Assembly: GCA_018241505.1 (NCBI GenBank)
Contig: JAFEDS010000010.1
Span: 372,001-436,000 of the forward strand
Source: Pseudomonadota bacterium
Lineage (GTDB): Bacteria; Pseudomonadota; Gammaproteobacteria; Steroidobacterales; Steroidobacteraceae
Direction of reading: 5' to 3'
Length of the DNA stretch: 64,000 nucleotides
In this document: positions 1 to 64,000 of the stretch, piece by piece
Numbering within the stretch: the first letter of the stretch is position 1
How the letters are laid out: each line of letters opens with the position of its first letter
Position numbers and translations under genes: made by a program
The notes under the pieces: model-generated
Databases searched by the model: none
Told to the model about the DNA's origin: nothing
Seen by the model: the letters and a program-made list of their open reading frames with translations, nothing else

Positions 1-132
1 CACGGTATCGGGCTTCTGAAGAAAGACTTTCTCGGACTGTCGCGCACGCCGGGCGAGATCGCGCTCATGCGCGGTCTGAAACAAACGCTGGATCCCCGTA
101 ACATTCTCAATCGCGGGAAAGTATTCGGTTGA
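1..132 (+). CDS. FAD-linked oxidase (GlcD/D-lactate dehydrogenase type), C-terminal fragment
   Basis: The window opens inside this gene; only the last 43 codons are present, ending in TGA at 130-132. The visible tail has the usual ending of the FAD-linked oxidase C-terminal domain: a HGIG motif at its first residues, an ALMR-like helix (ALMRGLK) and the closing LDPRNILNRGKVF signature. Members oxidise 2-hydroxy acids such as D-lactate or glycolate and pass electrons onward. The N-terminal FAD-binding part lies outside the window, so the substrate cannot be judged. The stop codon overlaps the TTG start of the next gene, indicating cotranscription with the regulator that follows. Confidence 0.8.
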   Translation, partial: HGIGLLKKDFLGLSRTPGEIALMRGLKQTLDPRNILNRGKVFG

Positions 133-1016
133 CAACAAAACTCGAGGATCCGTTCCCAGCGCAACTCGGAGAGCGCGTACGCCGTATACGGGCCCGTGCG
201 GGTCTCACACGCCGCGAACTTGCAAAGGAGGCCGATGTATCCGAACGGCATCTGGCCAATCTGGAAACCGGTGTTGGCAATCCTTCGGTGCAGATCCTGC
301 GCCAGGTGGCTCACGCCCTCAATTGCAACGTCGCGGAGCTCGTGGGCGATGAAGTGGATGAATCCGCCGACTGGCTGTTGATTCGCAGTTTATTGCGCAG
401 TCGCGGGCCTCAGGACCTGGCCGAGGCGCGCCGCGCGTTGACCGATCATTTCGGACTGACCGGCCATGCCGGCAGGCGCACCCACCGGGTCGCGTTGATT
501 GGCTTGCGTGGTGCCGGCAAGTCGACACTGGGTCGAATGTTGGCGCAGGAGCTGAGCTGCCCTTTTGTCGAGGTCAATCGCGAGGTCGAACGGGTCGCCG
601 GCTGCAGCCCGCAGGAGATCCATGCACTCTATGGCGCGAACGCCTACAGGCGTTACGAGCGCCAGGCACTCGCCCGCGTCATTGAAAACAATCCGCGCGC
701 CGTCATTGCGACACCGGGCGGACTGGTGTCGGAAGCAGAGACTTTCAATCTTCTGCTGCAGAACTGTCTCACCGTCTGGCTGCGGGCCGCCCCCGAGGAA
801 CACATGAGTCGCGTAGTCGCGCAGGGCGATCGGCGCCCCATGGCGGACAACCGGCAGGCCATGGACGATTTGAAGTTGATCCTGGTGGAGCGGGCACCGT
901 TCTACGCTAAAGCGGATCTGACTTGTGACACCGGCGGCCGCTCCGCGCAGGAGAGCTTCACGCAACTGCTGGCATTGATCCGCGGCGCGACCCGGCCCCG
1001 ACGCCGGCGTGCCTAA
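129..1016 (+). CDS. BoxR/BzdR-type regulator (XRE HTH fused to shikimate-kinase-like domain)
   Basis: This 295-residue protein has an XRE helix-turn-helix at about residues 13-70 (GERVRRIRARAGLTRRELA, then SERHLANLETG). A shikimate-kinase-like P-loop domain follows at about 120-285, with a clear Walker A (GLRGAGKST). That architecture is typical of BzdR/BoxR, repressors of benzoate degradation that sense benzoyl-CoA through the kinase-like domain. Ligand identity here is inferred from the family. The TTG start overlaps the upstream stop (TTGA) and gives the N-terminus expected for the family; a GGGAAAG stretch lies about 9 nt upstream. The neighbouring amidase, dehydrogenases and acyl-CoA synthetase fit regulation of an aromatic acid pathway. 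Confidence 0.85.
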   Translation: MTTKLEDPFPAQLGERVRRIRARAGLTRRELAKEADVSERHLANLETGVGNPSVQILRQVAHALNCNVAELVGDEVDESADWLLIRSLLRSRGPQDLAEARRALTDHFGLTGHAGRRTHRVALIGLRGAGKSTLGRMLAQELSCPFVEVNREVERVAGCSPQEIHALYGANAYRRYERQALARVIENNPRAVIATPGGLVSEAETFNLLLQNCLTVWLRAAPEEHMSRVVAQGDRRPMADNRQAMDDLKLILVERAPFYAKADLTCDTGGRSAQESFTQLLALIRGATRPRRRRA

Positions 1017-1044
1017 AAAGCAACGCGCCGGCATCCGGGCACCG

Positions 1045-1080
1045 GCACTATAGTACTGGTATACGAACGCACGATAGTGC
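1045..1080. promoter_or_regulatory. Inverted repeat upstream of the AraC gene
   Basis: GCACTAT at 1045-1051 is repeated inverted as ATAGTGC at 1074-1080, separated by 22 bp, in the 157-bp gap before the AraC gene. It could be an operator for the BzdR-like or the AraC-like regulator. No experimental motif was matched, so this is only a candidate site. Confidence 0.3.
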
Positions 1081-1173
1081 ATATTCCCGACAACTACGGT
1101 CGCGAGGCCGAGCCCCAACCGTCATGGCTGTGTCCCGTGTCTGCTGCAATGTTGATCGGCCCGGGGAGGTTCT

Positions 1174-2175
1174 ATGTACGACGCCTATTCGCTCGCAACA
1201 CAGGCACCCAAGGATCGGTTCGAATTCTTCCGTGGAGTGGTGGAAGAGATTTTCTATCCCATGGGCATTCAGCCCGGACTGGCAGCGCACGAGTCTTTCG
1301 GCGGGAATGTCAGCGTCGGACGCTTGCGGGACACCCTGCTCGCCCATATCGCAACGTCACCCTGTGTTGTAAGACGGCGGCCGGAAGATATTGCCCGCGA
1401 CAACACCACCACTTATCTCGTCAAGTTTCAAATGAAGGGGCAGTCAGTCTGGACGCAGCGGGGCCGGGAGGTCCATTTGCGCCCGGGTGATTTCGCGGTC
1501 TGCTCCGCCGTCGAGCCCTACACACTGCGTCTGCTCGAATCTTACTCGATGCCCGTGCTCGGCTTGTCCACGGAGGTGATGGAGGACCTGGTGAGCGACC
1601 CCGAGCAGTTTCTGGGTGTACGCATGAGCGGAACCGACCCCGACTGCGGTCTGTTGAGCAGCTTTGTCGCGCAAGTCGCGTCGCGTATGAACCAACTAAC
1701 CGATCCGCTGCGACAGAGCGCCGAAACGAGCATATTGCACCTGCTGGGCGCGATCCTGACATCCCGGGCCAAAAAGAAAAGCTACTCGGCGCCGCAACTG
1801 CTGGCTGCCATCAAGGCGTATGTGCACAAGAACCTGTCCGATCAGCGGCTCGGACCTGCCATGATTGCCTCGGAATTGGGCATCAGTCCGCGTTATGTAC
1901 ATACGCTCTTCCATGATGAGCCGATGACGCTGGGGCAATACATTCGCGCCTCCCGCCTGCGGGCCTGCCGTGACGCCCTCGAAAACAATCCGTCACGTGT
2001 TGCAACTCTGACCAACCTTGCGTTGAGTCACGGCTTCTACGATCTGTCCCATATGTCCCGCGGTTTCCGCGAGGAATTCAAAACAACGCCCAAAGAGGTC
2101 TGGGCCCAGGGGCTGGAAAAAGCTCGCAATCGCAGCGCTCTCGCGCCGGTTGAGGACGACCGCCAAACCGGCTGA
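1174..2175 (+). CDS. AraC family transcriptional regulator
   Basis: This 333-residue protein has an N-terminal AraC-binding-like sensor region (about 20-200) with a cupin-like stretch (VWTQRGREVHLRPGDFAV). A C-terminal AraC/XylS double helix-turn-helix occupies about 205-315; its second helix includes NLALSHGFYDLSHMSRGFREEF followed by the family ending FKTTPKEVW. The ATG at 1174 follows a strong GGGGAGG ribosome site at 1163-1169. It lies directly upstream of a TonB receptor and two dehydrogenase genes on the same strand, so it is probably their activator. The effector is unknown. Confidence 0.9.
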   Translation: MYDAYSLATQAPKDRFEFFRGVVEEIFYPMGIQPGLAAHESFGGNVSVGRLRDTLLAHIATSPCVVRRRPEDIARDNTTTYLVKFQMKGQSVWTQRGREVHLRPGDFAVCSAVEPYTLRLLESYSMPVLGLSTEVMEDLVSDPEQFLGVRMSGTDPDCGLLSSFVAQVASRMNQLTDPLRQSAETSILHLLGAILTSRAKKKSYSAPQLLAAIKAYVHKNLSDQRLGPAMIASELGISPRYVHTLFHDEPMTLGQYIRASRLRACRDALENNPSRVATLTNLALSHGFYDLSHMSRGFREEFKTTPKEVWAQGLEKARNRSALAPVEDDRQTG

Positions 2176-2227
2176 CGACCCGACCTTGCCGCGCACCGCC
2201 CCAGGTGCGCTCTGATACAGCCGGACT

Positions 2228-2259
2228 GCGCACTGGTCCAAGACCCTTGGTCGGTGCGC
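2228..2259. terminator. Strong imperfect hairpin between the AraC and TonB receptor genes
   Basis: Nested arms GCGCAC/GTGCGC (2228-2233 and 2254-2259) and CCAAG/CTTGG (2238-2242 and 2246-2250) close on a 3-nt loop. Only a short T run (CTTTC) follows, so it may be a weak terminator of the AraC gene, or a leader structure of the receptor mRNA whose start codon is 77 nt further on. Confidence 0.4.
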
Positions 2260-2335
2260 GCGTAACTTTCTCCCCGAGGCCGGAATACTGTTGCGGCCGC
2301 CGCAGTCGATGTTAAAGAACGGTTCCGGGGGGAAT

Positions 2336-4609
2336 ATGTCCGAGGCCCGATGGTCTGTGAAAATGGCAGCGTCCGCCGCTGCCACCGGGGTGCTGCTGCA
2401 TTCCGGGCTCGCTGCCGCTGACGACTCCACACAGGGGGTGGTGCTGCAGGAAGTGGTCGTCTCGGCGCAGAAGCGCGACACCAAGCTGCAGGAAACTCCT
2501 ATCAGCATTACTGCCGTCACCGGTGCCGATCTTGCGGCGGCCGGCATCTCGGATGTCCAGGCCATTGCGCAACGGACACCCGGAGTCGCCATCAGCTCGG
2601 CCGGTCCCGGCCGCTCGGTCTACAACATCAACGGCATCTCGAGTGCCGCCGGATCGTCTTCCACCGTCGGCTTCTATCTGGATGATATTCCGCTGACACC
2701 GGCAACAGACGGGTCGCAGACCGCACGGTTCTTCTTCGACCCGGACCTGTTTGATGTCGCGCGAGTCGAGGTCCTACGCGGCCCCCAGGGTACGCTGTAC
2801 GGCGCCGGATCAATGGGCGGTACCATCCGAATCATTGCCAACGCGCCGCAACTGTCACAATTCAGCGCGGCGGCCACCGCTGACGGTTCTGACACATCGC
2901 ACGGCGGCACGAACTGGAGCGCGAATGCAATGCTCAACATTCCGCTGTTGGGCGACCTGGCGGCATTACGCATCGCAGTGAGCGATAAGAATTACGACGG
3001 TTGGATCGACCGCATCGTCCTGAATCCGTTCCCCGTGGCCACCAGCCGGGTCGACCGTGGCGACGTGCTGGCAGCGCCAGTTACGCATGTCTCGAAGGAT
3101 GTCAACACGGAAGACCTGCAGGCCGCGCGTGTCAGGCTTCTCATCCAGCCGCTGGCGGAGTTGAAAATCACCCTCGGACTCGACTACCAGCACATGTCCC
3201 AGGGCGGTTATGACACGGTGGATGTTCCGCCCGGTGGCCAGTACTACGCCCACTTTGCGGCGTTCGATACTCCCGAACCCGCATTCGACCAGAGCAAGGT
3301 GTTCAGTGCGAACCTGCAGTACAGCTTTGAGAATGCTCAGATCATCTCGACCTCGGCGCTCGTGGAGCGCGACAGTCTGCAAACGGAGGAGACGGGGGAG
3401 AACTACAACTACCTGTTTGGCACTCCGTTGCTGCCGACGAAAATCATAAACACTCACACGAACCGCCAGTTCAGCGAGGAAGCGCGCCTCGTATCCACCG
3501 GGGACGGTCCGCTGCGCTATGTGGTGGGATTTTTCTATGAGAATTTTGACAACACCTTCAACAACAACTCCATAGTGCCGGAATATCTCGCCCTCTTCGG
3601 CACCGACAAAGTGGCGGTGTCACATTTGCGGGAGCACCTGAGCCAGGTCGCGGGCTTTGGCGAGCTCACCTACAAATTCCTGGAGCACTGGAGCGCGACG
3701 GCGGGGTTGCGCTGGTATCACTTCAAAGACGACGACTACACCAATACCGGTTTGTCGATTACCGCGGCCCCGCCGCCCCTGAATGTCCAGAACCAGAGCG
3801 CCTCGGGTGGCACGTGGCTTCCGAAGGTATCGGTGAGCTACGAACCATCGCGGGAACTGCTCACGTACTTCACCTATTCGCAGGGCTCTCGCATCGGCGG
3901 CAACAACATCAACGTTCCCACCACCGGCGCAAACTCCTGCGTGCCGTTCCTGGATGCCCTGGGTTTGCAACAGGTTCCGCCGAGCTACGAGGGTGACAGC
4001 GTCAAGAGCTACGAGCTCGGCGCCAAGTCGACGTTGCTGAACGGGCGGATCACGGTCAATGCCTCGTTGTTCTACATCAATTGGGACAAGGTGCAGCAGG
4101 AGGCGATTCTCGGCTGCGGCTATCCGCTGACCCTGAACGAAGGCACGGCCGTTTCGAAAGGCGGCAACCTCGAGCTGAATGCGCAGCTCAGCGCGGCTTG
4201 GCGTGTGGGCCTGTCAACCGGCTACACCAGGGCCCAGGTCGGCGAGACGATTCCGGGCATCGTGACAGCGGGCGAGCAACTGCAGAACGTACCCAAATTT
4301 ACCAACAGTGCCTGGGTCGACCTGCAACAGCCGCTGACCGGCCGCTTGTCGCTCGTCGGGCGCGTATCGAACAGCTACTACGGCGCGAGCCGGGACACCG
4401 GCTACAAGCCCGCCTACGACCTGGTGAGCTGGCGGTTGGGTGTTGCCGGCAATGACACCTGGTCGGCCGGTGTCTACATGGACAATGTGACCAACCGCAT
4501 AGCCTACCTGTCCAACACCATATCATTGGCCGCCAACATAGGGTCGCTGGATCGGCTCGCGACCAACCGGCCGCGCACGACCGGCATCGAGGTCAAATAC
4601 CGGTTCTGA
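2336..4609 (+). CDS. TonB-dependent outer-membrane receptor
   Basis: Outer-membrane 22-strand barrel receptor with N-terminal plug, 757 residues. A signal peptide of about 28 residues (ending near LAAADD) is followed by a TonB-box-like segment (LQEVVVSAQKR) and plug motifs such as VEVLRGPQGTLYGAGSMGG. The protein ends in the Phe-terminated strand expected of barrels (VKYRF). I chose the ATG at 2336 because GGGGGGA precedes it; in-frame TTG 2291 and ATG 2309 are weaker. The ALDH and FMN dehydrogenase genes follow on the same strand, so the receptor probably imports their substrate precursor. The ligand is unknown. Confidence 0.93.
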   Translation: MSEARWSVKMAASAAATGVLLHSGLAAADDSTQGVVLQEVVVSAQKRDTKLQETPISITAVTGADLAAAGISDVQAIAQRTPGVAISSAGPGRSVYNINGISSAAGSSSTVGFYLDDIPLTPATDGSQTARFFFDPDLFDVARVEVLRGPQGTLYGAGSMGGTIRIIANAPQLSQFSAAATADGSDTSHGGTNWSANAMLNIPLLGDLAALRIAVSDKNYDGWIDRIVLNPFPVATSRVDRGDVLAAPVTHVSKDVNTEDLQAARVRLLIQPLAELKITLGLDYQHMSQGGYDTVDVPPGGQYYAHFAAFDTPEPAFDQSKVFSANLQYSFENAQIISTSALVERDSLQTEETGENYNYLFGTPLLPTKIINTHTNRQFSEEARLVSTGDGPLRYVVGFFYENFDNTFNNNSIVPEYLALFGTDKVAVSHLREHLSQVAGFGELTYKFLEHWSATAGLRWYHFKDDDYTNTGLSITAAPPPLNVQNQSASGGTWLPKVSVSYEPSRELLTYFTYSQGSRIGGNNINVPTTGANSCVPFLDALGLQQVPPSYEGDSVKSYELGAKSTLLNGRITVNASLFYINWDKVQQEAILGCGYPLTLNEGTAVSKGGNLELNAQLSAAWRVGLSTGYTRAQVGETIPGIVTAGEQLQNVPKFTNSAWVDLQQPLTGRLSLVGRVSNSYYGASRDTGYKPAYDLVSWRLGVAGNDTWSAGVYMDNVTNRIAYLSNTISLAANIGSLDRLATNRPRTTGIEVKYRF

Positions 4610-4641
4610 ACGGCCACAGCAGCAATCAAAAAAGGGCAAAC

Positions 4642-6054
4642 ATGAGCGCGTTCTCGTTGACGATCGGCGGCAAGCCGGCAACGGTGGCCAGTACATTCAA
4701 TGTAGTGAATCCCGCGGATGAGAGTGTCGTGGCGGCGTGCCCGAGCGGTACGGCCGGACTGGTTGATGAGGCGGTGGCCAGTGCGCGTGCCGCCCTGGCG
4801 CAATGGTCGGCACAGTCGGACTCCTATCGCGCCGAAATGCTGCTGGCCATTGCCAACCTGATTGAGCAGCATCACGAAGAACTGTCGCGCCTGATCACCC
4901 GCGAACAGGGCAAAGCCCAGAGCGGGCCCGGTGCCAACTATGAAGTGGGCGGCTCGGCTGCCTGGACTCGCGCAACCGCAGGCCTGTCGTTGCCCGACGA
5001 AACCATCCAGGACGACAGCAAAGGCCGGATCGTTGTGCGTCGCAAGCCGGTCGGGGTAGTCGCCTCCATCACCCCCTGGAACTGGCCCATGATCATCGCG
5101 GTATGGCACATCGCCCCGGCGCTGCGCGTAGGATGCACTGTCGTCATCAAGCCATCGCCATTCACCCCGTTATCGACGCTTCGACTGGTTGAGCTCATGA
5201 ACCAGGTGTTGCCGCCGGGAGTGGTGAACGTCGTCACGGGTGATGGCGATGTGGGCACCCATCTGGTGAACCATCCGGAAGTCGACAAAGTCGTGTTTAC
5301 GGGATCGAGCGTCACTGGAAAGAAAGTGATGGCCGGCGCCGCCGAAACACTGAAGCGCGTCACCCTCGAGCTGGGTGGCAATGATGCCGGGATCATCCTT
5401 CCCGGAACCGACATCGAGCCCCTGCTGGAGCGACTGTTCTGGGGATGTTTCATCAACGCCGGACAGACTTGTGCCGCATTGAAGCGGCTGTATGTTCACT
5501 CCGGCCAGTATGACCAGGTCGTTGAGCGTTTCGCCGCCTACATTGCCCGGGTACCCGTCGGCGATGGGTTGGATCCTCGCAACTTGATCGGTCCGGTCTC
5601 CAACCGAATGCAATTCGACAAGGTGGTGGCATTCGTGGAAGATGCACGCAGGAGCGGCGCGCGGATTGTCGTCGGCGGCGAGCCGAAGGACGCGCCCGGG
5701 TATTTCTATCCCCTGACACTCATTGCCAATGCGACCGATGCCATGCGGGTTGTCAAAGAAGAGCAATTTGGTCCCGTCATTCCGTTGCTCCGCTATGAAA
5801 CCGTGGAGGAAGCCATCGAGCGTGCCAACTCACTCGACGTCGGGCTCGGCGGCTCGGTCTGGGGGAATGATCCGAACGAGGCCGCCCGCTATGCCGGCCG
5901 ATTGGAGTGCGGTACAGCCTGGGTCAACCAGCATGGAGCCCTGCATCCCCTGGCGCCGTTCGGGGGCGTCAAGTGCTCCGGGATCGGCGTCGAATTCAAT
6001 GTTGACGGCCTCAAGGAATACACCACTGTCCAGGTGGTCAATGTTGCGCTTTGA
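4642..6054 (+). CDS. NAD(P)-dependent aldehyde dehydrogenase
   Basis: ALDH superfamily enzyme of 470 residues, oxidising an aldehyde to the acid in the cytosol. The oxyanion Asn in ITPWNWP, the general-base Glu in LELGGN and the catalytic Cys in NAGQTCAALKR are all present, and length is normal for the family. An AAAAAAGGG stretch precedes the ATG. It starts 32 bp after the TonB receptor and stops 3 bp before the FMN dehydrogenase start, so the three are very likely one transcript. In mandelate-type pathways an enzyme of this kind oxidises benzaldehyde; that assignment is inference from neighbours, not from residues. Confidence 0.93.
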   Translation: MSAFSLTIGGKPATVASTFNVVNPADESVVAACPSGTAGLVDEAVASARAALAQWSAQSDSYRAEMLLAIANLIEQHHEELSRLITREQGKAQSGPGANYEVGGSAAWTRATAGLSLPDETIQDDSKGRIVVRRKPVGVVASITPWNWPMIIAVWHIAPALRVGCTVVIKPSPFTPLSTLRLVELMNQVLPPGVVNVVTGDGDVGTHLVNHPEVDKVVFTGSSVTGKKVMAGAAETLKRVTLELGGNDAGIILPGTDIEPLLERLFWGCFINAGQTCAALKRLYVHSGQYDQVVERFAAYIARVPVGDGLDPRNLIGPVSNRMQFDKVVAFVEDARRSGARIVVGGEPKDAPGYFYPLTLIANATDAMRVVKEEQFGPVIPLLRYETVEEAIERANSLDVGLGGSVWGNDPNEAARYAGRLECGTAWVNQHGALHPLAPFGGVKCSGIGVEFNVDGLKEYTTVQVVNVAL

Positions 6055-6057
6055 GAA

Positions 6058-7197
6058 ATGCGCCCCGCCTCCATAGGCGACTATAGGGCGCGCGCACGCC
6101 GGGCGTTGCCCCGGATGGTGTTTGATTTCATCGACGGCGGCTCGTTCGCGGAAAACACTCTGCGGCGCAACGTCGAGGATTTTGCTTCGTTGTCATTGCG
6201 ACAGCGGGTTCTGCGCGGCGGAGCGGCGCCGGACCTGTCTCTCGAGCTGTTCGGGCAGCGCTTGTCGTTGCCTTTGCTGTTGGCGCCGGTCGGCATGGCG
6301 GGCCTGTTGGCACGGCGCGGTGAAGTTCAGGCGGCCCGTGCGGCACGCAAGTCGGGAATCCCCTTCTGTCTGTCGACCGTGTCAGTTTGCTCAATAGACG
6401 AAGTCGCGCAGAGCGCGGGCACGGCGCCGTGGTTTCAACTCTACATGCTGCGTGACCGGGGCTGGATGAAGGCGATGCTCGACCGGGCCGCGGCGGCAGG
6501 GGCACCGGCTCTGGTCTTTACGGTCGATCTGGCCGTGCCCGGCATTCGTTATCGGGATTTTCGTTCCGGCTTCGCGGCCGAGCCCTCCCTGGAGCGCTCC
6601 CTCCGCAGGATCGTCGCTGGAGCCACTCATCCGGGTTGGCTGTGGGATGTTTTCGTGCGCGGGCGGCCGTTGGGGTTTGGGAATCTGTCCGGGGCACAAA
6701 ATGACCAGCGTAGTTTCGCCGCATTCTGGAGCTGGATTCGCGCCAACTTCGAGCCGAGTGCGAGCTGGGCGGATATCGAATGGCTGCGGGCCCACTGGCG
6801 CGGCCCGATTGTCCTGAAGGGCATTCTCGATTCCGGGGACGCGCTACAGGCTGTAAAATGCGGCGCGGATGCCGTCATCGTCTCAAATCACGGCGGCAGG
6901 CAATTGGATGACGTTGTCTCATCCATCCGTGCACTGCCGGGCATCGTTGCCGCTGTGAATGGCCGCCTGCCGGTGTTGTTTGACGGCGGAATACGCTCGG
7001 GCCTCGATATGCTGAAGGCGTTGGCTCTCGGCGCAAATGCGTGCCTGGTCGGCCGCCCGTGGGCTTACGCGCTCGCAGCCGGTGGTGAGGCTGGAGTCGC
7101 GCACATGGTCGACATCCTGCGGCAGGAGCTCACCACGGCGTTGACACTGTCCGGGTGTTCCGACCTGGCGAGCGTTGCGGGCTGCCTCGACCTCTAA
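6058..7197 (+). CDS. FMN-dependent alpha-hydroxy-acid dehydrogenase (LldD/mandelate dehydrogenase family)
   Basis: This 379-residue enzyme belongs to the family of LldD, glycolate oxidase and (S)-mandelate dehydrogenase, which oxidise L-2-hydroxy acids to 2-oxo acids with FMN. The catalytic His and substrate Arg are in SNHGGRQLD, the catalytic Lys in VLKGIL, and FMN-phosphate segments (FDGGIRSG, LGANACLVGRPW) are intact. At the position of the conserved substrate-carboxylate Tyr in the N-terminal DY[YIL] motif, this protein has Phe24 (VFDFIDGG). It starts 3 bp after the ALDH stop and its end overlaps the convergent amidase end by 4 bp. L-lactate is an alternative substrate, since overall the sequence reads closest to LldD. 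Confidence 0.9.
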   Translation: MRPASIGDYRARARRALPRMVFDFIDGGSFAENTLRRNVEDFASLSLRQRVLRGGAAPDLSLELFGQRLSLPLLLAPVGMAGLLARRGEVQAARAARKSGIPFCLSTVSVCSIDEVAQSAGTAPWFQLYMLRDRGWMKAMLDRAAAAGAPALVFTVDLAVPGIRYRDFRSGFAAEPSLERSLRRIVAGATHPGWLWDVFVRGRPLGFGNLSGAQNDQRSFAAFWSWIRANFEPSASWADIEWLRAHWRGPIVLKGILDSGDALQAVKCGADAVIVSNHGGRQLDDVVSSIRALPGIVAAVNGRLPVLFDGGIRSGLDMLKALALGANACLVGRPWAYALAAGGEAGVAHMVDILRQELTTALTLSGCSDLASVAGCLDL

Positions 7198-8639
7198 AAT
7201 CGCGATGCGTGAAGCGGCGGGATCCGCTGCGCCCATGGCATCGCTTCTTCTAGCTGTGCCGAAAGAGCGAGCAGTACATCTTCAGTGCCGAATCGTCCGA
7301 CGGCCTGGATGCCGATGGGCAGCCCGGCTTTACTCTGCGCCAGCGGCAAGCTGATCGCAGGTTGTCCGGTCATGTTGTACAGAGCTGTATGGGTTACATA
7401 CCGGAAAAGGTGGCGGTACCAACCGTCCGCATCCAATGTTGAATCGTTGCAGTTCAGCACACCCAACTTGGGGGCTGGCGTACTGGTCGTCAGCGTCAGG
7501 AGGACGTCGTACTGGGCGTAGAAGGCGCCGACTTGGCGACATACTGCATTTCGCAGCGCCATGGCCATTTCGACATCGAGTGCGCTCAAGGTGAGACCGT
7601 ACTGGTAGAAGGCCCAGATACAGGCTTCCAGGTTTTCTGGTGACGGCTTGCGATTCAACATCTGCGCGACACCCGCCACCCCGGCAGCCGTGAATGAGCC
7701 CCAGAAGATCCGGTTGGCGCGGTGAAAGGCATCCGAGTCGTACACCGGATGGGCGGCTTCGACCGAATGCCCCAGCTCGCCGCACCGTTTTGCCACCCGT
7801 TCGAGGGCCTCGACTGATTCGGGATCCGCGGGTGCTCCGAGCGCATCGGGCGCGGGTGAAAAGCCGATGCGCAATCGCCCGGGTGGGCGTGTAATGACCT
7901 GCGCGTAGCGCTGTTTTGGCCGTTCAATGACAAAGGGATCACCAACCGCCGGCCCTTCTGCAACATCGAGCAGTGCGGCACAGTCGCGGACCGTCCGGCA
8001 AATCACATGCTCCACGCCCATCCCATGCAACGGGTCCGCATAGTCGGGTGCAAAGCTGACACGCCCGCGGCTGGGCTTGAGCCCGACCAGGCCGCAATGG
8101 CCGGCGGGAATGCGAATGGACCCGCCGCCGTCATTGGCATGCGCAGCCGGCACGATCCCCGCGGCCACCGCCGCCCCGGAGCCGCCACTCGATCCACCGG
8201 CACTGTGAGCGAGGTTCCAGGGGTTTCGCGTGGAGCCATGGACCACCGGTTCGGTGTTGGCATTGAAGCCGAATTCCGGTGCGTTGGTCCGGCCGACGGT
8301 CACCAGCCCGCCGGCGCGGTAGCGGGACATCAAGGCTGAATCATGTGGCGCTACGTACCCGTCGCGAACGAGGCGGCTGCCCATGTCACAGGACACCCCT
8401 TTCGCCTGGATTATCAGGTCCTTGATGAGAAAGGGAACCCCGTAGAACGCACCCTCCCGTGGCGCCGACGCCAACTGCTCGCTGGCATCGAGACGGCCGA
8501 TGACGGCATTGATTTGTGGATTGACGGCGGCAATGGCCCGGTCGGCGCACACAATCAACTCCGCCGGCGTCACCTTTCCGGCGCGCAGCAGCTCTGCCAG
8601 ACCGGTTGCATCGTAACGGGTGTATTCAGACAACTGCAT
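7194..8639 (-). CDS. Amidase (amidase signature family)
   Basis: Amidase-signature hydrolase of 481 residues that cleaves a C-N amide bond. The Ser-cisSer-Lys machinery is visible: Lys in PFLIKD, the Gly/Ser-rich [15 protein letters not shown] segment and the nucleophile in [10 protein letters not shown]. No signal peptide is seen, so it is cytosolic. GGAG lies 7 nt before the ATG at 8639. It is convergent with the FMN dehydrogenase and divergent from the acyl-CoA synthetase across about 160 bp. Family members include mandelamide hydrolase, which makes this neighbourhood suggestive, but the family is broad and the substrate is unproven. Confidence 0.92.
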
Positions 8640-8800
8640 GGTAATCTCCGGCTTCTGGCAGCACGCACCGCAAGAGTAGCGATGCCAGGGCGCCGAGGTC
8701 TTGTACCAGCGCGCAAGCTCGCGGTACCCGAGTGTATTCCCGCTCGAATCCGTTCGCGCCCGCTGCTACGGTGTCCAGCCTGGAATGTGGGGGCCATTTC

Positions 8801-10501
8801 ATGACTGTTCTCGGGAAGCTGGCGTACGCCCGCGGTAACTCATCTCCGCCATTGATTGAGTGGACGATTGGCGCCCTGTTCGAGCAGATCGTGCGCGCCC
8901 ATCACGATCGGGAAGCACTGGTCGTACGTCATCAGGACTGCCGATTGACGTATGCGCAGCTCGCTCGCCGGGTGGACACCCTCGGAGCGGGGTTGCTGGC
9001 GCTGGGTCTGCGAAAAGGCGACCGCGTGGGAATCTGGAGTCCGAATTGTGTCGAGTGGCTGCTCGTCCAGCTCGCCACCGCCAAGGCAGGACTCATTCTC
9101 GTCAACATCAATCCCGCGTATCGGGTCGTCGAGCTACAGTACGCACTCAACAAGGTGGGATGCAAGGCGCTGGTCATGAGCGCCCGGGTCCGTTCGAGCG
9201 ACTACCTGGGCATGTTGGTCGGGCTGGCTCCGGAGCTGCGGACGTGCCGTCCAGGCGAGTTGCGTTCAGCCGCTCTGCCGGACTTGCGGACCGTCATTTG
9301 CCTGAGCCAGTGTGACGCGGGCGGCATTCTGCACTTCGATGCGGTGTCACAGGGAGCAACCGATGCCAGCCGTGCGCAGCTCGCTGCAATCGCCGCCACT
9401 CTCGTACCCGATGATGCGGTCAACATACAATTCACCTCCGGCACAACCGGCGCGCCCAAGGGTGCGACGCTGACTCATCGCAACATCCTGAACAACGGCT
9501 TTCTCGTCGGCGAGGCTCTTGGGTTCACTGAAGCAGACCGCCTGTGCATTCCCGTCCCGCTCTATCACTGCTTCGGCATGGTGATGGGCAACCTCGGGTG
9601 CATCACCCATGGCGCTACGATGATCTACCCTTCCGAGTTGTTTGATCCTCTGGCTGTACTGCAGGCAATTGAAGCTGAACGCTGCACGGCCCTTTACGGC
9701 GTGCCCACGATGTTCATTGCCCAGCTCGGGCACCCCGAGTTTTCACGTTTCGATCTGTCGAGCCTGCGCACGGGAATCATGTCCGGGGCACCGTGTCCGA
9801 TCGAAGTCATGCGGCAGGTTGCATCTGTCATGCATATGCGGGAGGTCACCATCGCGTATGGCATGACGGAAACTTCTCCCGTATCCACGCAGACGAGCCG
9901 TAGCGACCCAATAGAGCGCCGCGTGTCAACCGTTGGCCGCGTTCAGCCTCATGTCGAAATCCAACTCGTTGATGAGTCAGGTACCCCGGTCGCGCGCGGG
10001 CTGCCCGGTGAGTTTTGCACTCGCGGTTATTCCGTGATGCGCGGCTATTGGGGAGATGACACGCGAACACGGGAGGCAATTGACGCGGACGGATGGATGC
10101 ACACAGGCGATCTGGCGGTTATGGATGACGACGGCTATGTCCGTATTGTCGGGCGGCTGAAGGACATGGTGATTCGCGGCGGCGAGAACATCTATCCGCG
10201 CGAAATTGAAGAGTATCTGTACCGCAATCCGCAGGTGCAGGATGTGAGTGTCGTCGGGGTTCCCGACCCGAAATATGGCGAAGAACTGTGCGCATGTATC
10301 ATCTTGCGTGAGGGATCGAGCGCCACAGAGGATGACATGCGCGAGTTTTGCCGTGGACAGATCGCCCACTACAAGGTGCCGCGGTACGTGCGCTTTGTCC
10401 GGCAGTTTCCGATGACCATTACCGGCAAGGTTCAAAAGTATTTGCTGCGGGAGCAGTCGGCGCAGGAGTTGGGACTGGAGGAGCCCTCACGGACGGCGTG
10501 A
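8801..10501 (+). CDS. AMP-forming acyl-CoA synthetase
   Basis: ANL-superfamily ligase of 566 residues that activates a carboxylate to its acyl-CoA with ATP. Motifs in order: P-loop [11 protein letters not shown], then YGMTETSP, the [16 protein letters not shown] hinge region, [14 protein letters not shown], and the C-terminal catalytic Lys in ITGKVQKY. The pattern resembles medium-chain/ACSF2-like synthetases more than dedicated benzoate-CoA ligases. I chose ATG 8801, preceded by GGGGG at 8788-8792, over an in-frame GTG at 8732. Together with the BzdR-like regulator it hints that an aromatic or aliphatic acid is committed to CoA-dependent degradation. Confidence 0.92.
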
Positions 10502-10646
10502 GATGAAAAATTCGCTCGATTCGTGACAGCCCATACCGATGTATGCATAAACGGGACAGAAGGACCGACACAGTCCGGGCCCAACTCCAACTTTGCTGTA
10601 GAAACCTCCATTGAATTCGTCAAACTGAAAGCTGCCTGAAGGTGAA

Positions 10647-11498
10647 TTGCGCGACAATGGTTGGATGCAAATCATCAAAGCGCCGGCTTCGCCGCGATCA
10701 CGCAATCTCGTGTTTACTTCCGCCGGAGACCTGTCGAATCTGCATCATTGGCTGAACGGCACACGGGACTTCGACCTGTGGGTCGTGTATTACGGTGACA
10801 GCGAAGACAACACTTACGTTGCGGAGGCCGACTTCTACGCTCGCGCCCGCGGTACCAAATTCCAGAACCTGTACGGTGTTTATGAACGCTGCGCGGCGGC
10901 TGTTTCGCAGTACGACGCCGTCATGGTGTTGGACGATGACATTGTGATTGATGCAAGTGGATTGACCCGGCTGTTCGAAATCCGCCGGGAACACAACTTA
11001 TGGGTCGTTCAACCGGCGTTCAGGTTGGCGGGCAAGGTCAGTTGGGATATCACGCGCGTCGCACCCGCCGCACGGCTGCGGTATACGAATTTCATTGAAA
11101 TGACCTGCCCCCTGTTTCGCCGCGATAAGCTCGATGCATTCATGGCGGAATTCGATCCCCAATTGAGCGGCTACGGGGAGGACTGGTGGTTTCTGCATTT
11201 GCTCGGCCCCGATCTGGACAACCGACTGGCAGTCGCGGATGAGGTTTCGTGCATCAATCCCTTCGACAATACGAAAGGCGGCCGGCGCGAAATCGACCGC
11301 GCGAGCTCCGAGGACGAACGTAAGGCGGTGTGGGAGAGGATCAAGCACGCTCGCGGCCTGGATGAGCAGGGGCGCGTTCACGTCGAATATGGCCGAATCA
11401 ACAATTCCCTATGGGGAACCGCCAAGGCGCTGGCCCGTTACGTCCCGGACTGGACCTATTTGAAGGCAAAGCAGATTGCGCGATCGCTGCTTCACTGA
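10647..11498 (+). CDS. DUF707-like putative glycosyltransferase
   Basis: A 283-residue soluble protein resembling the DUF707 family. It has RNLVFTSAGD near the N-terminus, a VMVLDDDIVI acidic motif typical of GT-A nucleotide-sugar sites, the FIEMTCPLFRR segment and a GYGEDWWF motif. It probably transfers a sugar, but no family member of known function is close enough to name a substrate. The TTG at 10647 is preceded by GAAGGTGA; an ATG at 10665 lacks a ribosome site. The next gene starts inside its last 23 bp, so the pair are translationally linked. The 145 bp upstream hold no clear gene. Confidence 0.7.
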   Translation: MRDNGWMQIIKAPASPRSRNLVFTSAGDLSNLHHWLNGTRDFDLWVVYYGDSEDNTYVAEADFYARARGTKFQNLYGVYERCAAAVSQYDAVMVLDDDIVIDASGLTRLFEIRREHNLWVVQPAFRLAGKVSWDITRVAPAARLRYTNFIEMTCPLFRRDKLDAFMAEFDPQLSGYGEDWWFLHLLGPDLDNRLAVADEVSCINPFDNTKGGRREIDRASSEDERKAVWERIKHARGLDEQGRVHVEYGRINNSLWGTAKALARYVPDWTYLKAKQIARSLLH

Positions 11499-12366
11499 AG
11501 CGCTGTATCCCAGGCTCAACCTGGCCTCCAAGGAGGATCAAATCGCGACGGTGCCTGCAGGGACCGCCGTGCCTCGGATCCTTCATCAGACGTACCCTAC
11601 TAAAGAGTTACCGGCGCCCCTGCGGGGTGCCGTCGAACGTACTCGCGCTGCAAGCCCGAACTGGGATCATCGTCTCTACGACGACAATGACATCGTCAAC
11701 TACATCCGGAAGGAGTACGGCGAGACCATACTGGCCGCCTATTTGCGAATCGACCCCATGTATGGCGCTGCGCGCGCTGACCTCTTTCGCTACCTGTTGA
11801 TGTACAGAACAGGCGGTGTCTATCTGGATATCAAGAGCGTAGCTACGCGTGCATTGGACGATGTAATCCGGCCTGAGGACACTTACATCCTGTCACAATG
11901 GCATGGTAAGCGGTTTGCCGGCATGGGCATGGGGGTTCACCGCGCGCTGCGCGGAATTGTGGGAACCGAGTATCAGCAATGGCACATTGTTGCGGCCCCG
12001 GGGCATCCGTTCCTCGAGAGAGTCATTGAGAACGTGTTGCGCAACCTCAGGATCTATAACCCCGGCATCCACGGCGCCGGAAAAAGAGGCGTGCTCTCGG
12101 TGACCGGCCCGATTGCGTATACTCTGGCAATCCACCCACTCCTGCGCCTGCACTCGCACAGGTTCGCCGACAGCGCCGAGGAGCTCGGATTTGACTACAA
12201 CGTGTTCATGACCGGGCGCAATTCCTCCGCCCATCATTTTCTGTTCCGCTCGCATTATGCCGTGCTCCAACGGCCCATCGTTGCCGTGGGACCCGTCAGT
12301 CGCGTGTATGGTTTTCCTTTTCGCGCCGGTCGAAAGTTGTTGCGCATGGCGCGGCTCGTCGATTAG
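11476..12366 (+). CDS. Glycosyltransferase with DXD sugar-binding motif (OCH1/TcdA-like)
   Basis: This 296-residue protein matches the glycosyltransferase family with a DXD sugar-binding region. RILHQTYPT lies near residue 35, and ARADLFRYLLMYRTGGVYLDIKS carries the DXD motif (YLDIK). Such enzymes add hexoses to surface polysaccharides or lipids. The TTG start lies inside the preceding gene; no better downstream start keeps the conserved N-terminus. With the methyltransferase that follows, it probably decorates a surface glycan. No TM segment is obvious. Confidence 0.8.
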   Translation: MRDRCFTEALYPRLNLASKEDQIATVPAGTAVPRILHQTYPTKELPAPLRGAVERTRAASPNWDHRLYDDNDIVNYIRKEYGETILAAYLRIDPMYGAARADLFRYLLMYRTGGVYLDIKSVATRALDDVIRPEDTYILSQWHGKRFAGMGMGVHRALRGIVGTEYQQWHIVAAPGHPFLERVIENVLRNLRIYNPGIHGAGKRGVLSVTGPIAYTLAIHPLLRLHSHRFADSAEELGFDYNVFMTGRNSSAHHFLFRSHYAVLQRPIVAVGPVSRVYGFPFRAGRKLLRMARLVD

Positions 12367-12389
12367 CCACTGGCGGCGCGGGAGATTGC

Positions 12390-13142
12390 ATGAGAAAGCT
12401 CGTTGGATCCATTGCGCGCCGGACACTGCCGCGCCCTCTCCTTGCGGCCTACCGCAACTTCCGCGCCGCACGGTTGCCGACGGAAGAAGTATTCACGCGC
12501 ATCTACTCCCAGAATGAATGGGGAGGCAACCCTGGTGAGTTCCACTCGGGGTCCGGCTCCGGACTGGCCGCTACCGCGCCCTATGTGACGCAAATTCGGG
12601 ATGCGTTGGCGTCATTAAGCGCCGACCCACTGCGCATGGTTGATTTAGGTTGCGGTGACTTCCGCATCGGCGAAAAGCTGGCGCCTGCCTGCGCTTCCTA
12701 CGTGGGCGTCGACATCGTGCAGCCGCTGATTGAGCATCACCGGTCCCGGTTTGGCAGCGAGCGTGTTTCCTTCGTCCATGCCAACATGATTGAGGATCCG
12801 CTCCCTCCCGGAGACATCTGCTGCGTCAGACAAGTCCTGCAACACCTGTCCAACGCGCAGATTTGCGCCGTGCTGCCGAAGCTCGATCAATATCGCTGGT
12901 GCTTCATTACGGAGCACCATCCTTCGGATGGCTACCTGCGCGCCATGAATCTCGACAAAGTGCACGGCAAGGACGTGCGTGTTACGCAGGGATCCGGTGT
13001 ATTCCTGGATGCACCGCCCTTCAACATCCCCAAACACCGCTACCGCTGGCTGTTTGACGTGCCGGGACCCGTTGATCTGGGCAACGGCGATGCCGGGATC
13101 ATCAGGACCTTTCTGTTGACGTCTTCTGTGACCTGCGTCTAA
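12390..13142 (+). CDS. Class I SAM-dependent methyltransferase
   Basis: This 250-residue protein has a Rossmann methyltransferase core. Motif I is VDLGCGDFRIGE (about residues 80-92), an acidic motif II lies at VGVDIVQPLIE, and VRQVLQHLS follows near 150. The acceptor is not identifiable. GGGAG precedes the ATG by about 6 nt and the gene begins 23 bp after the second glycosyltransferase gene, so all three probably act on one surface carbohydrate. Confidence 0.85.
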   Translation: MRKLVGSIARRTLPRPLLAAYRNFRAARLPTEEVFTRIYSQNEWGGNPGEFHSGSGSGLAATAPYVTQIRDALASLSADPLRMVDLGCGDFRIGEKLAPACASYVGVDIVQPLIEHHRSRFGSERVSFVHANMIEDPLPPGDICCVRQVLQHLSNAQICAVLPKLDQYRWCFITEHHPSDGYLRAMNLDKVHGKDVRVTQGSGVFLDAPPFNIPKHRYRWLFDVPGPVDLGNGDAGIIRTFLLTSSVTCV

Positions 13143-13251
13143 TCCGGGGCAGCGTCCCCCGTTCACCCCTGGCCGCGCGTGACCTGCCTCACACTGGACC
13201 GGCGTTCCCCGCTGTTATCGTCGGTCGACCCTCCACCAAGGTGCCCGACTC

Positions 13252-13893
13252 ATGTACTCATCGAAGCCTGCGGGATGGCCCGGGCTGGCTCTGATCATAG
13301 CCACGTCGTTGACGGCTGGATGCGCGAGCATGAGCAAGGATGAATGTCTCGCGGTCGATTGGCGCACGATCGGCTACGAGGATGGCGTCGAAGGCCGATC
13401 CGGCGATCACATCGCGGAACACCGCAAAGCGTGCGCGAAGTATGGAGTGCGCGCGGACCTGGATCAGTACCAACAGGGCCGCAACCAGGGATTGCGCGAG
13501 TTCTGTCAGCCAACGAACGGCTACCGCATCGGTGTACGCGGTGGCAGCTACTACGGGGTCTGCCCGGTGGAGTTGGAACGCCCATTTCTCGCGGCGTACG
13601 ATTCCGGCCACCAACTCTATGTGCTCACGGCCCGAGTCTCCAACACCGCGGCTGAGTTGAGCTCCAAGCGCCGCGAGTTGGCCGGAGTCGAGCACGGCAT
13701 TCTGGAGAACTCGGTACAGGCAGTCGCCAGCAACAACGCGCCGGACGACCGGGCGCACTCGGTGCTCGATGTGGCCCAACTGGCCGAGCGCGCCGCTCAA
13801 CTCAAGATCGAGATCAGGCAGCTCAGCGAAACCAGCGTTCGCTACCAGCAGGAGCTGGATGCCTATCGGGCCAGCCATCCACCCATGAGCTGA
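13252..13893 (+). CDS. DUF2799 family lipoprotein
   Basis: A 213-residue protein with a lipoprotein signal peptide (lipobox around LTAGC, Cys24). The DUF2799 pattern follows: CLAVDWRTIGYEDGVEG, then CAKYGV, a GRNQGLREFC segment and a YYGVCP motif. Conserved cysteines suggest disulfides in the periplasm. The C-terminal third (about 130-205) is helical and probably coiled coil. Function is unknown in the family. AAGGTG lies upstream of the ATG, and it stands alone between two unrelated genes. Confidence 0.85.
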   Translation: MYSSKPAGWPGLALIIATSLTAGCASMSKDECLAVDWRTIGYEDGVEGRSGDHIAEHRKACAKYGVRADLDQYQQGRNQGLREFCQPTNGYRIGVRGGSYYGVCPVELERPFLAAYDSGHQLYVLTARVSNTAAELSSKRRELAGVEHGILENSVQAVASNNAPDDRAHSVLDVAQLAERAAQLKIEIRQLSETSVRYQQELDAYRASHPPMS

Positions 13894-13945
13894 TCCGTTA
13901 CAATACGCCGACCCAAGCTGAAAGCCCTGATGGGGAGGCGCCGCC

Positions 13946-14869
13946 ATGAAAGCAGTCCGAATCCACGCCTACGGCGGCCCCGAGCAATTGAAGTACGAGG
14001 CAGGGGTCCCAGAGCCCCAGCTCACCGCGACCTCGATCCTCATTAAAAGCGCTGCCGCCAGCGTCAACCCCATCGACTGGAAAATCCGCTCAGGAGCCAG
14101 GCAAAAGGACTTCCCGCGGGCCATGCCCTGCATCCTGGGCCGAGACGTGAGCGGAACCGTGCAGGCGGTGGGCACTGGCGTGCACAACTTCAAAGTGGGT
14201 GACCGGGTCGCTGCCTTCACGACAGCTACGTATGCCGAGCTGGTCGCGGTTGAGGCGGCAATCGTCACTCACCTGCCTGGGGGCCTCAATCTGGAAGAGG
14301 CCGCAGCAGTCCCCCTCGCCTGCCTCACAGGAGACCAACTCGTCCGTGTTGCAACTAAAGTGCGGCCCGGCGAAACCATCCTGGTCTCAGGCGCCATCGG
14401 CAGTGTTGGACGGGCGGCGCTTCACACCGCGAAGAAGCTGGGTGCGAAGGTCATCGCAGGCGTACGGGCCAAACAAATGGCCGAGGCAGAAGCGCTCAAA
14501 GCCTGGAGCATTGTTGCGATCGACGACGACCACGCCATTGCGCAGCTCGGCAAACTCGACGCGGTAGCGGATACCGTCGGACACGAGACAGCCATGAAGC
14601 TGCTCGCGAAGATCAGAGACGGCGGTTCATTCGGCTATGCATCAGTGCTTCCCGAGGACGCCAAAGCACACTATCCCGGTGTGGAAATCAAACGCGTGTT
14701 TGCAAAAGCGGATGCATCGAAGGTGCGGGAGTTCGCGGACGATGTTCGCGACGGCAAATTCACAATGCCCATCGGTCGCCGCCTGCCGTTGAGCGAAGCC
14801 GCCGAAGCCCATCGCCTGGGCGAGAAAGGCGGCATTGGCAAGATCCTGCTGCTGCCGGCCCGGGACTGA
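13946..14869 (+). CDS. Zinc-free NADP-dependent oxidoreductase (quinone oxidoreductase-like MDR)
   Basis: Medium-chain dehydrogenase/reductase of 307 residues with a GroES-like N-terminal domain (ASVNPIDWKIRSG, LGRDVSGTV) and a Rossmann domain starting at VSGAIGSVGRAA. The structural and catalytic zinc ligands of classical alcohol dehydrogenases are absent, placing it among quinone/enone reductases. A GGGGAGG ribosome site precedes the ATG. It is convergent with cstA, 37 bp apart. The physiological substrate is unknown. Confidence 0.88.
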   Translation: MKAVRIHAYGGPEQLKYEAGVPEPQLTATSILIKSAAASVNPIDWKIRSGARQKDFPRAMPCILGRDVSGTVQAVGTGVHNFKVGDRVAAFTTATYAELVAVEAAIVTHLPGGLNLEEAAAVPLACLTGDQLVRVATKVRPGETILVSGAIGSVGRAALHTAKKLGAKVIAGVRAKQMAEAEALKAWSIVAIDDDHAIAQLGKLDAVADTVGHETAMKLLAKIRDGGSFGYASVLPEDAKAHYPGVEIKRVFAKADASKVREFADDVRDGKFTMPIGRRLPLSEAAEAHRLGEKGGIGKILLLPARD

Positions 14870-14906
14870 ACCAGGCCCGCACACACGGCGCACGACGCAA
14901 GATCCG

Positions 14907-16949
14907 TCAGGGCGCCGCGGCCTCCGCGGCCACCCTCGCTTCCGAATTCGGCGGCACCGGCAACCCGCGAACGACACGCAAACAAACCCGCAGCGTGTCA
15001 ACAATCACTACCCACAGCACAAACGCCAGGGTCACCGACAGCACCGCATCCAACCGCTGATTGAAAATCAACTGCGGCGCCACCGCCGCCTGGGCGGCCG
15101 GCAAGGTACCCGCAGCCAATTTGGCCGCCATATCATTGGCGGCGGCCAGGAACCCCACACGCACATCGGCGGACGCAACTTTCTCCCATGTAGCCACCGT
15201 GGTCACGATGGCCAGCCACGCCAACGGGGCGGCCGTAATCCATGCGTAGCGCAACTTGCCCTGCTTGACAATGATGCCCGTACAAACACTCAGCGCGATT
15301 CCCGCCAGAAGCTGGTTCGAGATGCCAAACAGGGGCCACAGGATGTTGATGCCTCCATTGGGGTCCACGACGCCGATATAAAGGAAATAGCCCCAACCGG
15401 CGACAATCAGTGCACTGGTAATGATGACAGACGGGTACCACGATGTACGGCCCAGGGCCGGCCAGACATGCGACAACGCATCCTGCAGCATGAATCGACC
15501 CACACGGGTACCGGCATCCAATGTCGTTAGAATGAATACCGCCTCGAACATGATGGCGAAGTGATACCACAAGGCCATCAGACCCTGGCCAAACAGCGAG
15601 CCGAGAATGCTCGACATGCCGACGGCCAGCGACGGCGCGCCGCCCGTGCGCGCGAACAGCGACGCCTCGCCCATTTGAGCGGCAAGAGCCTGCATGTGCT
15701 CTACCGCCACTGGAAATCCCCAACTGGAAATGGTCGCAACCGCGGCAGCGGGCGTGGCCCCCACTGCGCCGGCAGGCGCATTGATGGCAAAGAACACGCC
15801 AGGCTGCAGCAGGGTGGCTGCAATCAACGCCATGATGGCAACACCGGACTCCATTGCCATGCTGCCATAGCCGATCATGCGGATATCGCCCTCGTTGGTA
15901 ATCAACTTGGGCGTCGTACCGCTCGAGACCAGCGCGTGAAAGCCGGAGATGGCGCCGCAGGCAATGGTGATGAACGCGAACGGAAACAGGGCTCCGCCGA
16001 AGATCGGCCCACTGCCGTCAATAAACTGTGTAATGGCCGGCATCCGGATTTGCGGATGCATGGCCACCACGGCGATAGCCAACAGCGTGACGGTGCCCAG
16101 CTTCAAAAAGGTCGACAGATAGTCACGCGGCGCCAGCAACAGCCACACGGGCAACACCGCGGCTGTGAAGCCGTAGACAATCACCCATTTCGCCAAAGAA
16201 AGGCTGTCGAAATCGAACCAGGCGCGCAAGGTCTCGTTGCCGTTGACAGCACCCCCGCCGACTACAGCCAGCAGCAACAGTGTGATGCCGAGCAGTGAGC
16301 CCTCGAGGACCCGCCCGGGGCGCAGATTGCGCATATACAAGCCGACGAGGATGGCGATGGGGATTGTGGCGAACACAGTCGCAGTGGCCCACGGGCTGTG
16401 CTTCATTGCATTCACAACGACCAGTCCCAGCACGGCAATCAAGATAACCATGATGACGAGCGTGCCGGCTATGGCCGCGTAGCCACCGACCCGGCCGAGC
16501 TCATCCCGCGCCATTTGGCCCAGGCTGCGCCCGTCACGGCGCGTGGAGAGAAACAGCACGGTCATGTCCTGAACACACCCGCCCAACACCGCGCCAACCA
16601 GAATCCACAGAGTTCCGGGCAGATAGCCGAACTGCGCCGCCAGGGTCGGGCCGACCAGCGGCCCCGGTCCCGCAATGGCCGCAAAGTGATGGCCGAATAC
16701 TACCCAGCGATTGGTGGGTACGAAGTCGCGGCCGTTGTTGAAGCGGGTGGCCGGTGTCGGGCGTGAAGGATCCACCACGAGCACTTTTGCGGTAATCCAC
16801 GCACTGTAGAGCCGATAGCCGATCGCGTACACGCAGACCGCGGCAACCACGATCCACATTGCATTGATTGACTCGCCCCGGTGCAGGGCCAGGCCACCGA
16901 TAGCGAAGGCGCCGACGAGTGCCACCACCGCCCAAATCAACTTCTTCAT
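14907..16949 (-). CDS. cstA: Carbon starvation protein CstA family transporter
   Basis: Inner-membrane protein of 680 residues with many hydrophobic helices and the CstA signature near the N-terminus (RFNNGRDFVPTNRWVVFGHHFAAIAGPGPLVGP). Family members import peptides or pyruvate during carbon limitation. The ATG at 16949 follows GAGGA, and the N-terminus MKKLIW fits; an in-frame start 78 nt upstream would run into the cytochrome gene. It is the last gene of an apparent minus-strand operon with Lrp, HiPIP and cytochrome c genes, 16 bp after the cytochrome stop. Confidence 0.93.
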   Translation of the reverse strand: MKKLIWAVVALVGAFAIGGLALHRGESINAMWIVVAAVCVYAIGYRLYSAWITAKVLVVDPSRPTPATRFNNGRDFVPTNRWVVFGHHFAAIAGPGPLVGPTLAAQFGYLPGTLWILVGAVLGGCVQDMTVLFLSTRRDGRSLGQMARDELGRVGGYAAIAGTLVIMVILIAVLGLVVVNAMKHSPWATATVFATIPIAILVGLYMRNLRPGRVLEGSLLGITLLLLAVVGGGAVNGNETLRAWFDFDSLSLAKWVIVYGFTAAVLPVWLLLAPRDYLSTFLKLGTVTLLAIAVVAMHPQIRMPAITQFIDGSGPIFGGALFPFAFITIACGAISGFHALVSSGTTPKLITNEGDIRMIGYGSMAMESGVAIMALIAATLLQPGVFFAINAPAGAVGATPAAAVATISSWGFPVAVEHMQALAAQMGEASLFARTGGAPSLAVGMSSILGSLFGQGLMALWYHFAIMFEAVFILTTLDAGTRVGRFMLQDALSHVWPALGRTSWYPSVIITSALIVAGWGYFLYIGVVDPNGGINILWPLFGISNQLLAGIALSVCTGIIVKQGKLRYAWITAAPLAWLAIVTTVATWEKVASADVRVGFLAAANDMAAKLAAGTLPAAQAAVAPQLIFNQRLDAVLSVTLAFVLWVVIVDTLRVCLRVVRGLPVPPNSEARVAAEAAAP

Positions 16950-16965
16950 GCGGATCCTCGCGAAT

Positions 16966-18192
16966 CTAACGTTGCTTGGCGACCTGGGCGGCAGTGACGG
17001 CAGAGGCATTGTTGCCCCACGTGGCACGCAGGAACGTGCTCAGGGCGGCGATCTCATCGTCCTCGAGCTTGTCGCCAAAGCCTTCCATGGGCTTCCACCG
17101 CTTGGGCAGTGGCGGGTTGGGCAGCGGCGGGCCATAGATGATGGTGTTGATGAGCGAGGCCGGATTGCTCGCCTGCACGATGGGGCTGTCGGCCAGCCGC
17201 GCTCCTGAGTTTTCATCCTGGTTGCCCAGGCCCGTGGGCAGATGGCAGGTTCCGCATTGCACGTTGTAGACCGTTTCACCCGCCTGCATGACTTCCGCGC
17301 TGGGCTTCGACACCGATTCGGGCTTGCTGGCAGGAAGGCTCTTCAGGTAGACGGCCATTGCCTGTACATCGGAATCGCTCAGATTCCGGGTGCTGTTCAG
17401 AATGACTTCGTTCATCGGGCCATACGTCTCGGTAAAGGCGTTGCGGCCGGTTTTCAGGTAATCGGTGATGTCCTGGACCGACCAGGATTTGAGGCCGGTG
17501 GGCGCGGACGTCAGGTTGGGAGTTGACCAGACCTTCTGCTCGCCTCCCGGGACCGCAGCCGTGTACTCACCGCCGCTCATGACGAGATCGGAGCTTTCGG
17601 CACCGAGGAAATTGCGCGGCGCGTGGCAGGCGTCGCAATGAGCGAGGGCCTGCACGAGATAAGCGCCACGATTCCATTGGGCCGGCTTGGACTTGTCCCC
17701 CACGAAACGACCTTCGGTGAAAAACAAGGTCTTCCACATACCCAGCGCCCAGCGCTGGTTGTAGGGAAAGTGCATCTTGTTTTCCGGCGCGGGCGCGTTC
17801 ACCGGCGCCAGCGATTTCAAATAGACAAACAGCGCGTGCGCGTCCGCGTCGGTCACTTTCGTAAAGGCTGTGTAGGGAAACGCCGGATACAGGTGTTCCC
17901 CGTTGGGTCGAACTCCGGTTCGCAGCGCGCGCACGAAATCCGCTTCGGACCACTTCCCGATTCCCGTTCCAGGATCGGGCGTGATGTTCGTCGAATAGAG
18001 CGTGCCAAAAGGCGTCTCAAATGCCAGGCCACCCGCGAACTTCTGCCCGCTCTCCTGCGTATGGCAGCTCACACAATTGCCCGCAACCGCCAGATAGCGC
18101 CCCCGCTCCACGGCGGGATCCGGCGTTTGCGCCTGCGCACCGGCGGCAAACGCCAGCAGCGGTACAACGGCCCGCAGCAGCGAACGAATCAA
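16966..18192 (-). CDS. Triheme c-type cytochrome (alcohol/gluconate dehydrogenase subunit type)
   Basis: Exported cytochrome of 408 residues with signal peptide (residues 1-21, ending GAQAQ) and three CXXCH haem sites: CVSCH (about 40-44), CDACH in the middle and CGTCH in the last third. The layout matches the membrane-bound triheme subunit of alcohol or gluconate dehydrogenases, which passes electrons to ubiquinone or an oxidase. No dehydrogenase subunit is encoded nearby. The TTG start at 18192 overlaps the HiPIP stop (TTGA); the longer upstream frame has no signal peptide and reads through HiPIP, so I rejected it. Confidence 0.88.
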   Translation of the reverse strand: MIRSLLRAVVPLLAFAAGAQAQTPDPAVERGRYLAVAGNCVSCHTQESGQKFAGGLAFETPFGTLYSTNITPDPGTGIGKWSEADFVRALRTGVRPNGEHLYPAFPYTAFTKVTDADAHALFVYLKSLAPVNAPAPENKMHFPYNQRWALGMWKTLFFTEGRFVGDKSKPAQWNRGAYLVQALAHCDACHAPRNFLGAESSDLVMSGGEYTAAVPGGEQKVWSTPNLTSAPTGLKSWSVQDITDYLKTGRNAFTETYGPMNEVILNSTRNLSDSDVQAMAVYLKSLPASKPESVSKPSAEVMQAGETVYNVQCGTCHLPTGLGNQDENSGARLADSPIVQASNPASLINTIIYGPPLPNPPLPKRWKPMEGFGDKLEDDEIAALSTFLRATWGNNASAVTAAQVAKQR

Positions 18193-18536
18193 CTCTTGGC
18201 ACTCCAGGAGTTGCAATGACCGTGGCTGTTGACCGGTCCGCCGGAAAACATGTCGCACGTACCACAGCCACCCGCGGTCGGGCCCGGATGAAAGAAGGAG
18301 CAGCCCGCACAGACCTGGCTGGGATTCGGTCCCGCTTCCGTATACTCGAGGCTCTTGCGTGTGCCCTGCTCGGCTTCCGACATGGCGCTGAGATCGGCGC
18401 AAACCGCGCCACCGGCGCCCGCGCTCGTCGTTGCAGCCTTCTGCCCGCAGCCGGGCAGCGCTACGAACACCGCGCCTGCCAGGGGCAGTTGCAGACTCTG
18501 TAACAGGACCGACCGGCGTGAAATCTTCGACTTCAT
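18189..18536 (-). CDS. High-potential iron-sulfur protein (HiPIP) with Tat-type signal
   Basis: This 115-residue protein starts with a twin-arginine-like signal (SRRSVLLQS) and a possible lipobox (LPGCG). The HiPIP cluster ligands follow: CAGC, then Cys in TCDMF and Cys in HCNSW. The usual Trp before the last cysteine is His. HiPIPs carry single electrons in the periplasm between cytochrome complexes and reductases. AGGGGAG precedes the ATG. It sits between an Lrp regulator and a triheme cytochrome c whose start overlaps its stop, suggesting the two carriers exchange electrons. Confidence 0.9.
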   Translation of the reverse strand: MKSKISRRSVLLQSLQLPLAGAVFVALPGCGQKAATTSAGAGGAVCADLSAMSEAEQGTRKSLEYTEAGPNPSQVCAGCSFFHPGPTAGGCGTCDMFSGGPVNSHGHCNSWSAKS

Positions 18537-18577
18537 GATGACTCCCCTTCAGGCAGACAGTAAAAAGCATACATGCA

Positions 18578-19054
18578 TCAACGCCGCAACGGATAGGCCG
18601 TGGTGGATTTCACCTCCTGGGCGGCCACAAAGGAGTTCAGCTCGCGGATGTTGGGTACGCGCGAGAGCTTCTCAAAATAGAACTTCTCATACGCTTCCAG
18701 GTCCCGGGTGACCACCCGCAGCAGGAAATCGAACACCCCGAGCACAATGTGGCATTCCAGAACTTCCGGAAACTCCTGGATGGCCGCCGAGAAGGCCGCC
18801 AGGCTCGCCTGGTCGTTGCTGATCACCTTGACCTGTACAAACAGTTGGGCACGCAGGCCGATCTTCTTGCGATCGAGCAGCGCAACCACCTTCGTGATGT
18901 AGCCGTCATCGCGCAAGCGCTGAATCCGGCGCCAGCACGGCGACTGTGACAGGCCGACCGCCTCGGCAATCTGCGCCGCCGACCGCGACGCATCTTCCTG
19001 CATGGCCGCGAGAATGCGCAAATCAATCCGGTCGAGCCCTGTTGCAGCCACCAT
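18578..19054 (-). CDS. Lrp/AsnC family transcriptional regulator (copy 1)
   Basis: This 158-residue regulator has a winged HTH (about 5-60, SQSPCWRRIQRLRDDGYI) and a RAM/AsnC ligand-binding domain (about 65-150). I chose ATG 19054, preceded by AGGGGG, over GTG 19069. It is followed 41 bp later by the HiPIP gene and may be cotranscribed with the HiPIP-cytochrome-cstA genes. It is strikingly similar, through to the C-terminal KSTTAxPLRR, to the Lrp protein at 26237-26827. The effector, likely an amino acid, is unknown. Confidence 0.92.
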   Translation of the reverse strand: MVAATGLDRIDLRILAAMQEDASRSAAQIAEAVGLSQSPCWRRIQRLRDDGYITKVVALLDRKKIGLRAQLFVQVKVISNDQASLAAFSAAIQEFPEVLECHIVLGVFDFLLRVVTRDLEAYEKFYFEKLSRVPNIRELNSFVAAQEVKSTTAYPLRR

Positions 19055-19180
19055 GTGACCCCCTGGCACGAGCCCCGTGAAGGCTCATTGTCAAGGGCAG
19101 TTTACGGCCTCGAGCTTGGTTATTTTTCGCCAAAAATGCACCGCGCGGGCGCTACCGTGCATGAACGTTGCGGCCGCGGA

Positions 19181-20281
19181 TCAGTTCTTCGTCACCATGG
19201 TTTTTGCTTCAGGCGGATGGCGGACAAATACCTGCGCGAATTTGACCTTGACCGCGCTGGAGATGGCGGTGTTCACGCCCGTCTTCGGATCCGGATAGCC
19301 GTCGGCCAGGCGCCGCATGGCCCGATACTCGGACGGGGAAGACAACTGACCATAGCTTTGATGGTGCGTGGACCAGGATGTGTTCAGGTGATACGTGAAA
19401 GAATCGACATCGACATAGCCTGCCATCAGCCCCTCCGCTGCTTGCGGGGTGAGCTTCAACTTCAAACGCATGCCGCGGAAGACCTGGTAACCGCTGGTGT
19501 TGAAGGTAACGCCCCAGGGAATCTCGATCCGATCCACCGGCTCGGTCGTCAGCACGCCGTCGACAATCTTGCCCTTCAGCTTTTGGATGTAGTCCTTGCC
19601 CCAGCGCAGGTCGAGCCGCTGGGTGCCGCCCGGAATCGTGTTCGTGCCCGTCGCATCCGTGAGCAGCCCATCCAGGCCGCGGTAGGTCGTGACAGTGACG
19701 TCCGGGTCATTCTTCAGATCGTCCACGCCGGTGAGCTCGATGACCACGCGGTCGTTGTCATACCGGCGCATGAACTCGTTCTCGAAGTGATAGATGGTCC
19801 CCGCCGAGCGGTAGTTGGCGATACAGCCGATGACCCGGAAAAGTTGGTTGTCGATACCCTTTTCACCGTCCGGGCCGTCGAAATCGTTCGGCCCCACCTT
19901 GCCGTCGAGATCCAGGCCATAGGAAACCTTTCCATGCGCTTCGTGGAAGGGAAACGACTCGGCTGAGGTCGTGGGATGCCACTGGTAGCCCTCGCGAGCC
20001 AACTGCGTCTCCAGGACGGTGCGCTTCTTGCCGTCGTTGGGAAACAGCTTCTTGAACTGCTCACGGGGTCCATCATTCATGCCATCGGGACAGTCGACCT
20101 TGCTGTCCTTGTTCTCATACACCGCCCAATAGCGATCGGTGAGGACATACGCAATCGTGTGGTCTTTGAGCGTTGAATCACCTTCCGTCGCCATAACCTT
20201 CACGGCGGCTGAGGCCGTGCTCAAAGCCGCAAGGCCCACCAGGGCACCGATTGCATGCCGTGTCATGTTGGAAATAGCCAT
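19181..20281 (-). CDS. Unrecognised secreted protein, last gene of the DUF1592/DUF1552 operon
   Basis: A 366-residue exported protein with a typical signal peptide (residues 1-25, ending STASA). I do not recognise a domain. The mature part is hydrophilic, has few cysteines, is rich in Asp/Gly (GPNDFDGPDGEKGIDNQLF, VTTYRGLDGLL) and reads like a beta-rich periplasmic protein. GGGAGG lies about 9 nt before the ATG. It starts 15 bp after the repeat-protein stop, so it is probably cotranscribed with the three exported proteins upstream and acts with them. I know of no function. Confidence 0.8.
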   Translation of the reverse strand: MAISNMTRHAIGALVGLAALSTASAAVKVMATEGDSTLKDHTIAYVLTDRYWAVYENKDSKVDCPDGMNDGPREQFKKLFPNDGKKRTVLETQLAREGYQWHPTTSAESFPFHEAHGKVSYGLDLDGKVGPNDFDGPDGEKGIDNQLFRVIGCIANYRSAGTIYHFENEFMRRYDNDRVVIELTGVDDLKNDPDVTVTTYRGLDGLLTDATGTNTIPGGTQRLDLRWGKDYIQKLKGKIVDGVLTTEPVDRIEIPWGVTFNTSGYQVFRGMRLKLKLTPQAAEGLMAGYVDVDSFTYHLNTSWSTHHQSYGQLSSPSEYRAMRRLADGYPDPKTGVNTAISSAVKVKFAQVFVRHPPEAKTMVTKN

Positions 20282-20296
20282 GTTCGCCGCCTCCCG

Positions 20297-21673
20297 CTAC
20301 CGCCTGTAGGCGTTATCCAGGAAATCATCGCGCAGCCAGAATGCCTTGAAGCCGTTGCGATACCCATTGAACTCACCGAACGCATCGCCGTTCGCGTCTC
20401 CGGGGCGGTGATCGTTGGCGAAGGTATAAACCGGGCGCTCACGGTAGGCCCAGACGTTGATGGCGTCCGCTTGGCCGGCAGTGGCGCGATGCCCGGTATT
20501 CGGATCTATCGCCATGACACTCCAGAGCCGGCTGACACTCTTCTCGCCCGGTTTCGCAACGACGTAGGGAAACAGGCCGCGGCATACCGTCGCGTCCCCA
20601 TTTCCGCAGACTGCCAGACGATACTCTTGTGGCGAATCCGGGTTGTCACACGCCTGCTGGTCGAGCGCATCGTCCGTGCAGTTGTAGACATAAATCGTCT
20701 TGCCATGCGCATCGGCCAACACCTGGCCAATGCGCGAATCCTGAACCGTGAATTGCGCCGGCGGCGGCAACGCGCGCTGTGTGTAAACGTTGTGCCAACC
20801 TGGCACATCGCTCCCAACCAGTGTTCGCGCATGCAAATCCGGGATGTAGGTGTAGAGCGCGTGTTGACGGAACGCCCACTGCTTGATCCCGGAAGGCAAC
20901 ACGATGATGCTCCATTCCCCTTGGGGGTTGGACGTATCGGATGCAACCACCGGTTTCCATTGCGTCTGACACTTGGCGTCACAGTGTGTCTTGCCGGGCG
21001 AATCTGCGTCGGAGTAGTAAACCGAGTAACCCTTGTGATCGACCAGCATGTGGCCTGTTCCAAACGCCTCGACTTTCAGCTCGGGAGGGACCGTGGGAGG
21101 CGGCCCGATGGGCGTGCGCACGACACCCGAACCGCCCGCCTTCTCGATCTTCGTCCCGCCGAGCACATCGCCCTTTTGTTTGTCGAGGCTGGAGGTGTAG
21201 ACGGGATAGTCGTCATACACCCATTGCTTGACCCCATCCTTGCGCGTAATGACGGTCCACTTGCCGACCGGCTTGGCATCATCAGCCGCAACCAGAGGCG
21301 GCCACAGCTTGTCGCACGAAGGCCGGGTATCGAGCTCGGGCAACAGGTAACCGGGTGGATACGGACTCTGCAGACCCGAGGTCTCCTTGTACACCTCGTT
21401 GGTGCAGGCTGACGTGCCGCTCTTCTTACGGTCGCCGGTATCGCCGTTACGCAGGTTCTTCAACGGCCAGTGGTACAGCGTATGGCCATTGGCGTCCGCG
21501 TAAACAGGCCCATCCAGCTCCGTCGGCACGATCTGGATAGCCGGTGGCAGAGGCTCGTGGTTATAACTCTCGTGATCCGGACTGTTCGGCGCCTGCCAAT
21601 ATTCCGCCTTACCCACATCTGCGTGCGCGACCATACAAATGCTGGTCGCGAACAACGCAATCGCCCATCTCAC
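20297..21673 (-). CDS. Secreted repeat protein with Y-x-[FWY]-x-x-D type (COG4315-like) repeats
   Basis: This 458-residue protein has a signal peptide (1-18). At least three repeats each follow the pattern of an Asp/Gly-rich strand, a YHW/YYS/YVY aromatic cluster, a Cys-x-Lys/Cys-x(n)-W segment and a WSV/WTV strand (ADANGHTLYHW, DHKGYSVYYSDAD, DAHGKTIYVYNC). Such repeats occur in periplasmic lipoprotein families of unknown role. Paired cysteines suggest disulfides. Its start overlaps the DUF1552 gene stop by 4 bp, so the two are coupled in translation. Confidence 0.75.
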   Translation of the reverse strand: MRWAIALFATSICMVAHADVGKAEYWQAPNSPDHESYNHEPLPPAIQIVPTELDGPVYADANGHTLYHWPLKNLRNGDTGDRKKSGTSACTNEVYKETSGLQSPYPPGYLLPELDTRPSCDKLWPPLVAADDAKPVGKWTVITRKDGVKQWVYDDYPVYTSSLDKQKGDVLGGTKIEKAGGSGVVRTPIGPPPTVPPELKVEAFGTGHMLVDHKGYSVYYSDADSPGKTHCDAKCQTQWKPVVASDTSNPQGEWSIIVLPSGIKQWAFRQHALYTYIPDLHARTLVGSDVPGWHNVYTQRALPPPAQFTVQDSRIGQVLADAHGKTIYVYNCTDDALDQQACDNPDSPQEYRLAVCGNGDATVCRGLFPYVVAKPGEKSVSRLWSVMAIDPNTGHRATAGQADAINVWAYRERPVYTFANDHRPGDANGDAFGEFNGYRNGFKAFWLRDDFLDNAYRR

Positions 21674-23007
21674 GCAAGAATCTCCGTCAGCTCCTTCGAC
21701 GTATTGTTACTGTTAACTCCCCACGAGGGGGTATCCACGCCCATCAGGCGCAGCGCCGTATATCCCAACCGGGTCCCGGGCGTGTTGTTTGCGTCGATGT
21801 GCAGGCCTGTCTTTAGTTTGCCGCCCGCCTTACCAGCCGTGAATTGCGGCATGCCATCCAACGAATGCACACGTGCATAGCCGTGATCCGTGGTGCCGAT
21901 GATCATCATGTTGTCCAGCAACGTGCCGCTGCCTTCCTTGACCTTCGTAAAGGCCTCGACGTAGTACGCCCATGATTCCATCGCGCGGCGGGTGAACCAG
22001 GACGCGTTCGGCTGATAGCCGAGCTTCTGGTCAACCGGCTCTTCGTGGGTGTCCGTGTGATGCGGCTTCTCGAAGCCCGGCTTGATGGTCGATGCCGAAG
22101 CATTCGAATAGGCCATGTTGAATACGCGGGTCTGATCGCACGCGACCGCCATGACCAGCAGGTCCGTCATCATGCGATGGCGCACGGCAACCGCCTCGGC
22201 GTCCAGGCCCATCGGCGGATCCTTTTCTATCGCCGTGGGGCGGCGACAGGAAGCGATCGGCTTCGGCTTCTCGAGACGTTGATCGAACTGCAACTCGAGG
22301 TGCCGCAAACCCGTGAAGTACTGGTCCAGGCGCTCGCGATCGGCGGCGCCGACCTGCTTCATCAAGCCCTTGGTCTGGTCCATGACGCCGGTCAGTACGC
22401 TTCTGCGCGCCATGACATGGGGGTCAGGTGTAAAGGTCGGCGCATTGGGATCCGGAAATTCAGGACCGAACAACCGGGTATAGAACTGCAGTGGCGACCA
22501 CTCCGGAGGATTCGGGGTGTTCACATTGTCGTAGCTGTAGGTGCTGCGCACATCGCCCGTCGCGGTGGCGGTCAATGACTTGAAGCGGGTGGAGCGCCCA
22601 ATCTGGTTGGCAATCGTAACGTCGATAGTTTCGTTGGGAATATCCTTCTGGTCCTTCGGAGCAGAACCCGTACGCGAAATGACCCAGCCGGTGTAGTGAC
22701 ACAGGTTCTGGTAGTTGTCGCGATACGCCTGGGTGTTGGTGATCAGGTTGATGTGATCGCGCACCGGCGCCAACATGGCAATTTCTTCCGGCAGATCGAA
22801 GCCCGCACCGAGCTTCTGTGGCACGAAAATTCCCTTGTTCATGCCCAGGCCCCAGCCCCAGGTGCCGAAACGCACCGGCATGGGTTCGCCATTGGCCCAG
22901 GCCGTGCCGTTGTCGTTCAGGAAACAATCCAACAGTGGCAGGCCGACGGTGACGGCGACTCCACCCATCATGCCCTTCAACACCCGACGTCTGCTCAACT
23001 TGCTCAT
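21670..23007 (-). CDS. DUF1552 protein, Tat-exported
   Basis: This 445-residue protein has a twin-arginine signal (KLSRRRVLKG) and the DUF1552 pattern, including the FGTWGWGLGMNKG start of the mature domain, AYSNASAS and a GTTDHGYARVHS segment near the end. DUF1552 proteins are distantly related to the DUF1501/sulfatase-like exported enzymes and usually sit next to DUF1592-type cytochrome-like proteins, as here. The Tat signal suggests folding with cofactor or metal before export. ATG 23007 is chosen so that the Tat motif is N-terminal; an in-frame start at 23049 overlaps the upstream gene. Confidence 0.85.
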   Translation of the reverse strand: MSKLSRRRVLKGMMGGVAVTVGLPLLDCFLNDNGTAWANGEPMPVRFGTWGWGLGMNKGIFVPQKLGAGFDLPEEIAMLAPVRDHINLITNTQAYRDNYQNLCHYTGWVISRTGSAPKDQKDIPNETIDVTIANQIGRSTRFKSLTATATGDVRSTYSYDNVNTPNPPEWSPLQFYTRLFGPEFPDPNAPTFTPDPHVMARRSVLTGVMDQTKGLMKQVGAADRERLDQYFTGLRHLELQFDQRLEKPKPIASCRRPTAIEKDPPMGLDAEAVAVRHRMMTDLLVMAVACDQTRVFNMAYSNASASTIKPGFEKPHHTDTHEEPVDQKLGYQPNASWFTRRAMESWAYYVEAFTKVKEGSGTLLDNMMIIGTTDHGYARVHSLDGMPQFTAGKAGGKLKTGLHIDANNTPGTRLGYTALRLMGVDTPSWGVNSNNTSKELTEILA

Positions 23008-23045
23008 GTGCGTCTCTCTCGCAGTCGGAAACTGCCGTTGGCGTC

Positions 23046-24752
23046 TCAATTCAGATTCTGGGTTACCTGCTGCTGCTTCGGCTCATCATCCCCGGGCAGC
23101 GGCTCGTTGCTGGGCAGGATCTTCTTGACCTGCGTGAACGCGTTGCCAAGGGCAATCGTCCTCAGCAGGTCAGGGATCCGATACCCTTGCGCGGCAAACC
23201 GTTCGTTCAGGTATTTCAACAGGGGGCGGTCGGCCGGCACAGGCGCGCCGCCGGCACCATAGCTGTACATGCGCGAAACGAGGCAGCTCGGCAGCGTCGG
23301 GCTGTCATGCAGTGTCTGCGCCAGTCCCTGGACGTTGGCAAACGGCTTGCCGTCGAGATTGCCGCTCGAGTCGATGGGCGCCCCGTTCTCGGTGGCGCGA
23401 TAACGGCCGGCGCCATCGAAGTTCTCGAGGGCCAGGCCCATCGGATCCATGATCTTGTGGCAGCCCGCGCAAGTCGCATTCTTCAGGTGCACACCGACCC
23501 GCTCGCGTTGTGTCTTGTAGTGCGCGTCCGGATTCTCCAGGGCGGAGAAGTCCACGTTCGGGGGCGGATTCGGTACGTGCTGACACAACAGCAACTCACG
23601 CAGGGCCTTGCCGCGCCGCGTGGGCGAGCTGCGGCCCGGATGAGCGTGAACCGCGAGGAAGCTGATCTGGGTCAACATGCCCTCGCGCGGGCTGTCCGCC
23701 GGGAACGTGTACGGCTGCCAGCCCGGGGACGCCGGCAGGTTGTACAGGGCCGCCAGCGCCGGTGACAGGAATGTCTCGCGAGTCGTGTACAGATCGCGGT
23801 AGTCCTTTTTCTTCACAATGAGCTGATCGATGACGGTACGCAGCGTCTGCTCGCGTGCATCGGTGACCGTCACGCCGGTGAAGAACGGATAGACGGTTGG
23901 ATCCTTGGACAGCGAGTCGAAATCGTCAAAGGCGAACATGTCGTCAAAGAAGGCGCGCATGCCGTCTTCCAGCCGCGGGCTCGCCAGCATCATGTCGACA
24001 ACGCGCGCCTTGCCCTTGTCGGTTTGCAGCTCGCCGCTTTCCGCAGCCTTCAGAATCTGATCGTCGGGAGCGGCATTCCACAGGAAGAAGCTGAGGCGCG
24101 AGGCGAGCGAGTATTTGTCGAGACGGTACTTGCCGGGATGCTCCGGATCGCTCTCGCCCTTCTCGGCAATGAACAGCACATCCGGGCTGATCAGCATGCC
24201 TTCGAGCGCCATGCCCAGACCGGCGTAGAAGTCCTTGACCTGTTCGGCCGATGCGCCCGCCTGTTCAACATATAACTGGGTTTCCGCAGCCGTCATCGGC
24301 CGGCGCATCAGCAGCCGCCCGATTTTCGTCAGGAACTGGGCGGCACAGGCCTCGTCGGGCGCCTTGTCGTCGGCCGGCTTGCAGGGAATCAGGTAATCGC
24401 GGTGACTCTCGTTCACCACCTGGTTGGCGATGCTGGCGGCCGCCCGCTGGAACTGTTCCAACTGCGTAGCGGTCACCCCCGCGAGCGACGCCCCGTTCTC
24501 CAGCAGCCCGTCCGTGCGCCGCATGGGGGGAAACTTCATATCCAGGTTGAGACTGGAGCCGAACACGTGCACCAGTGTGTTGATGTATTGTTGCGTCGTG
24601 ATCAGGCGCAAACGCGGCGGCGAGCCCTTGATAGCGGGCTCGGAAGTCTGCGAACAGGCTGCCAGCAACAGGGTTGCCGCCAGCGCCCCACAGAACGCCC
24701 GTATGCCGCTGTGCCGTCCGAACGTCCCAAGGCCATTGAATATGGAGTTCAC
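23046..24752 (-). CDS. DUF1592/DUF1588 domain lipoprotein (planctomycete-type cytochrome-like)
   Basis: This 568-residue protein has a lipoprotein signal (LLLAACS). Its domain order matches the DUF1587-DUF1595-DUF1592-DUF1588-DUF1585 series: LRLITTQQYINTLVHVFG near 50, RLSFFLWNAAPDD in the middle, and the DUF1588 haem motif CAGCHKIMDPMGLALENFD near 440. One CXXCH is present, so covalent haem binding is possible. First gene of the four-gene minus-strand operon; GTG start with GGGGGA upstream. The family was described mainly from Planctomycetes and has no settled biochemical function. Confidence 0.87.
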   Translation of the reverse strand: MNSIFNGLGTFGRHSGIRAFCGALAATLLLAACSQTSEPAIKGSPPRLRLITTQQYINTLVHVFGSSLNLDMKFPPMRRTDGLLENGASLAGVTATQLEQFQRAAASIANQVVNESHRDYLIPCKPADDKAPDEACAAQFLTKIGRLLMRRPMTAAETQLYVEQAGASAEQVKDFYAGLGMALEGMLISPDVLFIAEKGESDPEHPGKYRLDKYSLASRLSFFLWNAAPDDQILKAAESGELQTDKGKARVVDMMLASPRLEDGMRAFFDDMFAFDDFDSLSKDPTVYPFFTGVTVTDAREQTLRTVIDQLIVKKKDYRDLYTTRETFLSPALAALYNLPASPGWQPYTFPADSPREGMLTQISFLAVHAHPGRSSPTRRGKALRELLLCQHVPNPPPNVDFSALENPDAHYKTQRERVGVHLKNATCAGCHKIMDPMGLALENFDGAGRYRATENGAPIDSSGNLDGKPFANVQGLAQTLHDSPTLPSCLVSRMYSYGAGGAPVPADRPLLKYLNERFAAQGYRIPDLLRTIALGNAFTQVKKILPSNEPLPGDDEPKQQQVTQNLN

Positions 24753-24859
24753 CTAATCCCCCTCAACCCTACAGACTCAGTCTATGACGCGCTCCCAGTA
24801 AGAATTTCCCGATTTTGGCGCGAAGAATGCAAGCATTTCTCGCTACCTAAATAAGCTTT

Positions 24860-24878
24860 AATCTTCGGGTAATCTTCG
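24860..24878. repeat. Tandem AATCTTCG direct repeat with 11-bp period
   Basis: AATCTTCG occurs at 24860-24867 and again at 24871-24878; on the minus strand this reads CGAAGATT twice. An 11-bp period places both on the same DNA face. It sits about 110 bp before the DUF1592 gene and could be a regulator site for the minus-strand operon. Confidence 0.35.
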
Positions 24879-24957
24879 CCTCCTGCAGCCTGAGCCCAAG
24901 GTGCCGAATTGTAAGTCCCGGGGCCCCGATAGCGGTAGTGCGGTGCGCCAGGAGGCA

Positions 24958-24993
24958 CCGGTCCCCGGGGTGCCGCACACCGCCCCGGACCGG
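24958..24993. repeat. GC-rich inverted repeat upstream of the aldolase gene
   Basis: CCGGTCCCCGGGG (24958-24970) pairs with CCCCGGACCGG (24983-24993) with a two-base bulge and a 12-nt loop. There is no T run, so a simple terminator is unlikely; it may be an mRNA leader structure of the aldolase gene. Confidence 0.35.
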
Positions 24994-25150
24994 CAGCCGC
25001 GGGCCGGGTGTTTGAACATGATTCATTTGCCGAAGCTCGCATCCGCGACGACAGTCTTGCTTTTCGGCACGGTGTCGTTGCGAACCAACTCAGCGGCGGC
25101 TACCTTGAATCCAACGGGCCCGGGCACCGGGCTGTTGTTCAGGCGGAGCG

Positions 25151-26155
25151 ATGATCCGGTCTTCATTGATAGGTTCGGCCATCACCGCGGCGCTGCTGAG
25201 TGCCGCACCCACAGCCGGCGCGCAACAGTCACACCATCTCAATCCCGTGATTCAACTGCTGGTGGAGCATAAACCCGTGATGGGCCTGTATGCGCCTGGC
25301 AATCGCGGCCATGCGGCCGCAGAAGGCGAGCTGCCGCCACTGGTTGGCCACGACTCGCCGCAGGTGCTCGCCCAGAAGACCCTCGCCTCTAAATCGAGCG
25401 ACTTTGTTTTCGTGGGCAGCATGGAATATCACTACAATGAGATGTTTCCAGAGTTCTCGAGCTTCGCCACCGCCCTGCGCGCAGCCGGCCCGTTGAGCCA
25501 TACGAAGCCGCCCTATCTCGCCTATCCGATTATTGCGAAAATTCCGCTCATTGCGCCTGAACCGGGCCAGGTGGTGAGCCACATCAGCAGGCAGCTCAAC
25601 CTGGGAACGAGTGGCGCGATGTTTGTCGGCGCGGAGAGCGCTGCCGAAGTGAAGCAGGGACTGGCCGCCATGCGCTTCGCCTCCAAGGGCGGAACCCGGC
25701 CGGACGATGTCGGCTCGGCACCGGCCTACTGGGGCATGTCGGAGCAGGAATATCGCCGCAAAGCCGACCTGTGGCCGCTCAATCCCGAGGGCGAGCTCAT
25801 CAACTGGACCATTGTTGAAAGCAAGGAAGGCTTGAAGCACGTGCGCGAGATCGCCGCGGTAAAGGGAATCGGCGTGTTGTGGCCCGGCGCGGGGACCCTG
25901 CGGGGCGTGTTCTCCACGACCGGACCCGACGGCAAGAAAGTCCTCGACCAGGCTGCCTGGGAAGCGGCCATTCAACAGGTCCTCGCTGCCTGCAAGGAAT
26001 TCCATGTACCCTGCGGTTTTCCGGCCGGCCCGAACGACATCGAAATGCGGATGCAACAGGGCTTCAGTGTCTTTGTCAGTCAGTTCAACGAATCCGGCAT
26101 GCAGGCCGTGGCGCTGGGCCGCAAACTCGCGCAGCGCCCGCCCGCCAACGAGTGA
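25151..26155 (+). CDS. HpcH/HpaI aldolase-like protein with signal peptide
   Basis: A 334-residue protein related to the HpcH/HpaI class II aldolases, which cleave 2-oxo acids with a divalent metal. SSDFVFVGSMEYHYNE sits where the family has its DxxxLDxEHG segment, and FVGAESAAEVKQGLAAMRF and GVLWPGAGTLRGVF correspond to later core strands. The first 24 residues (ending PTAGAQQ) form a clear signal peptide, unusual for this cytosolic family. The DMEH-type His/Asp residues are altered, so aldolase activity is uncertain. GGAG lies just before the ATG. It is convergent with the second Lrp gene. Confidence 0.72.
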   Translation: MIRSSLIGSAITAALLSAAPTAGAQQSHHLNPVIQLLVEHKPVMGLYAPGNRGHAAAEGELPPLVGHDSPQVLAQKTLASKSSDFVFVGSMEYHYNEMFPEFSSFATALRAAGPLSHTKPPYLAYPIIAKIPLIAPEPGQVVSHISRQLNLGTSGAMFVGAESAAEVKQGLAAMRFASKGGTRPDDVGSAPAYWGMSEQEYRRKADLWPLNPEGELINWTIVESKEGLKHVREIAAVKGIGVLWPGAGTLRGVFSTTGPDGKKVLDQAAWEAAIQQVLAACKEFHVPCGFPAGPNDIEMRMQQGFSVFVSQFNESGMQAVALGRKLAQRPPANE

Positions 26156-26168
26156 AGCGAGAGGCTCC

Positions 26169-26211
26169 CGGGTACGCCGCTGGCCGTCCTAGGGCGCGGC
26201 GGCGTATCCCG
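26169..26211. terminator. Hairpin between convergent aldolase and Lrp genes
   Basis: CGGGTACGCCGC (26169-26180) pairs with GCGGCGTATCCCG (26199-26211) with one mismatch/bulge. It lies in the 81-bp gap between two convergent genes and could terminate both, though neither side has a clear T run. Confidence 0.45.
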
Positions 26212-26236
26212 CGGAGCAACCGCACGCCAACACCGC

Positions 26237-26827
26237 TCAGCGTCGCAACGGCAATGCCGTGGTCGACTTGATTTCCGACACCGCCACGAACGAATTCACT
26301 TCACGGATGTTGGGTAGCTTCGAGAGCTTGTCGAAGAAGAACTTCTGGTAGGCGTCCATGTCGGCGGCCACGATCCGCAGCAGAAAATCATACACGCCCA
26401 GGACCACGTGGCATTCCATCACCTCCGGAAAGGAGCGGACGGCTTGCGAGAATTCCTGGAGATTGTGCTTGTCGTTGTTGGCGATCTTGATGTGCACGAA
26501 AAGCTGCGCCCGCAGCTCGAGCTTCTGCCGGTTCAGCACCGCGACCGTCTTCGAAATATAGCCCTCATCCTTCAGGCGTTGGATGCGCCGCCAGCAAGGC
26601 GACTGCGACAGCCCCACCACTTCGGCGACATCCGCCGCGGAAAGGCCGCCATCCTCCTGAAGGACCGCCAGGATCTTCAGATCGATACGGTCGAGACCGG
26701 GCACGGGCCGCGGCTCGCCCTCGTGGCGTCTCGACGTCGTGGGTGCCGGCGGTCCATACCAGTTTCCCGCCGTGTGCGTTGCACGCGCGTCAAGGTTCGC
26801 GCTCGTCATCTCGTTTGTATTCAACAT
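26237..26827 (-). CDS. Lrp/AsnC family transcriptional regulator (copy 2, N-terminal extension)
   Basis: This 196-residue regulator has an Lrp winged HTH (about 48-100, SQSPCWRRIQRLKDEGYI) and RAM domain, preceded by about 45 extra residues rich in Ala, Thr and Pro. ATG 26827 has a strong GAGGAG site 8 nt upstream, which itself lies inside the coding sequence of the response regulator, so the two genes overlap by 38 bp in different frames. It is highly similar to the Lrp at 18578-19054. Both copies flank the DUF1592 operon and the aldolase gene, so they may control these. Confidence 0.9.
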   Translation of the reverse strand: MLNTNEMTSANLDARATHTAGNWYGPPAPTTSRRHEGEPRPVPGLDRIDLKILAVLQEDGGLSAADVAEVVGLSQSPCWRRIQRLKDEGYISKTVAVLNRQKLELRAQLFVHIKIANNDKHNLQEFSQAVRSFPEVMECHVVLGVYDFLLRIVAADMDAYQKFFFDKLSKLPNIREVNSFVAVSEIKSTTALPLRR

Positions 26828-27218
26828 CTTCCGACTCCTCAACAACATCGTGTATGACAGCCAGGAGGGCGGTCATCGGCATGCCTTTGTGCAGGTAACC
26901 CCGCGCGCCCGCGGCCAGTGCCCGTTGGATCTGACCGTCATCCACCTCAGTGGCCATTACGAGAATCAGTGCGTCCGGAAACTCCCTGCGTATGGCGATG
27001 ATGGCTTCGACACCTGTCATGCAAGGCAGATGCAAGTCCATCAAGGTCACGTCGGGTTGGAACCTGCGAAACGCATCGATGGCGTTTTCGGCGGTGGCCA
27101 CCTGGGCCACCAGCTTCAAACGCGGGTCGCTGGCCAGAACGGCCGACAAACCCTGGCGGATGATCGGATGATCATCAACACACATGACACGTATGCAGGA
27201 GCGAATGACGACGGCCAT
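26790..27218 (-). CDS. Receiver-only response regulator
   Basis: This 142-residue protein has a complete CheY-like receiver: acidic pair in CVDDHPI, phospho-acceptor Asp in TLMDLHLP and Lys in YLHKG. It closely resembles the receiver of the NarL-type protein encoded next upstream but ends in an acidic tail (EESEDVEYKRDDEREP) instead of a LuxR HTH. It may be a phosphate sink or a non-DNA-binding partner of that pathway. The start is uncertain: ATG 27218 is chosen by alignment to the paralogue; ATG 27248 is possible; neither has a good ribosome site. The 149 bp upstream separate it from the NarL gene. Confidence 0.82.
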   Translation of the reverse strand: MAVVIRSCIRVMCVDDHPIIRQGLSAVLASDPRLKLVAQVATAENAIDAFRRFQPDVTLMDLHLPCMTGVEAIIAIRREFPDALILVMATEVDDGQIQRALAAGARGYLHKGMPMTALLAVIHDVVEESEDVEYKRDDEREP

Positions 27219-27367
27219 CGAACAGGTAACCGGCACCCCGGAAAACATGAGTACGTATATAACTTGACGCCGATCATGCGGGCTGTCCCTGCACTCCACC
27301 ACCCGCGACCGTGGATGCAGCGACTAACTCTTTTGGGGGTATGCCTCGTGGATTTATCCCGGCGGCT

Positions 27368-28015
27368 TCAATCCAACTTGAAGATGCCGCGCCGGATGGC
27401 AATGCTCACGGCGTGCGTCCGATCGCGCGCACCCAATTTGGCGGTGGCATTTTTCAAGTGCATTTTTACGGTTTCTTCAGTTATATCGAGCTTCAGCCCG
27501 ATCTCCCGGTTACGATCGCCGCTGGCGACGAGGCGCAGGACCTGCAGCTCGCGACCACTCAATTGCTTCTCGCCCAGATGCTCAATGAGTTGAGCCGCTA
27601 TGGAGTTGGGAATCGACATGCGTCCCGCATGCACCTCATGAATCAACGCGAGCACTTCGCGCATCGGCTTCCCCTTGTGAAGATAGCCGCGCGCGCCGGC
27701 CGCCAGTGCCCGCTGAATCTGCACATCGCCCGATTCGGTGGTCATCACCGCGATGCGCGCATCGGGAAAGTCGGTTCGGATGGCGATGATGGCTTCGACA
27801 CCGGTCATGGCCGGCAAATGCAGGTCCATCAACGTGACATCGGGCCGATGCCGCCGGAATGCCTCGATTGAATCCTCGCCGTTCATGGCCTCGGCCACGA
27901 GATCGATGCCGGGATCGCTTGCAATGACGGCGGACAGGCCCTGGCGCACGATCGGATGATCGTCCACACACATGACACGGATCGTGCCGCCGCTTCTAGC
28001 ACTCGGGTTGAGCAT
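27368..28015 (-). CDS. NarL/FixJ family response regulator
   Basis: This 215-residue protein has an N-terminal receiver (CVDDHPIVRQG, phospho-Asp in TLMDLHLP, Lys in YLHKG) and a C-terminal LuxR-type HTH (LSGRELQVLRLVASGDRNREIG, then EETVKMHLKNATAKLGARD). The ATG at 28015 lies within the end of the kinase gene, overlapping it by 20 bp, so they are coupled. It is the likely output of the second, HisKA_3-type transmitter of the kinase, the usual partner of NarL proteins. Confidence 0.93.
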   Translation of the reverse strand: MLNPSARSGGTIRVMCVDDHPIVRQGLSAVIASDPGIDLVAEAMNGEDSIEAFRRHRPDVTLMDLHLPAMTGVEAIIAIRTDFPDARIAVMTTESGDVQIQRALAAGARGYLHKGKPMREVLALIHEVHAGRMSIPNSIAAQLIEHLGEKQLSGRELQVLRLVASGDRNREIGLKLDITEETVKMHLKNATAKLGARDRTHAVSIAIRRGIFKLD

Positions 28016-30896
28016 AGGCAACTTCCCCCGGGATCGTGAGGGTGATGGTTGTACCCACCCCGCGCTGACTTTCCAGCGACAGCTTCGCACCGAGCCCCGC
28101 GGCCCGCTCACGCATGCCGTTCAACCCGAAATGGCCGCGACGTCCCCTCGCGATCAATCTGGGACTGATACCCGAGCCATCATCGCTGACGACAATCTCC
28201 AGGTCGTCCCGATAGGACAGCTTCAAAACACTGGACCGGGCATCGGCATGCCGGGCCGCATTGGACAGGGCTTCGCGGCAGATTGCATAGGCTTCGGCCC
28301 ACGCACGCGGCTTCAGCTCGCGCTGCCGGCCAATCACATCTACGGAGAAGCGCGTTGGCTTGGTTCCTAACAGCTCGCGCCCCAAACGCAACAGTCCCGC
28401 ACGAAGGTCGCAGCGCTCGGATTGCGGGGCGCGCAGCAGGGACAAAACGGCACGGCCCTCGGCAACCGCGGTAGTGGCCGCCTGCATCGCGTCCTGAAAG
28501 TAACCGCGCGCGGCCTGCGCTTCCGGGCTGAGCTTCTGCAAGCCTGCTTCTATCAGAAACGACATGCCCTGCACGCTTTGCAACAGCGTATCGTGCAGAT
28601 CGCGTGCGATTCGTACACGCTCGTCCTGCTGTGCTGCCTGGGCCCGCAACTCCGCAAGATCCATCGCGGAACTGGCACGCGCCAACAGTTCGCGGCTGCT
28701 GACAGGTTTCACCAGGTAGTCGTCCGCTCCGTGTTGCAGACCCTGGATCCGCGCATCCTCGGCTGCCCGTGCGGATAGAAGAATGACCGGCACCGCCCGC
28801 GTAGCCGGTTCCCGCCGCAGCTCCTGCAACAGCTCGAGTCCATCCATCCCCGGCATCATGACATCCGTTATGACGAGGTCGGGCGGCCGGCGCCGCACCT
28901 CCTGCAGTGCCGTGGCACCGTCGGCGACGGTTTCGAGCTCGAAATGCTCGCTCATGATGCGGCCCGCATACTCGCGCATGTCCGCGTTGTCATCCACGAG
29001 CACGACTCTGCGGCGGCGCCCCGGGTCCTGCTTTTTCAGTGCGATTGCATCCGCGATCGGCAGGGTTTGAACCATTTCGGTTACGCGCGCGCCCGCGGCA
29101 CTCGCGCGTGTGAAACCAAACGGGATCGAAACGGTAAACGTGCTTCCCGCACCCAGCTTGCTGCAAACGCCGACACTGCCTCCGAGTTGCTCGGCGAACT
29201 CCTTGACCAGGGCAAGCCCGATGCCACTGCCTTCGCGATTGCCCACACCGGCACCCGTTACCCGATGAAAGCGCTCGAAAATGCGCTCCAACTCGCGCTG
29301 CGGGATGCCGAATCCACTGTCGCTGACAACGAGTTGCACCCCGTCGTGCTTGCGCAAGCGCACGCTGATTTCGCCCGCGGCGGTATACTTGAATGCGTTG
29401 GACAACAGGTTGAGGACGATCCGGCTCCAGACATCGCGGTCGACATACACGGGCTGTCCCAACTCTTCACACTCGACGGTGAATTTGATCCCGGCTCGCC
29501 GCGCGATCCAGTCGAATGAGGACGCCACCTGGGCCGTGAGGCTGCCGAGATTCACCGGCTCAAACATCGCATGCAGGCGCTCGCTCTGGTCGCGCGCAAA
29601 ATGCAGGACCTCATTGACCAGTTTCAGTAATTGCATGCCATTGCGCCGGATCATGCACAGGGAAGCCAGTTGCTCATCACTGAGCGAGCCGCGCCCGCCG
29701 TCCAGGATTTCCTCCAGGGGCCCCAGCATCAAGGTCAACGGCGTGCGCAACTCGTGGCTGACATTGCCGAAAAAAGTGGTCTGTGCCTCTTCCAGTGCCA
29801 CCAGGGCTTTGGCTCGCGCTTCCTCGCGCTGATAGACGTGCGCGGCGGCCAGCGAGTCGCCGAGGTGACCGGCCAGCATCTGCAGAAAATCGAGATACTT
29901 GCTGTCATACGGTGCATGCGGATTCAGTCCGACAATGCAAAAGCCGCCGGGCGCTCCGGTTGCGCCCGAAGGGATCGGCAACACGGCGAGCCGCAGTGGC
30001 GGCGAGCCCCAACCGGCGCCTCCTGGCAATTCGACTGCAGTCGCACAGTCGCGAACTTCGAGCGCACCGTTACCGGCGAGCCGCGCGAGCTCTGCGATCT
30101 GGGACTCATCCGCGGTGCGAATGGTGGCCGGACTGATCGGCGTACCTGCCTCGATGTTGGAAACCGCGTAGAGGCTGGCCTCATCCCAACCCGAGCTCCA
30201 CAGATAAAGCACGGCAAACGGGACGTCGTATGCGTTGCGTTCGATGATGCGAGCGGCTGCGGTCAGGGCTTCCGCCGGACACTTCGGATGACGGTCGGAG
30301 GCTCCCAACGTCTGCAGCGTTCTGAGCCTGCGCTCCGCAATCACTCGTTTGGAGGCATCGACAATGATCGCGTACACCGCTTCAATGCGGCCGTGCTCGT
30401 TGATCAACGGCTCGTAACTGAAGGAGAAATAGACCTCCTGCATGAAGCCCGGGCGGCTCAGCAACAGCGGCAACTCGTCCGCCCCGCCTGTCCTACCCTC
30501 CAGCAGGCACTTCTGCATGAGCGGCTCGATCGTGCCAAACACTTCCGGCCAGACGATGGCAGCGGGTTGTCCCAGGGCGTGCGGATGCTTGTGGCCCAGG
30601 TTGGCGCAATGAGCATCGTTGTAGAGAAAGATGTGCTCGGGGCCCCAGTAGATACCGGCCGGCAGACGCGAAGCCATGCACAAACGCAACGCGGTCTTGA
30701 ACGCCTGCGACCAGCGCTCGATTGGCCCAAGCGAAGTCTTGGACCAGTCATAACGGCGGATGCGATTGCCCATCTCGCCCCCGCCGTCACAGAGCAATTC
30801 AAACAGCGAATCCGCCGGATCCGACGTCAGGCCCGCCTCGATGCGGGTCGGCGCCGATGACACACTCGGCACGCTCTCATCCCCCTCACGCGGCAT
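27996..30896 (-). CDS. Soluble hybrid sensor kinase with two transmitter modules (HisKA and HisKA_3)
   Basis: This 966-residue protein has no TM segment. In order: PAS-like sensor (about 40-190, MGNRIRRYDWSKTSLGP), GAF-like region (205-350), HisKA with His381 (SHELRTP), HATPase (N box near Asn500, SDSGFGIP, GSGIGLALVKEFAEQLGG), receiver with Asp678 (ITDVMMPGMDG), then a second transmitter of NarX/DegS type with His768 (ARDLHDT), a second HATPase with Asn879 (EALSNAARHA) and DDGSGI. Both kinase modules and the receiver look intact. It probably signals to the NarL regulator encoded downstream with a 20-bp overlap. Signal unknown; a cytosolic redox or ligand cue is plausible given adjacent haem protein genes. 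Confidence 0.92.
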   Translation of the reverse strand: MPREGDESVPSVSSAPTRIEAGLTSDPADSLFELLCDGGGEMGNRIRRYDWSKTSLGPIERWSQAFKTALRLCMASRLPAGIYWGPEHIFLYNDAHCANLGHKHPHALGQPAAIVWPEVFGTIEPLMQKCLLEGRTGGADELPLLLSRPGFMQEVYFSFSYEPLINEHGRIEAVYAIIVDASKRVIAERRLRTLQTLGASDRHPKCPAEALTAAARIIERNAYDVPFAVLYLWSSGWDEASLYAVSNIEAGTPISPATIRTADESQIAELARLAGNGALEVRDCATAVELPGGAGWGSPPLRLAVLPIPSGATGAPGGFCIVGLNPHAPYDSKYLDFLQMLAGHLGDSLAAAHVYQREEARAKALVALEEAQTTFFGNVSHELRTPLTLMLGPLEEILDGGRGSLSDEQLASLCMIRRNGMQLLKLVNEVLHFARDQSERLHAMFEPVNLGSLTAQVASSFDWIARRAGIKFTVECEELGQPVYVDRDVWSRIVLNLLSNAFKYTAAGEISVRLRKHDGVQLVVSDSGFGIPQRELERIFERFHRVTGAGVGNREGSGIGLALVKEFAEQLGGSVGVCSKLGAGSTFTVSIPFGFTRASAAGARVTEMVQTLPIADAIALKKQDPGRRRRVVLVDDNADMREYAGRIMSEHFELETVADGATALQEVRRRPPDLVITDVMMPGMDGLELLQELRREPATRAVPVILLSARAAEDARIQGLQHGADDYLVKPVSSRELLARASSAMDLAELRAQAAQQDERVRIARDLHDTLLQSVQGMSFLIEAGLQKLSPEAQAARGYFQDAMQAATTAVAEGRAVLSLLRAPQSERCDLRAGLLRLGRELLGTKPTRFSVDVIGRQRELKPRAWAEAYAICREALSNAARHADARSSVLKLSYRDDLEIVVSDDGSGISPRLIARGRRGHFGLNGMRERAAGLGAKLSLESQRGVGTTITLTIPGEVAYAQPEC

Positions 30897-30909
30897 TGAA
30901 TCGTAGAGG

Positions 30910-30972
30910 TCTAAAATATCCGCGTGCCACGGGACTCTAACAGTAGAATCGAGCCCCGCATCTAAAATTTAG
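30910..30972. promoter_or_regulatory. Repeated TCTAAAAT elements in the divergent kinase/cytochrome b561 promoter region
   Basis: TCTAAAAT occurs at 30910-30917 and 30961-30968 in the 82-bp gap. The second copy belongs to a perfect small inverted repeat, CTAAA-A-TTTAG (30962-30972), just before the cytochrome b gene. These could be regulator sites or -10-like elements. Only pattern evidence supports this. Confidence 0.3.
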
Positions 30973-30978
30973 TTAATC

Positions 30979-31707
30979 ATGACGACACCTGATCCGTACA
31001 TTCATGCGGCAGCCGCAGGGCAGCGCCGGCTGGTGTGGGACCTGCCCCTGCGAGTGTTTCATTGGTTGTTCGCGGCCAGCGTGCTGGCCTCCTGGGCCAC
31101 CGCGCAACTGGGTGTCAGTTGGATGAAGTGGCACCTGAGGCTGGGCTATTGGATGATGGGACTGGTGGTGTTTCGCATTCTCTGGGGGCTGACGGGTCCG
31201 CGTCATGCGCGCTTCAGCAGCTTCCTCAAAGGGCCGGCGCGGATCTGGCGCCACGCACGCGAGCTGACTGCCGCCGGACGCGTAGTGAGCAGTGTCGGTC
31301 ACAACCCTTTGGGCGGGCTCATGGTGATCTTCATGCTGCTGCTGGTTGTGTTACAGGTTGGTACCGGGCTGTTCGCAACTGACGACATAACCTGGAGTGG
31401 CCCGTACAATCCCTCGGTCAGCAGCGCCACAGCCAAGCTGCTGACGAGCATCCATCACATTAACTTCAATGTCATCTGGTTCGCGATCGCGTTGCACATC
31501 GCGGCCATTTTGTTTTACGCCCTGGTGAAACAGGACAACCTCGTGCCGGCGATGCTGACGGGTTGGAAGCCGGCGGAAGGCGTCCCGGCGGATCAGGCCA
31601 TCGACAGCTCAGAGCTGTGGAAAGCCGCCGTGGTGATCGCCGTTGCTGCCGGCTTCGTCTACTGGGTGCTCAGTTGCGCTCCGCCGCCTGCCGACCCGAT
31701 GTTCTGA
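30979..31707 (+). CDS. Cytochrome b561-family membrane protein
   Basis: Inner-membrane dihaem cytochrome b of 242 residues, of the b561/Ni-Fe-hydrogenase-b type, with four main TM segments and haem-ligand histidines in RVFHWLFA, MKWHLRLGYWMMG, IHHINFNVIW and ALHIAAI. It would move electrons between the quinone pool and a periplasmic carrier. Its end is 3 bp from the convergent cytochrome c-prime gene; the two families are frequently neighbours in proteobacteria and may form a redox pair. Confidence 0.9.
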   Translation: MTTPDPYIHAAAAGQRRLVWDLPLRVFHWLFAASVLASWATAQLGVSWMKWHLRLGYWMMGLVVFRILWGLTGPRHARFSSFLKGPARIWRHARELTAAGRVVSSVGHNPLGGLMVIFMLLLVVLQVGTGLFATDDITWSGPYNPSVSSATAKLLTSIHHINFNVIWFAIALHIAAILFYALVKQDNLVPAMLTGWKPAEGVPADQAIDSSELWKAAVVIAVAAGFVYWVLSCAPPPADPMF

Positions 31708-31710
31708 AAT

Positions 31711-32193
31711 TCATTTTTCCCGGTACTCATCGTGACAGGCCTTGCAGGCGTTGCCGACCTTGCCGGCCGCATCCAGGATCCCTGACTTGTCACCCTTCCT
31801 GGCCGCCGCTTCCAGGACCACCGCCGCCTCGTGCAGGTCATTCGCCTTCTGCGCGAAGTCTTGCTGATCGGTCCAGATTTTGTCCTTGGCCTTGGTTCTG
31901 GTCTGGAACTTGCGGGTATCGAGCTTGAACACCTCGGTAATCATGGACGAGGTCATTTGCACCCGGGCGGCTTCCTTCTGCACCAGTGCCGCATCGACCG
32001 GGGCGGCGCCTTTCAACATGGCACCCACGGGTCCGAAGGCGAACCCCTGCACATTGAACAGTCCCTGGCGGATTTCGACGGCTTTCTCAGCCTGCTTCTC
32101 AGGTGAGGGCGGCGCGTTCTGGGCCACTGCAACGGACAGGGTCGCCATGAGCGTTGCCGATGCGGGCGCCAGAACATTAATCAGTTTTAACAT
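31711..32193 (-). CDS. Cytochrome c-prime family protein
   Basis: Periplasmic haem protein of 160 residues with signal peptide (ending LSVAVAQ) and the C-terminal CKACH haem-binding site typical of cytochrome c-prime (GNACKACHDEYREK). Four-helix-bundle composition and length fit. Cytochromes c-prime bind NO and may protect against nitrosative stress. ATG 32193 is preceded by GAGG; a longer upstream frame lacks a signal peptide. Convergent with cytochrome b561. The 198 bp between this start and moxR must hold both promoters; I see no further gene there. Confidence 0.88.
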   Translation of the reverse strand: MLKLINVLAPASATLMATLSVAVAQNAPPSPEKQAEKAVEIRQGLFNVQGFAFGPVGAMLKGAAPVDAALVQKEAARVQMTSSMITEVFKLDTRKFQTRTKAKDKIWTDQQDFAQKANDLHEAAVVLEAAARKGDKSGILDAAGKVGNACKACHDEYREK

Positions 32194-32391
32194 TGCAAGA
32201 CCTCGAAAATAGGTGACAGCGCGCCAGATCATAGCGGCGGCAGGTGAAATTTCTTTGCAAAGATCCCCAGGTGCAGGCATCGCCCGGGTTTTCGGAACTG
32301 AACTGCATCTGGGCAGGACTAATCCGGAGCATTCCCCTCGCGTAACATCCCCGTCACACTCGACATTTGTTTCGAAAAGGACTGGCGCTCA

Positions 32392-33402
32392 ATGAATCAA
32401 AATGCCGCTCCGTCCGTGGGCGGACAGCTCGCCGCGCGCGAAATGGTTGCTGAAACCTCGGCCTGGCTAGCGCCCTTGCGCGAAGAGGTGGCCCGGGTGA
32501 TTGTCGGCCAGAAGCACCTGGTGGACCGGCTGCTGATTGCCATGCTTACAAATGGTCACATTCTGCTGGACGGTGTGCCGGGCCTGGCGAAGACCCTGAC
32601 TCTGAAGACCCTGGCCAGTTGCATTGCCGTCCGCTTCAAGCGCCTGCAGTTCACGCCCGACATGCTGCCCGCCGACATTGTCGGCACCATGATCTACAGC
32701 CCGCAGGATGGGGCCTTCCGCACCAAACAAGGGCCCATTTTCAGCAACCTCATCCTGGCCGACGAAATCAATCGCGCCCCGGCCAAAGTGCAAAGTGCCC
32801 TGCTCGAGGCGATGCAGGAGCGCCAGGTCACCATTGGCGATGAAACCTATCCGTTGCCGACGCCTTTCCTGGTGCTCGCGACCCAGAACCCGCTGGAACA
32901 GGAGGGCACCTACCCCTTGCCGGAAGCTCAGATCGACCGTTTCATGATGAAGGTCATGGTCGACTATCCGACGCGAGCGCAGGAGCGGGCGATTCTCGAT
33001 GCCATGGCCACCACCGAGCCTATGGCCGTACCGCGCATCGTAGTGAGCTCCCAACAGGTGATCGACGCACGGCATGTTGTAAACATGTTGTTCGTGGACG
33101 AAAAGGTGCGCGACTACATCGTTGATATCGTGCATGCGACCCGGCCGCCGATTGCCCCGGCGTTGAACTTGAACGGCTACGTGCAAACCGGCGCTTCGCC
33201 GCGCGCGACGATCGCATTGACGCTGGCGGCGCGGGGCATGGCGTTTCTCAACGGGCGCCACTTCGTAACACCTCAGGACGTCAAATCAGTCGCAATGGAC
33301 GTGTTGCGACATCGGGTATCCGTAACCTACGAAGCCGAGGCCGAAAGCGTCACGTCGGAAAACATTGTTGAGAAGATTCTGAACACCCTGCCGGTCCCCT
33401 GA
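32392..33402 (+). CDS. moxR: MoxR family AAA+ ATPase
   Basis: AAA+ chaperone-like ATPase of 336 residues. Walker A is GVPGLAKT (61-68), Walker B and sensor regions are in LADEINRAPAKVQSALLEAMQE and VLATQNPLEQEGTYPLPEAQ. MoxR proteins act with VWA-domain partners to mature or protect proteins. First gene of a tightly packed operon followed by DUF58, a small membrane protein, two VWA proteins, BatD and a TPR-SH3 protein, the standard Bat (Bacteroides aerotolerance) arrangement. Confidence 0.95.
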   Translation: MNQNAAPSVGGQLAAREMVAETSAWLAPLREEVARVIVGQKHLVDRLLIAMLTNGHILLDGVPGLAKTLTLKTLASCIAVRFKRLQFTPDMLPADIVGTMIYSPQDGAFRTKQGPIFSNLILADEINRAPAKVQSALLEAMQERQVTIGDETYPLPTPFLVLATQNPLEQEGTYPLPEAQIDRFMMKVMVDYPTRAQERAILDAMATTEPMAVPRIVVSSQQVIDARHVVNMLFVDEKVRDYIVDIVHATRPPIAPALNLNGYVQTGASPRATIALTLAARGMAFLNGRHFVTPQDVKSVAMDVLRHRVSVTYEAEAESVTSENIVEKILNTLPVP

Positions 33403-33409
33403 GGCCTCG

Positions 33410-34327
33410 ATGGCTGACGAAAAGCAGTCGACCCGGTCGCGACGCAGCGGCATGCGCGAGTTGGAAATCCGTACCCGGCGAATGGTGGACGACACCATGG
33501 CGGGCGCCTACCACTCGGTCTTCAAGGGTCGCGGCATGGACTTCGACGAAGTGCGCGAATATACCCCCGGGGATGAAGTCCGCACCATCGACTGGAATGT
33601 CACCGCGCGGGCCGGTCGGACCTTTGTCAAGAAATTCACCGAGGAACGGGAGCTCACGATATTCCTCGTGGTTGACATCAGTGCATCGGGGAATTTCGGC
33701 TCGGGCGCCCTCGCCAAACGCGATCTTGCCGCGGAGGTCGCCAGCGTGTTGGCGTTCTCTGCCATTCGCAACAGCGACAAAGTTGGTTTGGTTCTGTACA
33801 CCGACCGTATCGAGCGGTATCTGCCGCCGAAGAAGGGACGAAGGCACGTGTTGCGTGTCGTGCGCGACATTCTGTACCACGAGCCCCAAGGTACCGCTAC
33901 AGATACCGTCAACGCGCTCGACATTGTGAACAAGCTCCTGCACCGGCGCGCCGTTGTATTTCTGATCTCGGACTTCGAGACAACCGGTGACCCGGATGCG
34001 ACCCGCGCACAGCTACGACGCGCAGTGCGTCAGACGAATCGGCGGCACGACCTGATAGCAGTGCACATTGAAGACCCGCGCGAGAGGGAGATTCCCAACG
34101 TAGGAATCATCGCTTTGGAGGACGCAGAGACGGGCGAGATTATCGAGCTCGACACCGCCAGCAGTAGCGTCCGCAGCCGTTTCAACTCAATTGCGCTGGA
34201 ACGCGCGGCACGCTTGCGAAGCGATCTCAGGGCCGAAGGGGTCGACACGGTCCAATTGCTGACGGACAAGCCCTATATTCCGCCGCTGCAGCGCTTCTTC
34301 AAGGCACGCGGACGGCCGCGACTATGA
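33410..34327 (+). CDS. DUF58 domain protein
   Basis: A 305-residue cytosolic protein with the DUF58 core (GRGMDFDEVREYTPGDEVRTIDWNVTAR, near residues 40-70) and a VWA-like fold with a partially degenerate MIDAS (VVDISASGNFG). It is the usual partner of MoxR ATPases. It starts 7 bp after moxR and its stop overlaps the next start by 4 bp (ATGA). Confidence 0.93.
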   Translation: MADEKQSTRSRRSGMRELEIRTRRMVDDTMAGAYHSVFKGRGMDFDEVREYTPGDEVRTIDWNVTARAGRTFVKKFTEERELTIFLVVDISASGNFGSGALAKRDLAAEVASVLAFSAIRNSDKVGLVLYTDRIERYLPPKKGRRHVLRVVRDILYHEPQGTATDTVNALDIVNKLLHRRAVVFLISDFETTGDPDATRAQLRRAVRQTNRRHDLIAVHIEDPREREIPNVGIIALEDAETGEIIELDTASSSVRSRFNSIALERAARLRSDLRAEGVDTVQLLTDKPYIPPLQRFFKARGRPRL

Positions 34328-34830
34328 AAGCGGCAATGATCGGTGTTACCGAGGACATCCGCGACATTCGGGGACCCAAAGTAGAGCCGGAAACCTGGAT
34401 CGTGACCGGCATCGTTGCCGCGGCAATCGTCATCGCGGTGTGCGCTTACTTCGTCAAGCGGCAGCGCCGCGGCGGCACCGGCATCCGCCAATCAACCCTG
34501 TTGGAAAGCACCCTCGAACGCCTGGAGGAAACCAAGCCCCTGATGCAACCTGCGACAGCACGCGAGTTTGGAAGTGCGGCTTCCGAGGTAATTCGCACCT
34601 ACATTGAGAAGCGTTTCAGTGTTGTAGCAACACAGCGGACCACCGAGGAATTCCTGCAAGCACTGCTGCAAGGCTCCAACGAAACACTCGCGCGCCACCG
34701 GCCGCTGCTTGCCGAATTTCTGCAGAAATGCGACTTCGTCAAATTCGCGGGCGCATCGCTGGAAGCGTCGGATATGGAGTCGCTGTTCCAAAGCGCGCGC
34801 GCCTTCGTGCTGGAGACGAGCGAGACGTGA
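34324..34830 (+). CDS. Small single-TM protein of the Bat operon (DUF4381-like)
   Basis: This 168-residue protein has a short cytoplasmic or periplasmic N-terminus, one TM helix (about 25-43, VTGIVAAAIVIAVCAYFV) and a helical soluble domain (about 60-165). Position between DUF58 and the first VWA gene is where DUF4381 proteins are found; sequence recognition is moderate. Start and stop overlap both neighbours (ATGA and GTGA), showing translational coupling. Confidence 0.75.
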   Translation: MKAAMIGVTEDIRDIRGPKVEPETWIVTGIVAAAIVIAVCAYFVKRQRRGGTGIRQSTLLESTLERLEETKPLMQPATAREFGSAASEVIRTYIEKRFSVVATQRTTEEFLQALLQGSNETLARHRPLLAEFLQKCDFVKFAGASLEASDMESLFQSARAFVLETSET

Positions 34831-35825
34831 TCCGGTTTCTGCAGCCCGAGTGGTTTTGGGCATTCGCCCTGCTCCCCCTGATCATCCTGTGGAGAGGCCG
34901 CCGGGGACCGGTTGCTGCCGTCGAATATTCCGATATCAGTCTTGCGCGGGCTGTCTCGCGCCGCACGCGAAGTCGTATCGGCGGCATTGTCTGGTTACTT
35001 CCCGTCCTGGCGGCATCGCTGATGATCGTCGGGTTGGCGCGACCACAGCGCACCGACAGTCGCACCGAAGTTACGGCGAACGGCATTGACATCGTTCTGG
35101 GGCTGGATGTATCCGGGTCCATGGAGGCGCTCGATTTTTCCGTCAACAACTATCGTGTCAACCGCATCGCGGTGGTGAAGTCGGTTGTCGCCAGGTTCAT
35201 TGACGAACGCCCCAACGATCGCATTGGCCTCGTCGCCTTTGCGGGATCTCCTTATATAGTGAGTCCGCTCACCCTGGACCATGACTGGCTGCTGCAGAAT
35301 CTCGAGCGTATCAATGTGGGCACCGGCGATGACGGGACGGCTATTGGCTCAGCCATTGCCGCGGCCGTCAATCACCTTCGAACCACCAAGGCCAAATCCA
35401 AGGTAGTGATCCTATTGACAGACGGGGTCAACAACAGCGGGAAGATCTCCCCCCTTTCCGCTGCGGAGGCGGCCCGCGCTCTGGGCGTAAAGGTGTACAC
35501 AATTGGAGTCGGTGTACGCGGGAAAGCCCCCCTTCCGGTCAGGGACGAAGCGGGAAGGATTCACATGATGATGATGAATGTGGACGTCGACGAAAGGACG
35601 CTGCAGGCGGTCGCGAAAGAGACGGGTGGGCTCTTCTATCGTGCGACCGATACGGATTCGTTGCAGAAGATCTATGACCAGATCAACCGGTATGAGACAT
35701 CGGCGCAGTCAGTGCAGAAGTTTGAGCATGTGGAAGAGCTTTACAAGTGGCCTCTGTACCCATCACTGGGCCTGCTGGGGCTCGGAGTGATCTTGCAGCA
35801 CACGAGGTTTCGCAGGCTACCGTGA
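34827..35825 (+). CDS. batA: BatA-type VWA domain membrane protein
   Basis: This 332-residue protein has two N-terminal TM segments (about 8-20 and 50-68), a VWA domain with an intact MIDAS (GLDVSGSMEALD near residue 93, then a Thr in GTGDDGTAIG and Asp in LLTDGVNNSG), and a C-terminal TM helix (YPSLGLLGLGVIL). The GTG at 34827 overlaps the upstream stop and gives the standard BatA N-terminus (RFLQPEWFWAF). It probably anchors a periplasmic complex remodelled by MoxR. Confidence 0.93.
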   Translation: MIRFLQPEWFWAFALLPLIILWRGRRGPVAAVEYSDISLARAVSRRTRSRIGGIVWLLPVLAASLMIVGLARPQRTDSRTEVTANGIDIVLGLDVSGSMEALDFSVNNYRVNRIAVVKSVVARFIDERPNDRIGLVAFAGSPYIVSPLTLDHDWLLQNLERINVGTGDDGTAIGSAIAAAVNHLRTTKAKSKVVILLTDGVNNSGKISPLSAAEAARALGVKVYTIGVGVRGKAPLPVRDEAGRIHMMMMNVDVDERTLQAVAKETGGLFYRATDTDSLQKIYDQINRYETSAQSVQKFEHVEELYKWPLYPSLGLLGLGVILQHTRFRRLP

Positions 35826-38086
35826 GGTTCAGCGATCCAAACTGGTTGTGGGCGGGACTGCTGGCGTGCGTGGCGCTCGTTCTGCTGTGGCGTCGATTTG
35901 ATGTTCGGCAGAAGGCCGCGCTCGCGAGCTTCATTGCTCCGCACCTGCATGGAAAATTGACGGGGTCCGTATCCGGATTCCGGCGAGGCATGCAGCGCGG
36001 TCTGCTCCTGTTGGCCGTAGTCGGTCTTTTCGGGGCCCTCGCCGGCCCCGAGTTGGGCTTTCACTGGGAAAAGATCAGGCGTCGCGGTAACGAAGTCGTG
36101 TTCGCGATCGACACGTCGCGCAGCATGTTGACACCGGATGTCAAACCCAACCGGTTGACGCGCGCCAAGCTGGCGATCGATGACATGGCGCGACAACTCG
36201 ACGGCGATGGGATCGGAATCGTGGCGTTCGCGGGCAACGCTTTTCTCGTCTGCCCACTGACACTCGACTACGCGGCGTTCCAACAGTCGCTCGATGCCGT
36301 CGACGTCAACACCATTCCCCTCGGCGGCACCAATATTTCCAGCGCGATCGCGGCTGCCCGCGACGCCCTGCGGCGTCGCCCTGGCAGCGATAAGATCCTG
36401 ATCCTGGTCACGGACGGCGAGAACCTGCAGGGCGATGTGTTGTCGGTGGCTCAGGAAGCAGCGAAACAGGAAGGACTGAAGATCTACACTGTAGGCATTG
36501 GCACGGCCGAAGGCGAGCTCATTCCCCTGCCAGGGGATCTCGGCGGCGGTTACGTCAGGGACGAGGCGGGTGAGTGGGTGAAATCCCACCTCGACGAAAG
36601 CGGACTGAAAGCCATCGCCGCCGCAACCGGCGGAACATACGTACACGTCGCCGGGCAGGGCGAAGACTTCGAGGCGTTCTTGCGTACTGTATTCGGCACG
36701 GTGTCAAAACACGATCTCGTGTATCGCCAGCAGAAGATCTACACGCAGCGGTATCAATGGCCGTTGGCGGCCTCTTTGATATTCCTGTTGGCGAGCTTGA
36801 TGGTGGGCACTCGCCGCACCGGCCGCCCCCGAGTGGCTGCTGCGACCTCCACGGTCGCCGCGTTGACCCTGATCATGGCGCTGGGCGCCCCTTCCCGCTC
36901 AGACAGCGCGGACCAGACCAACACGGTCGCTGGAGCGCGATCCACCTCCACCGCTCGGCCCGCCGCGCTGTCGCCCGCCACCGCCGCCACACCGTCGCCC
37001 GCGGCCGCGGCCGCATCACGACTCGCACCGCGGGCCGTGCCGGGTTCACCCCTCGCGGCATACAACGCCGGTACCTCGGCCTATCGAGCCGGGCAATTCG
37101 CGCAAGCGACACAGGCTTTCCAAACGTCCATCAACGCCTTCCCGGCAAGCGACGCGCGGCGCCTCGCGGATCAGCAGGACGCGTACTACAACCTCGGCAA
37201 TGCCCTGTACCGCGCGGGCCAGCAGGACGAGAAGTCCGCTCCGCAAAACGCGATTGCGAAGTGGACCGATGCAGTGAAGGCATACGAGACCGCCTTACAA
37301 CTTCGCCCGGACGATGCCGACAGCAAGTTCAACCGGGACTTTGTGAAGCGCAAAATCGATGCGCTTCAGCCACCCAGTGGCGGCAGTGGTGGTGGCGGCA
37401 GTGGTGGTGGCGGCAGTGGTGGTGGCGGCAGTGGCGGCGGCGGTGGGTCGGATGGCGGCTCCGGCAAAGGCGGCGGCAGCAACAGTGGCAACCAGGGCGG
37501 AGGGGGCGGCCAGGGCCAACCACCACCGGCAGGCCAAAACTCTCCGCAAAACCAACCTCCAGGGCAGCCGCCACAACAGCAGGCGCAAGGCCAACCGCCC
37601 CAGCAACCGCCTTCGCAGCCAAACCAGGGCCAATCGCCTGGCCAACAAGCGGCGCAAGGCCAGCCGCCCCCATCGCAACCGCAGAGCCAAGGGCCACCGC
37701 CCTCGCAAGGCCAGCAGCCACCCCAAAACCAACGCCTGGCGCAGGGCCAACCCCCGCCCTCGGCACCCCCGCCGCAAGGCCAACCGCCGCCGCAAGGCCA
37801 ACCGCCGCCGCAAGGCCAACCGCCGCCGCAGGGCCAGCCACCGCAGCAACAGCCAGTCGCGCCCGGCCAGCCCCAGGGTCAGTCGCCGCAGGAGCCCCCT
37901 CCCCCCCAAGGCGCAGGCGCCAACAGCCCGTCGGACGATAGTACCGGCGCGCCAGGCCAAATGAGCGTCGAAGAGGCAAACGCCCTCCTGAACTCCGCCA
38001 AGTCAGACGAGCACCACTCGCTGCTCGTGCCCTCAGGCCCGCGACAAGCCGATCTCTCGCCGGACAAGCCGTTCAAGAACTGGTGA
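35822..38086 (+). CDS. BatB/BatC fusion: VWA, TPR and very long Gly/Pro/Gln-rich tail
   Basis: A 754-residue membrane protein. GTG 35822 overlaps the batA stop. Two N-terminal TM helices, VWA domain (about 90-290) with MIDAS IDTSRSM near 97, a further TM near 322, an Ala/Thr/Pro linker, TPR-like helices (about 410-510; YNAGTSAYRAGQF, YYNLGNALYRAGQ), then a low-complexity segment (about 517-713) of Gly4Ser units followed by Pro-Gln-Gly repeats, and a conserved-looking tail (MSVEEANALLNSAKSDEHHSLL). In many genomes the VWA and TPR parts are separate batB and batC genes. Confidence 0.92.
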   Translation: MRFSDPNWLWAGLLACVALVLLWRRFDVRQKAALASFIAPHLHGKLTGSVSGFRRGMQRGLLLLAVVGLFGALAGPELGFHWEKIRRRGNEVVFAIDTSRSMLTPDVKPNRLTRAKLAIDDMARQLDGDGIGIVAFAGNAFLVCPLTLDYAAFQQSLDAVDVNTIPLGGTNISSAIAAARDALRRRPGSDKILILVTDGENLQGDVLSVAQEAAKQEGLKIYTVGIGTAEGELIPLPGDLGGGYVRDEAGEWVKSHLDESGLKAIAAATGGTYVHVAGQGEDFEAFLRTVFGTVSKHDLVYRQQKIYTQRYQWPLAASLIFLLASLMVGTRRTGRPRVAAATSTVAALTLIMALGAPSRSDSADQTNTVAGARSTSTARPAALSPATAATPSPAAAAASRLAPRAVPGSPLAAYNAGTSAYRAGQFAQATQAFQTSINAFPASDARRLADQQDAYYNLGNALYRAGQQDEKSAPQNAIAKWTDAVKAYETALQLRPDDADSKFNRDFVKRKIDALQPPSGGSGGGGSGGGGSGGGGSGGGGGSDGGSGKGGGSNSGNQGGGGGQGQPPPAGQNSPQNQPPGQPPQQQAQGQPPQQPPSQPNQGQSPGQQAAQGQPPPSQPQSQGPPPSQGQQPPQNQRLAQGQPPPSAPPPQGQPPPQGQPPPQGQPPPQGQPPQQQPVAPGQPQGQSPQEPPPPQGAGANSPSDDSTGAPGQMSVEEANALLNSAKSDEHHSLLVPSGPRQADLSPDKPFKNW
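37382..37441 (+). repeat. Four tandem 15-bp repeats encoding Gly-Ser-Gly3 units
   Basis: GGCAGTGGTGGTGGC is repeated exactly three times from 37382, with a fourth copy differing at two bases (37427-37441). It encodes a natural (GGGGS)n linker inside the VWA-TPR protein. Such exact repeats are prone to slippage and copy-number change between strains. Confidence 0.9.
37772..37840 (+). repeat. Tandem 18-bp repeats encoding Pro-Gln-Gly-Gln-Pro-Pro units
   Basis: CCGCAAGGCCAACCGCCG recurs at 37772, 37790 and 37808, with a variant at 37826 (CAAGGCCAA changed to CAGGGCCAG). It is the most regular part of the longer Pro/Gln/Gly-rich region of the VWA-TPR gene. Confidence 0.85.
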
Positions 38087-39867
38087 TGCGAACCCGGCTC
38101 ACTCATTGGAGCAAGCTGCTCGTTCTTTTACTGGGCCTGCTGGCTCCCATCGCCCCAGTACACGCAGCGGACTTGTCCCTGGCCTACGAGAGCATCGAGC
38201 CCTCCAGCATCCGGATCGGCGATACAGCCATCATCCGCGTAACGAGTCTGGATGGTTACCTGGACAACGTGCCGCTACCCAGTGTCACCGGCCTGAAATT
38301 CGAGTTTGTCGCACACCAACAGGGATTCGAGTTCGTGGCTGGCAAACCCATCCCCTCGTCCTACGTCTACATCCGGGTGACGCCGGAGTTTGTGGGCGTG
38401 TTCACAATTCCCGGTCTCACGCCAAAATCGCGCACGCTCGGGCTCGAAGTCGTCGCCGCCGACAACCCCAACCCATCAGCATGGCGCACCTACAAACAAA
38501 ACCCGCCGCCCCCAGCGCCGAAAGCAACGGCCTCGCTGCCGAAAGGCGCTGAGCTGAAGGCCGGCGGCGCCGCTTTCGTCAGATTGGTAGTTCCATCCCG
38601 CTCCATCTATGTCGGAGAAAGCGTACCAGTCGACATTGAAGTGGGTTTGCGTCCGGGAATCGTGACATCTCTGAACGGCCTGCCAACACTCACCGGCGGC
38701 GACTTCACGCTCAACAATCTTTCCAGGCAACCAGAACGCCGCGACGAGGTCATCGGCGGCAATCCATTCACGCTGATGACCTGGCACAGTGTGCTGGCAG
38801 CCGTAAAACCAGGCGACTTTTCCCTGTCCGTCGCAGCCCCGCTCAGTGTCAAAATAAACACGTTATCGCGGGAAGACATATCCATTGCGGCGCAGATGGG
38901 AGCCCCGTTCCTGCAGGGTCTGTACAACGGCATCAAGCCCAAGGACCTCACCATCGCGAGTCCGCCATCTGACGTGAGAGTATTGTCATTGCCGACGGAA
39001 GGACGCCCCAAGGATTTCACGGGCGCCGTCGGTGGGTTCCAGGTAGCCAGCGAGATATCGCCGGCGCATCCCGCGGCGGGTGATCCATTGACTCTGCGGC
39101 TCCGGGTCAGCGGCGCGGGCAATTTCGATCGCGTCGATTCACCGATGTTGAGCGAGCTCGAGCATTGGAAGACCTACCCTCCCAGATCGTCCTTCAAAAA
39201 GGATGATGCTGTCGGATACAAGGGCGAGAAGGTGTTTGAGCAGCCGCTGATTACAGCTCAAACGGGCGACCAGACGATTCCCGGCCTCGACTTCAGCTAC
39301 TTCAATCCCAACACAAAGCGGTATGAGCGCGCACAGACACAGCCAATCAAGATCACCATTGGCACATCACTAGCGGACCGGTCCGGCGGCTCAGTCGACG
39401 CTGCGGCACTCACCCGTGGACTGCGCCCCGACCACCCGAGATCAAACAGCTTGGTTGGCGACCTCGAGCCACTCTACTTCCAGCGCACATTCCTCGCTGT
39501 CCCCACCGCCCTCGCATTGATTCTGGCCGGAATTCTGTTACTCGTGCGCCCGAGTCAAGCTCGCGTCAATTCGAAGGTCACGGCGCGCGCACTCGCCAAA
39601 CTGGATGCCGCTGCACGAAGTGGCAACCCTGCTGCTTTTTTCGAGGCCGCACGGAACACATTGGTTCAGACATTCGCGGCCCGATGGAACTTACCGCCGG
39701 ATCGGGTCACTGCCGAAGAAATTCGCGCGCAACTCGGCCCTGGCGCTGAGGATTTGGAACGGCTATGGGCGCTTGCAGACGAGGCAAAGTATTCGCGGTA
39801 TGAGCCCGGCAGCACGGATTTCCAGCATTGGGTGACACTGGTCCACGGGCAGGTCAAAGAATCGTGA
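38086..39867 (+). CDS. batD: BatD-type oxygen tolerance protein
   Basis: A 593-residue protein with signal peptide (ending APVHAADL), a long beta-rich periplasmic region built of Ig-like BatD domains (IGDTAIIRVTS, YVGESVPVDIEVGL, GDPLTLRLRVSG), one TM helix near 470 (TALALILAGILLLV), and a helical cytoplasmic tail. Length and layout match BatD. The ATG at 38086 overlaps the preceding TGA; a GTG one codon earlier is possible. Confidence 0.92.
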   Translation: MRTRLTHWSKLLVLLLGLLAPIAPVHAADLSLAYESIEPSSIRIGDTAIIRVTSLDGYLDNVPLPSVTGLKFEFVAHQQGFEFVAGKPIPSSYVYIRVTPEFVGVFTIPGLTPKSRTLGLEVVAADNPNPSAWRTYKQNPPPPAPKATASLPKGAELKAGGAAFVRLVVPSRSIYVGESVPVDIEVGLRPGIVTSLNGLPTLTGGDFTLNNLSRQPERRDEVIGGNPFTLMTWHSVLAAVKPGDFSLSVAAPLSVKINTLSREDISIAAQMGAPFLQGLYNGIKPKDLTIASPPSDVRVLSLPTEGRPKDFTGAVGGFQVASEISPAHPAAGDPLTLRLRVSGAGNFDRVDSPMLSELEHWKTYPPRSSFKKDDAVGYKGEKVFEQPLITAQTGDQTIPGLDFSYFNPNTKRYERAQTQPIKITIGTSLADRSGGSVDAAALTRGLRPDHPRSNSLVGDLEPLYFQRTFLAVPTALALILAGILLLVRPSQARVNSKVTARALAKLDAAARSGNPAAFFEAARNTLVQTFAARWNLPPDRVTAEEIRAQLGPGAEDLERLWALADEAKYSRYEPGSTDFQHWVTLVHGQVKES

Positions 39868-40766
39868 TGCGCGCATCGATGACAACAGTGCTGGTGTTCG
39901 CCGCAGCGATTTGGGGCAATTGCGCGCTTGCGCAACAACAGCCGCATCACCATTCAAAGCCGAAAACACGGACACATCAGGCCCAAACACCGCAGCAGGC
40001 CCAGGCACCACAACCGGCGTCGTTAGCTGCGCCTGCACAGCCGCCACCCATACCGCAACCCACCTCGCTAACTGCGCCCGCACAGGTAGCACCAACGCAG
40101 TCCGCATCGGCACCCCCATCTCCAGCGCCCTCGGCGTCGCTACAGCCAGCGCCAACACTCGCCGCGTCGCCTAACCAGGCACATGCAGTGCATCCCTACT
40201 CGGCCGACACGCTCTACAACCTGGGCAACTCCTACGCCCGTGCCGGCAAACCAGGCCTCGCCATCCTCAACTACAAGCGCGCCGCGCTACTGGCGCCCAA
40301 CGACCCCGACATCAACGCAAATCTAGATTACGTCCGTGCCACCGCGAACGTCACAAGCGAACCCCAAACTCGCTTCACACGCGTAGCTCAACTGGTGAAC
40401 CCCACACAAGCAGCGTGGTTAGGTGTTCTCGGTATCGCTCTGCTCGGCGCGGCTCTGCTCACCAGCAAGGTCACAAGTCGCTACCGAGGCCTCCGAGCCA
40501 CCGGTATCCTGGTCGGCATCGGCCTGGCTTCTCTCACGGCATGCAACGCGGCATTGCTCTGGCCTCGAATGCGCGAGGCCGTCATCCTGATCAACCAAAC
40601 ACCTGCACGCGTATCCCCAGTCCCGATGGGCGACACGGCATTCCAACTCAGCGAAGCAGAGACGGTCACCATCGCGGCCGAGCACGAAGACTTCATGCTG
40701 ATCCGCACCCGCACCGGCCGCACAGGCTGGGTCGCCCGCGCAAATCTCGCCGCGGTGGTCCCCTAG
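39867..40766 (+). CDS. BatE-like TPR and SH3 domain membrane protein
   Basis: This 299-residue protein has a signal peptide (ending NCALAQ), a His/Pro/Gln/Ala-rich linker (25-110), a TPR pair (about 112-150; DTLYNLGNSYARAGKPGLAILNY), two TM helices (about 178-197 and 205-232) and a C-terminal SH3-like domain (LINQTPARVSP to GWVARANLAAV). This is the usual last member of bat operons. The ATG overlaps the batD stop (TGATG), so all seven operon genes are coupled. Confidence 0.9.
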   Translation: MRASMTTVLVFAAAIWGNCALAQQQPHHHSKPKTRTHQAQTPQQAQAPQPASLAAPAQPPPIPQPTSLTAPAQVAPTQSASAPPSPAPSASLQPAPTLAASPNQAHAVHPYSADTLYNLGNSYARAGKPGLAILNYKRAALLAPNDPDINANLDYVRATANVTSEPQTRFTRVAQLVNPTQAAWLGVLGIALLGAALLTSKVTSRYRGLRATGILVGIGLASLTACNAALLWPRMREAVILINQTPARVSPVPMGDTAFQLSEAETVTIAAEHEDFMLIRTRTGRTGWVARANLAAVVP

Positions 40767-41127
40767 TCCGACGCCTTACATCGCCGTCCAAAAGCGTGCC
40801 GTCTACGTACGCTTAATCGAACGCCTGGAATTTGGGCGAAGCTTGACGTCGAAAATCGCATAACAAGGCAACACTCACGGCTGACCAGCACAGGGAGCTG
40901 GAAAGCCACCTGAACGTTGGTCAAACTTTGGAGTTTCTCCACGCAAAAGCGCGCCTTTCGCTGCGCGGCAAACCGGTCAGGTGAGCTCTGAATGAACAAG
41001 GCGACGAATCTGGCGTTTGCGTGTTGCTCTTGCAATCTCTACAAGGGGCCCAACATCGCGGCGTTGGATCCGGAGACCGGCGCCAGCACGCCCTACGGCC
41101 GGCGCGAACTGTCCTCGCGCACCAAAC
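40767..41127. other. 361-bp spacer with decayed coding sequence
   Basis: Between the end of the bat operon and the convergent XRE-cupin gene. Its right part holds the HNH fragment listed separately. Its middle reads as a short stop-bounded frame (about 40855-40983) of unclear origin. I see no intact gene. Confidence 0.5.
40992..41081 (+). pseudogene. Remnant of an HNH endonuclease
   Basis: The translated segment NLAFACCSCNLYKG, followed by a DPETG motif, matches the core of HNH endonucleases of the NLAxAC-xxCNxxKG type. A TGA lies in frame immediately upstream, the N-terminal catalytic part is missing, and the reading frame loses similarity after DPETG. It looks like a leftover of a mobile or defence-related nuclease gene. 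Confidence 0.65.
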
Positions 41128-41820
41128 TCACCGCTTGCGCCCCGCCACCTTCTTGACAGCCACCTGCTCCACCTTGCGCGCCGGCGACTCCAGATCCCCG
41201 TGCAGCGACATCAGCGACTCCATCAAACTGTCATCCGCGCTCGAGCAGATACCCAACACCTTCGCCTCGTCGCACCCTTCGGCAACATAGGCGTGCCCCA
41301 TGTTGCTATCCACATAGATGGATTCACCTGACTTCAGCACTACCGGATCATAAAACTCCGTGTGGACCGTGATGCTGCCTTCCAGCACATAGATGTATTC
41401 CTCGCCAGGATGGCGCACGAGGTCGCCAAACTCATCCAGGCTTTTCGCCCTGATGCGCGTCAGAATCGGAATCATCCGCTTCCGGCGCAACTCCGGACAC
41501 ATATAGTAGTAGTCGTAATTGCGAGTGTTGACGCGCACTGCATCCGCAACAACCCCGATGCTCCTGCGCGCGGTCACCGCAGGACCGGCATCGGGGCCGG
41601 CCACCGGGTCCGCGAACAACTCCGATAGCGAAATATTTAGGCGGTGGCTGACCTGCATCAGCTTGTCGTAAGTGAGCGTCAGCCGGTCGTGCTCGACTTT
41701 GGACAGCGTCGACAAAGGGATGTCGGTCCGCTCACTCATCTCTTTCAGGGTCCAGCCATTGCGAGCGCGCAACCCCCGCAAAAGGCTGCCGAGCGTGGGA
41801 TGGCGGGTTTTCATATCCAT
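41128..41820 (-). CDS. XRE family regulator with C-terminal cupin domain
   Basis: This 230-residue repressor-type protein has an XRE HTH (about 8-65, WTLKEMSERTDIPLSTLSKVEHDR) and a cupin domain (about 135-215, HPGEEYIYVLEGSITVHTEFYDPVVLKSGESIYVDS) that would bind a small ligand. XRE-cupin proteins often control amino-acid or peptide catabolism. It is divergent from the dipeptidase-TonB-dgcN operon across about 150 bp containing an inverted repeat, so it is its probable regulator. Start ATG 41820 is chosen over 41814 and an upstream in-frame codon; ribosome sites are weak for all. Confidence 0.9.
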   Translation of the reverse strand: MDMKTRHPTLGSLLRGLRARNGWTLKEMSERTDIPLSTLSKVEHDRLTLTYDKLMQVSHRLNISLSELFADPVAGPDAGPAVTARRSIGVVADAVRVNTRNYDYYYMCPELRRKRMIPILTRIRAKSLDEFGDLVRHPGEEYIYVLEGSITVHTEFYDPVVLKSGESIYVDSNMGHAYVAEGCDEAKVLGICSSADDSLMESLMSLHGDLESPARKVEQVAVKKVAGRKR

Positions 41821-41890
41821 GTGCGGATTAAGGATACAGGCCGCCCGGGTGGGGTCAACGCCAGGCGCAACCACTCAATTCGGTTGAATT

Positions 41891-41906
41891 TTTTCTGATT
41901 AGAAAA
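41891..41906. promoter_or_regulatory. Candidate operator of the XRE-cupin regulator
   Basis: TTTTCT-GATT-AGAAAA is a perfect 6-bp inverted repeat in an A/T-rich patch between the divergent regulator and dipeptidase genes. The same TTTTTTCT half recurs 27 bp further right (about 41916-41923). Position and symmetry fit an XRE-type operator controlling both directions. Confidence 0.5.
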
Positions 41907-41911
41907 TTTGT

Positions 41912-41939
41912 TTGCATTTTTTCTATTCAGGACTGTACT
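41912..41939 (+). promoter_or_regulatory. Possible sigma-70 promoter of the dipeptidase operon
   Basis: TTGCAT (41912-41917) and TGTACT (41934-41939) with a 16-bp spacer lie 33 bp before the dipeptidase ATG and directly beside the inverted repeat. The match to consensus is modest. Confidence 0.35.
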
Positions 41940-41972
41940 CTCCTGTGCAAGACAATAATAGTGGGGTGGAGA

Positions 41973-43142
41973 ATGTCCCAAGGTTTCTCCGTGAGCCGGC
42001 GCCGTTGCCTGCAAGGCCTGGGCGCCGCTGCGTCAATCCTGAGCCTGCCCGCCTTCGCCGCGGCAGCAGCCAAAGCAGACGCCGAGCACAAATACTCGAA
42101 GAAGGTCGTTGACCTCGTCGAGCGTTCACTTGTGATCGACATGCTGGGGCCGCTCAAGCTCGACTTCCGGCCGGAGGCCTACGCCGAACCGTTGAGCGAG
42201 CAGGAAGCCGCCATGTTCCGCACGTGCGGGATTACTGCATTCCACAACTCGATCGGAGTCGGTGGGCCGAGCGCCTACGACGATGCACTGCAGTTTATTG
42301 CCGCATGGAGTGGCTTCGCCGGCCGCAACAGCGAAGTGTTTTCGCTGGTGGGTACCGCCGCGGATCTCGATCGCGCCAAGGCGAAACACAAAATCGCCGT
42401 GATCATGGGACTACAGAATGCCGAACAGTTCCGCGAGCCCAAGGACGTCAAGGATTTCTACCAACTGGGGCTACGCTGCGCGCAGTTGACCTACAACTCG
42501 CAGAATCTCATCGGCAGCGGCTCCACGGATCGCATTGACGGCGGTGTCAGCGACTACGGTGTCGACATCATCAAAGCGATGAACGAAGTCGGGATGCTCA
42601 TTGACGTTTCGCACAGCGGTGATCGCACGACTCTCGACGCCATCGAGCTGTCGCCCCGTCCCATCGCTTTCACACATTCGAACTGCCGCGCCCTCAACAA
42701 CCATCCGCGCCTGAAGACCGACGAAGCTATCCAAAAGCTGGCGCGCAAAGGCGGCGTCATGGGTATCACCGGCGTCCGCAACTTCGTAAGGGATCGCGAA
42801 CCGACAACGGTCGAAGATGTGGTCGACCACATCGATCACGTCGTCAAGCTCGTAGGCATCGACCACGTGGGCATCGGTACCGACTCCGATCTGCTTGGCT
42901 ACGACAAGATGCAGCCCGATCAGTACGCGAAGCTCAAGGCAGCCTACAAGGCAAGCTATGCCTTCCGCGACAAGATCGACACCGACGGCTTCAATCATCC
43001 GAAAAAGATCTACGACCTGACCGACGCGCTCATCAGGCGCGGTTACAGCGACAACAACATCCAGGCGGTGCTCGGCGGAAACTTCCGCCGGCTGTTGGGG
43101 GAGTCCTGGACACCGCAACCACAGGCGGAGAAGAAATCATGA
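41973..43142 (+). CDS. Tat-exported membrane dipeptidase (M19) homologue with altered metal site
   Basis: This 389-residue protein has a twin-arginine-like signal (VSRRRCLQG) and an M19 fold: IDVSHSGDRT and FTHSNCRALNN carry the two beta-site His ligands, and VGIGTDSDL the conserved Asp. The usual N-terminal HxD metal motif (IDGHNDLP in renal dipeptidase) reads IDMLGPLK here, and the bridging Glu (GVEG) is Gln (GLQNA). M19 enzymes hydrolyse dipeptides, often with a C-terminal D-residue. ATG 41973 is favoured (GGAG just upstream) over GTG 41961. The stop overlaps the TonB receptor start. Confidence 0.85.
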   Translation: MSQGFSVSRRRCLQGLGAAASILSLPAFAAAAAKADAEHKYSKKVVDLVERSLVIDMLGPLKLDFRPEAYAEPLSEQEAAMFRTCGITAFHNSIGVGGPSAYDDALQFIAAWSGFAGRNSEVFSLVGTAADLDRAKAKHKIAVIMGLQNAEQFREPKDVKDFYQLGLRCAQLTYNSQNLIGSGSTDRIDGGVSDYGVDIIKAMNEVGMLIDVSHSGDRTTLDAIELSPRPIAFTHSNCRALNNHPRLKTDEAIQKLARKGGVMGITGVRNFVRDREPTTVEDVVDHIDHVVKLVGIDHVGIGTDSDLLGYDKMQPDQYAKLKAAYKASYAFRDKIDTDGFNHPKKIYDLTDALIRRGYSDNNIQAVLGGNFRRLLGESWTPQPQAEKKS

Positions 43143-45457
43143 GCACCACGATGCGACCGTGGGCCACGCGAGTTTCCACGTACGTGGCTCTGATCCTCTC
43201 GGCTTCTGCCCTCGCACAGGAAGGCGGCGAAGAACGCGCCGGCCCAGTCCGGCTCGAGGAAGTCGTTGTTACGGCGACCAAGCGCTCCGAAAACCTTCAA
43301 GATGTGGCGGTCGCGGTGACGGCTCTCACCTCGCAGGACATCGACGCGCGCGGGTTCACGAACTACAGCGATTTCGTGAACAGCGTACCCAACATGTACA
43401 TGGAGGATCTGGGGCCCGGCAAGACCCAGCTCTACATTCGCGGCCTGGTAGCGCAAGGCGGCTCTGGATTCCCGGTGGCCACCTACTTTGGCGAAGCGGT
43501 AACCAGCCTGCTCACCAACAACGGCGGGTTCGCAAACCTGCGGCTCGTCGATATCGATCGAATCGAAATCCTGCGCGGACCGCAAGGGACACTGTTCGGC
43601 GCCAACTCCCTGGCCGGCGTGCTGCGCGTAGTACCCAATGCTCCAAACCTGAACAACTTCCAGGTCGATGCCGCCGCGAGCGGTTGGTCGACGGCTGAGT
43701 CAGGCGGCGGCAGCGAGCACTTCGAAGGCGTCATCAATCTGCCGATCGTCAGCGGCAAGCTCGGTGCCCGGCTGGTCGCATACCAGGATCACCTTGCGGG
43801 CTACATCGACAATGTAGTGCCCGCCGCGCCCGCTAACGACTATAGCAGCGCATTCGGAGCCCCTCCCGGCCTGTTGGTGATACCCGGACACGATGCTTTT
43901 ACCCGCAAGGACATCAACTCCCAGGATATCTGGGGCGTGCGCGGCGCCGTCACCTGGAAGCCGACGGATGCTTTGCACATTGATGCCAGTTACGCTGCCC
44001 AGGAAGTCCGGCAGAACTCACAGTCAGGCACGCAGCCCCGCTTTGGCGACTATGTCGTCCAACGATCGCTGGATCTGTACTCCCGCGGCGAAGATATGGA
44101 GCAGGAGCGTATTGGCCAGCTCGTCGTCGGTTATGACTGGGAGAAGGTCTCAATCACTTCGGCTACCGGTTACACGCGCCTGTCGCGGTTCGAGAACCAG
44201 GATATCGGCTTCCTGGCCGCCGCCGCCGGCCTCGGCAACCAGCTCTGGCCTCTGCTCGATCGCAGCAAAGGCGAGTCCTTCACGGAGGAAGTACGCATAC
44301 AGTCACGCGGCACCGGCCCGCTGCAATGGCTCGCCGGCTACTTCTATACCAATAGCAACTTCGATCTGGGTCAGTACGTCCCGGACTATTCCTGCCCCGC
44401 ATGTCTGCCCGAAGTGCTGTTCCAGCAGCCCTTCGCCATCCGCACCATCGGCAACACCATCGGCGAGAAGCAGAAACAGCAGTCGATCTTCGCCCAGGTC
44501 AGCTATGACCTCACCTCACAGTTCACTGTGGGTGCCGGCGGCCGCTATCTGCGCGACTATCTCGAATCCTTCAGTCCCGCGGCCGAGGGCCTGCTGGTCG
44601 GCGGTTCGCAGCCTGCTTCGCCGCCGGTCGGCGGCCGAAGCTCCATCTTCAATCCCTCCGGCTATGTGCGCTTCAAGCCCAACGAACAGATGACCTACTA
44701 TTTTCAGGCAGCTCGTGGATTCCGCAGCGGTGCGGCCAACCAGGCGCTGGCGTACGATCCCAACGGGCCGTGCGGCGCGACCGCCGCAGCCGACGGTGTA
44801 GGGCCTCTGACGGATCCGGATACTTTGTGGACCTACGAGCTCGGACTGAAATCAACGTGGCTGGACAAACGGATCGCGGCCAACCTGGCCGTCTTCCATC
44901 AGAGCTGGAAAGGAGTGCAGCTCAATGCAACCCAACCTTGCGGCTTCAACGGCGCGGTCAACGGCGGCGATGCCAAAGGCAACGGTGCTGAGCTCGAGAT
45001 GACTGCGCAGCTCACCAAGGCTGTGAGTGCCAACCTGACCGCATCGTATGTCTACAACGAATTCGACAGTGTCAGACCCAATGTCGGCTACGTGGATGGC
45101 GAGCGCGTACCAGGTGCCCCGGAGGAGAATGCGAGCGCCGGACTTCAATATAATTTCGCGCTGAATCCAGCATGGAGCGGCTACGCCCGCGCCGATTATT
45201 CGTATGTGGGCAATGTGCACTATGTGTTCGGGTTGGGCACAGCCTCGACCTCGTACGTGCAAGGTGGTTTCGGACAGGCAAATCTCCGTCTCCAGCTCCA
45301 GCATCAGCAATTGGGGTTTGAGCTCTTTGCTCGAAATCTAACGAACAAGCGCGCCGCGGAGGCGACTGGCGATCCGACGCAGGGCGGCTTCACATACATG
45401 ATTCGGCCGCGTGAGGTGGGAGTCGAGGTGCGCTACTCGTTTGACAAGCCGATGTAG
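43139..45457 (+). CDS. TonB-dependent outer-membrane receptor
   Basis: This 772-residue receptor has a signal peptide (ending SASALAQ), TonB-box-like LEEVVVTATKR, plug motifs (IEILRGPQGTLFGANSLAG) and a barrel ending in VEVRYSF. ATG 43139 overlaps the dipeptidase stop. The neighbouring dipeptidase, DgcN and YkvI-type genes suggest import of a peptide or D-amino-acid conjugate rather than iron. Within the same general TBDR class as the receptor at 2336-4609, but not a close copy. Confidence 0.93.
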   Translation: MSTTMRPWATRVSTYVALILSASALAQEGGEERAGPVRLEEVVVTATKRSENLQDVAVAVTALTSQDIDARGFTNYSDFVNSVPNMYMEDLGPGKTQLYIRGLVAQGGSGFPVATYFGEAVTSLLTNNGGFANLRLVDIDRIEILRGPQGTLFGANSLAGVLRVVPNAPNLNNFQVDAAASGWSTAESGGGSEHFEGVINLPIVSGKLGARLVAYQDHLAGYIDNVVPAAPANDYSSAFGAPPGLLVIPGHDAFTRKDINSQDIWGVRGAVTWKPTDALHIDASYAAQEVRQNSQSGTQPRFGDYVVQRSLDLYSRGEDMEQERIGQLVVGYDWEKVSITSATGYTRLSRFENQDIGFLAAAAGLGNQLWPLLDRSKGESFTEEVRIQSRGTGPLQWLAGYFYTNSNFDLGQYVPDYSCPACLPEVLFQQPFAIRTIGNTIGEKQKQQSIFAQVSYDLTSQFTVGAGGRYLRDYLESFSPAAEGLLVGGSQPASPPVGGRSSIFNPSGYVRFKPNEQMTYYFQAARGFRSGAANQALAYDPNGPCGATAAADGVGPLTDPDTLWTYELGLKSTWLDKRIAANLAVFHQSWKGVQLNATQPCGFNGAVNGGDAKGNGAELEMTAQLTKAVSANLTASYVYNEFDSVRPNVGYVDGERVPGAPEENASAGLQYNFALNPAWSGYARADYSYVGNVHYVFGLGTASTSYVQGGFGQANLRLQLQHQQLGFELFARNLTNKRAAEATGDPTQGGFTYMIRPREVGVEVRYSFDKPM

Positions 45458-45458
45458 C

Positions 45459-46469
45459 ATGCTCGAATTGCCCTTTCCTTATCTCGTGTTCCTCGGGGAC
45501 ACGCAGGAGCCTCTGTTTGCCAAGACAGCGTTCGGATTGCGCGACTGGGCGCCCGAACGCTGCATCGGCGAGTGGTCGTGTGGCCATACCGCAGTGACCA
45601 CCGGGTTGCCGCGAGTCTCGCCGCGTGAGGCACGAGACCGTGGTGCACGCAGCCTCGTCATCGGCGTGGCCAACTATGGGGGCATCATCCAGGAGAATTG
45701 GATTCCAACCCTGCTCGAAGCGCTGGAAGCAGGCCTCGATGTCATTGGCGGAATGCATGCCAGGCTCCAGGATATCGAGCCGCTGAAAACAGCGGCGGCT
45801 CGCCTCGGACGGCGACTGATCGACGTTCGCGTACCTCCAGCCAACATTCCGGTTGCGAGCGGCCGCAAGCGCACAGGAAAGCGCCTCCTGACCGTCGGTA
45901 CGGACTGCGCGCTGGGCAAAAAATACAGTGCACTGGCCATCACCCGCGCTTTCAAGGACCGCGGCGTGGAAGCCGACTTTCGCGCCACGGGACAGACCGG
46001 AATCCTCATCTGCGGTCGCGGAATTCCCATGGACGCCGTGGTGTCGGACTTCGAAGCGGGAGCCGCGGAAATGCTCACTCCCGACAGCCCGCCGCAGCAT
46101 TGGGATGTCATTGAAGGACAGGGATCGTTGTTTCATCCCTCCTATGCCGCCGTCTCTCTGGGCCTTCTGCATGGCAGTCAGCCGGATGTGATCGTGGTGT
46201 GTCACCAGGCTGGCCGCACCCGCATCCTGGGAAAATCCGACTATCTCCTACCTTCCCTGGAAGACACGATTGATCTCAATCTGCGGCTCGGAAGGCGCAC
46301 CAATCCAGGCATCCGCTGTGCCGGCGTGTCATTGAATACCTCCCAGCTCGACGACGCAGCGGCGCGCGATCTGTTGGCCATGCAATCCCAGCGGTTGGGA
46401 ATGCCGGTCGCCGACCCCATCCGCGGTGGTGCGGAATTTGAACAGTTGGTAAACGCCTGCCTCGCTTGA
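45459..46469 (+). CDS. dgcN: DgcN family (DUF1611), D-glutamate N-acetyltransferase type
   Basis: A 336-residue protein of the DUF1611 family, which includes DgcN, reported to N-acetylate D-glutamate in a two-step route completed by the racemase DgcA. Visible motifs: GLRDWAPERCIGE near the start, a P-loop-like VGTDCALGKKYSA (about 150), FRATGQTGILI and EGQGSLFHPSYAAVSLGLL. ATG 45459 is 1 bp after the receptor stop; an upstream in-frame start would extend into the receptor. No dgcA gene is present in the window. Family assignment is good; the exact substrate here is inference. Confidence 0.85.
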   Translation: MLELPFPYLVFLGDTQEPLFAKTAFGLRDWAPERCIGEWSCGHTAVTTGLPRVSPREARDRGARSLVIGVANYGGIIQENWIPTLLEALEAGLDVIGGMHARLQDIEPLKTAAARLGRRLIDVRVPPANIPVASGRKRTGKRLLTVGTDCALGKKYSALAITRAFKDRGVEADFRATGQTGILICGRGIPMDAVVSDFEAGAAEMLTPDSPPQHWDVIEGQGSLFHPSYAAVSLGLLHGSQPDVIVVCHQAGRTRILGKSDYLLPSLEDTIDLNLRLGRRTNPGIRCAGVSLNTSQLDDAAARDLLAMQSQRLGMPVADPIRGGAEFEQLVNACLA

Positions 46470-46480
46470 GGGTCCTGCGC

Positions 46481-48388
46481 ATGTTGCGAAAACTGTTGCT
46501 CGGTTGCGTGGCACTCGGTGCCTCTCTCGCTCACGCACAAACACCCCTGACCGCCGAAGATGCGAATGCCTGGCTCGATGGCTACATGCCATACGCCCTG
46601 CACACCGGCGACATCGCGGGTGCTGTAGTTGCCATTGTGAAAGACGGAAACGTGCTGACAGAGCGCGGCTATGGCTACAGCGATGTGGAGAAGCAGACTC
46701 CGGTCGATCCCAAGAAGACCCTGTTCCGTCCCGGATCGGTTTCCAAGCTGTTCACCTGGACGGCCGTCATGCAGCTCGTCGAGCAGGGCAAGATCGATCT
46801 CGACGCCGACATCAATCAGTACCTCGACTTCAAGATCCCGGCACGCGACGGCCAGCCCGTCACTATGCGCAACCTCATGCAGCACACGGCCGGATTCGAA
46901 GAGCAAGCCAAGGGCATCCTGACGGACGATCCCAAATCCGCCGGATTCGAGGCACTGCTGAAGGCCTGGATACCCACCAGGGTGTTTGCGCCCGGCACCA
47001 CTCCCTCGTACTCCAACTACGGTGCGTCGTTGGCCGGCTACATAGTGCAACGGCTGTCGGGTGAGTCGTTCGACTCCTACATCGAGAAACACATTTTCGC
47101 ACCGCTCGATATGCCGCTCTCGAGCTTTCGCCAACCCTTACCCGCCAATCTCCAACCGTTCATGTCAAAGGGTTATCCGCGCGCCTCGCAGGATGCGAAG
47201 CCGTACGAAATTGTCGGCCCCGCGCCCGCCGGGTCGCTCGCGGCCCCCGCCGAGGACATGGCTCATTTCATGATTGCCCACCTGCAGGACGGCGAATACC
47301 AGGGGCGCAGAATTCTGAGCGCCGCCACCGCGCGGCAGATGCACAACAGTCCATTGACCCTGCTGCCGCCTCTCAATCGGATGGAGCTCGGCTTCTTCGA
47401 GACCAACATCAACGGCCACGAGGTCATCGGCCACCTCGGGGATACCGAGTATTTCCACACGTCCCTGCATCTATTTCTGCACGACGGAGTGGGCTTTTAC
47501 GTGTCGTTCAACAGCCTGGGCAAGGACGGCGCGGCCGGCAGCCTGCGCGGCGCATTGTTCACTGACTTTGCCGATCGCTATTTCCCGGGCAAGGTGCCCG
47601 ATACCCGGGTCGACGCCAAAACAGCCGCGGCGCATGCGGCGCTCCTGGCCGGAAACTGGGTGAATTCGCGCAGCTCCCAATCGAGCTTCCTGGCCGCCCT
47701 CGACCTCTTCGGCCAAACACAGCTCAGTGTCAACGCCAAAGGGGAGTTGGTGACGCCGCCGTTTCCAGGTTTGAACGGCGAACCCCGCCATTGGATCGAG
47801 TACGAGCCGTTTGTCTGGCTCGATCGTGATTCGCACGAGCGGCTGGCCGCCAAAGTCGTGGACGGCAATGCCGTGCGCTTCAGTATCGACGAGCTATCGC
47901 CCTTCATAGTCTTCGACCGCGCGCCTTGGTATCAAAACGCCGCCTGGCTGCGCCCGGCGTTCATCTTCAGCGCGACTGCACTGTTGCTCACCGCTATCTT
48001 CTGGCCTATAACGGCAATTGTGCGCAAGAAGTATGGTGCAGCCCTGACGTTGGACGCTCCGTCAACCCGCGCGTACCGCCAAAGCAAGATCGCCGCGGTT
48101 GCCATCACCGTGGCCATCGCGGCATGGATGACTACGGTCGGATTGATGCTCGCTGACTACAACAAGCTCACATCGAACTTCGATCCGGTCGTGTACCTCA
48201 CGCAGGCGCTGGGCATCCTTGCTTTCATTGGCGGATTTGTTCTCATCCTGCTCAACTTGCGGGCCGTCTGGAGCGGTCAGCGCCGCTGGCCTGCCAAAAC
48301 CTGGAGTGTCGTGCTGACACTGTCAGGATTCTTCATCCTGTGGGTGGGCTTCGCCTTCAAGCTCATCCGCCTCGGAGCGAATTACTAA
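46481..48388 (+). CDS. Class-C beta-lactamase-like serine hydrolase with C-terminal membrane helices
   Basis: This 635-residue protein has a signal peptide (1-19, ending LAHA) and a serine hydrolase domain with SxxK (Ser86-Val-Ser-Lys89) and YSN (PSYSNYG). A linker domain follows, then about four TM helices in the last 160 residues. The active site faces the periplasm. Relatives include D-aminopeptidases, esterases and penicillin-binding-like peptidases, so cleavage of a D-amino-acid peptide is plausible. ATG 46481 has GAGGG upstream; a TTG at 46466 overlapping the dgcN stop is possible. Confidence 0.9.
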   Translation: MLRKLLLGCVALGASLAHAQTPLTAEDANAWLDGYMPYALHTGDIAGAVVAIVKDGNVLTERGYGYSDVEKQTPVDPKKTLFRPGSVSKLFTWTAVMQLVEQGKIDLDADINQYLDFKIPARDGQPVTMRNLMQHTAGFEEQAKGILTDDPKSAGFEALLKAWIPTRVFAPGTTPSYSNYGASLAGYIVQRLSGESFDSYIEKHIFAPLDMPLSSFRQPLPANLQPFMSKGYPRASQDAKPYEIVGPAPAGSLAAPAEDMAHFMIAHLQDGEYQGRRILSAATARQMHNSPLTLLPPLNRMELGFFETNINGHEVIGHLGDTEYFHTSLHLFLHDGVGFYVSFNSLGKDGAAGSLRGALFTDFADRYFPGKVPDTRVDAKTAAAHAALLAGNWVNSRSSQSSFLAALDLFGQTQLSVNAKGELVTPPFPGLNGEPRHWIEYEPFVWLDRDSHERLAAKVVDGNAVRFSIDELSPFIVFDRAPWYQNAAWLRPAFIFSATALLLTAIFWPITAIVRKKYGAALTLDAPSTRAYRQSKIAAVAITVAIAAWMTTVGLMLADYNKLTSNFDPVVYLTQALGILAFIGGFVLILLNLRAVWSGQRRWPAKTWSVVLTLSGFFILWVGFAFKLIRLGANY

Positions 48389-48391
48389 AGC

Positions 48392-49543
48392 ATGTCGTCC
48401 CGATTCCAACGCTTCCTCCTGCCGGGTTTCGCATTCAAGGCCGTTGTCATTGGCGGCGGTTACGCCACCGGCCGTGAGCTGGCGGAATTTTTCATGCCGA
48501 GCGGACCGTGGGGGGGCGTCGCCGCCATGGCGCTCGCCACCGTGATCTGGGGCGCCGTCTGCGTGGCCACATTCCTGTTCGCGCGCCGCTATGGCGCCCT
48601 CGACTACCAGACTTTTGTCCGCGCCCTGCTGGGCCCTGCCGCCATTGTTTTTGAAATCGCCTACCTGCTGTTCGTGATCCTGATCCTGGCGGTCTTTGGC
48701 GCCGCGGCGGGGGCGGTGGGCCAAGCGACCCTGGGTGCACCCCCCATCGCCGGCACTCTGGCGCTCATGGGATCGATCGCGCTGGTGGTCGCATTCGGTA
48801 CGTCGTCCGTGGAACAACTATTCAAATACGTCTCATTCCTGTTGTACGGCGTCTACGTGTTGTTCGTGATCCTGTCCTTCACCCACTTCGGAGACAGGAT
48901 TGCGGCCGGCTTCGCAACGGCAGCGCCGACAGATGGCTGGATAGTGGGTGGTGTGACCTACGCGAGCTACAACATTGTCGGTGCGGTCGTGATATTGCCC
49001 GTGTTGCGCCATCTTCAGAGCGACCGGGACGCAGTCATTGCCGGTCTGATTGCCGCACCGCTGGCCATGCTGCCGGCCCTGATGTTCTTCTGCTGCATGA
49101 TCGCTTACTACCCCGGGATAGCAAACGAGACGCTGCCTTCAGACTTCCTGTTACAGCGACTCAACCTGCCGCTGTTTCATCTGCTGTTCCAACTGATGAT
49201 TTTTGCGGCTCTTCTGGAGAGCGGCACGGGCTCCGTCCACGCTATCAACGAGCGCATCAGCAACACCCTGCACAAACCGCTGAGCCGCCGGGCACGCTTG
49301 ACGATTGCGCTGTCGATCCTCGCCGGCTGCATGTTGCTGGCGCAGCGTTTCGGCCTCGTAACTCTGATCGCCAAGGGCTACCGCGCCTTGGCGATCGTTT
49401 TCCTCGTCGTCTACGTGCTGCCGCTGTTGACCGTAGGCGTCGCCCGGCTGAGGAGCCGGTTACCTGCTGTCGCGAACCTTGCTCAACAACCGCAGGATTT
49501 CCATGTACAGCCACACCAGCGTGACCAGCAGGCCGAACGCTGA
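48392..49543 (+). CDS. YkvI-type membrane transporter
   Basis: Inner-membrane protein of 383 residues with about ten TM helices and the YkvI-like start (FAFKAVVIGGGYATGRELAEFF), related to APC-fold amino acid transporters. It begins 3 bp after the serine hydrolase stop, closing the dipeptidase operon, and could carry the released amino acid. The last 28 codons overlap the convergent BI-1-like gene by 84 bp and are hydrophilic and Gln-rich. Confidence 0.82.
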   Translation: MSSRFQRFLLPGFAFKAVVIGGGYATGRELAEFFMPSGPWGGVAAMALATVIWGAVCVATFLFARRYGALDYQTFVRALLGPAAIVFEIAYLLFVILILAVFGAAAGAVGQATLGAPPIAGTLALMGSIALVVAFGTSSVEQLFKYVSFLLYGVYVLFVILSFTHFGDRIAAGFATAAPTDGWIVGGVTYASYNIVGAVVILPVLRHLQSDRDAVIAGLIAAPLAMLPALMFFCCMIAYYPGIANETLPSDFLLQRLNLPLFHLLFQLMIFAALLESGTGSVHAINERISNTLHKPLSRRARLTIALSILAGCMLLAQRFGLVTLIAKGYRALAIVFLVVYVLPLLTVGVARLRSRLPAVANLAQQPQDFHVQPHQRDQQAER

Positions 49544-50218
49544 GTACCACTCCATGTAACGGGGAGCACCCTGCTGGGCACCCGACTCAATCAAGTCAAA
49601 GTCGAGCACCAGATTCAGCGCGGCAATGCCGCAGATCACGAGCGACACGCCGATGCTCAGCGGACTCGACGAGTTCAGGAACGGCACATCAACGTGGAAA
49701 AAGCCGAGCACCATGCTGATGAGGTACAGCAAGGCAATCGCACCCGTCGCACCAATGACGATCGTCCTGAACCGCTGCGTCGCTTGAATCAGGCGCATCG
49801 AGTACGCGACCAGCAACACAGCAAGCACACCAAACGTCAGTCCGACCGCCTGAATGGCGATACCCGGATACTTCCGTTCCAGAATCGCCGAGATTCCACC
49901 TAGCGCCAACCCCTCGAGCCCAGCGTACGGAATCGCGAGATACGGCGCCGTAGTCGGCTTGAAGCTGATAACCAGCGCGGCAATGAGTCCGCCGACAATA
50001 CCAATCAGAATGGACGGTCCCACCACGGAAGCGTCGCCGGCCGAGAGGTACTGCGACCACGGGTAGAACGCACCCACCATCAGAACGACCAGCAGCAGGA
50101 ACGACTTGTTGATCGCTCCCTGGAGGGTCATCCGCTCGCCAACGGCCGCCCGCCGCGGCAGACCTGAAAACGTCTTCTCGTTCAGTCCCGGATTACCGGA
50201 TCGCACGGGAAGGGGCAT
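49460..50218 (-). CDS. Bax inhibitor-1/YccA-like membrane protein
   Basis: A 252-residue protein with about seven TM helices and the long N-terminal leader (NEKTFSGLPRRAAVGERMTLQGAINK) of bacterial BI-1/YccA relatives. Charged residues near the end (DLIESGAQQGAP) correspond to the family's conserved Asp. These proteins affect membrane proteolysis or calcium leak; the role is unsettled. ATG 50218 is preceded by AGGAG. Convergent overlap of 84 bp with the YkvI-type gene. Confidence 0.88.
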   Translation of the reverse strand: MPLPVRSGNPGLNEKTFSGLPRRAAVGERMTLQGAINKSFLLLVVLMVGAFYPWSQYLSAGDASVVGPSILIGIVGGLIAALVISFKPTTAPYLAIPYAGLEGLALGGISAILERKYPGIAIQAVGLTFGVLAVLLVAYSMRLIQATQRFRTIVIGATGAIALLYLISMVLGFFHVDVPFLNSSSPLSIGVSLVICGIAALNLVLDFDLIESGAQQGAPRYMEWYSAFGLLVTLVWLYMEILRLLSKVRDSR

Positions 50219-50342
50219 CGATGTCTCCTGCAAATAAGGGCGGGGCAATTGTAGTCCACCACGGCAGAACGTGTGGCTCCCTGCCCAGGATTCAAGGCCT
50301 TAGGGAGCTCTGAAACGTGACCTTGGCTGGCATACATTATGT

Positions 50343-51581
50343 TCAAACGGCGGCTGGCGGCCCTGCCGCCACGTTCTGCGGCAATGGCCGTACCCTGGTG
50401 AGCCGGATAGCCGCCCCCAGAGCCAATACCAGCAGCACGATGGTAAAGACGGCGACGCCCGGCCAGCCAGCCCGGCTCCATGCCACGCCCCCGGCGGACC
50501 CGAGCACGCTGGAGCCGACATACATGAAAAACGAATAGAACGAGGCCGCTTGGGCAGGTGCGGCGTGCCCCCGGCGCCCCACCCAGCTCGAAGCCACCGA
50601 GTGCGCCCCAAAGTAACCGGCGGTGGCAACGCCGATTCCGGCTACGACCACCATCAGAGGGGATGCGGCGGTCATTCCAACACCCGCCAGAAAAACCAGA
50701 ATGGGAATCCAAAATACCCGGCGGCGCCCCAACCGGCCGGCCAACTGACCGAACCAGGTAGAGACGAACGAGCCGACGATGTAGAACAGAAAGATGGCAC
50801 CCACGGCGGACTGGCTCAGCGAGTACGGCGGCGCCAGCAGGCGAAAGCTCACATAGTTGTAGATGGTAATGAACGATCCCATCAGCAGGAATCCTTCCGC
50901 ATACAACCATGGCAAACCGGCGTCGCGTCGCAGAATGTGAATGCTGGCGAGTACGGACGCGAGGTCATGCCTTCGCGATACAAACGATCGCGATGGCGGC
51001 GCGGCCCATCGGAAAACAAACGCGCCGAGCAGGCAGATCACGCCGATGGTGCCCACGGCAGCGCGCCAGCCGAGCCAGTCGGCGATGACACTGGAGCTGA
51101 TGCGTCCCACCATTCCGCCGATGGCGGCCCCGGCGATGTAAAGCCCCATCGTGCCGCCAATGCTCTTTGCATCGACCTCTTCCGCCAGGTAGGTCATGGC
51201 GATGGCGGGTATGCCGGACAAGGCAATGCCCGTGAGGAAACGCGTAAACAGGAGCGCATGCCAGCTCGGCAACACCGCCGACACCAGGGTCAGGATCGCC
51301 CCGGCGAACAGTGACACGACCATCATTTCGCGACGGCCAACGCGATCCGAAATTACACTGGCAATGAGCAACATCAGTGCCATTGCCCCGGTCGCCAGCG
51401 AGACAACCAGACTGGATTCCGCCGCGCTTACGTGGAACTCGCGCGCAAAAACCGGCAGCAACGATTGCACGCTGTACAGCAGCGCGAAGGTTGCCAGACC
51501 TGCAATGACGAGAGCCAGTGCGAACCGGCGGTAAGCCGGAGTGCCCGCGGAAATGCGGGTTGAAGCGGAGTCGGTAGCCAT
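50343..51581 (-). CDS. MFS exporter (YnfM-like)
   Basis: Major facilitator transporter of 412 residues with twelve TM helices and the loop 2-3 motif SDRVGRREMM. Sequence and length resemble YnfM-type drug/sugar efflux carriers (FHVSAAESSLVVSLATGAMA). It is a single gene, with 50 bp to the upstream DUF2306 gene on the same strand. The 124 bp after its stop hold the promoter for the BI-1-like gene. Substrate unknown. Confidence 0.9.
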   Translation of the reverse strand: MATDSASTRISAGTPAYRRFALALVIAGLATFALLYSVQSLLPVFAREFHVSAAESSLVVSLATGAMALMLLIASVISDRVGRREMMVVSLFAGAILTLVSAVLPSWHALLFTRFLTGIALSGIPAIAMTYLAEEVDAKSIGGTMGLYIAGAAIGGMVGRISSSVIADWLGWRAAVGTIGVICLLGAFVFRWAAPPSRSFVSRRHDLASVLASIHILRRDAGLPWLYAEGFLLMGSFITIYNYVSFRLLAPPYSLSQSAVGAIFLFYIVGSFVSTWFGQLAGRLGRRRVFWIPILVFLAGVGMTAASPLMVVVAGIGVATAGYFGAHSVASSWVGRRGHAAPAQAASFYSFFMYVGSSVLGSAGGVAWSRAGWPGVAVFTIVLLVLALGAAIRLTRVRPLPQNVAAGPPAAV

Positions 51582-51631
51582 TGTGCTGCCGGGCAGAATG
51601 CCCGGATTTCAGCCCGCTGCCAATGACGTTG

Positions 51632-52465
51632 CTAGAACGCCGCTCCCGAAACCACCATGAACATCGCATGGGCAAACACCCCAACCGCCATCCCGAGCGT
51701 CAGCACCACCAGTGTCGCCGCCACGGTATACCGGGCCGCAGCCCCACCTCTGTGCTGAGCCCGCCAATACAGCTCAAACACCGCGAGCGGCAGCAGGTAG
51801 GACATAAAACCCACGGCGGTGAGCGCGGGACCCACGAATTTGTCCGGATCGAATCCAACCGGTCCACGGTTGATGAATATCCAGAAAAACAGCCCGACCC
51901 GGAAAAACCACACGCCACTGACCGCCAGGAACAGGCGGGTCGCCCACCGGCGGTGGACGGCAAAGTTGCGCGCCAGCGCGAAACGCAGCGCCAGGGCGGC
52001 GAAAATCAGTATCAGGATGGCGTCGAGATCGGTGGCCGCATGTTGGAACGAATCACCCACCACGCCGCCACGGATTACTGACAAATACAACGCCGATGTG
52101 CTCGCCAACACGGCGAACACCATATAGGAACGTCCAACCCAGCGGTGAAAAGCCGGGAAGTGTGTGCGAATCTGCGGAGTCAACTGCAACAGACCCGCAA
52201 ACGTTATCAGCGCCGCCATCGCAAGGTGCAAGCCGAGCATCCGGTTACCGAGGTGATCACCGGGAATGAAACCGACCTGTAATACCTTGTTCCAGCGGTT
52301 GAAATCCCCCGCCAGTGACGTGCGCCCATAGAACGAGACGATGTGCGCAACGAAGAACAGTTGGCCCAAGAGCACGACTGAGAACCAGAATCGAATCGCC
52401 GCGCGCAGCGCCCAACTCGCCCCCGCCGCGGGCTCCAGTCGCAGTTCATCCGCTGTGGTCGCCAT
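51632..52465 (-). CDS. DUF2306 membrane protein
   Basis: This 277-residue protein has about seven TM helices and the DUF2306 pattern (HLAMAALITFAGLLQL, HRWVGRSYMVFAVLAS, VHRRWATRLFLAVSGVWFFR) with conserved His residues that may bind haem or metal. ATG 52465 follows GGGGGCGG. A 23-bp inverted repeat nearly identical to the one at the GntR gene lies 21 bp upstream, so it is probably in the same regulon as the ABC transporter. Function of the family is unknown. Confidence 0.87.
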   Translation of the reverse strand: MATTADELRLEPAAGASWALRAAIRFWFSVVLLGQLFFVAHIVSFYGRTSLAGDFNRWNKVLQVGFIPGDHLGNRMLGLHLAMAALITFAGLLQLTPQIRTHFPAFHRWVGRSYMVFAVLASTSALYLSVIRGGVVGDSFQHAATDLDAILILIFAALALRFALARNFAVHRRWATRLFLAVSGVWFFRVGLFFWIFINRGPVGFDPDKFVGPALTAVGFMSYLLPLAVFELYWRAQHRGGAAARYTVAATLVVLTLGMAVGVFAHAMFMVVSGAAF

Positions 52466-52485
52466 ACCGCCCCCGAAAAGCACAG

Positions 52486-52508
52486 GTGTCACACGCATAC
52501 TGTGACAC
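52486..52508. promoter_or_regulatory. Candidate GntR(YtrA) operator upstream of the DUF2306 gene
   Basis: GTGTCACA - 7 bp - TGTGACAC is a perfect 8-bp inverted repeat. The same arms, spacing and right flank (ACTCA) occur at the GntR gene (55306-55328). It lies 21 bp before the DUF2306 ATG, where bound repressor would block initiation. Confidence 0.75.
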
Positions 52509-52521
52509 TCAGTACCCCCTG

Positions 52522-54006
52522 TCAAGGGGCTGCGGGACGCCAATCCTTCAAGCGCACCTGGGGAAGCACCACTTCCCGGGAAAAGTGGTCTTCCGGCTCG
52601 TAAGCGCGCACAACCACTTCGGCGCCCGCGCGCCACTCGTCCGCCGGCAGCATCACTTCCATGTGATCCATGGGATCAGTCGAAAAGCGCAGCGGCACGG
52701 GCTCGTAATTCAACTCGCATTCAAAGTGCTCCGGGTCGTGCCCCACCGCCATGGACACACAGAATGGCAACGCGCCGATCTCGCGACAGCCAATTTCAAC
52801 TCGCGAACCTTTATCGATCGTTCGCGCGGCACACCAGCCAAACCCCGGCACCCGCAGCGCCGGCTCCAATGGCGCAGACGACACGATCGTCCCCCGCAGC
52901 AAAGTGGCGAAATACTCCAGCTCCAACCGAAGCGGCTGTTCAGCCTCGCGCGCGTAGACGTTCGCCGGAATATCCACCCAATGTTGGACCGACCCGTCAC
53001 CCCCGGGTGGCAAATCAAACACATGGCCGATACCGCGATAAGCCACGGTGCCATCGCCACGAACGAGGCGAATCGTGGTGCGGTCTGCATGCAGCAGCGC
53101 TCCGGCCGGGACGCCCGAGAAGCGCAACGGCAGGGCGATGCGCACTGAATTTCGTCCCGGCGGACCGATACTTTTGGCGGCCAGGATCTGCCGATCCTGA
53201 AATGCGGCCCCTGGCTGGACGGCCACGGATATCGAGCGGCTCACCTGCGGCTTGCCGGACCAAGCGCGCTGCAGCGCAAACGCCGGGCCCCAGGGCAGCG
53301 CCGGAATCAACATAAACAACACCAGCCCGGCCGCAAACACGGCCCGCGTCTGCTGGGTGGCTTCGCGCGAGCGGTGCAAATACTGCCAGCACAAAACAGC
53401 AACCGTCACCAACAGGAGCTCGGCATGGCTCACGGCCCGCCAGATCCATTTCAATCCCGTCGCGCCGGTCGACGCTGAAACAACAGACCCGACCAGCACC
53501 AGGATCAGCAATGCCACCAGGCCCAGAATAATAGCCTCCACCACAGTTCGGGTCATGGCCGCGGCCGCCAGCACCGGCAGGCTGTAGAAGAGCGCTATCT
53601 CAAAGTTGCTGACCACCGTGGCGTGCAGGACCGGTCCCGGCGCAAAGCCCTCGGACAGTCCCTGCAGGATATCCATCAACACGATGGGTCCATGCACCAA
53701 CAACACAACAGTGAGAAGCTTACCGATGAGCAAATCGCGCCGCGCGACCGGCCGGCTCAACCAATCCTGATTGACACTGGGAATCGCCTCCTGCTGAACC
53801 GTCAACACAATCAGCAACGTCATGGTGACTGCCAGCGCGAGGGTCAGCAGCGCGGCCACCACGGACTTCGATTCGGACATCGGAAACGGTTCCGAGTGAT
53901 GAATTACCGCCATTACCACCACCTGAAGCAGCGCCGTCGCCACTGCCAGCGGCCACATCAGCCGCCAGTCTTTCCTGAAGATGTGCCACGCGAGACCGCG
54001 ACTCAT
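52522..54006 (-). CDS. ABC transporter permease with large soluble C-terminal domain
   Basis: This 494-residue protein has six or more TM helices in the first 260 residues (MWPLAVATALLQVVVMAVI onward), then about 230 residues of hydrophilic, beta-rich sequence without TM segments. The N-terminal part resembles ABC-2-type permeases controlled by YtrA-like regulators. Its ATG overlaps the ATPase stop. The soluble domain would lie outside the cytoplasm and might bind a substrate or peptide antibiotic; this is inference. Confidence 0.82.
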   Translation of the reverse strand: MSRGLAWHIFRKDWRLMWPLAVATALLQVVVMAVIHHSEPFPMSESKSVVAALLTLALAVTMTLLIVLTVQQEAIPSVNQDWLSRPVARRDLLIGKLLTVVLLVHGPIVLMDILQGLSEGFAPGPVLHATVVSNFEIALFYSLPVLAAAAMTRTVVEAIILGLVALLILVLVGSVVSASTGATGLKWIWRAVSHAELLLVTVAVLCWQYLHRSREATQQTRAVFAAGLVLFMLIPALPWGPAFALQRAWSGKPQVSRSISVAVQPGAAFQDRQILAAKSIGPPGRNSVRIALPLRFSGVPAGALLHADRTTIRLVRGDGTVAYRGIGHVFDLPPGGDGSVQHWVDIPANVYAREAEQPLRLELEYFATLLRGTIVSSAPLEPALRVPGFGWCAARTIDKGSRVEIGCREIGALPFCVSMAVGHDPEHFECELNYEPVPLRFSTDPMDHMEVMLPADEWRAGAEVVVRAYEPEDHFSREVVLPQVRLKDWRPAAP

Positions 54007-54914
54007 AGCACAGCTCCGGCGCGAGCCGCCCGGGCCAGCGTTTTGAAGACGGTGTTCAGTGGTAGCGTCTGTGTATCGATCTGCCGCACGGGCCCGAGCA
54101 GCAGTCGCAGGCGCTCCTCCAGATTGTCTTCACTGAAGTGACTATCCACAAACGTGAGCACATTGCCGAATGCGCGCGCCTGCAGCCACTCCTTGGGCAT
54201 ACGTTCCGGCACCACCGCCGGTCTCTCCAGGGTAACGCGGACCTCCCGCAAGCGGCCGCTCAACTCATCGAGAGGCTCCTCCAGCAACATCTTGCCCGCG
54301 TGCAGAAAGCCGATGTGAGTGGCCACACTTTCGATCTCGTCCAATTCCTGCGAAGCAATGAACAGTGTCAGCTCGCCCATCAGGGGCAACAGGCCTTCCA
54401 TGAGCTCCTCGCGGACCAGCGGATCCAACCCACTGAAAGGCTCATCGAGAATCAACAGCTTCGGCCGGTAAGGCAGCGCACACGTGAGACCGAGAGCGAG
54501 CCGCATGCCATGGGATAGCTGGCTGATTCGGCGCTCGGGGGGCAGTTGCATGCGCGAACGGATCGAGCTTTCCAACTCTCGATCCCAGCTCGGGTAGAAC
54601 GGCCGCAGGTACTCAATGTACTCACTCACGGTCAGCCTACCCGGCAACACCTGACTCTCCGATACGTAGCCAATCTGCGCCAGGATCTGCGGCGACAACT
54701 GCTGGGAGTCGACCCCCAATACCGTAGCCGTTCCCCGCGTCGGGCCGATCAGATTCATCAACACCTTGATAGTGGTCGTCTTGCCTGCCCCGTTCGCACC
54801 GATCAGCGCATACGCACTGCCCTGCGGCACAGCGAGATTCAGACCGCGCAGAGCTTCGTGGCGGCCGAACTGACGCCACACGTTCTCGGCCCGCAGAAGG
54901 GTGTCACTAGTCAT
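54003..54914 (-). CDS. ABC transporter ATP-binding protein
   Basis: ABC ATPase of 303 residues: Walker A GANGAGKTTT (about 40-49), signature region LSHGMRLALGL, Walker B KLLILDEPFSGLDPL. The last 80 residues form the extra C-terminal domain common in export-type ATPases. It overlaps both neighbours by 4 bp, forming a GntR-ATPase-permease operon typical of YtrA-controlled exporters that respond to cell-envelope antibiotics. Confidence 0.94.
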   Translation of the reverse strand: MTSDTLLRAENVWRQFGRHEALRGLNLAVPQGSAYALIGANGAGKTTTIKVLMNLIGPTRGTATVLGVDSQQLSPQILAQIGYVSESQVLPGRLTVSEYIEYLRPFYPSWDRELESSIRSRMQLPPERRISQLSHGMRLALGLTCALPYRPKLLILDEPFSGLDPLVREELMEGLLPLMGELTLFIASQELDEIESVATHIGFLHAGKMLLEEPLDELSGRLREVRVTLERPAVVPERMPKEWLQARAFGNVLTFVDSHFSEDNLEERLRLLLGPVRQIDTQTLPLNTVFKTLARAARAGAVL

Positions 54915-55312
54915 TTGCGTTTGACCTCATCGCTGCGCTCCAGCGATTGCCACTGTGCCTCGATCGTCTCGAGCAGATCCTCGAGCTGGACACCCACCCG
55001 CTTGGCTTCCACCACCAACTGCTCGACTTCATCCTTCAACAACCGCTTGCGGTCACCGGCCCGGACCTCGGGCTGCTCGGCCACCACCGTGCCGATGCCG
55101 GGCCGCGCTTCGAGCCAGCGTTCCTGGATGAGGTATTGGATGACTTTGTGCGCGGTGTTCGGGTGGATCTTCAGGTCCGCCGCCAGCGCCCGCACCGAGG
55201 GAAATGCCTGACCCGGCTGGAATTCGCCGCTCACAAACGCCTTGACGGCCGCGAACACGACCTGCTCGAAAATCGACTGGCCGGGGCGAAGGCTGAAGCG
55301 CAGGAGTGTCAT
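54911..55312 (-). CDS. GntR family regulator, YtrA subfamily
   Basis: This 133-residue protein has a winged HTH (about 10-75; FPSVRALAADLKIHPNTAHKVIQYL, then GIGTVV) and a short C-terminal dimerisation helix, the length and layout of YtrA-type GntR proteins. No ribosome site precedes the ATG at 55312; instead a 23-bp inverted repeat overlaps the start codon, suggesting a leaderless or very short-leader mRNA and autorepression. First gene of the ABC operon. Confidence 0.92.
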   Translation of the reverse strand: MTLLRFSLRPGQSIFEQVVFAAVKAFVSGEFQPGQAFPSVRALAADLKIHPNTAHKVIQYLIQERWLEARPGIGTVVAEQPEVRAGDRKRLLKDEVEQLVVEAKRVGVQLEDLLETIEAQWQSLERSDEVKRK

Positions 55313-55328
55313 ACCGGTACTGTGACAC
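55306..55328. promoter_or_regulatory. Candidate GntR(YtrA) operator overlapping the regulator start codon
   Basis: GTGTCA and TGACAC arms frame a centre containing the palindrome TACCGGTA. The pattern and spacing match the repeat at 52486-52508, sharing TACTGTGACACTCA on the right. It covers the ATG at 55312, so regulator binding would directly block expression of its own operon. Confidence 0.75.
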
Positions 55329-55333
55329 TCATT

Positions 55334-55382
55334 GGGCGCGCTTCCAAGGCGCCCTGATCTGACAGCCGCGAATGCCTGTCAG
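55334..55382 (-). terminator. Two hairpins after the HAD phosphatase gene
   Basis: CTGACAG/CTGTCAG (55359-55365 and 55376-55382) overlaps the HAD gene stop codon, and GGGCGC/GCGCCC (55334-55339 and 55349-55354) follows. Together they could terminate HAD transcription before the GntR promoter. There is no strong T run. Confidence 0.4.
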
Positions 55383-56053
55383 CGGCGGCCGCCGACCTCG
55401 TCCAGATGATCCAACAGGTCGGCGGGATCCTCGTAGACCCGATAGCCACCCGCACGCTCCAGCTCATCCAGCCCGTAGCCGCCGGACAGCAGCCCTACAC
55501 CCAGCGCCTGGCAGCGCCGCGCCGCGAGCATGTCCCAGATGCTGTCGCCCACCACAATGGAGCTGGAGATGGGGACGTTCAATTTCTCCGCCGCCGCCAC
55601 GAACAGATCGGGGTCCGGTTTCGCGTACTTCACCTCATCGCGGGTAACGACAGCATTCACCTTCGGATCGACGCCGAGCGCCGCCAGGTTCTGAGCAGCC
55701 GTCTCCATGCGCCCACTGGTGGCAATCGCCCACGGGATCTGCGCTTCCGTCAGCGCATCCAACAACGCCCGTGCGCCGGGCAACGGCCGGATTTTACCGC
55801 GGAACTTCTGATATGCCTCGGCATGCAACCGCTGCAGCCGCTCGACACGGTCTGCGGTGATGTCCATCTGGGTTTCGCGCAACAGTTGGTTCATGAACAG
55901 GCCACCGCTCATGCCGATCTTGCGGTGAATGCGCCAGACGGACAGCTCGATTCCCTCGGCCGTCAAGGCTTCCTGCCACGCCAGCACGTGCTCGTAGACG
56001 CTATCGACGAGGGTGCCGTCCAGGTCGAACAGAAACGAGGGCCGAAACGTCAT
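55379..56053 (-). CDS. HAD family phosphatase (phosphoglycolate phosphatase/PGMB-like)
   Basis: HAD-superfamily hydrolase of 224 residues. Motif I DLDGTLVDS (residues 9-17), motif II in AIATSG, the Lys of KYAKPDPDLF and motif IV GDSIWDML are all present, with a helical cap (about 20-85). Cytosolic, acting on a small phosphate ester. ATG 56053 is preceded by GGGAG; a longer frame has no support. Confidence 0.9.
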   Translation of the reverse strand: MTFRPSFLFDLDGTLVDSVYEHVLAWQEALTAEGIELSVWRIHRKIGMSGGLFMNQLLRETQMDITADRVERLQRLHAEAYQKFRGKIRPLPGARALLDALTEAQIPWAIATSGRMETAAQNLAALGVDPKVNAVVTRDEVKYAKPDPDLFVAAAEKLNVPISSSIVVGDSIWDMLAARRCQALGVGLLSGGYGLDELERAGGYRVYEDPADLLDHLDEVGGRR

Positions 56054-56141
56054 GGGAATCTCCCGCCATTGCAAGCGCAGGCAATGGGCTATTCTTGTGT
56101 CCGACGCTCTGCGTCGCAATGGCTCAAAAGGATAACCTCCC

Positions 56142-56399
56142 ATGAAAGTGCTCATCGAAGTGGTCGGCTGGCTGGGCGCCGTCCTCATGCTCAGCGCCTA
56201 CGTACTGCTGACCCTGGGGCGCCTGAAATCGCAGTCACCCGTGTATCACTGGCTGAATATCGTTTCCGGGGCAGGTCTCATCTGCAACAGTGGCTACAAC
56301 GGCGCTTATCCATCCGTGATGATCAATGTTGTCTGGCTGATCATCGGTCTCTACGGCGTGTATTCACGTCCGGCCTCACAAGGTGTCGTAACGCAATGA
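56142..56399 (+). CDS. Small CBU_0592-type membrane protein
   Basis: An 85-residue protein with two or three TM helices (VGWLGAVLMLSAYVLLTLG, HWLNIVSGAGLICNS, VMINVVWLIIGLYGV). It matches the small family named after Coxiella CBU_0592; no function is known. Its TGA overlaps the GH92 start (ATGA), so the two are translated together. Confidence 0.85.
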   Translation: MKVLIEVVGWLGAVLMLSAYVLLTLGRLKSQSPVYHWLNIVSGAGLICNSGYNGAYPSVMINVVWLIIGLYGVYSRPASQGVVTQ

Positions 56400-58594
56400 A
56401 GTCAGCAGCGCTCATTTTTCTTTGTGCCGCGGCGCAGGTCACGGCTGCCGAACCCGTCGACTGGGTGAATACTTACATCGGCACCGGCGGCAGCACTCTC
56501 ATCGGACCCGACTACGGCGGCACGATGCCCCTGGTGACCACGCCGTTTGGAATGACCAACTGGACACCGCAGACACGGCAGAACCGGATCAGCGTCAGCT
56601 CGTACGCGTACGAAGATGACACCATCTCAGGCTTCATCGGGACGCATCAACCGGCTGTCTGGATGGGAGATTACGGCTATGTCACCCTCATGCCGCAGAT
56701 CGGCGGTTTCAATTCCACGGTCGAGTATCGGCGGCTGCCGTTCAAGCATGCTGATGAAGTCACTACGCCCTACTACTACTCCGTCAAATTGGGCGCGGAA
56801 CCGGCGCGCCAGATTGTTGCGGAAATGACGGCAACGGATCATTGCGCCCACCTGCGCTTTACTTTTCCTGCCAACGAAGCAGGCAGCGTGATCCTGGAGG
56901 CCACGCGAGCCGGAACGGTTGGTTACGTGAAAGTCGATTCCGCCCACCGCGAGATCGTCGGCTACAACCCCGATCGGATGGATGCGTATCTGAGCAATGT
57001 GAAGCTTCCCAACTTCAAAGGCTACTTCGTCGCCCGGTTTCGCGAGCCGTTCGCGGACCAGGGCGTCTACCGCGGTGTGCTGCCGGTCGACGGTCAGACC
57101 GAAGTAGCCGGCGACGAAGTGGGCGGATTTGCCAAATTCAAAGAGAAGGTGGTTGAGGTACAGATCGGCACCTCGTTCATCAGCATCGAACAGGCTCGCG
57201 CCAATCTCGACGCCGAGCTGCCACAGTGGCAGTTCGAGTCCACGCGCGCGGCGCTGAAAAAGAAATGGAACGACAAGCTCGGCATCGCCACTGTCGAGGG
57301 TGCCTCCGACGAACAGCGCCGCATCTTTTATTCCGGCCTGTATCACGCCCTGCTGTATCCCAAGATGTTCGCAGAAAATGGCCGTTACTACAGCGCCTTC
57401 GACGACCGGGTGCACAATGGCGACTCCTACACCGCCTTCTCCATTTGGGACACCTTCCGCGCCGAAAACAGCCTGCTGACGCTGTTTGCACCGGAGCGGA
57501 TCGACGGCATGGTCAATGCGCTGTTGCAAAACTACGCGGAAGGCGGATGGCTGCCCAAGTGGCCGAATCCCTCCTATACCAACATCATGATCGGCACGCA
57601 CGCGGACTCGCTGATTGCCGAAGCGATCCACAAAGGTTTCAAAGGATTTGATTACCACCTCGCCTGGCAGGCCGTCTACAAGGACGCCAGCACGCCACCG
57701 GATGGCGACACCACGCGGCGCTGGCTCGATAGAGAACCGGGCGTGCCCTATGAGGCCCGCGCCGGCCTGAGCTACGCGCGCAAGCTCGGCTACATTCCAG
57801 CGGACAAGGTGTCCGAATCAGCTTCCAGTACCCTGGAGGAAACCTACGATGATTACGCGGTAGCCCAAGTCGCCAAAGTGCTGGGCAAGACCAACGACTA
57901 CCGTGAGCTGCTGCGGCGGTCGGGCAACTACAGGAATCTCTTCAATTCCACTCGCGGTTTCATGCAGGCGCGCAACTCCGATGGTAGTTGGGCCAACCCC
58001 GCCGACGGCTGGACCGAGGGCGATGAGTGGGTCTACCTGTTCGCCCCCCTCCACGACATCCCGGGCGTCATGAAGCTGCTCGGAGGGCCTGCGGCGTTCA
58101 ATGCAAAGCTGGACGCTCATTTCTCGGGCAACCACAACCATCACGACAACGAGCCGAGCCACCACTACGGCTACCTGTACGACTATGGCGGTCAGCCCTG
58201 GAAGACTCAGGAGCGGGTGCGGCAAATCGCGCACGATGCCTACTCCAACACGCCGACCGGAATTCTGGGCAACGAGGACTGCGGCCAGATGTCAGCCTGG
58301 TACGTCTTCACGGCCATGGGGTTTTATCCGGTCAATCCCGCCTCGGCGCAATACATGATCGGCAGCCCGCTGTTCACCCGGACGAGCTTGCACCTGCCCA
58401 ATGGCAAGCAGTTCGAGATCTCGGCCATCAACAACTCGGCCGAGCATCCCTACATCCAGTCCGCGCGCCTCAATGGCCGGCCGCTCGTGCAACCGTTCGT
58501 TACGTACCAACAGATTGAGTCGGGTGGCAAGCTCGAGTTCGTTATGGGACCTCGGCCGTCCCGCTGGGCATCGGACTGGGTACCGCGGGACTGA
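56396..58594 (+). CDS. GH92 family alpha-mannosidase
   Basis: Exported glycoside hydrolase of 732 residues with signal peptide (1-18, ending QVTAAE). GH92 marks: VDWVNTYIGTGG at the mature N-terminus, YSGLYHALLYPKMF, NEPSHHYGYLYDYGGQPWKTQ and GNEDCGQMSAWYVFTAMGFYP, the last carrying catalytic acid residues. GH92 enzymes are calcium-dependent exo-alpha-mannosidases, mostly acting on mannan or N-glycans. The true start is ATG 56396; the same frame is open for 990 bp further upstream but that is not coding. Confidence 0.93.
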   Translation: MKSAALIFLCAAAQVTAAEPVDWVNTYIGTGGSTLIGPDYGGTMPLVTTPFGMTNWTPQTRQNRISVSSYAYEDDTISGFIGTHQPAVWMGDYGYVTLMPQIGGFNSTVEYRRLPFKHADEVTTPYYYSVKLGAEPARQIVAEMTATDHCAHLRFTFPANEAGSVILEATRAGTVGYVKVDSAHREIVGYNPDRMDAYLSNVKLPNFKGYFVARFREPFADQGVYRGVLPVDGQTEVAGDEVGGFAKFKEKVVEVQIGTSFISIEQARANLDAELPQWQFESTRAALKKKWNDKLGIATVEGASDEQRRIFYSGLYHALLYPKMFAENGRYYSAFDDRVHNGDSYTAFSIWDTFRAENSLLTLFAPERIDGMVNALLQNYAEGGWLPKWPNPSYTNIMIGTHADSLIAEAIHKGFKGFDYHLAWQAVYKDASTPPDGDTTRRWLDREPGVPYEARAGLSYARKLGYIPADKVSESASSTLEETYDDYAVAQVAKVLGKTNDYRELLRRSGNYRNLFNSTRGFMQARNSDGSWANPADGWTEGDEWVYLFAPLHDIPGVMKLLGGPAAFNAKLDAHFSGNHNHHDNEPSHHYGYLYDYGGQPWKTQERVRQIAHDAYSNTPTGILGNEDCGQMSAWYVFTAMGFYPVNPASAQYMIGSPLFTRTSLHLPNGKQFEISAINNSAEHPYIQSARLNGRPLVQPFVTYQQIESGGKLEFVMGPRPSRWASDWVPRD

Positions 58595-58673
58595 GGCCTG
58601 CCGGGCACTTTCGCGGCAGCGCACGTGTGCGAGCCCGAGTATGATGGCTCGTCAGAAAGGAGGGAGATCGCCA

Positions 58674-60215
58674 GTGAGCCGTACCGACGTCCTGATTGTG
58701 GGCGCGGGACCGACCGGTCTCGTGTTGGGAAACTGGCTCGCCCGGCTGGGCATCCCGTTCCGTATCATCGACAAGGCGGCCGAGGCCGGCACGACTTCAC
58801 GCGCGCTCGCGGTGCACGCGCGGACCCTGGAGCTGTATCGCCAGCTCGATTTGACTCACGCGGTGGTGACGGACGGACACAAGGTACCGGCGGTCAATCT
58901 CTGGGTGCGGGGCAAGTCGGAAGCGCGTGTGTCGTTTGCGGATTTTGCCAACGACCTGACACCCTACCCGTTCGTTGAGATGTTTCCGCAGGACGAGCAC
59001 GAGAAACTGCTCATTCAACGCCTGAAGTCGTTTGGAATCCCTGTTGAGAGGCCCGTGGAGCTGCTCAGCTTCACTGAGGCAACCGATCGCATCATCGCCC
59101 AGTTGCACGGACCGCAAGGCGAGGAAACTGTGGAGGCCGCCTACATCGCCGGATGCGACGGTGCCCGCTCAACAGTCCGTAGGCTGACGGGCACCGGATT
59201 TCCCGGCAGCACCTACAACCAGGTTTTCTATGTTGCTGACGCCCGGGCGTCCGGACCGTCGGTGAACGGTGAGGTCAACATCGATCTCGACGAAGCAGAC
59301 TTCCTGGCCGTTTTCCCGTTGAAGGGCACGGGGCGTGTGCGACTCATCGGTACCGTGCGCGATGAGCGTGCCAGGCATCCTGAGTCCCTGACATTCGCGG
59401 ATGTCAGCGGCCGCGCGATTGAACACCTCAAAATCCAGATCGACCAGGTGCATTGGTTCTCTACTTACCGGGTGCATCACCGGGTCACGGACCACTTTCG
59501 CCACGGCCGCGCCCTGCTGCTCGGCGATGCAGCTCATATTCACAGCCCCGCCGGCGGACAGGGAATGAACACGGGGATCGGTGATGCCATCAACCTGGCG
59601 TGGAAGCTGGCAGCCGTGTTGAAGCAGGAGGCGCCCGATGAGCTGCTCGACAGCTACGAAGCCGAACGCATTGCTTTCGCCCGCAAACTGGTCAAAACCA
59701 CCGACCAGATATTCAGTGTGGCGACCGCCGACGGGAAGATTGCCGACCTGATCCGCACGCGGCTCGCTCCCCTGGTGATCCCGACTGTCACCAAGGTCGG
59801 CGTCGCCCGGGAGTGGCTGTTTCGCACCGTGTCGCAACTCATGATCAACTATCGCGACAGTGAGTTGAGTACCGGCCGGGCCGGCGAAGTCCATGGCGGC
59901 GATCGCCTCCCCTGGGTCAAGTCGGCCGACAACTTCGGGCCGCTCCGCGAACCCACCTGGCAAGTGCACGTCTATGGAACCGCCAGCGCGGAATTGATCG
60001 CATGGTGCGCCGGCCGGCAATTGCCCCTTCACGTGTTTGACTGGAGCGACGCCCACGGGGCCGTGGGCTTCGCCCGCAACGCGCTCTACCTCCTCCGCCC
60101 CGACACGTATGTAGCCCTGGCGGAAGCCTCAGGAGCCCCCGAGGCCATTGAGGTCTATTTCAAGGACCGCGGCTGGGACGGCTTCACGCAAACAACGGAC
60201 TCTTGCGCGGATTAG
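58674..60215 (+). CDS. FAD-dependent aromatic-ring monooxygenase (PheA/TfdB family)
   Basis: Flavoprotein hydroxylase of 513 residues: FAD-binding GAGPTGL near residue 10, the CDGARSTVR motif and GDAAHIHSPAGGQGMNTG in the second FAD region, then a C-terminal thioredoxin-like domain. Such enzymes hydroxylate phenols using NAD(P)H. GTG 58674 is chosen because AGGAGGG lies upstream and the FAD motif then falls at the N-terminus. The last 32 bp overlap the convergent flippase gene. It stands alone, so the substrate is unknown. Confidence 0.92.
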   Translation: MSRTDVLIVGAGPTGLVLGNWLARLGIPFRIIDKAAEAGTTSRALAVHARTLELYRQLDLTHAVVTDGHKVPAVNLWVRGKSEARVSFADFANDLTPYPFVEMFPQDEHEKLLIQRLKSFGIPVERPVELLSFTEATDRIIAQLHGPQGEETVEAAYIAGCDGARSTVRRLTGTGFPGSTYNQVFYVADARASGPSVNGEVNIDLDEADFLAVFPLKGTGRVRLIGTVRDERARHPESLTFADVSGRAIEHLKIQIDQVHWFSTYRVHHRVTDHFRHGRALLLGDAAHIHSPAGGQGMNTGIGDAINLAWKLAAVLKQEAPDELLDSYEAERIAFARKLVKTTDQIFSVATADGKIADLIRTRLAPLVIPTVTKVGVAREWLFRTVSQLMINYRDSELSTGRAGEVHGGDRLPWVKSADNFGPLREPTWQVHVYGTASAELIAWCAGRQLPLHVFDWSDAHGAVGFARNALYLLRPDTYVALAEASGAPEAIEVYFKDRGWDGFTQTTDSCAD

Positions 60216-61599
60216 GCAACAAGCCACTCAGCAGGGCGGCCAGCGGAAACAACAAACAACCGGCGATGCCGACCTGCCAGGCCCCCAGCTCCAGGGTCCT
60301 CAGACCAACCACCGCCAGCGCGGTCAGGCCCATCACAAACGCGAGGCGCACCACGTTCTTGCCGAACAGCGAGCGCGAGATCTCGTGACGCAAAGCGAAC
60401 GCGCAGGCGAGATTCACTACCGCACTGCTCAACAGGACCGCGAAGACCGCCCCCGTGGCGCCAAACTGTGGGATCAACGCGTAATTCAGCAATACAATCA
60501 GGGCAGTGCCACCGGCCAGAGCGCCGAGGTAGGTATTCTGCTTCCTGACGGCATACAGGAGACGGTACAAAACAACCTCGACACCCTTGAATACCGCCAC
60601 GATGGCAAACAGGGGAAGCAGATTGCCCGCGGGCTGGAAAGAATTCCCCAACAAACGTGTCAGCACGAGCGGCGCCAGGCAGTACAGTCCAACTGCCAGC
60701 CAGCCACTTGCAAACAAGACGCTGCGGAAGAAGTCTCTCGACAGCGGTGCGAGCTGGGCCACACCGTGAGCGGCACTGCGGCTCAAGACCGGGTAAGCCG
60801 CCGTTCCGAGCAGCACGAGCGGCATCAGGCCCACTTCGACGATCTTGATGTCCGTGGCATACCAGCCGCCGCTGGCCTTGCCCAACAGAAACACAATCAA
60901 CAGCAGATCGACGCGCATATAGAACTGACCCAACGCCTCGCAGACTGTGAATGGAGCGGCGCCGCGCACCGTATCCACCACTTCCTGCCAACGTGCGCGC
61001 AAGCCGAACGCCGCGCCGTGCAGCTTGGCGTTGCGAAACGCGAGCACCACCAGCACCAGGCCAGCAAGCGGAAAGCCCGCGAGAACGAATACCAGTGGTA
61101 TGGATTTGTACAGACACATGGCGAGCGCGAACGAGGTGCCCGCCAATCGACAACCGAGCTCTGTAAAAGCAGGAGCGACCATAGCCTGGGCCGCGAACGC
61201 AGGCACGTACAGAGTGCGTGACAGCCCCCAGCAGACCAGGAATATCGTCAACTCCAGGATGACGATGGGACTGGCTCGGGACTGCCCCCCCGTGAGCGTC
61301 ACTACACCCAGGATCAGGAGCCCGAGCGAAAGCTGAATGGTTTGTGTAACCAACAGGCTTTGCCAGCAGTCGGACTTTTCCCGCGGATTTTTCAGGCAGG
61401 CCAACTGGCGCACGCCATATTGCTCGATGCCCGACGTTGCCAGAATCGCGACGAACGCACCGAGGGCGAAGGCGTAGGAATATTCGCCTGTTCCCATGGG
61501 TCCGTAGCGCCTGGAGATGACTGTAAACAGCACCAGGCCCGACAGATCCGCGGCAGTCCTGCACACGGACAACCAGACAGTATTTTTGATAACAACCAT
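60184..61599 (-). CDS. Polysaccharide biosynthesis flippase (Wzx-like, MOP superfamily)
   Basis: Inner-membrane protein of 471 residues with about 12-14 TM helices. Its start (IKNTVWLSVCRTAADLSGLVLFTVISRRYGPMGTGEYSYAFA) is typical of Wzx flippases, which move undecaprenyl-linked oligosaccharides across the membrane. No other polysaccharide genes adjoin it; the glycosyltransferases near 11-13 kb could feed the same pathway but are 47 kb away. A perfect inverted repeat lies about 57 bp upstream. Confidence 0.88.
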   Translation of the reverse strand: MVVIKNTVWLSVCRTAADLSGLVLFTVISRRYGPMGTGEYSYAFALGAFVAILATSGIEQYGVRQLACLKNPREKSDCWQSLLVTQTIQLSLGLLILGVVTLTGGQSRASPIVILELTIFLVCWGLSRTLYVPAFAAQAMVAPAFTELGCRLAGTSFALAMCLYKSIPLVFVLAGFPLAGLVLVVLAFRNAKLHGAAFGLRARWQEVVDTVRGAAPFTVCEALGQFYMRVDLLLIVFLLGKASGGWYATDIKIVEVGLMPLVLLGTAAYPVLSRSAAHGVAQLAPLSRDFFRSVLFASGWLAVGLYCLAPLVLTRLLGNSFQPAGNLLPLFAIVAVFKGVEVVLYRLLYAVRKQNTYLGALAGGTALIVLLNYALIPQFGATGAVFAVLLSSAVVNLACAFALRHEISRSLFGKNVVRLAFVMGLTALAVVGLRTLELGAWQVGIAGCLLFPLAALLSGLLPNPRKSPLFA

Positions 61600-61655
61600 G
61601 CGCCAGTGAATGCAGCATAGGCGCGCGGCTCAGGCATGGACAGAAGCTCAGCGCG

Positions 61656-61673
61656 ATACCTGATGTCAGGTAT
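61656..61673. promoter_or_regulatory. Perfect 8-2-8 inverted repeat upstream of the flippase gene
   Basis: ATACCTGA-TG-TCAGGTAT lies in the 139-bp gap between the response regulator stop and the flippase start. The TACCTGA arms in 7-2-7 spacing have the geometry of NarL/LuxR-family sites, though the arm sequence differs from the E. coli NarL consensus. It probably controls the flippase gene. Confidence 0.55.
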
Positions 61674-61738
61674 TTCCTACGTGCGCTTTCCGTTTGCTTT
61701 CAGAGGCTTTCAGGCCTCGAACACGCTTTAGCTTGCAC

Positions 61739-62146
61739 TCACGTGGCGGCGGCGACCGCTGCCAGATCGTCCAGCTCGGCGGGCTTGGACAGGTACCGGT
61801 TGATACCCACCTCATCCGAGCGTTCGCGGAACTCAGGGGTGTCGAATGCCGTCAGCGCACACAAGGTTATTCCCCGTCCCCAGCGACGGCGCCGGATGCG
61901 CATGGCCGTCTCAAAGCCATCCATCTGCGGCATGGCAAGATCGAGAAAGATCACCTCGGGATGCAGTGCTTCGGCGAGCTCTAGGGCCCGTTGACCCGTG
62001 TGGGCCACGTGTACTTCGTGACCACACGACTGCAACAGTGCCGCCAGCGCCCAAGCGGCATCATCGCAGTCGTCCACTATCAGCACGCGATTGAGCCGGG
62101 GCGTTTGCGGCGGTGGGGCCTCATAGCGCATCGAGCCAGCTTTCAT
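61739..62146 (-). CDS. Single-domain response regulator (receiver)
   Basis: CheY-like receiver of 135 residues: acidic pair in IVDDCDDA, phospho-Asp in FLDLAMPQMDG, Thr/Ser position in CALTAFD and Lys in YLSKPAE. It has no output domain. Start ATG 62146 or 62131 are both possible. No kinase is encoded next to it; the hybrid kinase at 27996-30896 is the only one in the window. Confidence 0.87.
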   Translation of the reverse strand: MKAGSMRYEAPPPQTPRLNRVLIVDDCDDAAWALAALLQSCGHEVHVAHTGQRALELAEALHPEVIFLDLAMPQMDGFETAMRIRRRRWGRGITLCALTAFDTPEFRERSDEVGINRYLSKPAELDDLAAVAAAT

Positions 62147-62202
62147 TGTAGAACCGCTCAAACCAACTGTGACGTTTTGACACAGCACTTTTCGTGCCGT
62201 CG

Positions 62203-63921
62203 TCAGTAGCGCCAACTCGTCAGGTCGGCGCCGGGAGGCGCGGCTGCTTTGACGCGCTCCAGGATCACGGGAAGGTACTGATAGTTATAGTGAAGTCGCG
62301 AATAGGCGTTCGCGGCCTTCGGGTCGCCGTTCCAGCAATGTTCCGCGCGGTCACCGTAAGCCACCGAGCCCTTGTATTCGGGCCGCAACGCTTCGAGCCG
62401 CTCCTGGGCGAAATAGACGGAGTCGGTCAGATAGTAATTGTCGCCGCTGCCCACGTAGATGTGGATTTTGCCCTCGAGCTTCGGGCCGAGCGTAGCCCAG
62501 TCACGCGCAATGATGTGTGACAGGTCGAAGTGCTCGCGCCAATAGGCCGCCACCGTTTGATCGATCACACCCGTCACCTTGTCAAAAATCGGCTTGGGAT
62601 AACCGTCCGCGCCCACCGGACTGAACACCGCCTGCCAGATGTCGTACTGGCCGCCGGAGCGGCTGTGATCGCCCTGCGCCAACTCCATGTAGTTCGCATC
62701 CCGCTGGGTGGCAAAGACCTCGCCGAGATAGTTTTTCAACGCCGGCCGCTCGACGCTCGAGGCCTCGCCCTTCAGGGTGTAGGCATTCGCGTCCTCGTAG
62801 AGGTTGATCAGGGTGTAGGCCCGGAAATCGATCGGATCGGGGCACGCGGCGAAGGCCCCGTTGTACATGTCAGGATAGAACACCTGGGTGGCGAGGGCCT
62901 CCCAGCCGCCGGTGGAGCCGCCGTAGGTAAACCGGGCCCAGCCGGCGCCGATGCCCCGGAAGCGCTTCTCAATTTCCGGAATCAACTCCTTGTTGATGGC
63001 ATCGCCGTAGGGACCGAGATTCGCCGAGTTGACCGCGTAGCTGTCATCGAAATAGGGGTTGGCGTGCTCGATCTCAATCACCAGGAAGCGCGGGAAATCC
63101 GCCGCAATCCACTTCCGGTAGAAGGCATAGGCTTCCTGTTGCTGGATGCGGTTGTAGCCCGCGAGATGAAACCGCTGGGAATAGTCCGGCTTCAAGTGCT
63201 CATCGGGCGGGATGGTCCGAAAACCGGAGATGTCATCCGGATAGTGCCCGTGGAACACCATGAGCGGAAAATGCGCCTGCGGGTGCTTGTCGAAATCCTT
63301 CGGCAACAGCACGTGCGCGCCAATGTAGACATCCCGGCCCCAGAAGCGGGATAACAACTCACTGCGGATACGGACGTGGCGGATGAACTCAGAATCCTGC
63401 TTCGCTGCGATCGGGGCAATCTCCTGATCGAGCAGCAGCGTAATCGGACCGACGTGGCCGCGGCCGAGGCTCATCCTGATAGGCTTGGAATACAGGTTGC
63501 CGGGTTTGCGCGTCCAACTTTGCCCTTCCCCCTTGTCGGGCGGCAACAGGAGGTTGCGCCCATCGGCCAGGTGGTGGGGCTCATACCGATTCAACACCGC
63601 CTGCACCAGGTATTCGCCGGGCGGCACGGCGGAAAGCTGCCGCGCCGGCCAACCAAACGCCGTGCTGTCGAACACCGCGGCGCGTCCCGGCGCGAGATTC
63701 ACGACATTCAGGCCGAAAAGGTACGGACTTTCCAGCGGCTCGTCGGGTTGGACGTGACTGCGCGGCTCGCGCTGCATATCGCGGCTGATCAACAGGATCA
63801 CTCGTCCGCTCAAGGGGGTACTGCTGCGGGCAGCCGGGAAGCTCACCGCAAACGAGGTTGCCTGTTGAGCACCGCACACGGTGCTCGCCAGCAAAGCGAT
63901 CCACAAAGCCACTGCTTTCAT
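62203..63921 (-). CDS. Large exported alpha/beta-hydrolase (putative esterase)
   Basis: A 572-residue protein with signal peptide (ending VCGAQQ), a beta-rich N-terminal half (about 20-200) and a C-terminal esterase domain with nucleophile elbow GGSTGGW (about residue 345), possible Asp in GSGDNYY and catalytic His in DRAEHCW. It resembles the putative-esterase (D-type) fold of secreted carbohydrate esterases. GAGGG precedes the ATG by 5 nt. It starts 9 bp after the stop of another minus-strand gene, so an operon extends beyond the window. Confidence 0.85.
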   Translation of the reverse strand: MKAVALWIALLASTVCGAQQATSFAVSFPAARSSTPLSGRVILLISRDMQREPRSHVQPDEPLESPYLFGLNVVNLAPGRAAVFDSTAFGWPARQLSAVPPGEYLVQAVLNRYEPHHLADGRNLLLPPDKGEGQSWTRKPGNLYSKPIRMSLGRGHVGPITLLLDQEIAPIAAKQDSEFIRHVRIRSELLSRFWGRDVYIGAHVLLPKDFDKHPQAHFPLMVFHGHYPDDISGFRTIPPDEHLKPDYSQRFHLAGYNRIQQQEAYAFYRKWIAADFPRFLVIEIEHANPYFDDSYAVNSANLGPYGDAINKELIPEIEKRFRGIGAGWARFTYGGSTGGWEALATQVFYPDMYNGAFAACPDPIDFRAYTLINLYEDANAYTLKGEASSVERPALKNYLGEVFATQRDANYMELAQGDHSRSGGQYDIWQAVFSPVGADGYPKPIFDKVTGVIDQTVAAYWREHFDLSHIIARDWATLGPKLEGKIHIYVGSGDNYYLTDSVYFAQERLEALRPEYKGSVAYGDRAEHCWNGDPKAANAYSRLHYNYQYLPVILERVKAAAPPGADLTSWRY

Positions 63922-63930
63922 GTTGGCCCT

Positions 63931-64000
63931 CTACGGGACGACCGGCAAACCCAACGCGCTGCTGGTGGCGGCCCGCCATTCTTCGATCATTGTTGTGTAG
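63931..64000 (-). CDS. Truncated gene at the right edge (C-terminal end only)
   Basis: A minus-strand frame enters from beyond 64000 and ends at TAG 63931-63933 (visible residues include MIEEWRAATSSALGLPVVP). The short distance to the esterase start supports a real upstream operon gene, but its family cannot be told from 22 residues. Confidence 0.4.
   Translation of the reverse strand, partial: YTTMIEEWRAATSSALGLPVVP

What the first reader, a model, noticed from the sequence alone, without database searches (positions are those of the whole stretch)
41128..49543. Possible operon for uptake and breakdown of D-glutamate-containing peptides
Five plus-strand genes, each within 12 bp of or overlapping the next, encode a Tat-exported M19 dipeptidase homologue, TonB receptor, DgcN-type D-Glu N-acetyltransferase, class-C serine hydrolase and YkvI-type carrier, under a divergent XRE-cupin regulator. 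M19 and class-C hydrolases commonly act on D-residue peptides, and DgcN starts D-Glu catabolism. The combination with its own outer-membrane receptor is one I do not know as a described system. The racemase partner DgcA is absent here.
Basis: partly seen in the sequence, partly recalled or inferred. Interest (0 to 1): 0.72.

Follow-up and report, generated by a model that had tools for sequence, protein, structure and literature searches.

The report
Scavenging operon for D-glutamate peptides
Five neighbouring genes here look like a remodelled copy of a gene set, shared with many other bacteria, that imports and dismantles peptides containing mirror-image amino acids; I found no published description of the set, and one of its enzymes has lost most of its usual metal-binding residues.

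Summary
In detail: divergent XRE-cupin gene, then M19-like, TonB receptor, DgcN-like, class-C hydrolase and YkvI-type carrier, closely spaced. It is not chance: 60 full-flank loci around the closest DgcN relatives hold class-C 59, DgcA 57, TonB 51, YkvI 48, XRE-cupin 47, M19 28; 20 arbitrarily placed own-genome regions hold no class-C, DgcA, YkvI or M19, but TonB in 8. The nearest order (L098; L099 adds a POT gene) is XRE-cupin | M19-TonB-DgcN-ClassC-DgcA-YkvI-ClassC-M19, so the window copy seems to have lost dgcA and the tail. Its receptor looks exchanged: 24-30% to 13 related operons, 54% to one at a paralogous DgcN locus. The genome has ten DUF1611 genes, most of 125 family genomes; six have an MR_MLE (DgcA-like) neighbour. 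Corrections: the M19 protein lacks three of five canonical zinc ligands, so 'dipeptidase' is unproven; DgcN and the DgcA relatives tested miss NCBI's equivalog cut-offs. Best reading: a TonB-fed locus for peptides of D-Glu or other acidic D-residues; no substrate is shown. New variant of a known kind.

The parts
41128..41820 (-). XRE-family regulator with C-terminal cupin domain, divergent from the operon (longer ORF to 41874 possible)
   Evidence: Pfam HTH_19/HTH_3 and Cupin_2; XRE-cupin genes in 47 of 60 related full-flank loci; 70-72% identical to those of L099, L104, L113
41821..41972 (.). Divergent intergenic region, presumed promoter/operator; no operator shared across relatives was found
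   Evidence: dyad search over 52 regions, the window's included
41973..43142 (+). M19-like amidohydrolase with a Tat-type signal (by eye), subgroup 'type A': zinc ligands H20, D22 and E125 (human DPEP1 numbering, recalled) replaced by L, P and Q
   Evidence: Pfam M19 270 bits; ligand table; nearest solved structure 2i5g by sequence and fold
43139..45457 (+). TonB-dependent outer-membrane receptor, apparently exchanged relative to related operons
   Evidence: Pfam Plug and barrel; 54% and 51% to receptors at paralogous DgcN loci L039 and L035 (BLAST); 24-30% to receptors of 13 related operons (MAFFT)
45459..46469 (+). DgcN-like (DUF1611) protein, presumed N-acetyltransferase for D-Glu or another acidic D-amino acid
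   Evidence: DUF1611_N and DUF1611_C; NF041892 451.3 bits, cut-off 480; nearest solved structure 7xrj
46481..48388 (+). Class-C serine hydrolase, presumed exported (signal-like start by eye), with four hydrophobic C-terminal segments; motifs S86VSK, Y177SN, H318LG
   Evidence: Pfam Beta-lactamase; motifs and hydropathy; best of 143 solved matches is alkaline D-peptidase 4y7p, but many related hydrolases follow closely
48392..49543 (+). YkvI-type inner-membrane carrier, predicted LeuT/APC-type fold
   Evidence: AlphaFold2 mean pLDDT 91; Foldseek top matches include MhsT, Nramp, AdiC, AgcS

Best explanation
The locus is an inducible scavenging operon for peptides that contain acidic D-amino acids, most likely D-glutamate from cell-wall stem peptides or similar material. 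Shown by sequence: the gene set, its conservation, family memberships, catalytic motifs of the class-C enzyme. Inferred: the receptor brings the peptide across the outer membrane with TonB; the class-C hydrolase and the Tat-type M19-like enzyme trim it in the periplasm; the YkvI-type carrier moves the released D-amino acid inward; DgcN N-acetylates it; a DgcA-like racemase, in this strain encoded only at other loci, turns N-acetyl-D-Glu into N-acetyl-L-Glu; the XRE-cupin protein senses a pathway metabolite. The window copy is a remodelled version of a widespread operon: dgcA and the downstream class-C/M19 pair appear lost and the receptor exchanged for one shared with other DgcN loci of the same genome, presumably retuning the locus to another peptide.
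For: Recurrent gene set in 60 full-flank loci against arbitrarily placed own-genome regions. dgcA between class-C and YkvI in L096, L098, L100, L108, L112, L131 and L171, and with a POT gene added in L099, all in the DgcN clade of the window, support 97/86. Partner enzymes with D-amino-acid chemistry: a D-aminoacylase / N-acyl-D-Glu deacylase homologue (one example tested) and DgcA as best profile in three of three racemase relatives tested. Carrier fold. Six MR_MLE genes within 5 kb of other DUF1611 genes of the genome. Receptor exchange. DgcN described as key gene of a racemisation route for acidic D-amino acids and their amides (passages of PMC12363236).
Against: DgcN and DgcA relatives score below NCBI equivalog cut-offs in three of three examples of each. 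The M19 protein lacks the canonical binuclear site. No dgcA in the operon, so use of a paralogue in trans is assumed. TonB receptors occur in 8 of 20 control regions of this genome, so the receptor link is weaker here than the rest. The class-C match to a D-peptidase is not specific. The 80 loci were picked by similarity to the window DgcN and are not independent. No substrate, induction or operon transcript is shown.
Confidence: 0.6

Rival explanations
1. The operon handles peptides of another D-amino acid (D-Asp, D-Asn, D-Gln or a non-acidic one), and these DgcN/DgcA relatives are sister enzymes with shifted substrate.
For: DgcN 446-456 bits against a cut-off of 480 and DgcA 357-383 against 400; ten diverged DUF1611 genes in one genome suggest different substrates.
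Against: The best profiles are still DgcN and DgcA by a wide margin (383 bits for DgcA against 243 for L-Ala-D/L-Glu epimerase in L075); the cut-offs are missed by about 4-11%.
Confidence: 0.2
2. The window copy is decaying: with dgcA and the tail gone it no longer supports growth, and DgcN here is a remnant.
For: dgcA absent in the window although present in 57 of 60 full-flank loci; tail class-C/M19 missing.
Against: All five genes are open and tightly spaced; the four other than the receptor are 61-76% identical to eight clade mates; class-C motifs intact; dgcA-like genes exist elsewhere and three more DUF1611 loci of this genome (L034, L035, L037) have no MR_MLE place within 5 kb.
Confidence: 0.08
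3. The genes serve own-wall remodelling or muropeptide recycling rather than feeding.
For: Class-C hydrolases and M19-like enzymes can act on wall peptides (general knowledge).
Against: An outer-membrane receptor and DgcN/DgcA fit import and breakdown; patchy presence in relatives (DUF1611 over the cut-off in 66 of 125 family genomes) and presence in Alpha- and Gammaproteobacteria fit a dispensable trait.
Confidence: 0.07
4. The locus degrades a particular secondary metabolite with D-Glu or D-MeAsp residues, such as a cyclic peptide.
For: A copy lies in Sphingosinicella microcystinivorans (L129); variable receptors suggest specific ligands.
Against: Present in many genera, for which I know no link to such compounds; no dedicated ring-opening enzyme was looked for.
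Confidence: 0.05

Closest known systems
DgcN-DgcA D-glutamate catabolic pathway (Yu et al. 2023, ISME J 17:537; paper not held; known here through passages of PMC12363236 and PMC10845958)
   Same: A DUF1611 N-acetyltransferase relative, in most related loci beside an MR_MLE racemase relative; these profiles are the best NCBIfam hits
   Different: Below equivalog cut-offs; embedded with its own TonB receptor, hydrolases, carrier and XRE-cupin regulator; dgcA missing in the window copy
TonB receptor beside a D-aminoacylase gene, proposed to take up N-acyl-D-amino acids (PMC3400609, passages seen)
   Same: Receptor next to a D-amino-acid-releasing amidohydrolase; 25 of 60 related loci have such a gene
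   Different: That note concerns a receptor and one enzyme gene in a gammaproteobacterium; the passages seen mention no DgcN, DgcA, M19 or class-C set, and the window copy itself has no D-aminoacylase gene
M19 (renal) dipeptidases, e.g. Sco3058 (3id7) and 2i5g of Pseudomonas aeruginosa
   Same: Fold and overall sequence; 2i5g shares the Gln at the bridging-Glu position in the alignment
   Different: The window type lacks H20, D22 and E125

Membership tests
DgcN (NCBIfam equivalog NF041892) | score at or above the curated cut-off of 480 bits | tested here: not met
   451.3 bits over positions 1-320 of 326
DgcN (NCBIfam equivalog NF041892) | full-length two-domain DUF1611 protein | tested here: met
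   DUF1611_N 75 bits and DUF1611_C 231.9 bits, both above cut-off
DgcN-DgcA pathway locus | dgcA beside dgcN | tested here: not met
   absent in the window; present within 8 kb in 57 of 60 related full-flank loci
DgcN-DgcA pathway locus | acetylation of D-Glu and racemisation of N-acetyl-D-Glu | not testable with these tools
   needs enzyme assays
M19 dipeptidase | M19 fold and sequence family | tested here: met
   Pfam 270 bits; model pLDDT 79 matches 2i5g with TM 0.72/0.85
M19 dipeptidase | binuclear zinc ligands H20, D22, E125, H198, H219 (DPEP1 numbering recalled) | tested here: not met
   L, P, Q, H, H in the window protein; the H198, H219, Arg and D288 positions are kept in 63 of 63 rows aligned, 62 of them distinct
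class-C (S12-type) serine hydrolase | SxxK, YxN and HxG/KTG motifs in order | tested here: met
   S86VSK, Y177SN, H318LG
class-C beta-lactamase (resistance enzyme) | score at the NCBIfam class C beta-lactamase cut-off of 415 bits | tested here: not met
   84.4 bits
TonB-dependent receptor | plug and beta-barrel domains | tested here: met
   the substrate was not testable
APC-superfamily carrier | LeuT-like fold | tested here: met
   Foldseek top matches MhsT, Nramp, AdiC, AgcS, E 1.6e-5 to about 1e-4, TM by query length 0.52-0.67 for the best ten; a distant match

The most novel reading that the evidence does not exclude
The operon is a modular D-amino-acid peptide utilisation system of Alpha- and Gammaproteobacteria in which the outer-membrane receptor is an exchangeable specificity cassette and the 'type A' M19 protein is a single-metal enzyme (only the second-site histidines kept, as in some deacetylases; recalled) with an activity not yet known for M19, for example release of an N-acyl or gamma-linked D-Glu.
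Probability: 0.3. Interest if true: 0.72.

Novelty: new variant of a known kind. Interest (0 to 1): 0.56.

Why it matters
Cell-wall fragments rich in D-amino acids are common and are thought to resist breakdown (general knowledge). A TonB-fed locus with a dedicated D-Glu route in many environmental genera would help explain how such bacteria use them, gives testable substrates for orphan receptors, and points to a recurrent M19 subgroup whose chemistry is unknown to me.

Tried and rejected
Considered and rejected. (1) Beta-lactamase reading of the class-C gene: 84 bits against a cut-off of 415. (2) Chance adjacency: speak against it. (3) Contaminant contig: the window region and the nine other DUF1611 regions have GC 0.600-0.624 (control regions 0.601-0.623) and tetranucleotide correlation 0.967-0.992 (control minimum 0.947), so they fit the genome within 0.001 of GC; a close relative as contaminant (estimate 5.67%) is not excluded. 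(4) Common operator: a dyad search over 52 divergent intergenic regions found at most 6 regions sharing a dyad, most of them from close relatives. (5) Absence of dgcA as an old subtype: on the DgcN tree the 19 dgcA-less rows are scattered (19 changes). Of the 12 such rows at the named loci, 7 have under 8 kb on a side and may lack dgcA only because the contig ends; 2 more (L130, L139) have it just beyond the 8-kb start-to-start limit.

Limits. L159 gave no DgcN gene call, and 19 of the remaining 79 lacked 8 kb on one side, so the counts use 60. The partner families were defined from the own-genome DUF1611 loci, so one search shows low background and is not an independent test; its 20 regions were placed by hand at round coordinates, not drawn at random. 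No such control was run in other genomes. Genes were called with a home-made caller trained on the window; it missed the DgcN gene in L078, L081 and L092, cut it short in L037 (the one row of 108 left out of the tree), and left out the BaxI gene beside the operon. In one search one of the 37 non-own DgcN places was left out (the second of a close pair in G008), and one of the 6 pairs rests on a partial match (G009:C74). Receptors are the nearest long TonB gene to DgcN, so a few may not belong to the operon. L075 and L109 are the same place, so one M19 and one DgcN sequence are counted twice. Literature: ten searches of an open-access subset; the primary DgcN paper was not held. Of PMC10845958, PMC12363236 and PMC3400609 I saw passages only.
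Full report
The window lies at 372001-436000 of contig C1 of a 7.88 Mb, 46-contig genome, completeness 93.9 and contamination 5.67. Its family includes a genome (G044) whose contig length, place and DgcN sequence equal those of Povalibacter uvarum DSM 26723, which NCBI puts in Steroidobacteraceae; the family name for the window is therefore inferred.

Observation. Searches confirm the six genes and their spacing. The operon reads XRE-cupin (minus strand) | M19-like, TonB receptor, DgcN-like, class-C serine hydrolase, YkvI-type carrier. The class-C protein has S86xxK, Y177SN and H318LG motifs and four C-terminal hydrophobic segments; its start looks like a signal peptide by eye. The carrier has no Pfam match; a confident model (mean pLDDT 91) matches amino-acid and related transporters of the LeuT fold, at moderate TM-scores.

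Conservation. Around the 80 best DgcN relatives in genome contigs the same partners recur. Of 79 loci with a called DgcN, 60 have 8 kb on both sides: class-C 59, DgcA 57, TonB 51, YkvI 48, XRE-cupin 47, M19 28, D-aminoacylase-like 25, POT 23. The commonest full order is class-C, DgcA, M19, TonB, DgcN, YkvI, class-C, M19 (7 of 79). Hosts include Steroidobacter, Peristeroidobacter, Rudaea, Dyella, Lysobacter, Luteimonas, Stenotrophomonas, Pseudoxanthomonas, Sphingomonas, Sphingopyxis, Sphingobium, Phenylobacterium and two Verrucomicrobiota bins. In 20 arbitrarily placed 20-kb regions of the own genome the same panel found TonB in 8, D-aminoacylase-like in 1, XRE-cupin in 1, and class-C, DgcA, YkvI and M19 in none; the ten DUF1611 loci of that genome hold TonB 10, class-C 8, D-aminoacylase-like 6, DgcA 6, XRE-cupin 4, M19 4, YkvI 3. 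TonB receptors are thus common throughout this genome and weigh less.

Relatives of the family. Of 60 family genomes, 26 (the own one included) have a DgcN-like gene at E 1e-20. In the 25 others, 40 M19 places and 36 of the 37 DgcN places form 6 pairs within 10 kb where 0.34 are expected; one pair rests on a partial DgcN match. The own genome carries ten DUF1611 genes, the most of 125 family genomes of at least 90% completeness; the next three hold five each.

Where dgcA went. On a tree of 107 DgcN proteins the window copy falls, with support 97/86, in a clade with L096, L098, L099, L100, L107, L108, L112, L131, L171 and others. In eight of these (L096, L098, L099, L100, L108, L112, L131, L171) the order is TonB-DgcN-ClassC-DgcA-YkvI, with a POT gene between DgcA and YkvI in L099; L107 has another order. 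The window has the same order with dgcA missing and 3 bp between class-C and YkvI. L098 and L099 also share the upstream M19 gene (76% identical) and continue with a second class-C and a second M19 gene, which the window lacks. Six of the 17 MR_MLE_C places of the genome lie within 5 kb of another DUF1611 gene; two of these six were tested and have DgcA as best profile (L038, L039). Racemisation in trans is therefore possible; it is not shown.

Receptor. In pairwise comparisons over the loci the receptor is the most variable part (median identity 35%, against 69% for DgcN, 64% type A M19, 61% YkvI, 61% XRE-cupin, 60% DgcA, 50% class-C). The window receptor is 24-30% identical to those of 13 related operons, while its other genes are mostly 60-76% (lower exceptions: XRE-cupin 39-53% in five of the 13, YkvI 41-44% in two, class-C 50-54% in four). 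By BLAST it is 54% and 51% identical to receptors at two paralogous DgcN loci of the same genome, L039 and L035, and at most about 30% to any other receptor listed. This fits a receptor exchange.

The M19 protein. An alignment of 63 M19 rows (62 distinct) from the loci shows two types. Type B, 36 rows, keeps Glu at the bridging position, 34 of them with the HxD motif too. Type A, 27 rows including the window's, has Gln there and no HxD. The two later His ligands, the Arg and the last Asp are kept in 63 of 63. Among the named loci type A is followed by TonB or DgcN in 20 of 25, type B is preceded by a class-C gene in 20 of 29, and 16 loci carry both. The nearest solved structure to type A is 2i5g, listed only as an amidohydrolase of Pseudomonas aeruginosa, which has the same Gln. 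A search for its locus tag, recalled as PA5396, found no paper. The zinc-ligand numbering is recalled. Loss of one metal site need not abolish activity, since single-metal deacetylases exist (recalled), but 'dipeptidase' should not be assumed.

DgcN and DgcA identity. The window DgcN scores 451 bits, two others 446 and 456, cut-off 480; three DgcA relatives score 357, 363 and 383, cut-off 400. They are sisters of the named enzymes rather than certified members. DgcN is described as the key gene of an irreversible racemisation route for acidic D-amino acids and their amides (PMC12363236, passages).

Literature. No paper describing this gene set was found in ten searches of the open-access library. 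PMC3400609 (passages) reports a TonB receptor gene beside a D-aminoacylase gene and suggests N-acyl-D-amino acids as substrate; this anticipates part of the idea.

Verdict. A recurrent, probably inducible gene set for D-residue peptides, of which the window holds a remodelled copy. Interpretation partly supported; new variant of a known kind.

Noticed in passing
whole genome G000 (window contig C1): Ten DUF1611 genes, the most of 125 family genomes (next five); 6 of the 10 neighbourhoods also hold a D-aminoacylase-like gene.
   Followed up: partly
window 49460-50248: A BaxI-type membrane protein gene on the minus strand (Pfam BaxI_1, 257 bits) overlaps the 3' end of the YkvI-type gene by 84 bp.
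   Followed up: no
L148 and L159: M19 type A gene calls of 1098 and 747 aa, which may be fusions with a neighbour or frame errors.
   Followed up: no
L120 and L151: Parts of the gene set appear in two Chthoniobacterales (Verrucomicrobiota) bins: horizontal transfer or mis-binning.
   Followed up: no
L129: A copy lies in Sphingosinicella microcystinivorans, named for breaking down a peptide that contains D-Glu (recalled); any link is untested.
   Followed up: no
G000 contigs C14:214875 and C17:268: Two MR_MLE places with identical scores, one at a contig end: probable assembly duplicate.
   Followed up: no
window 35990-40766: Genes that look like a Bat (von Willebrand A, TPR) cluster just upstream; only the last was searched, with weak TPR, SH3 and BatC matches below the cut-offs; the rest is by eye.
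   Followed up: no
window 56396-58594: A protein resembling GH92 alpha-mannosidases by recall of its N-terminal motif; not searched.
   Followed up: no
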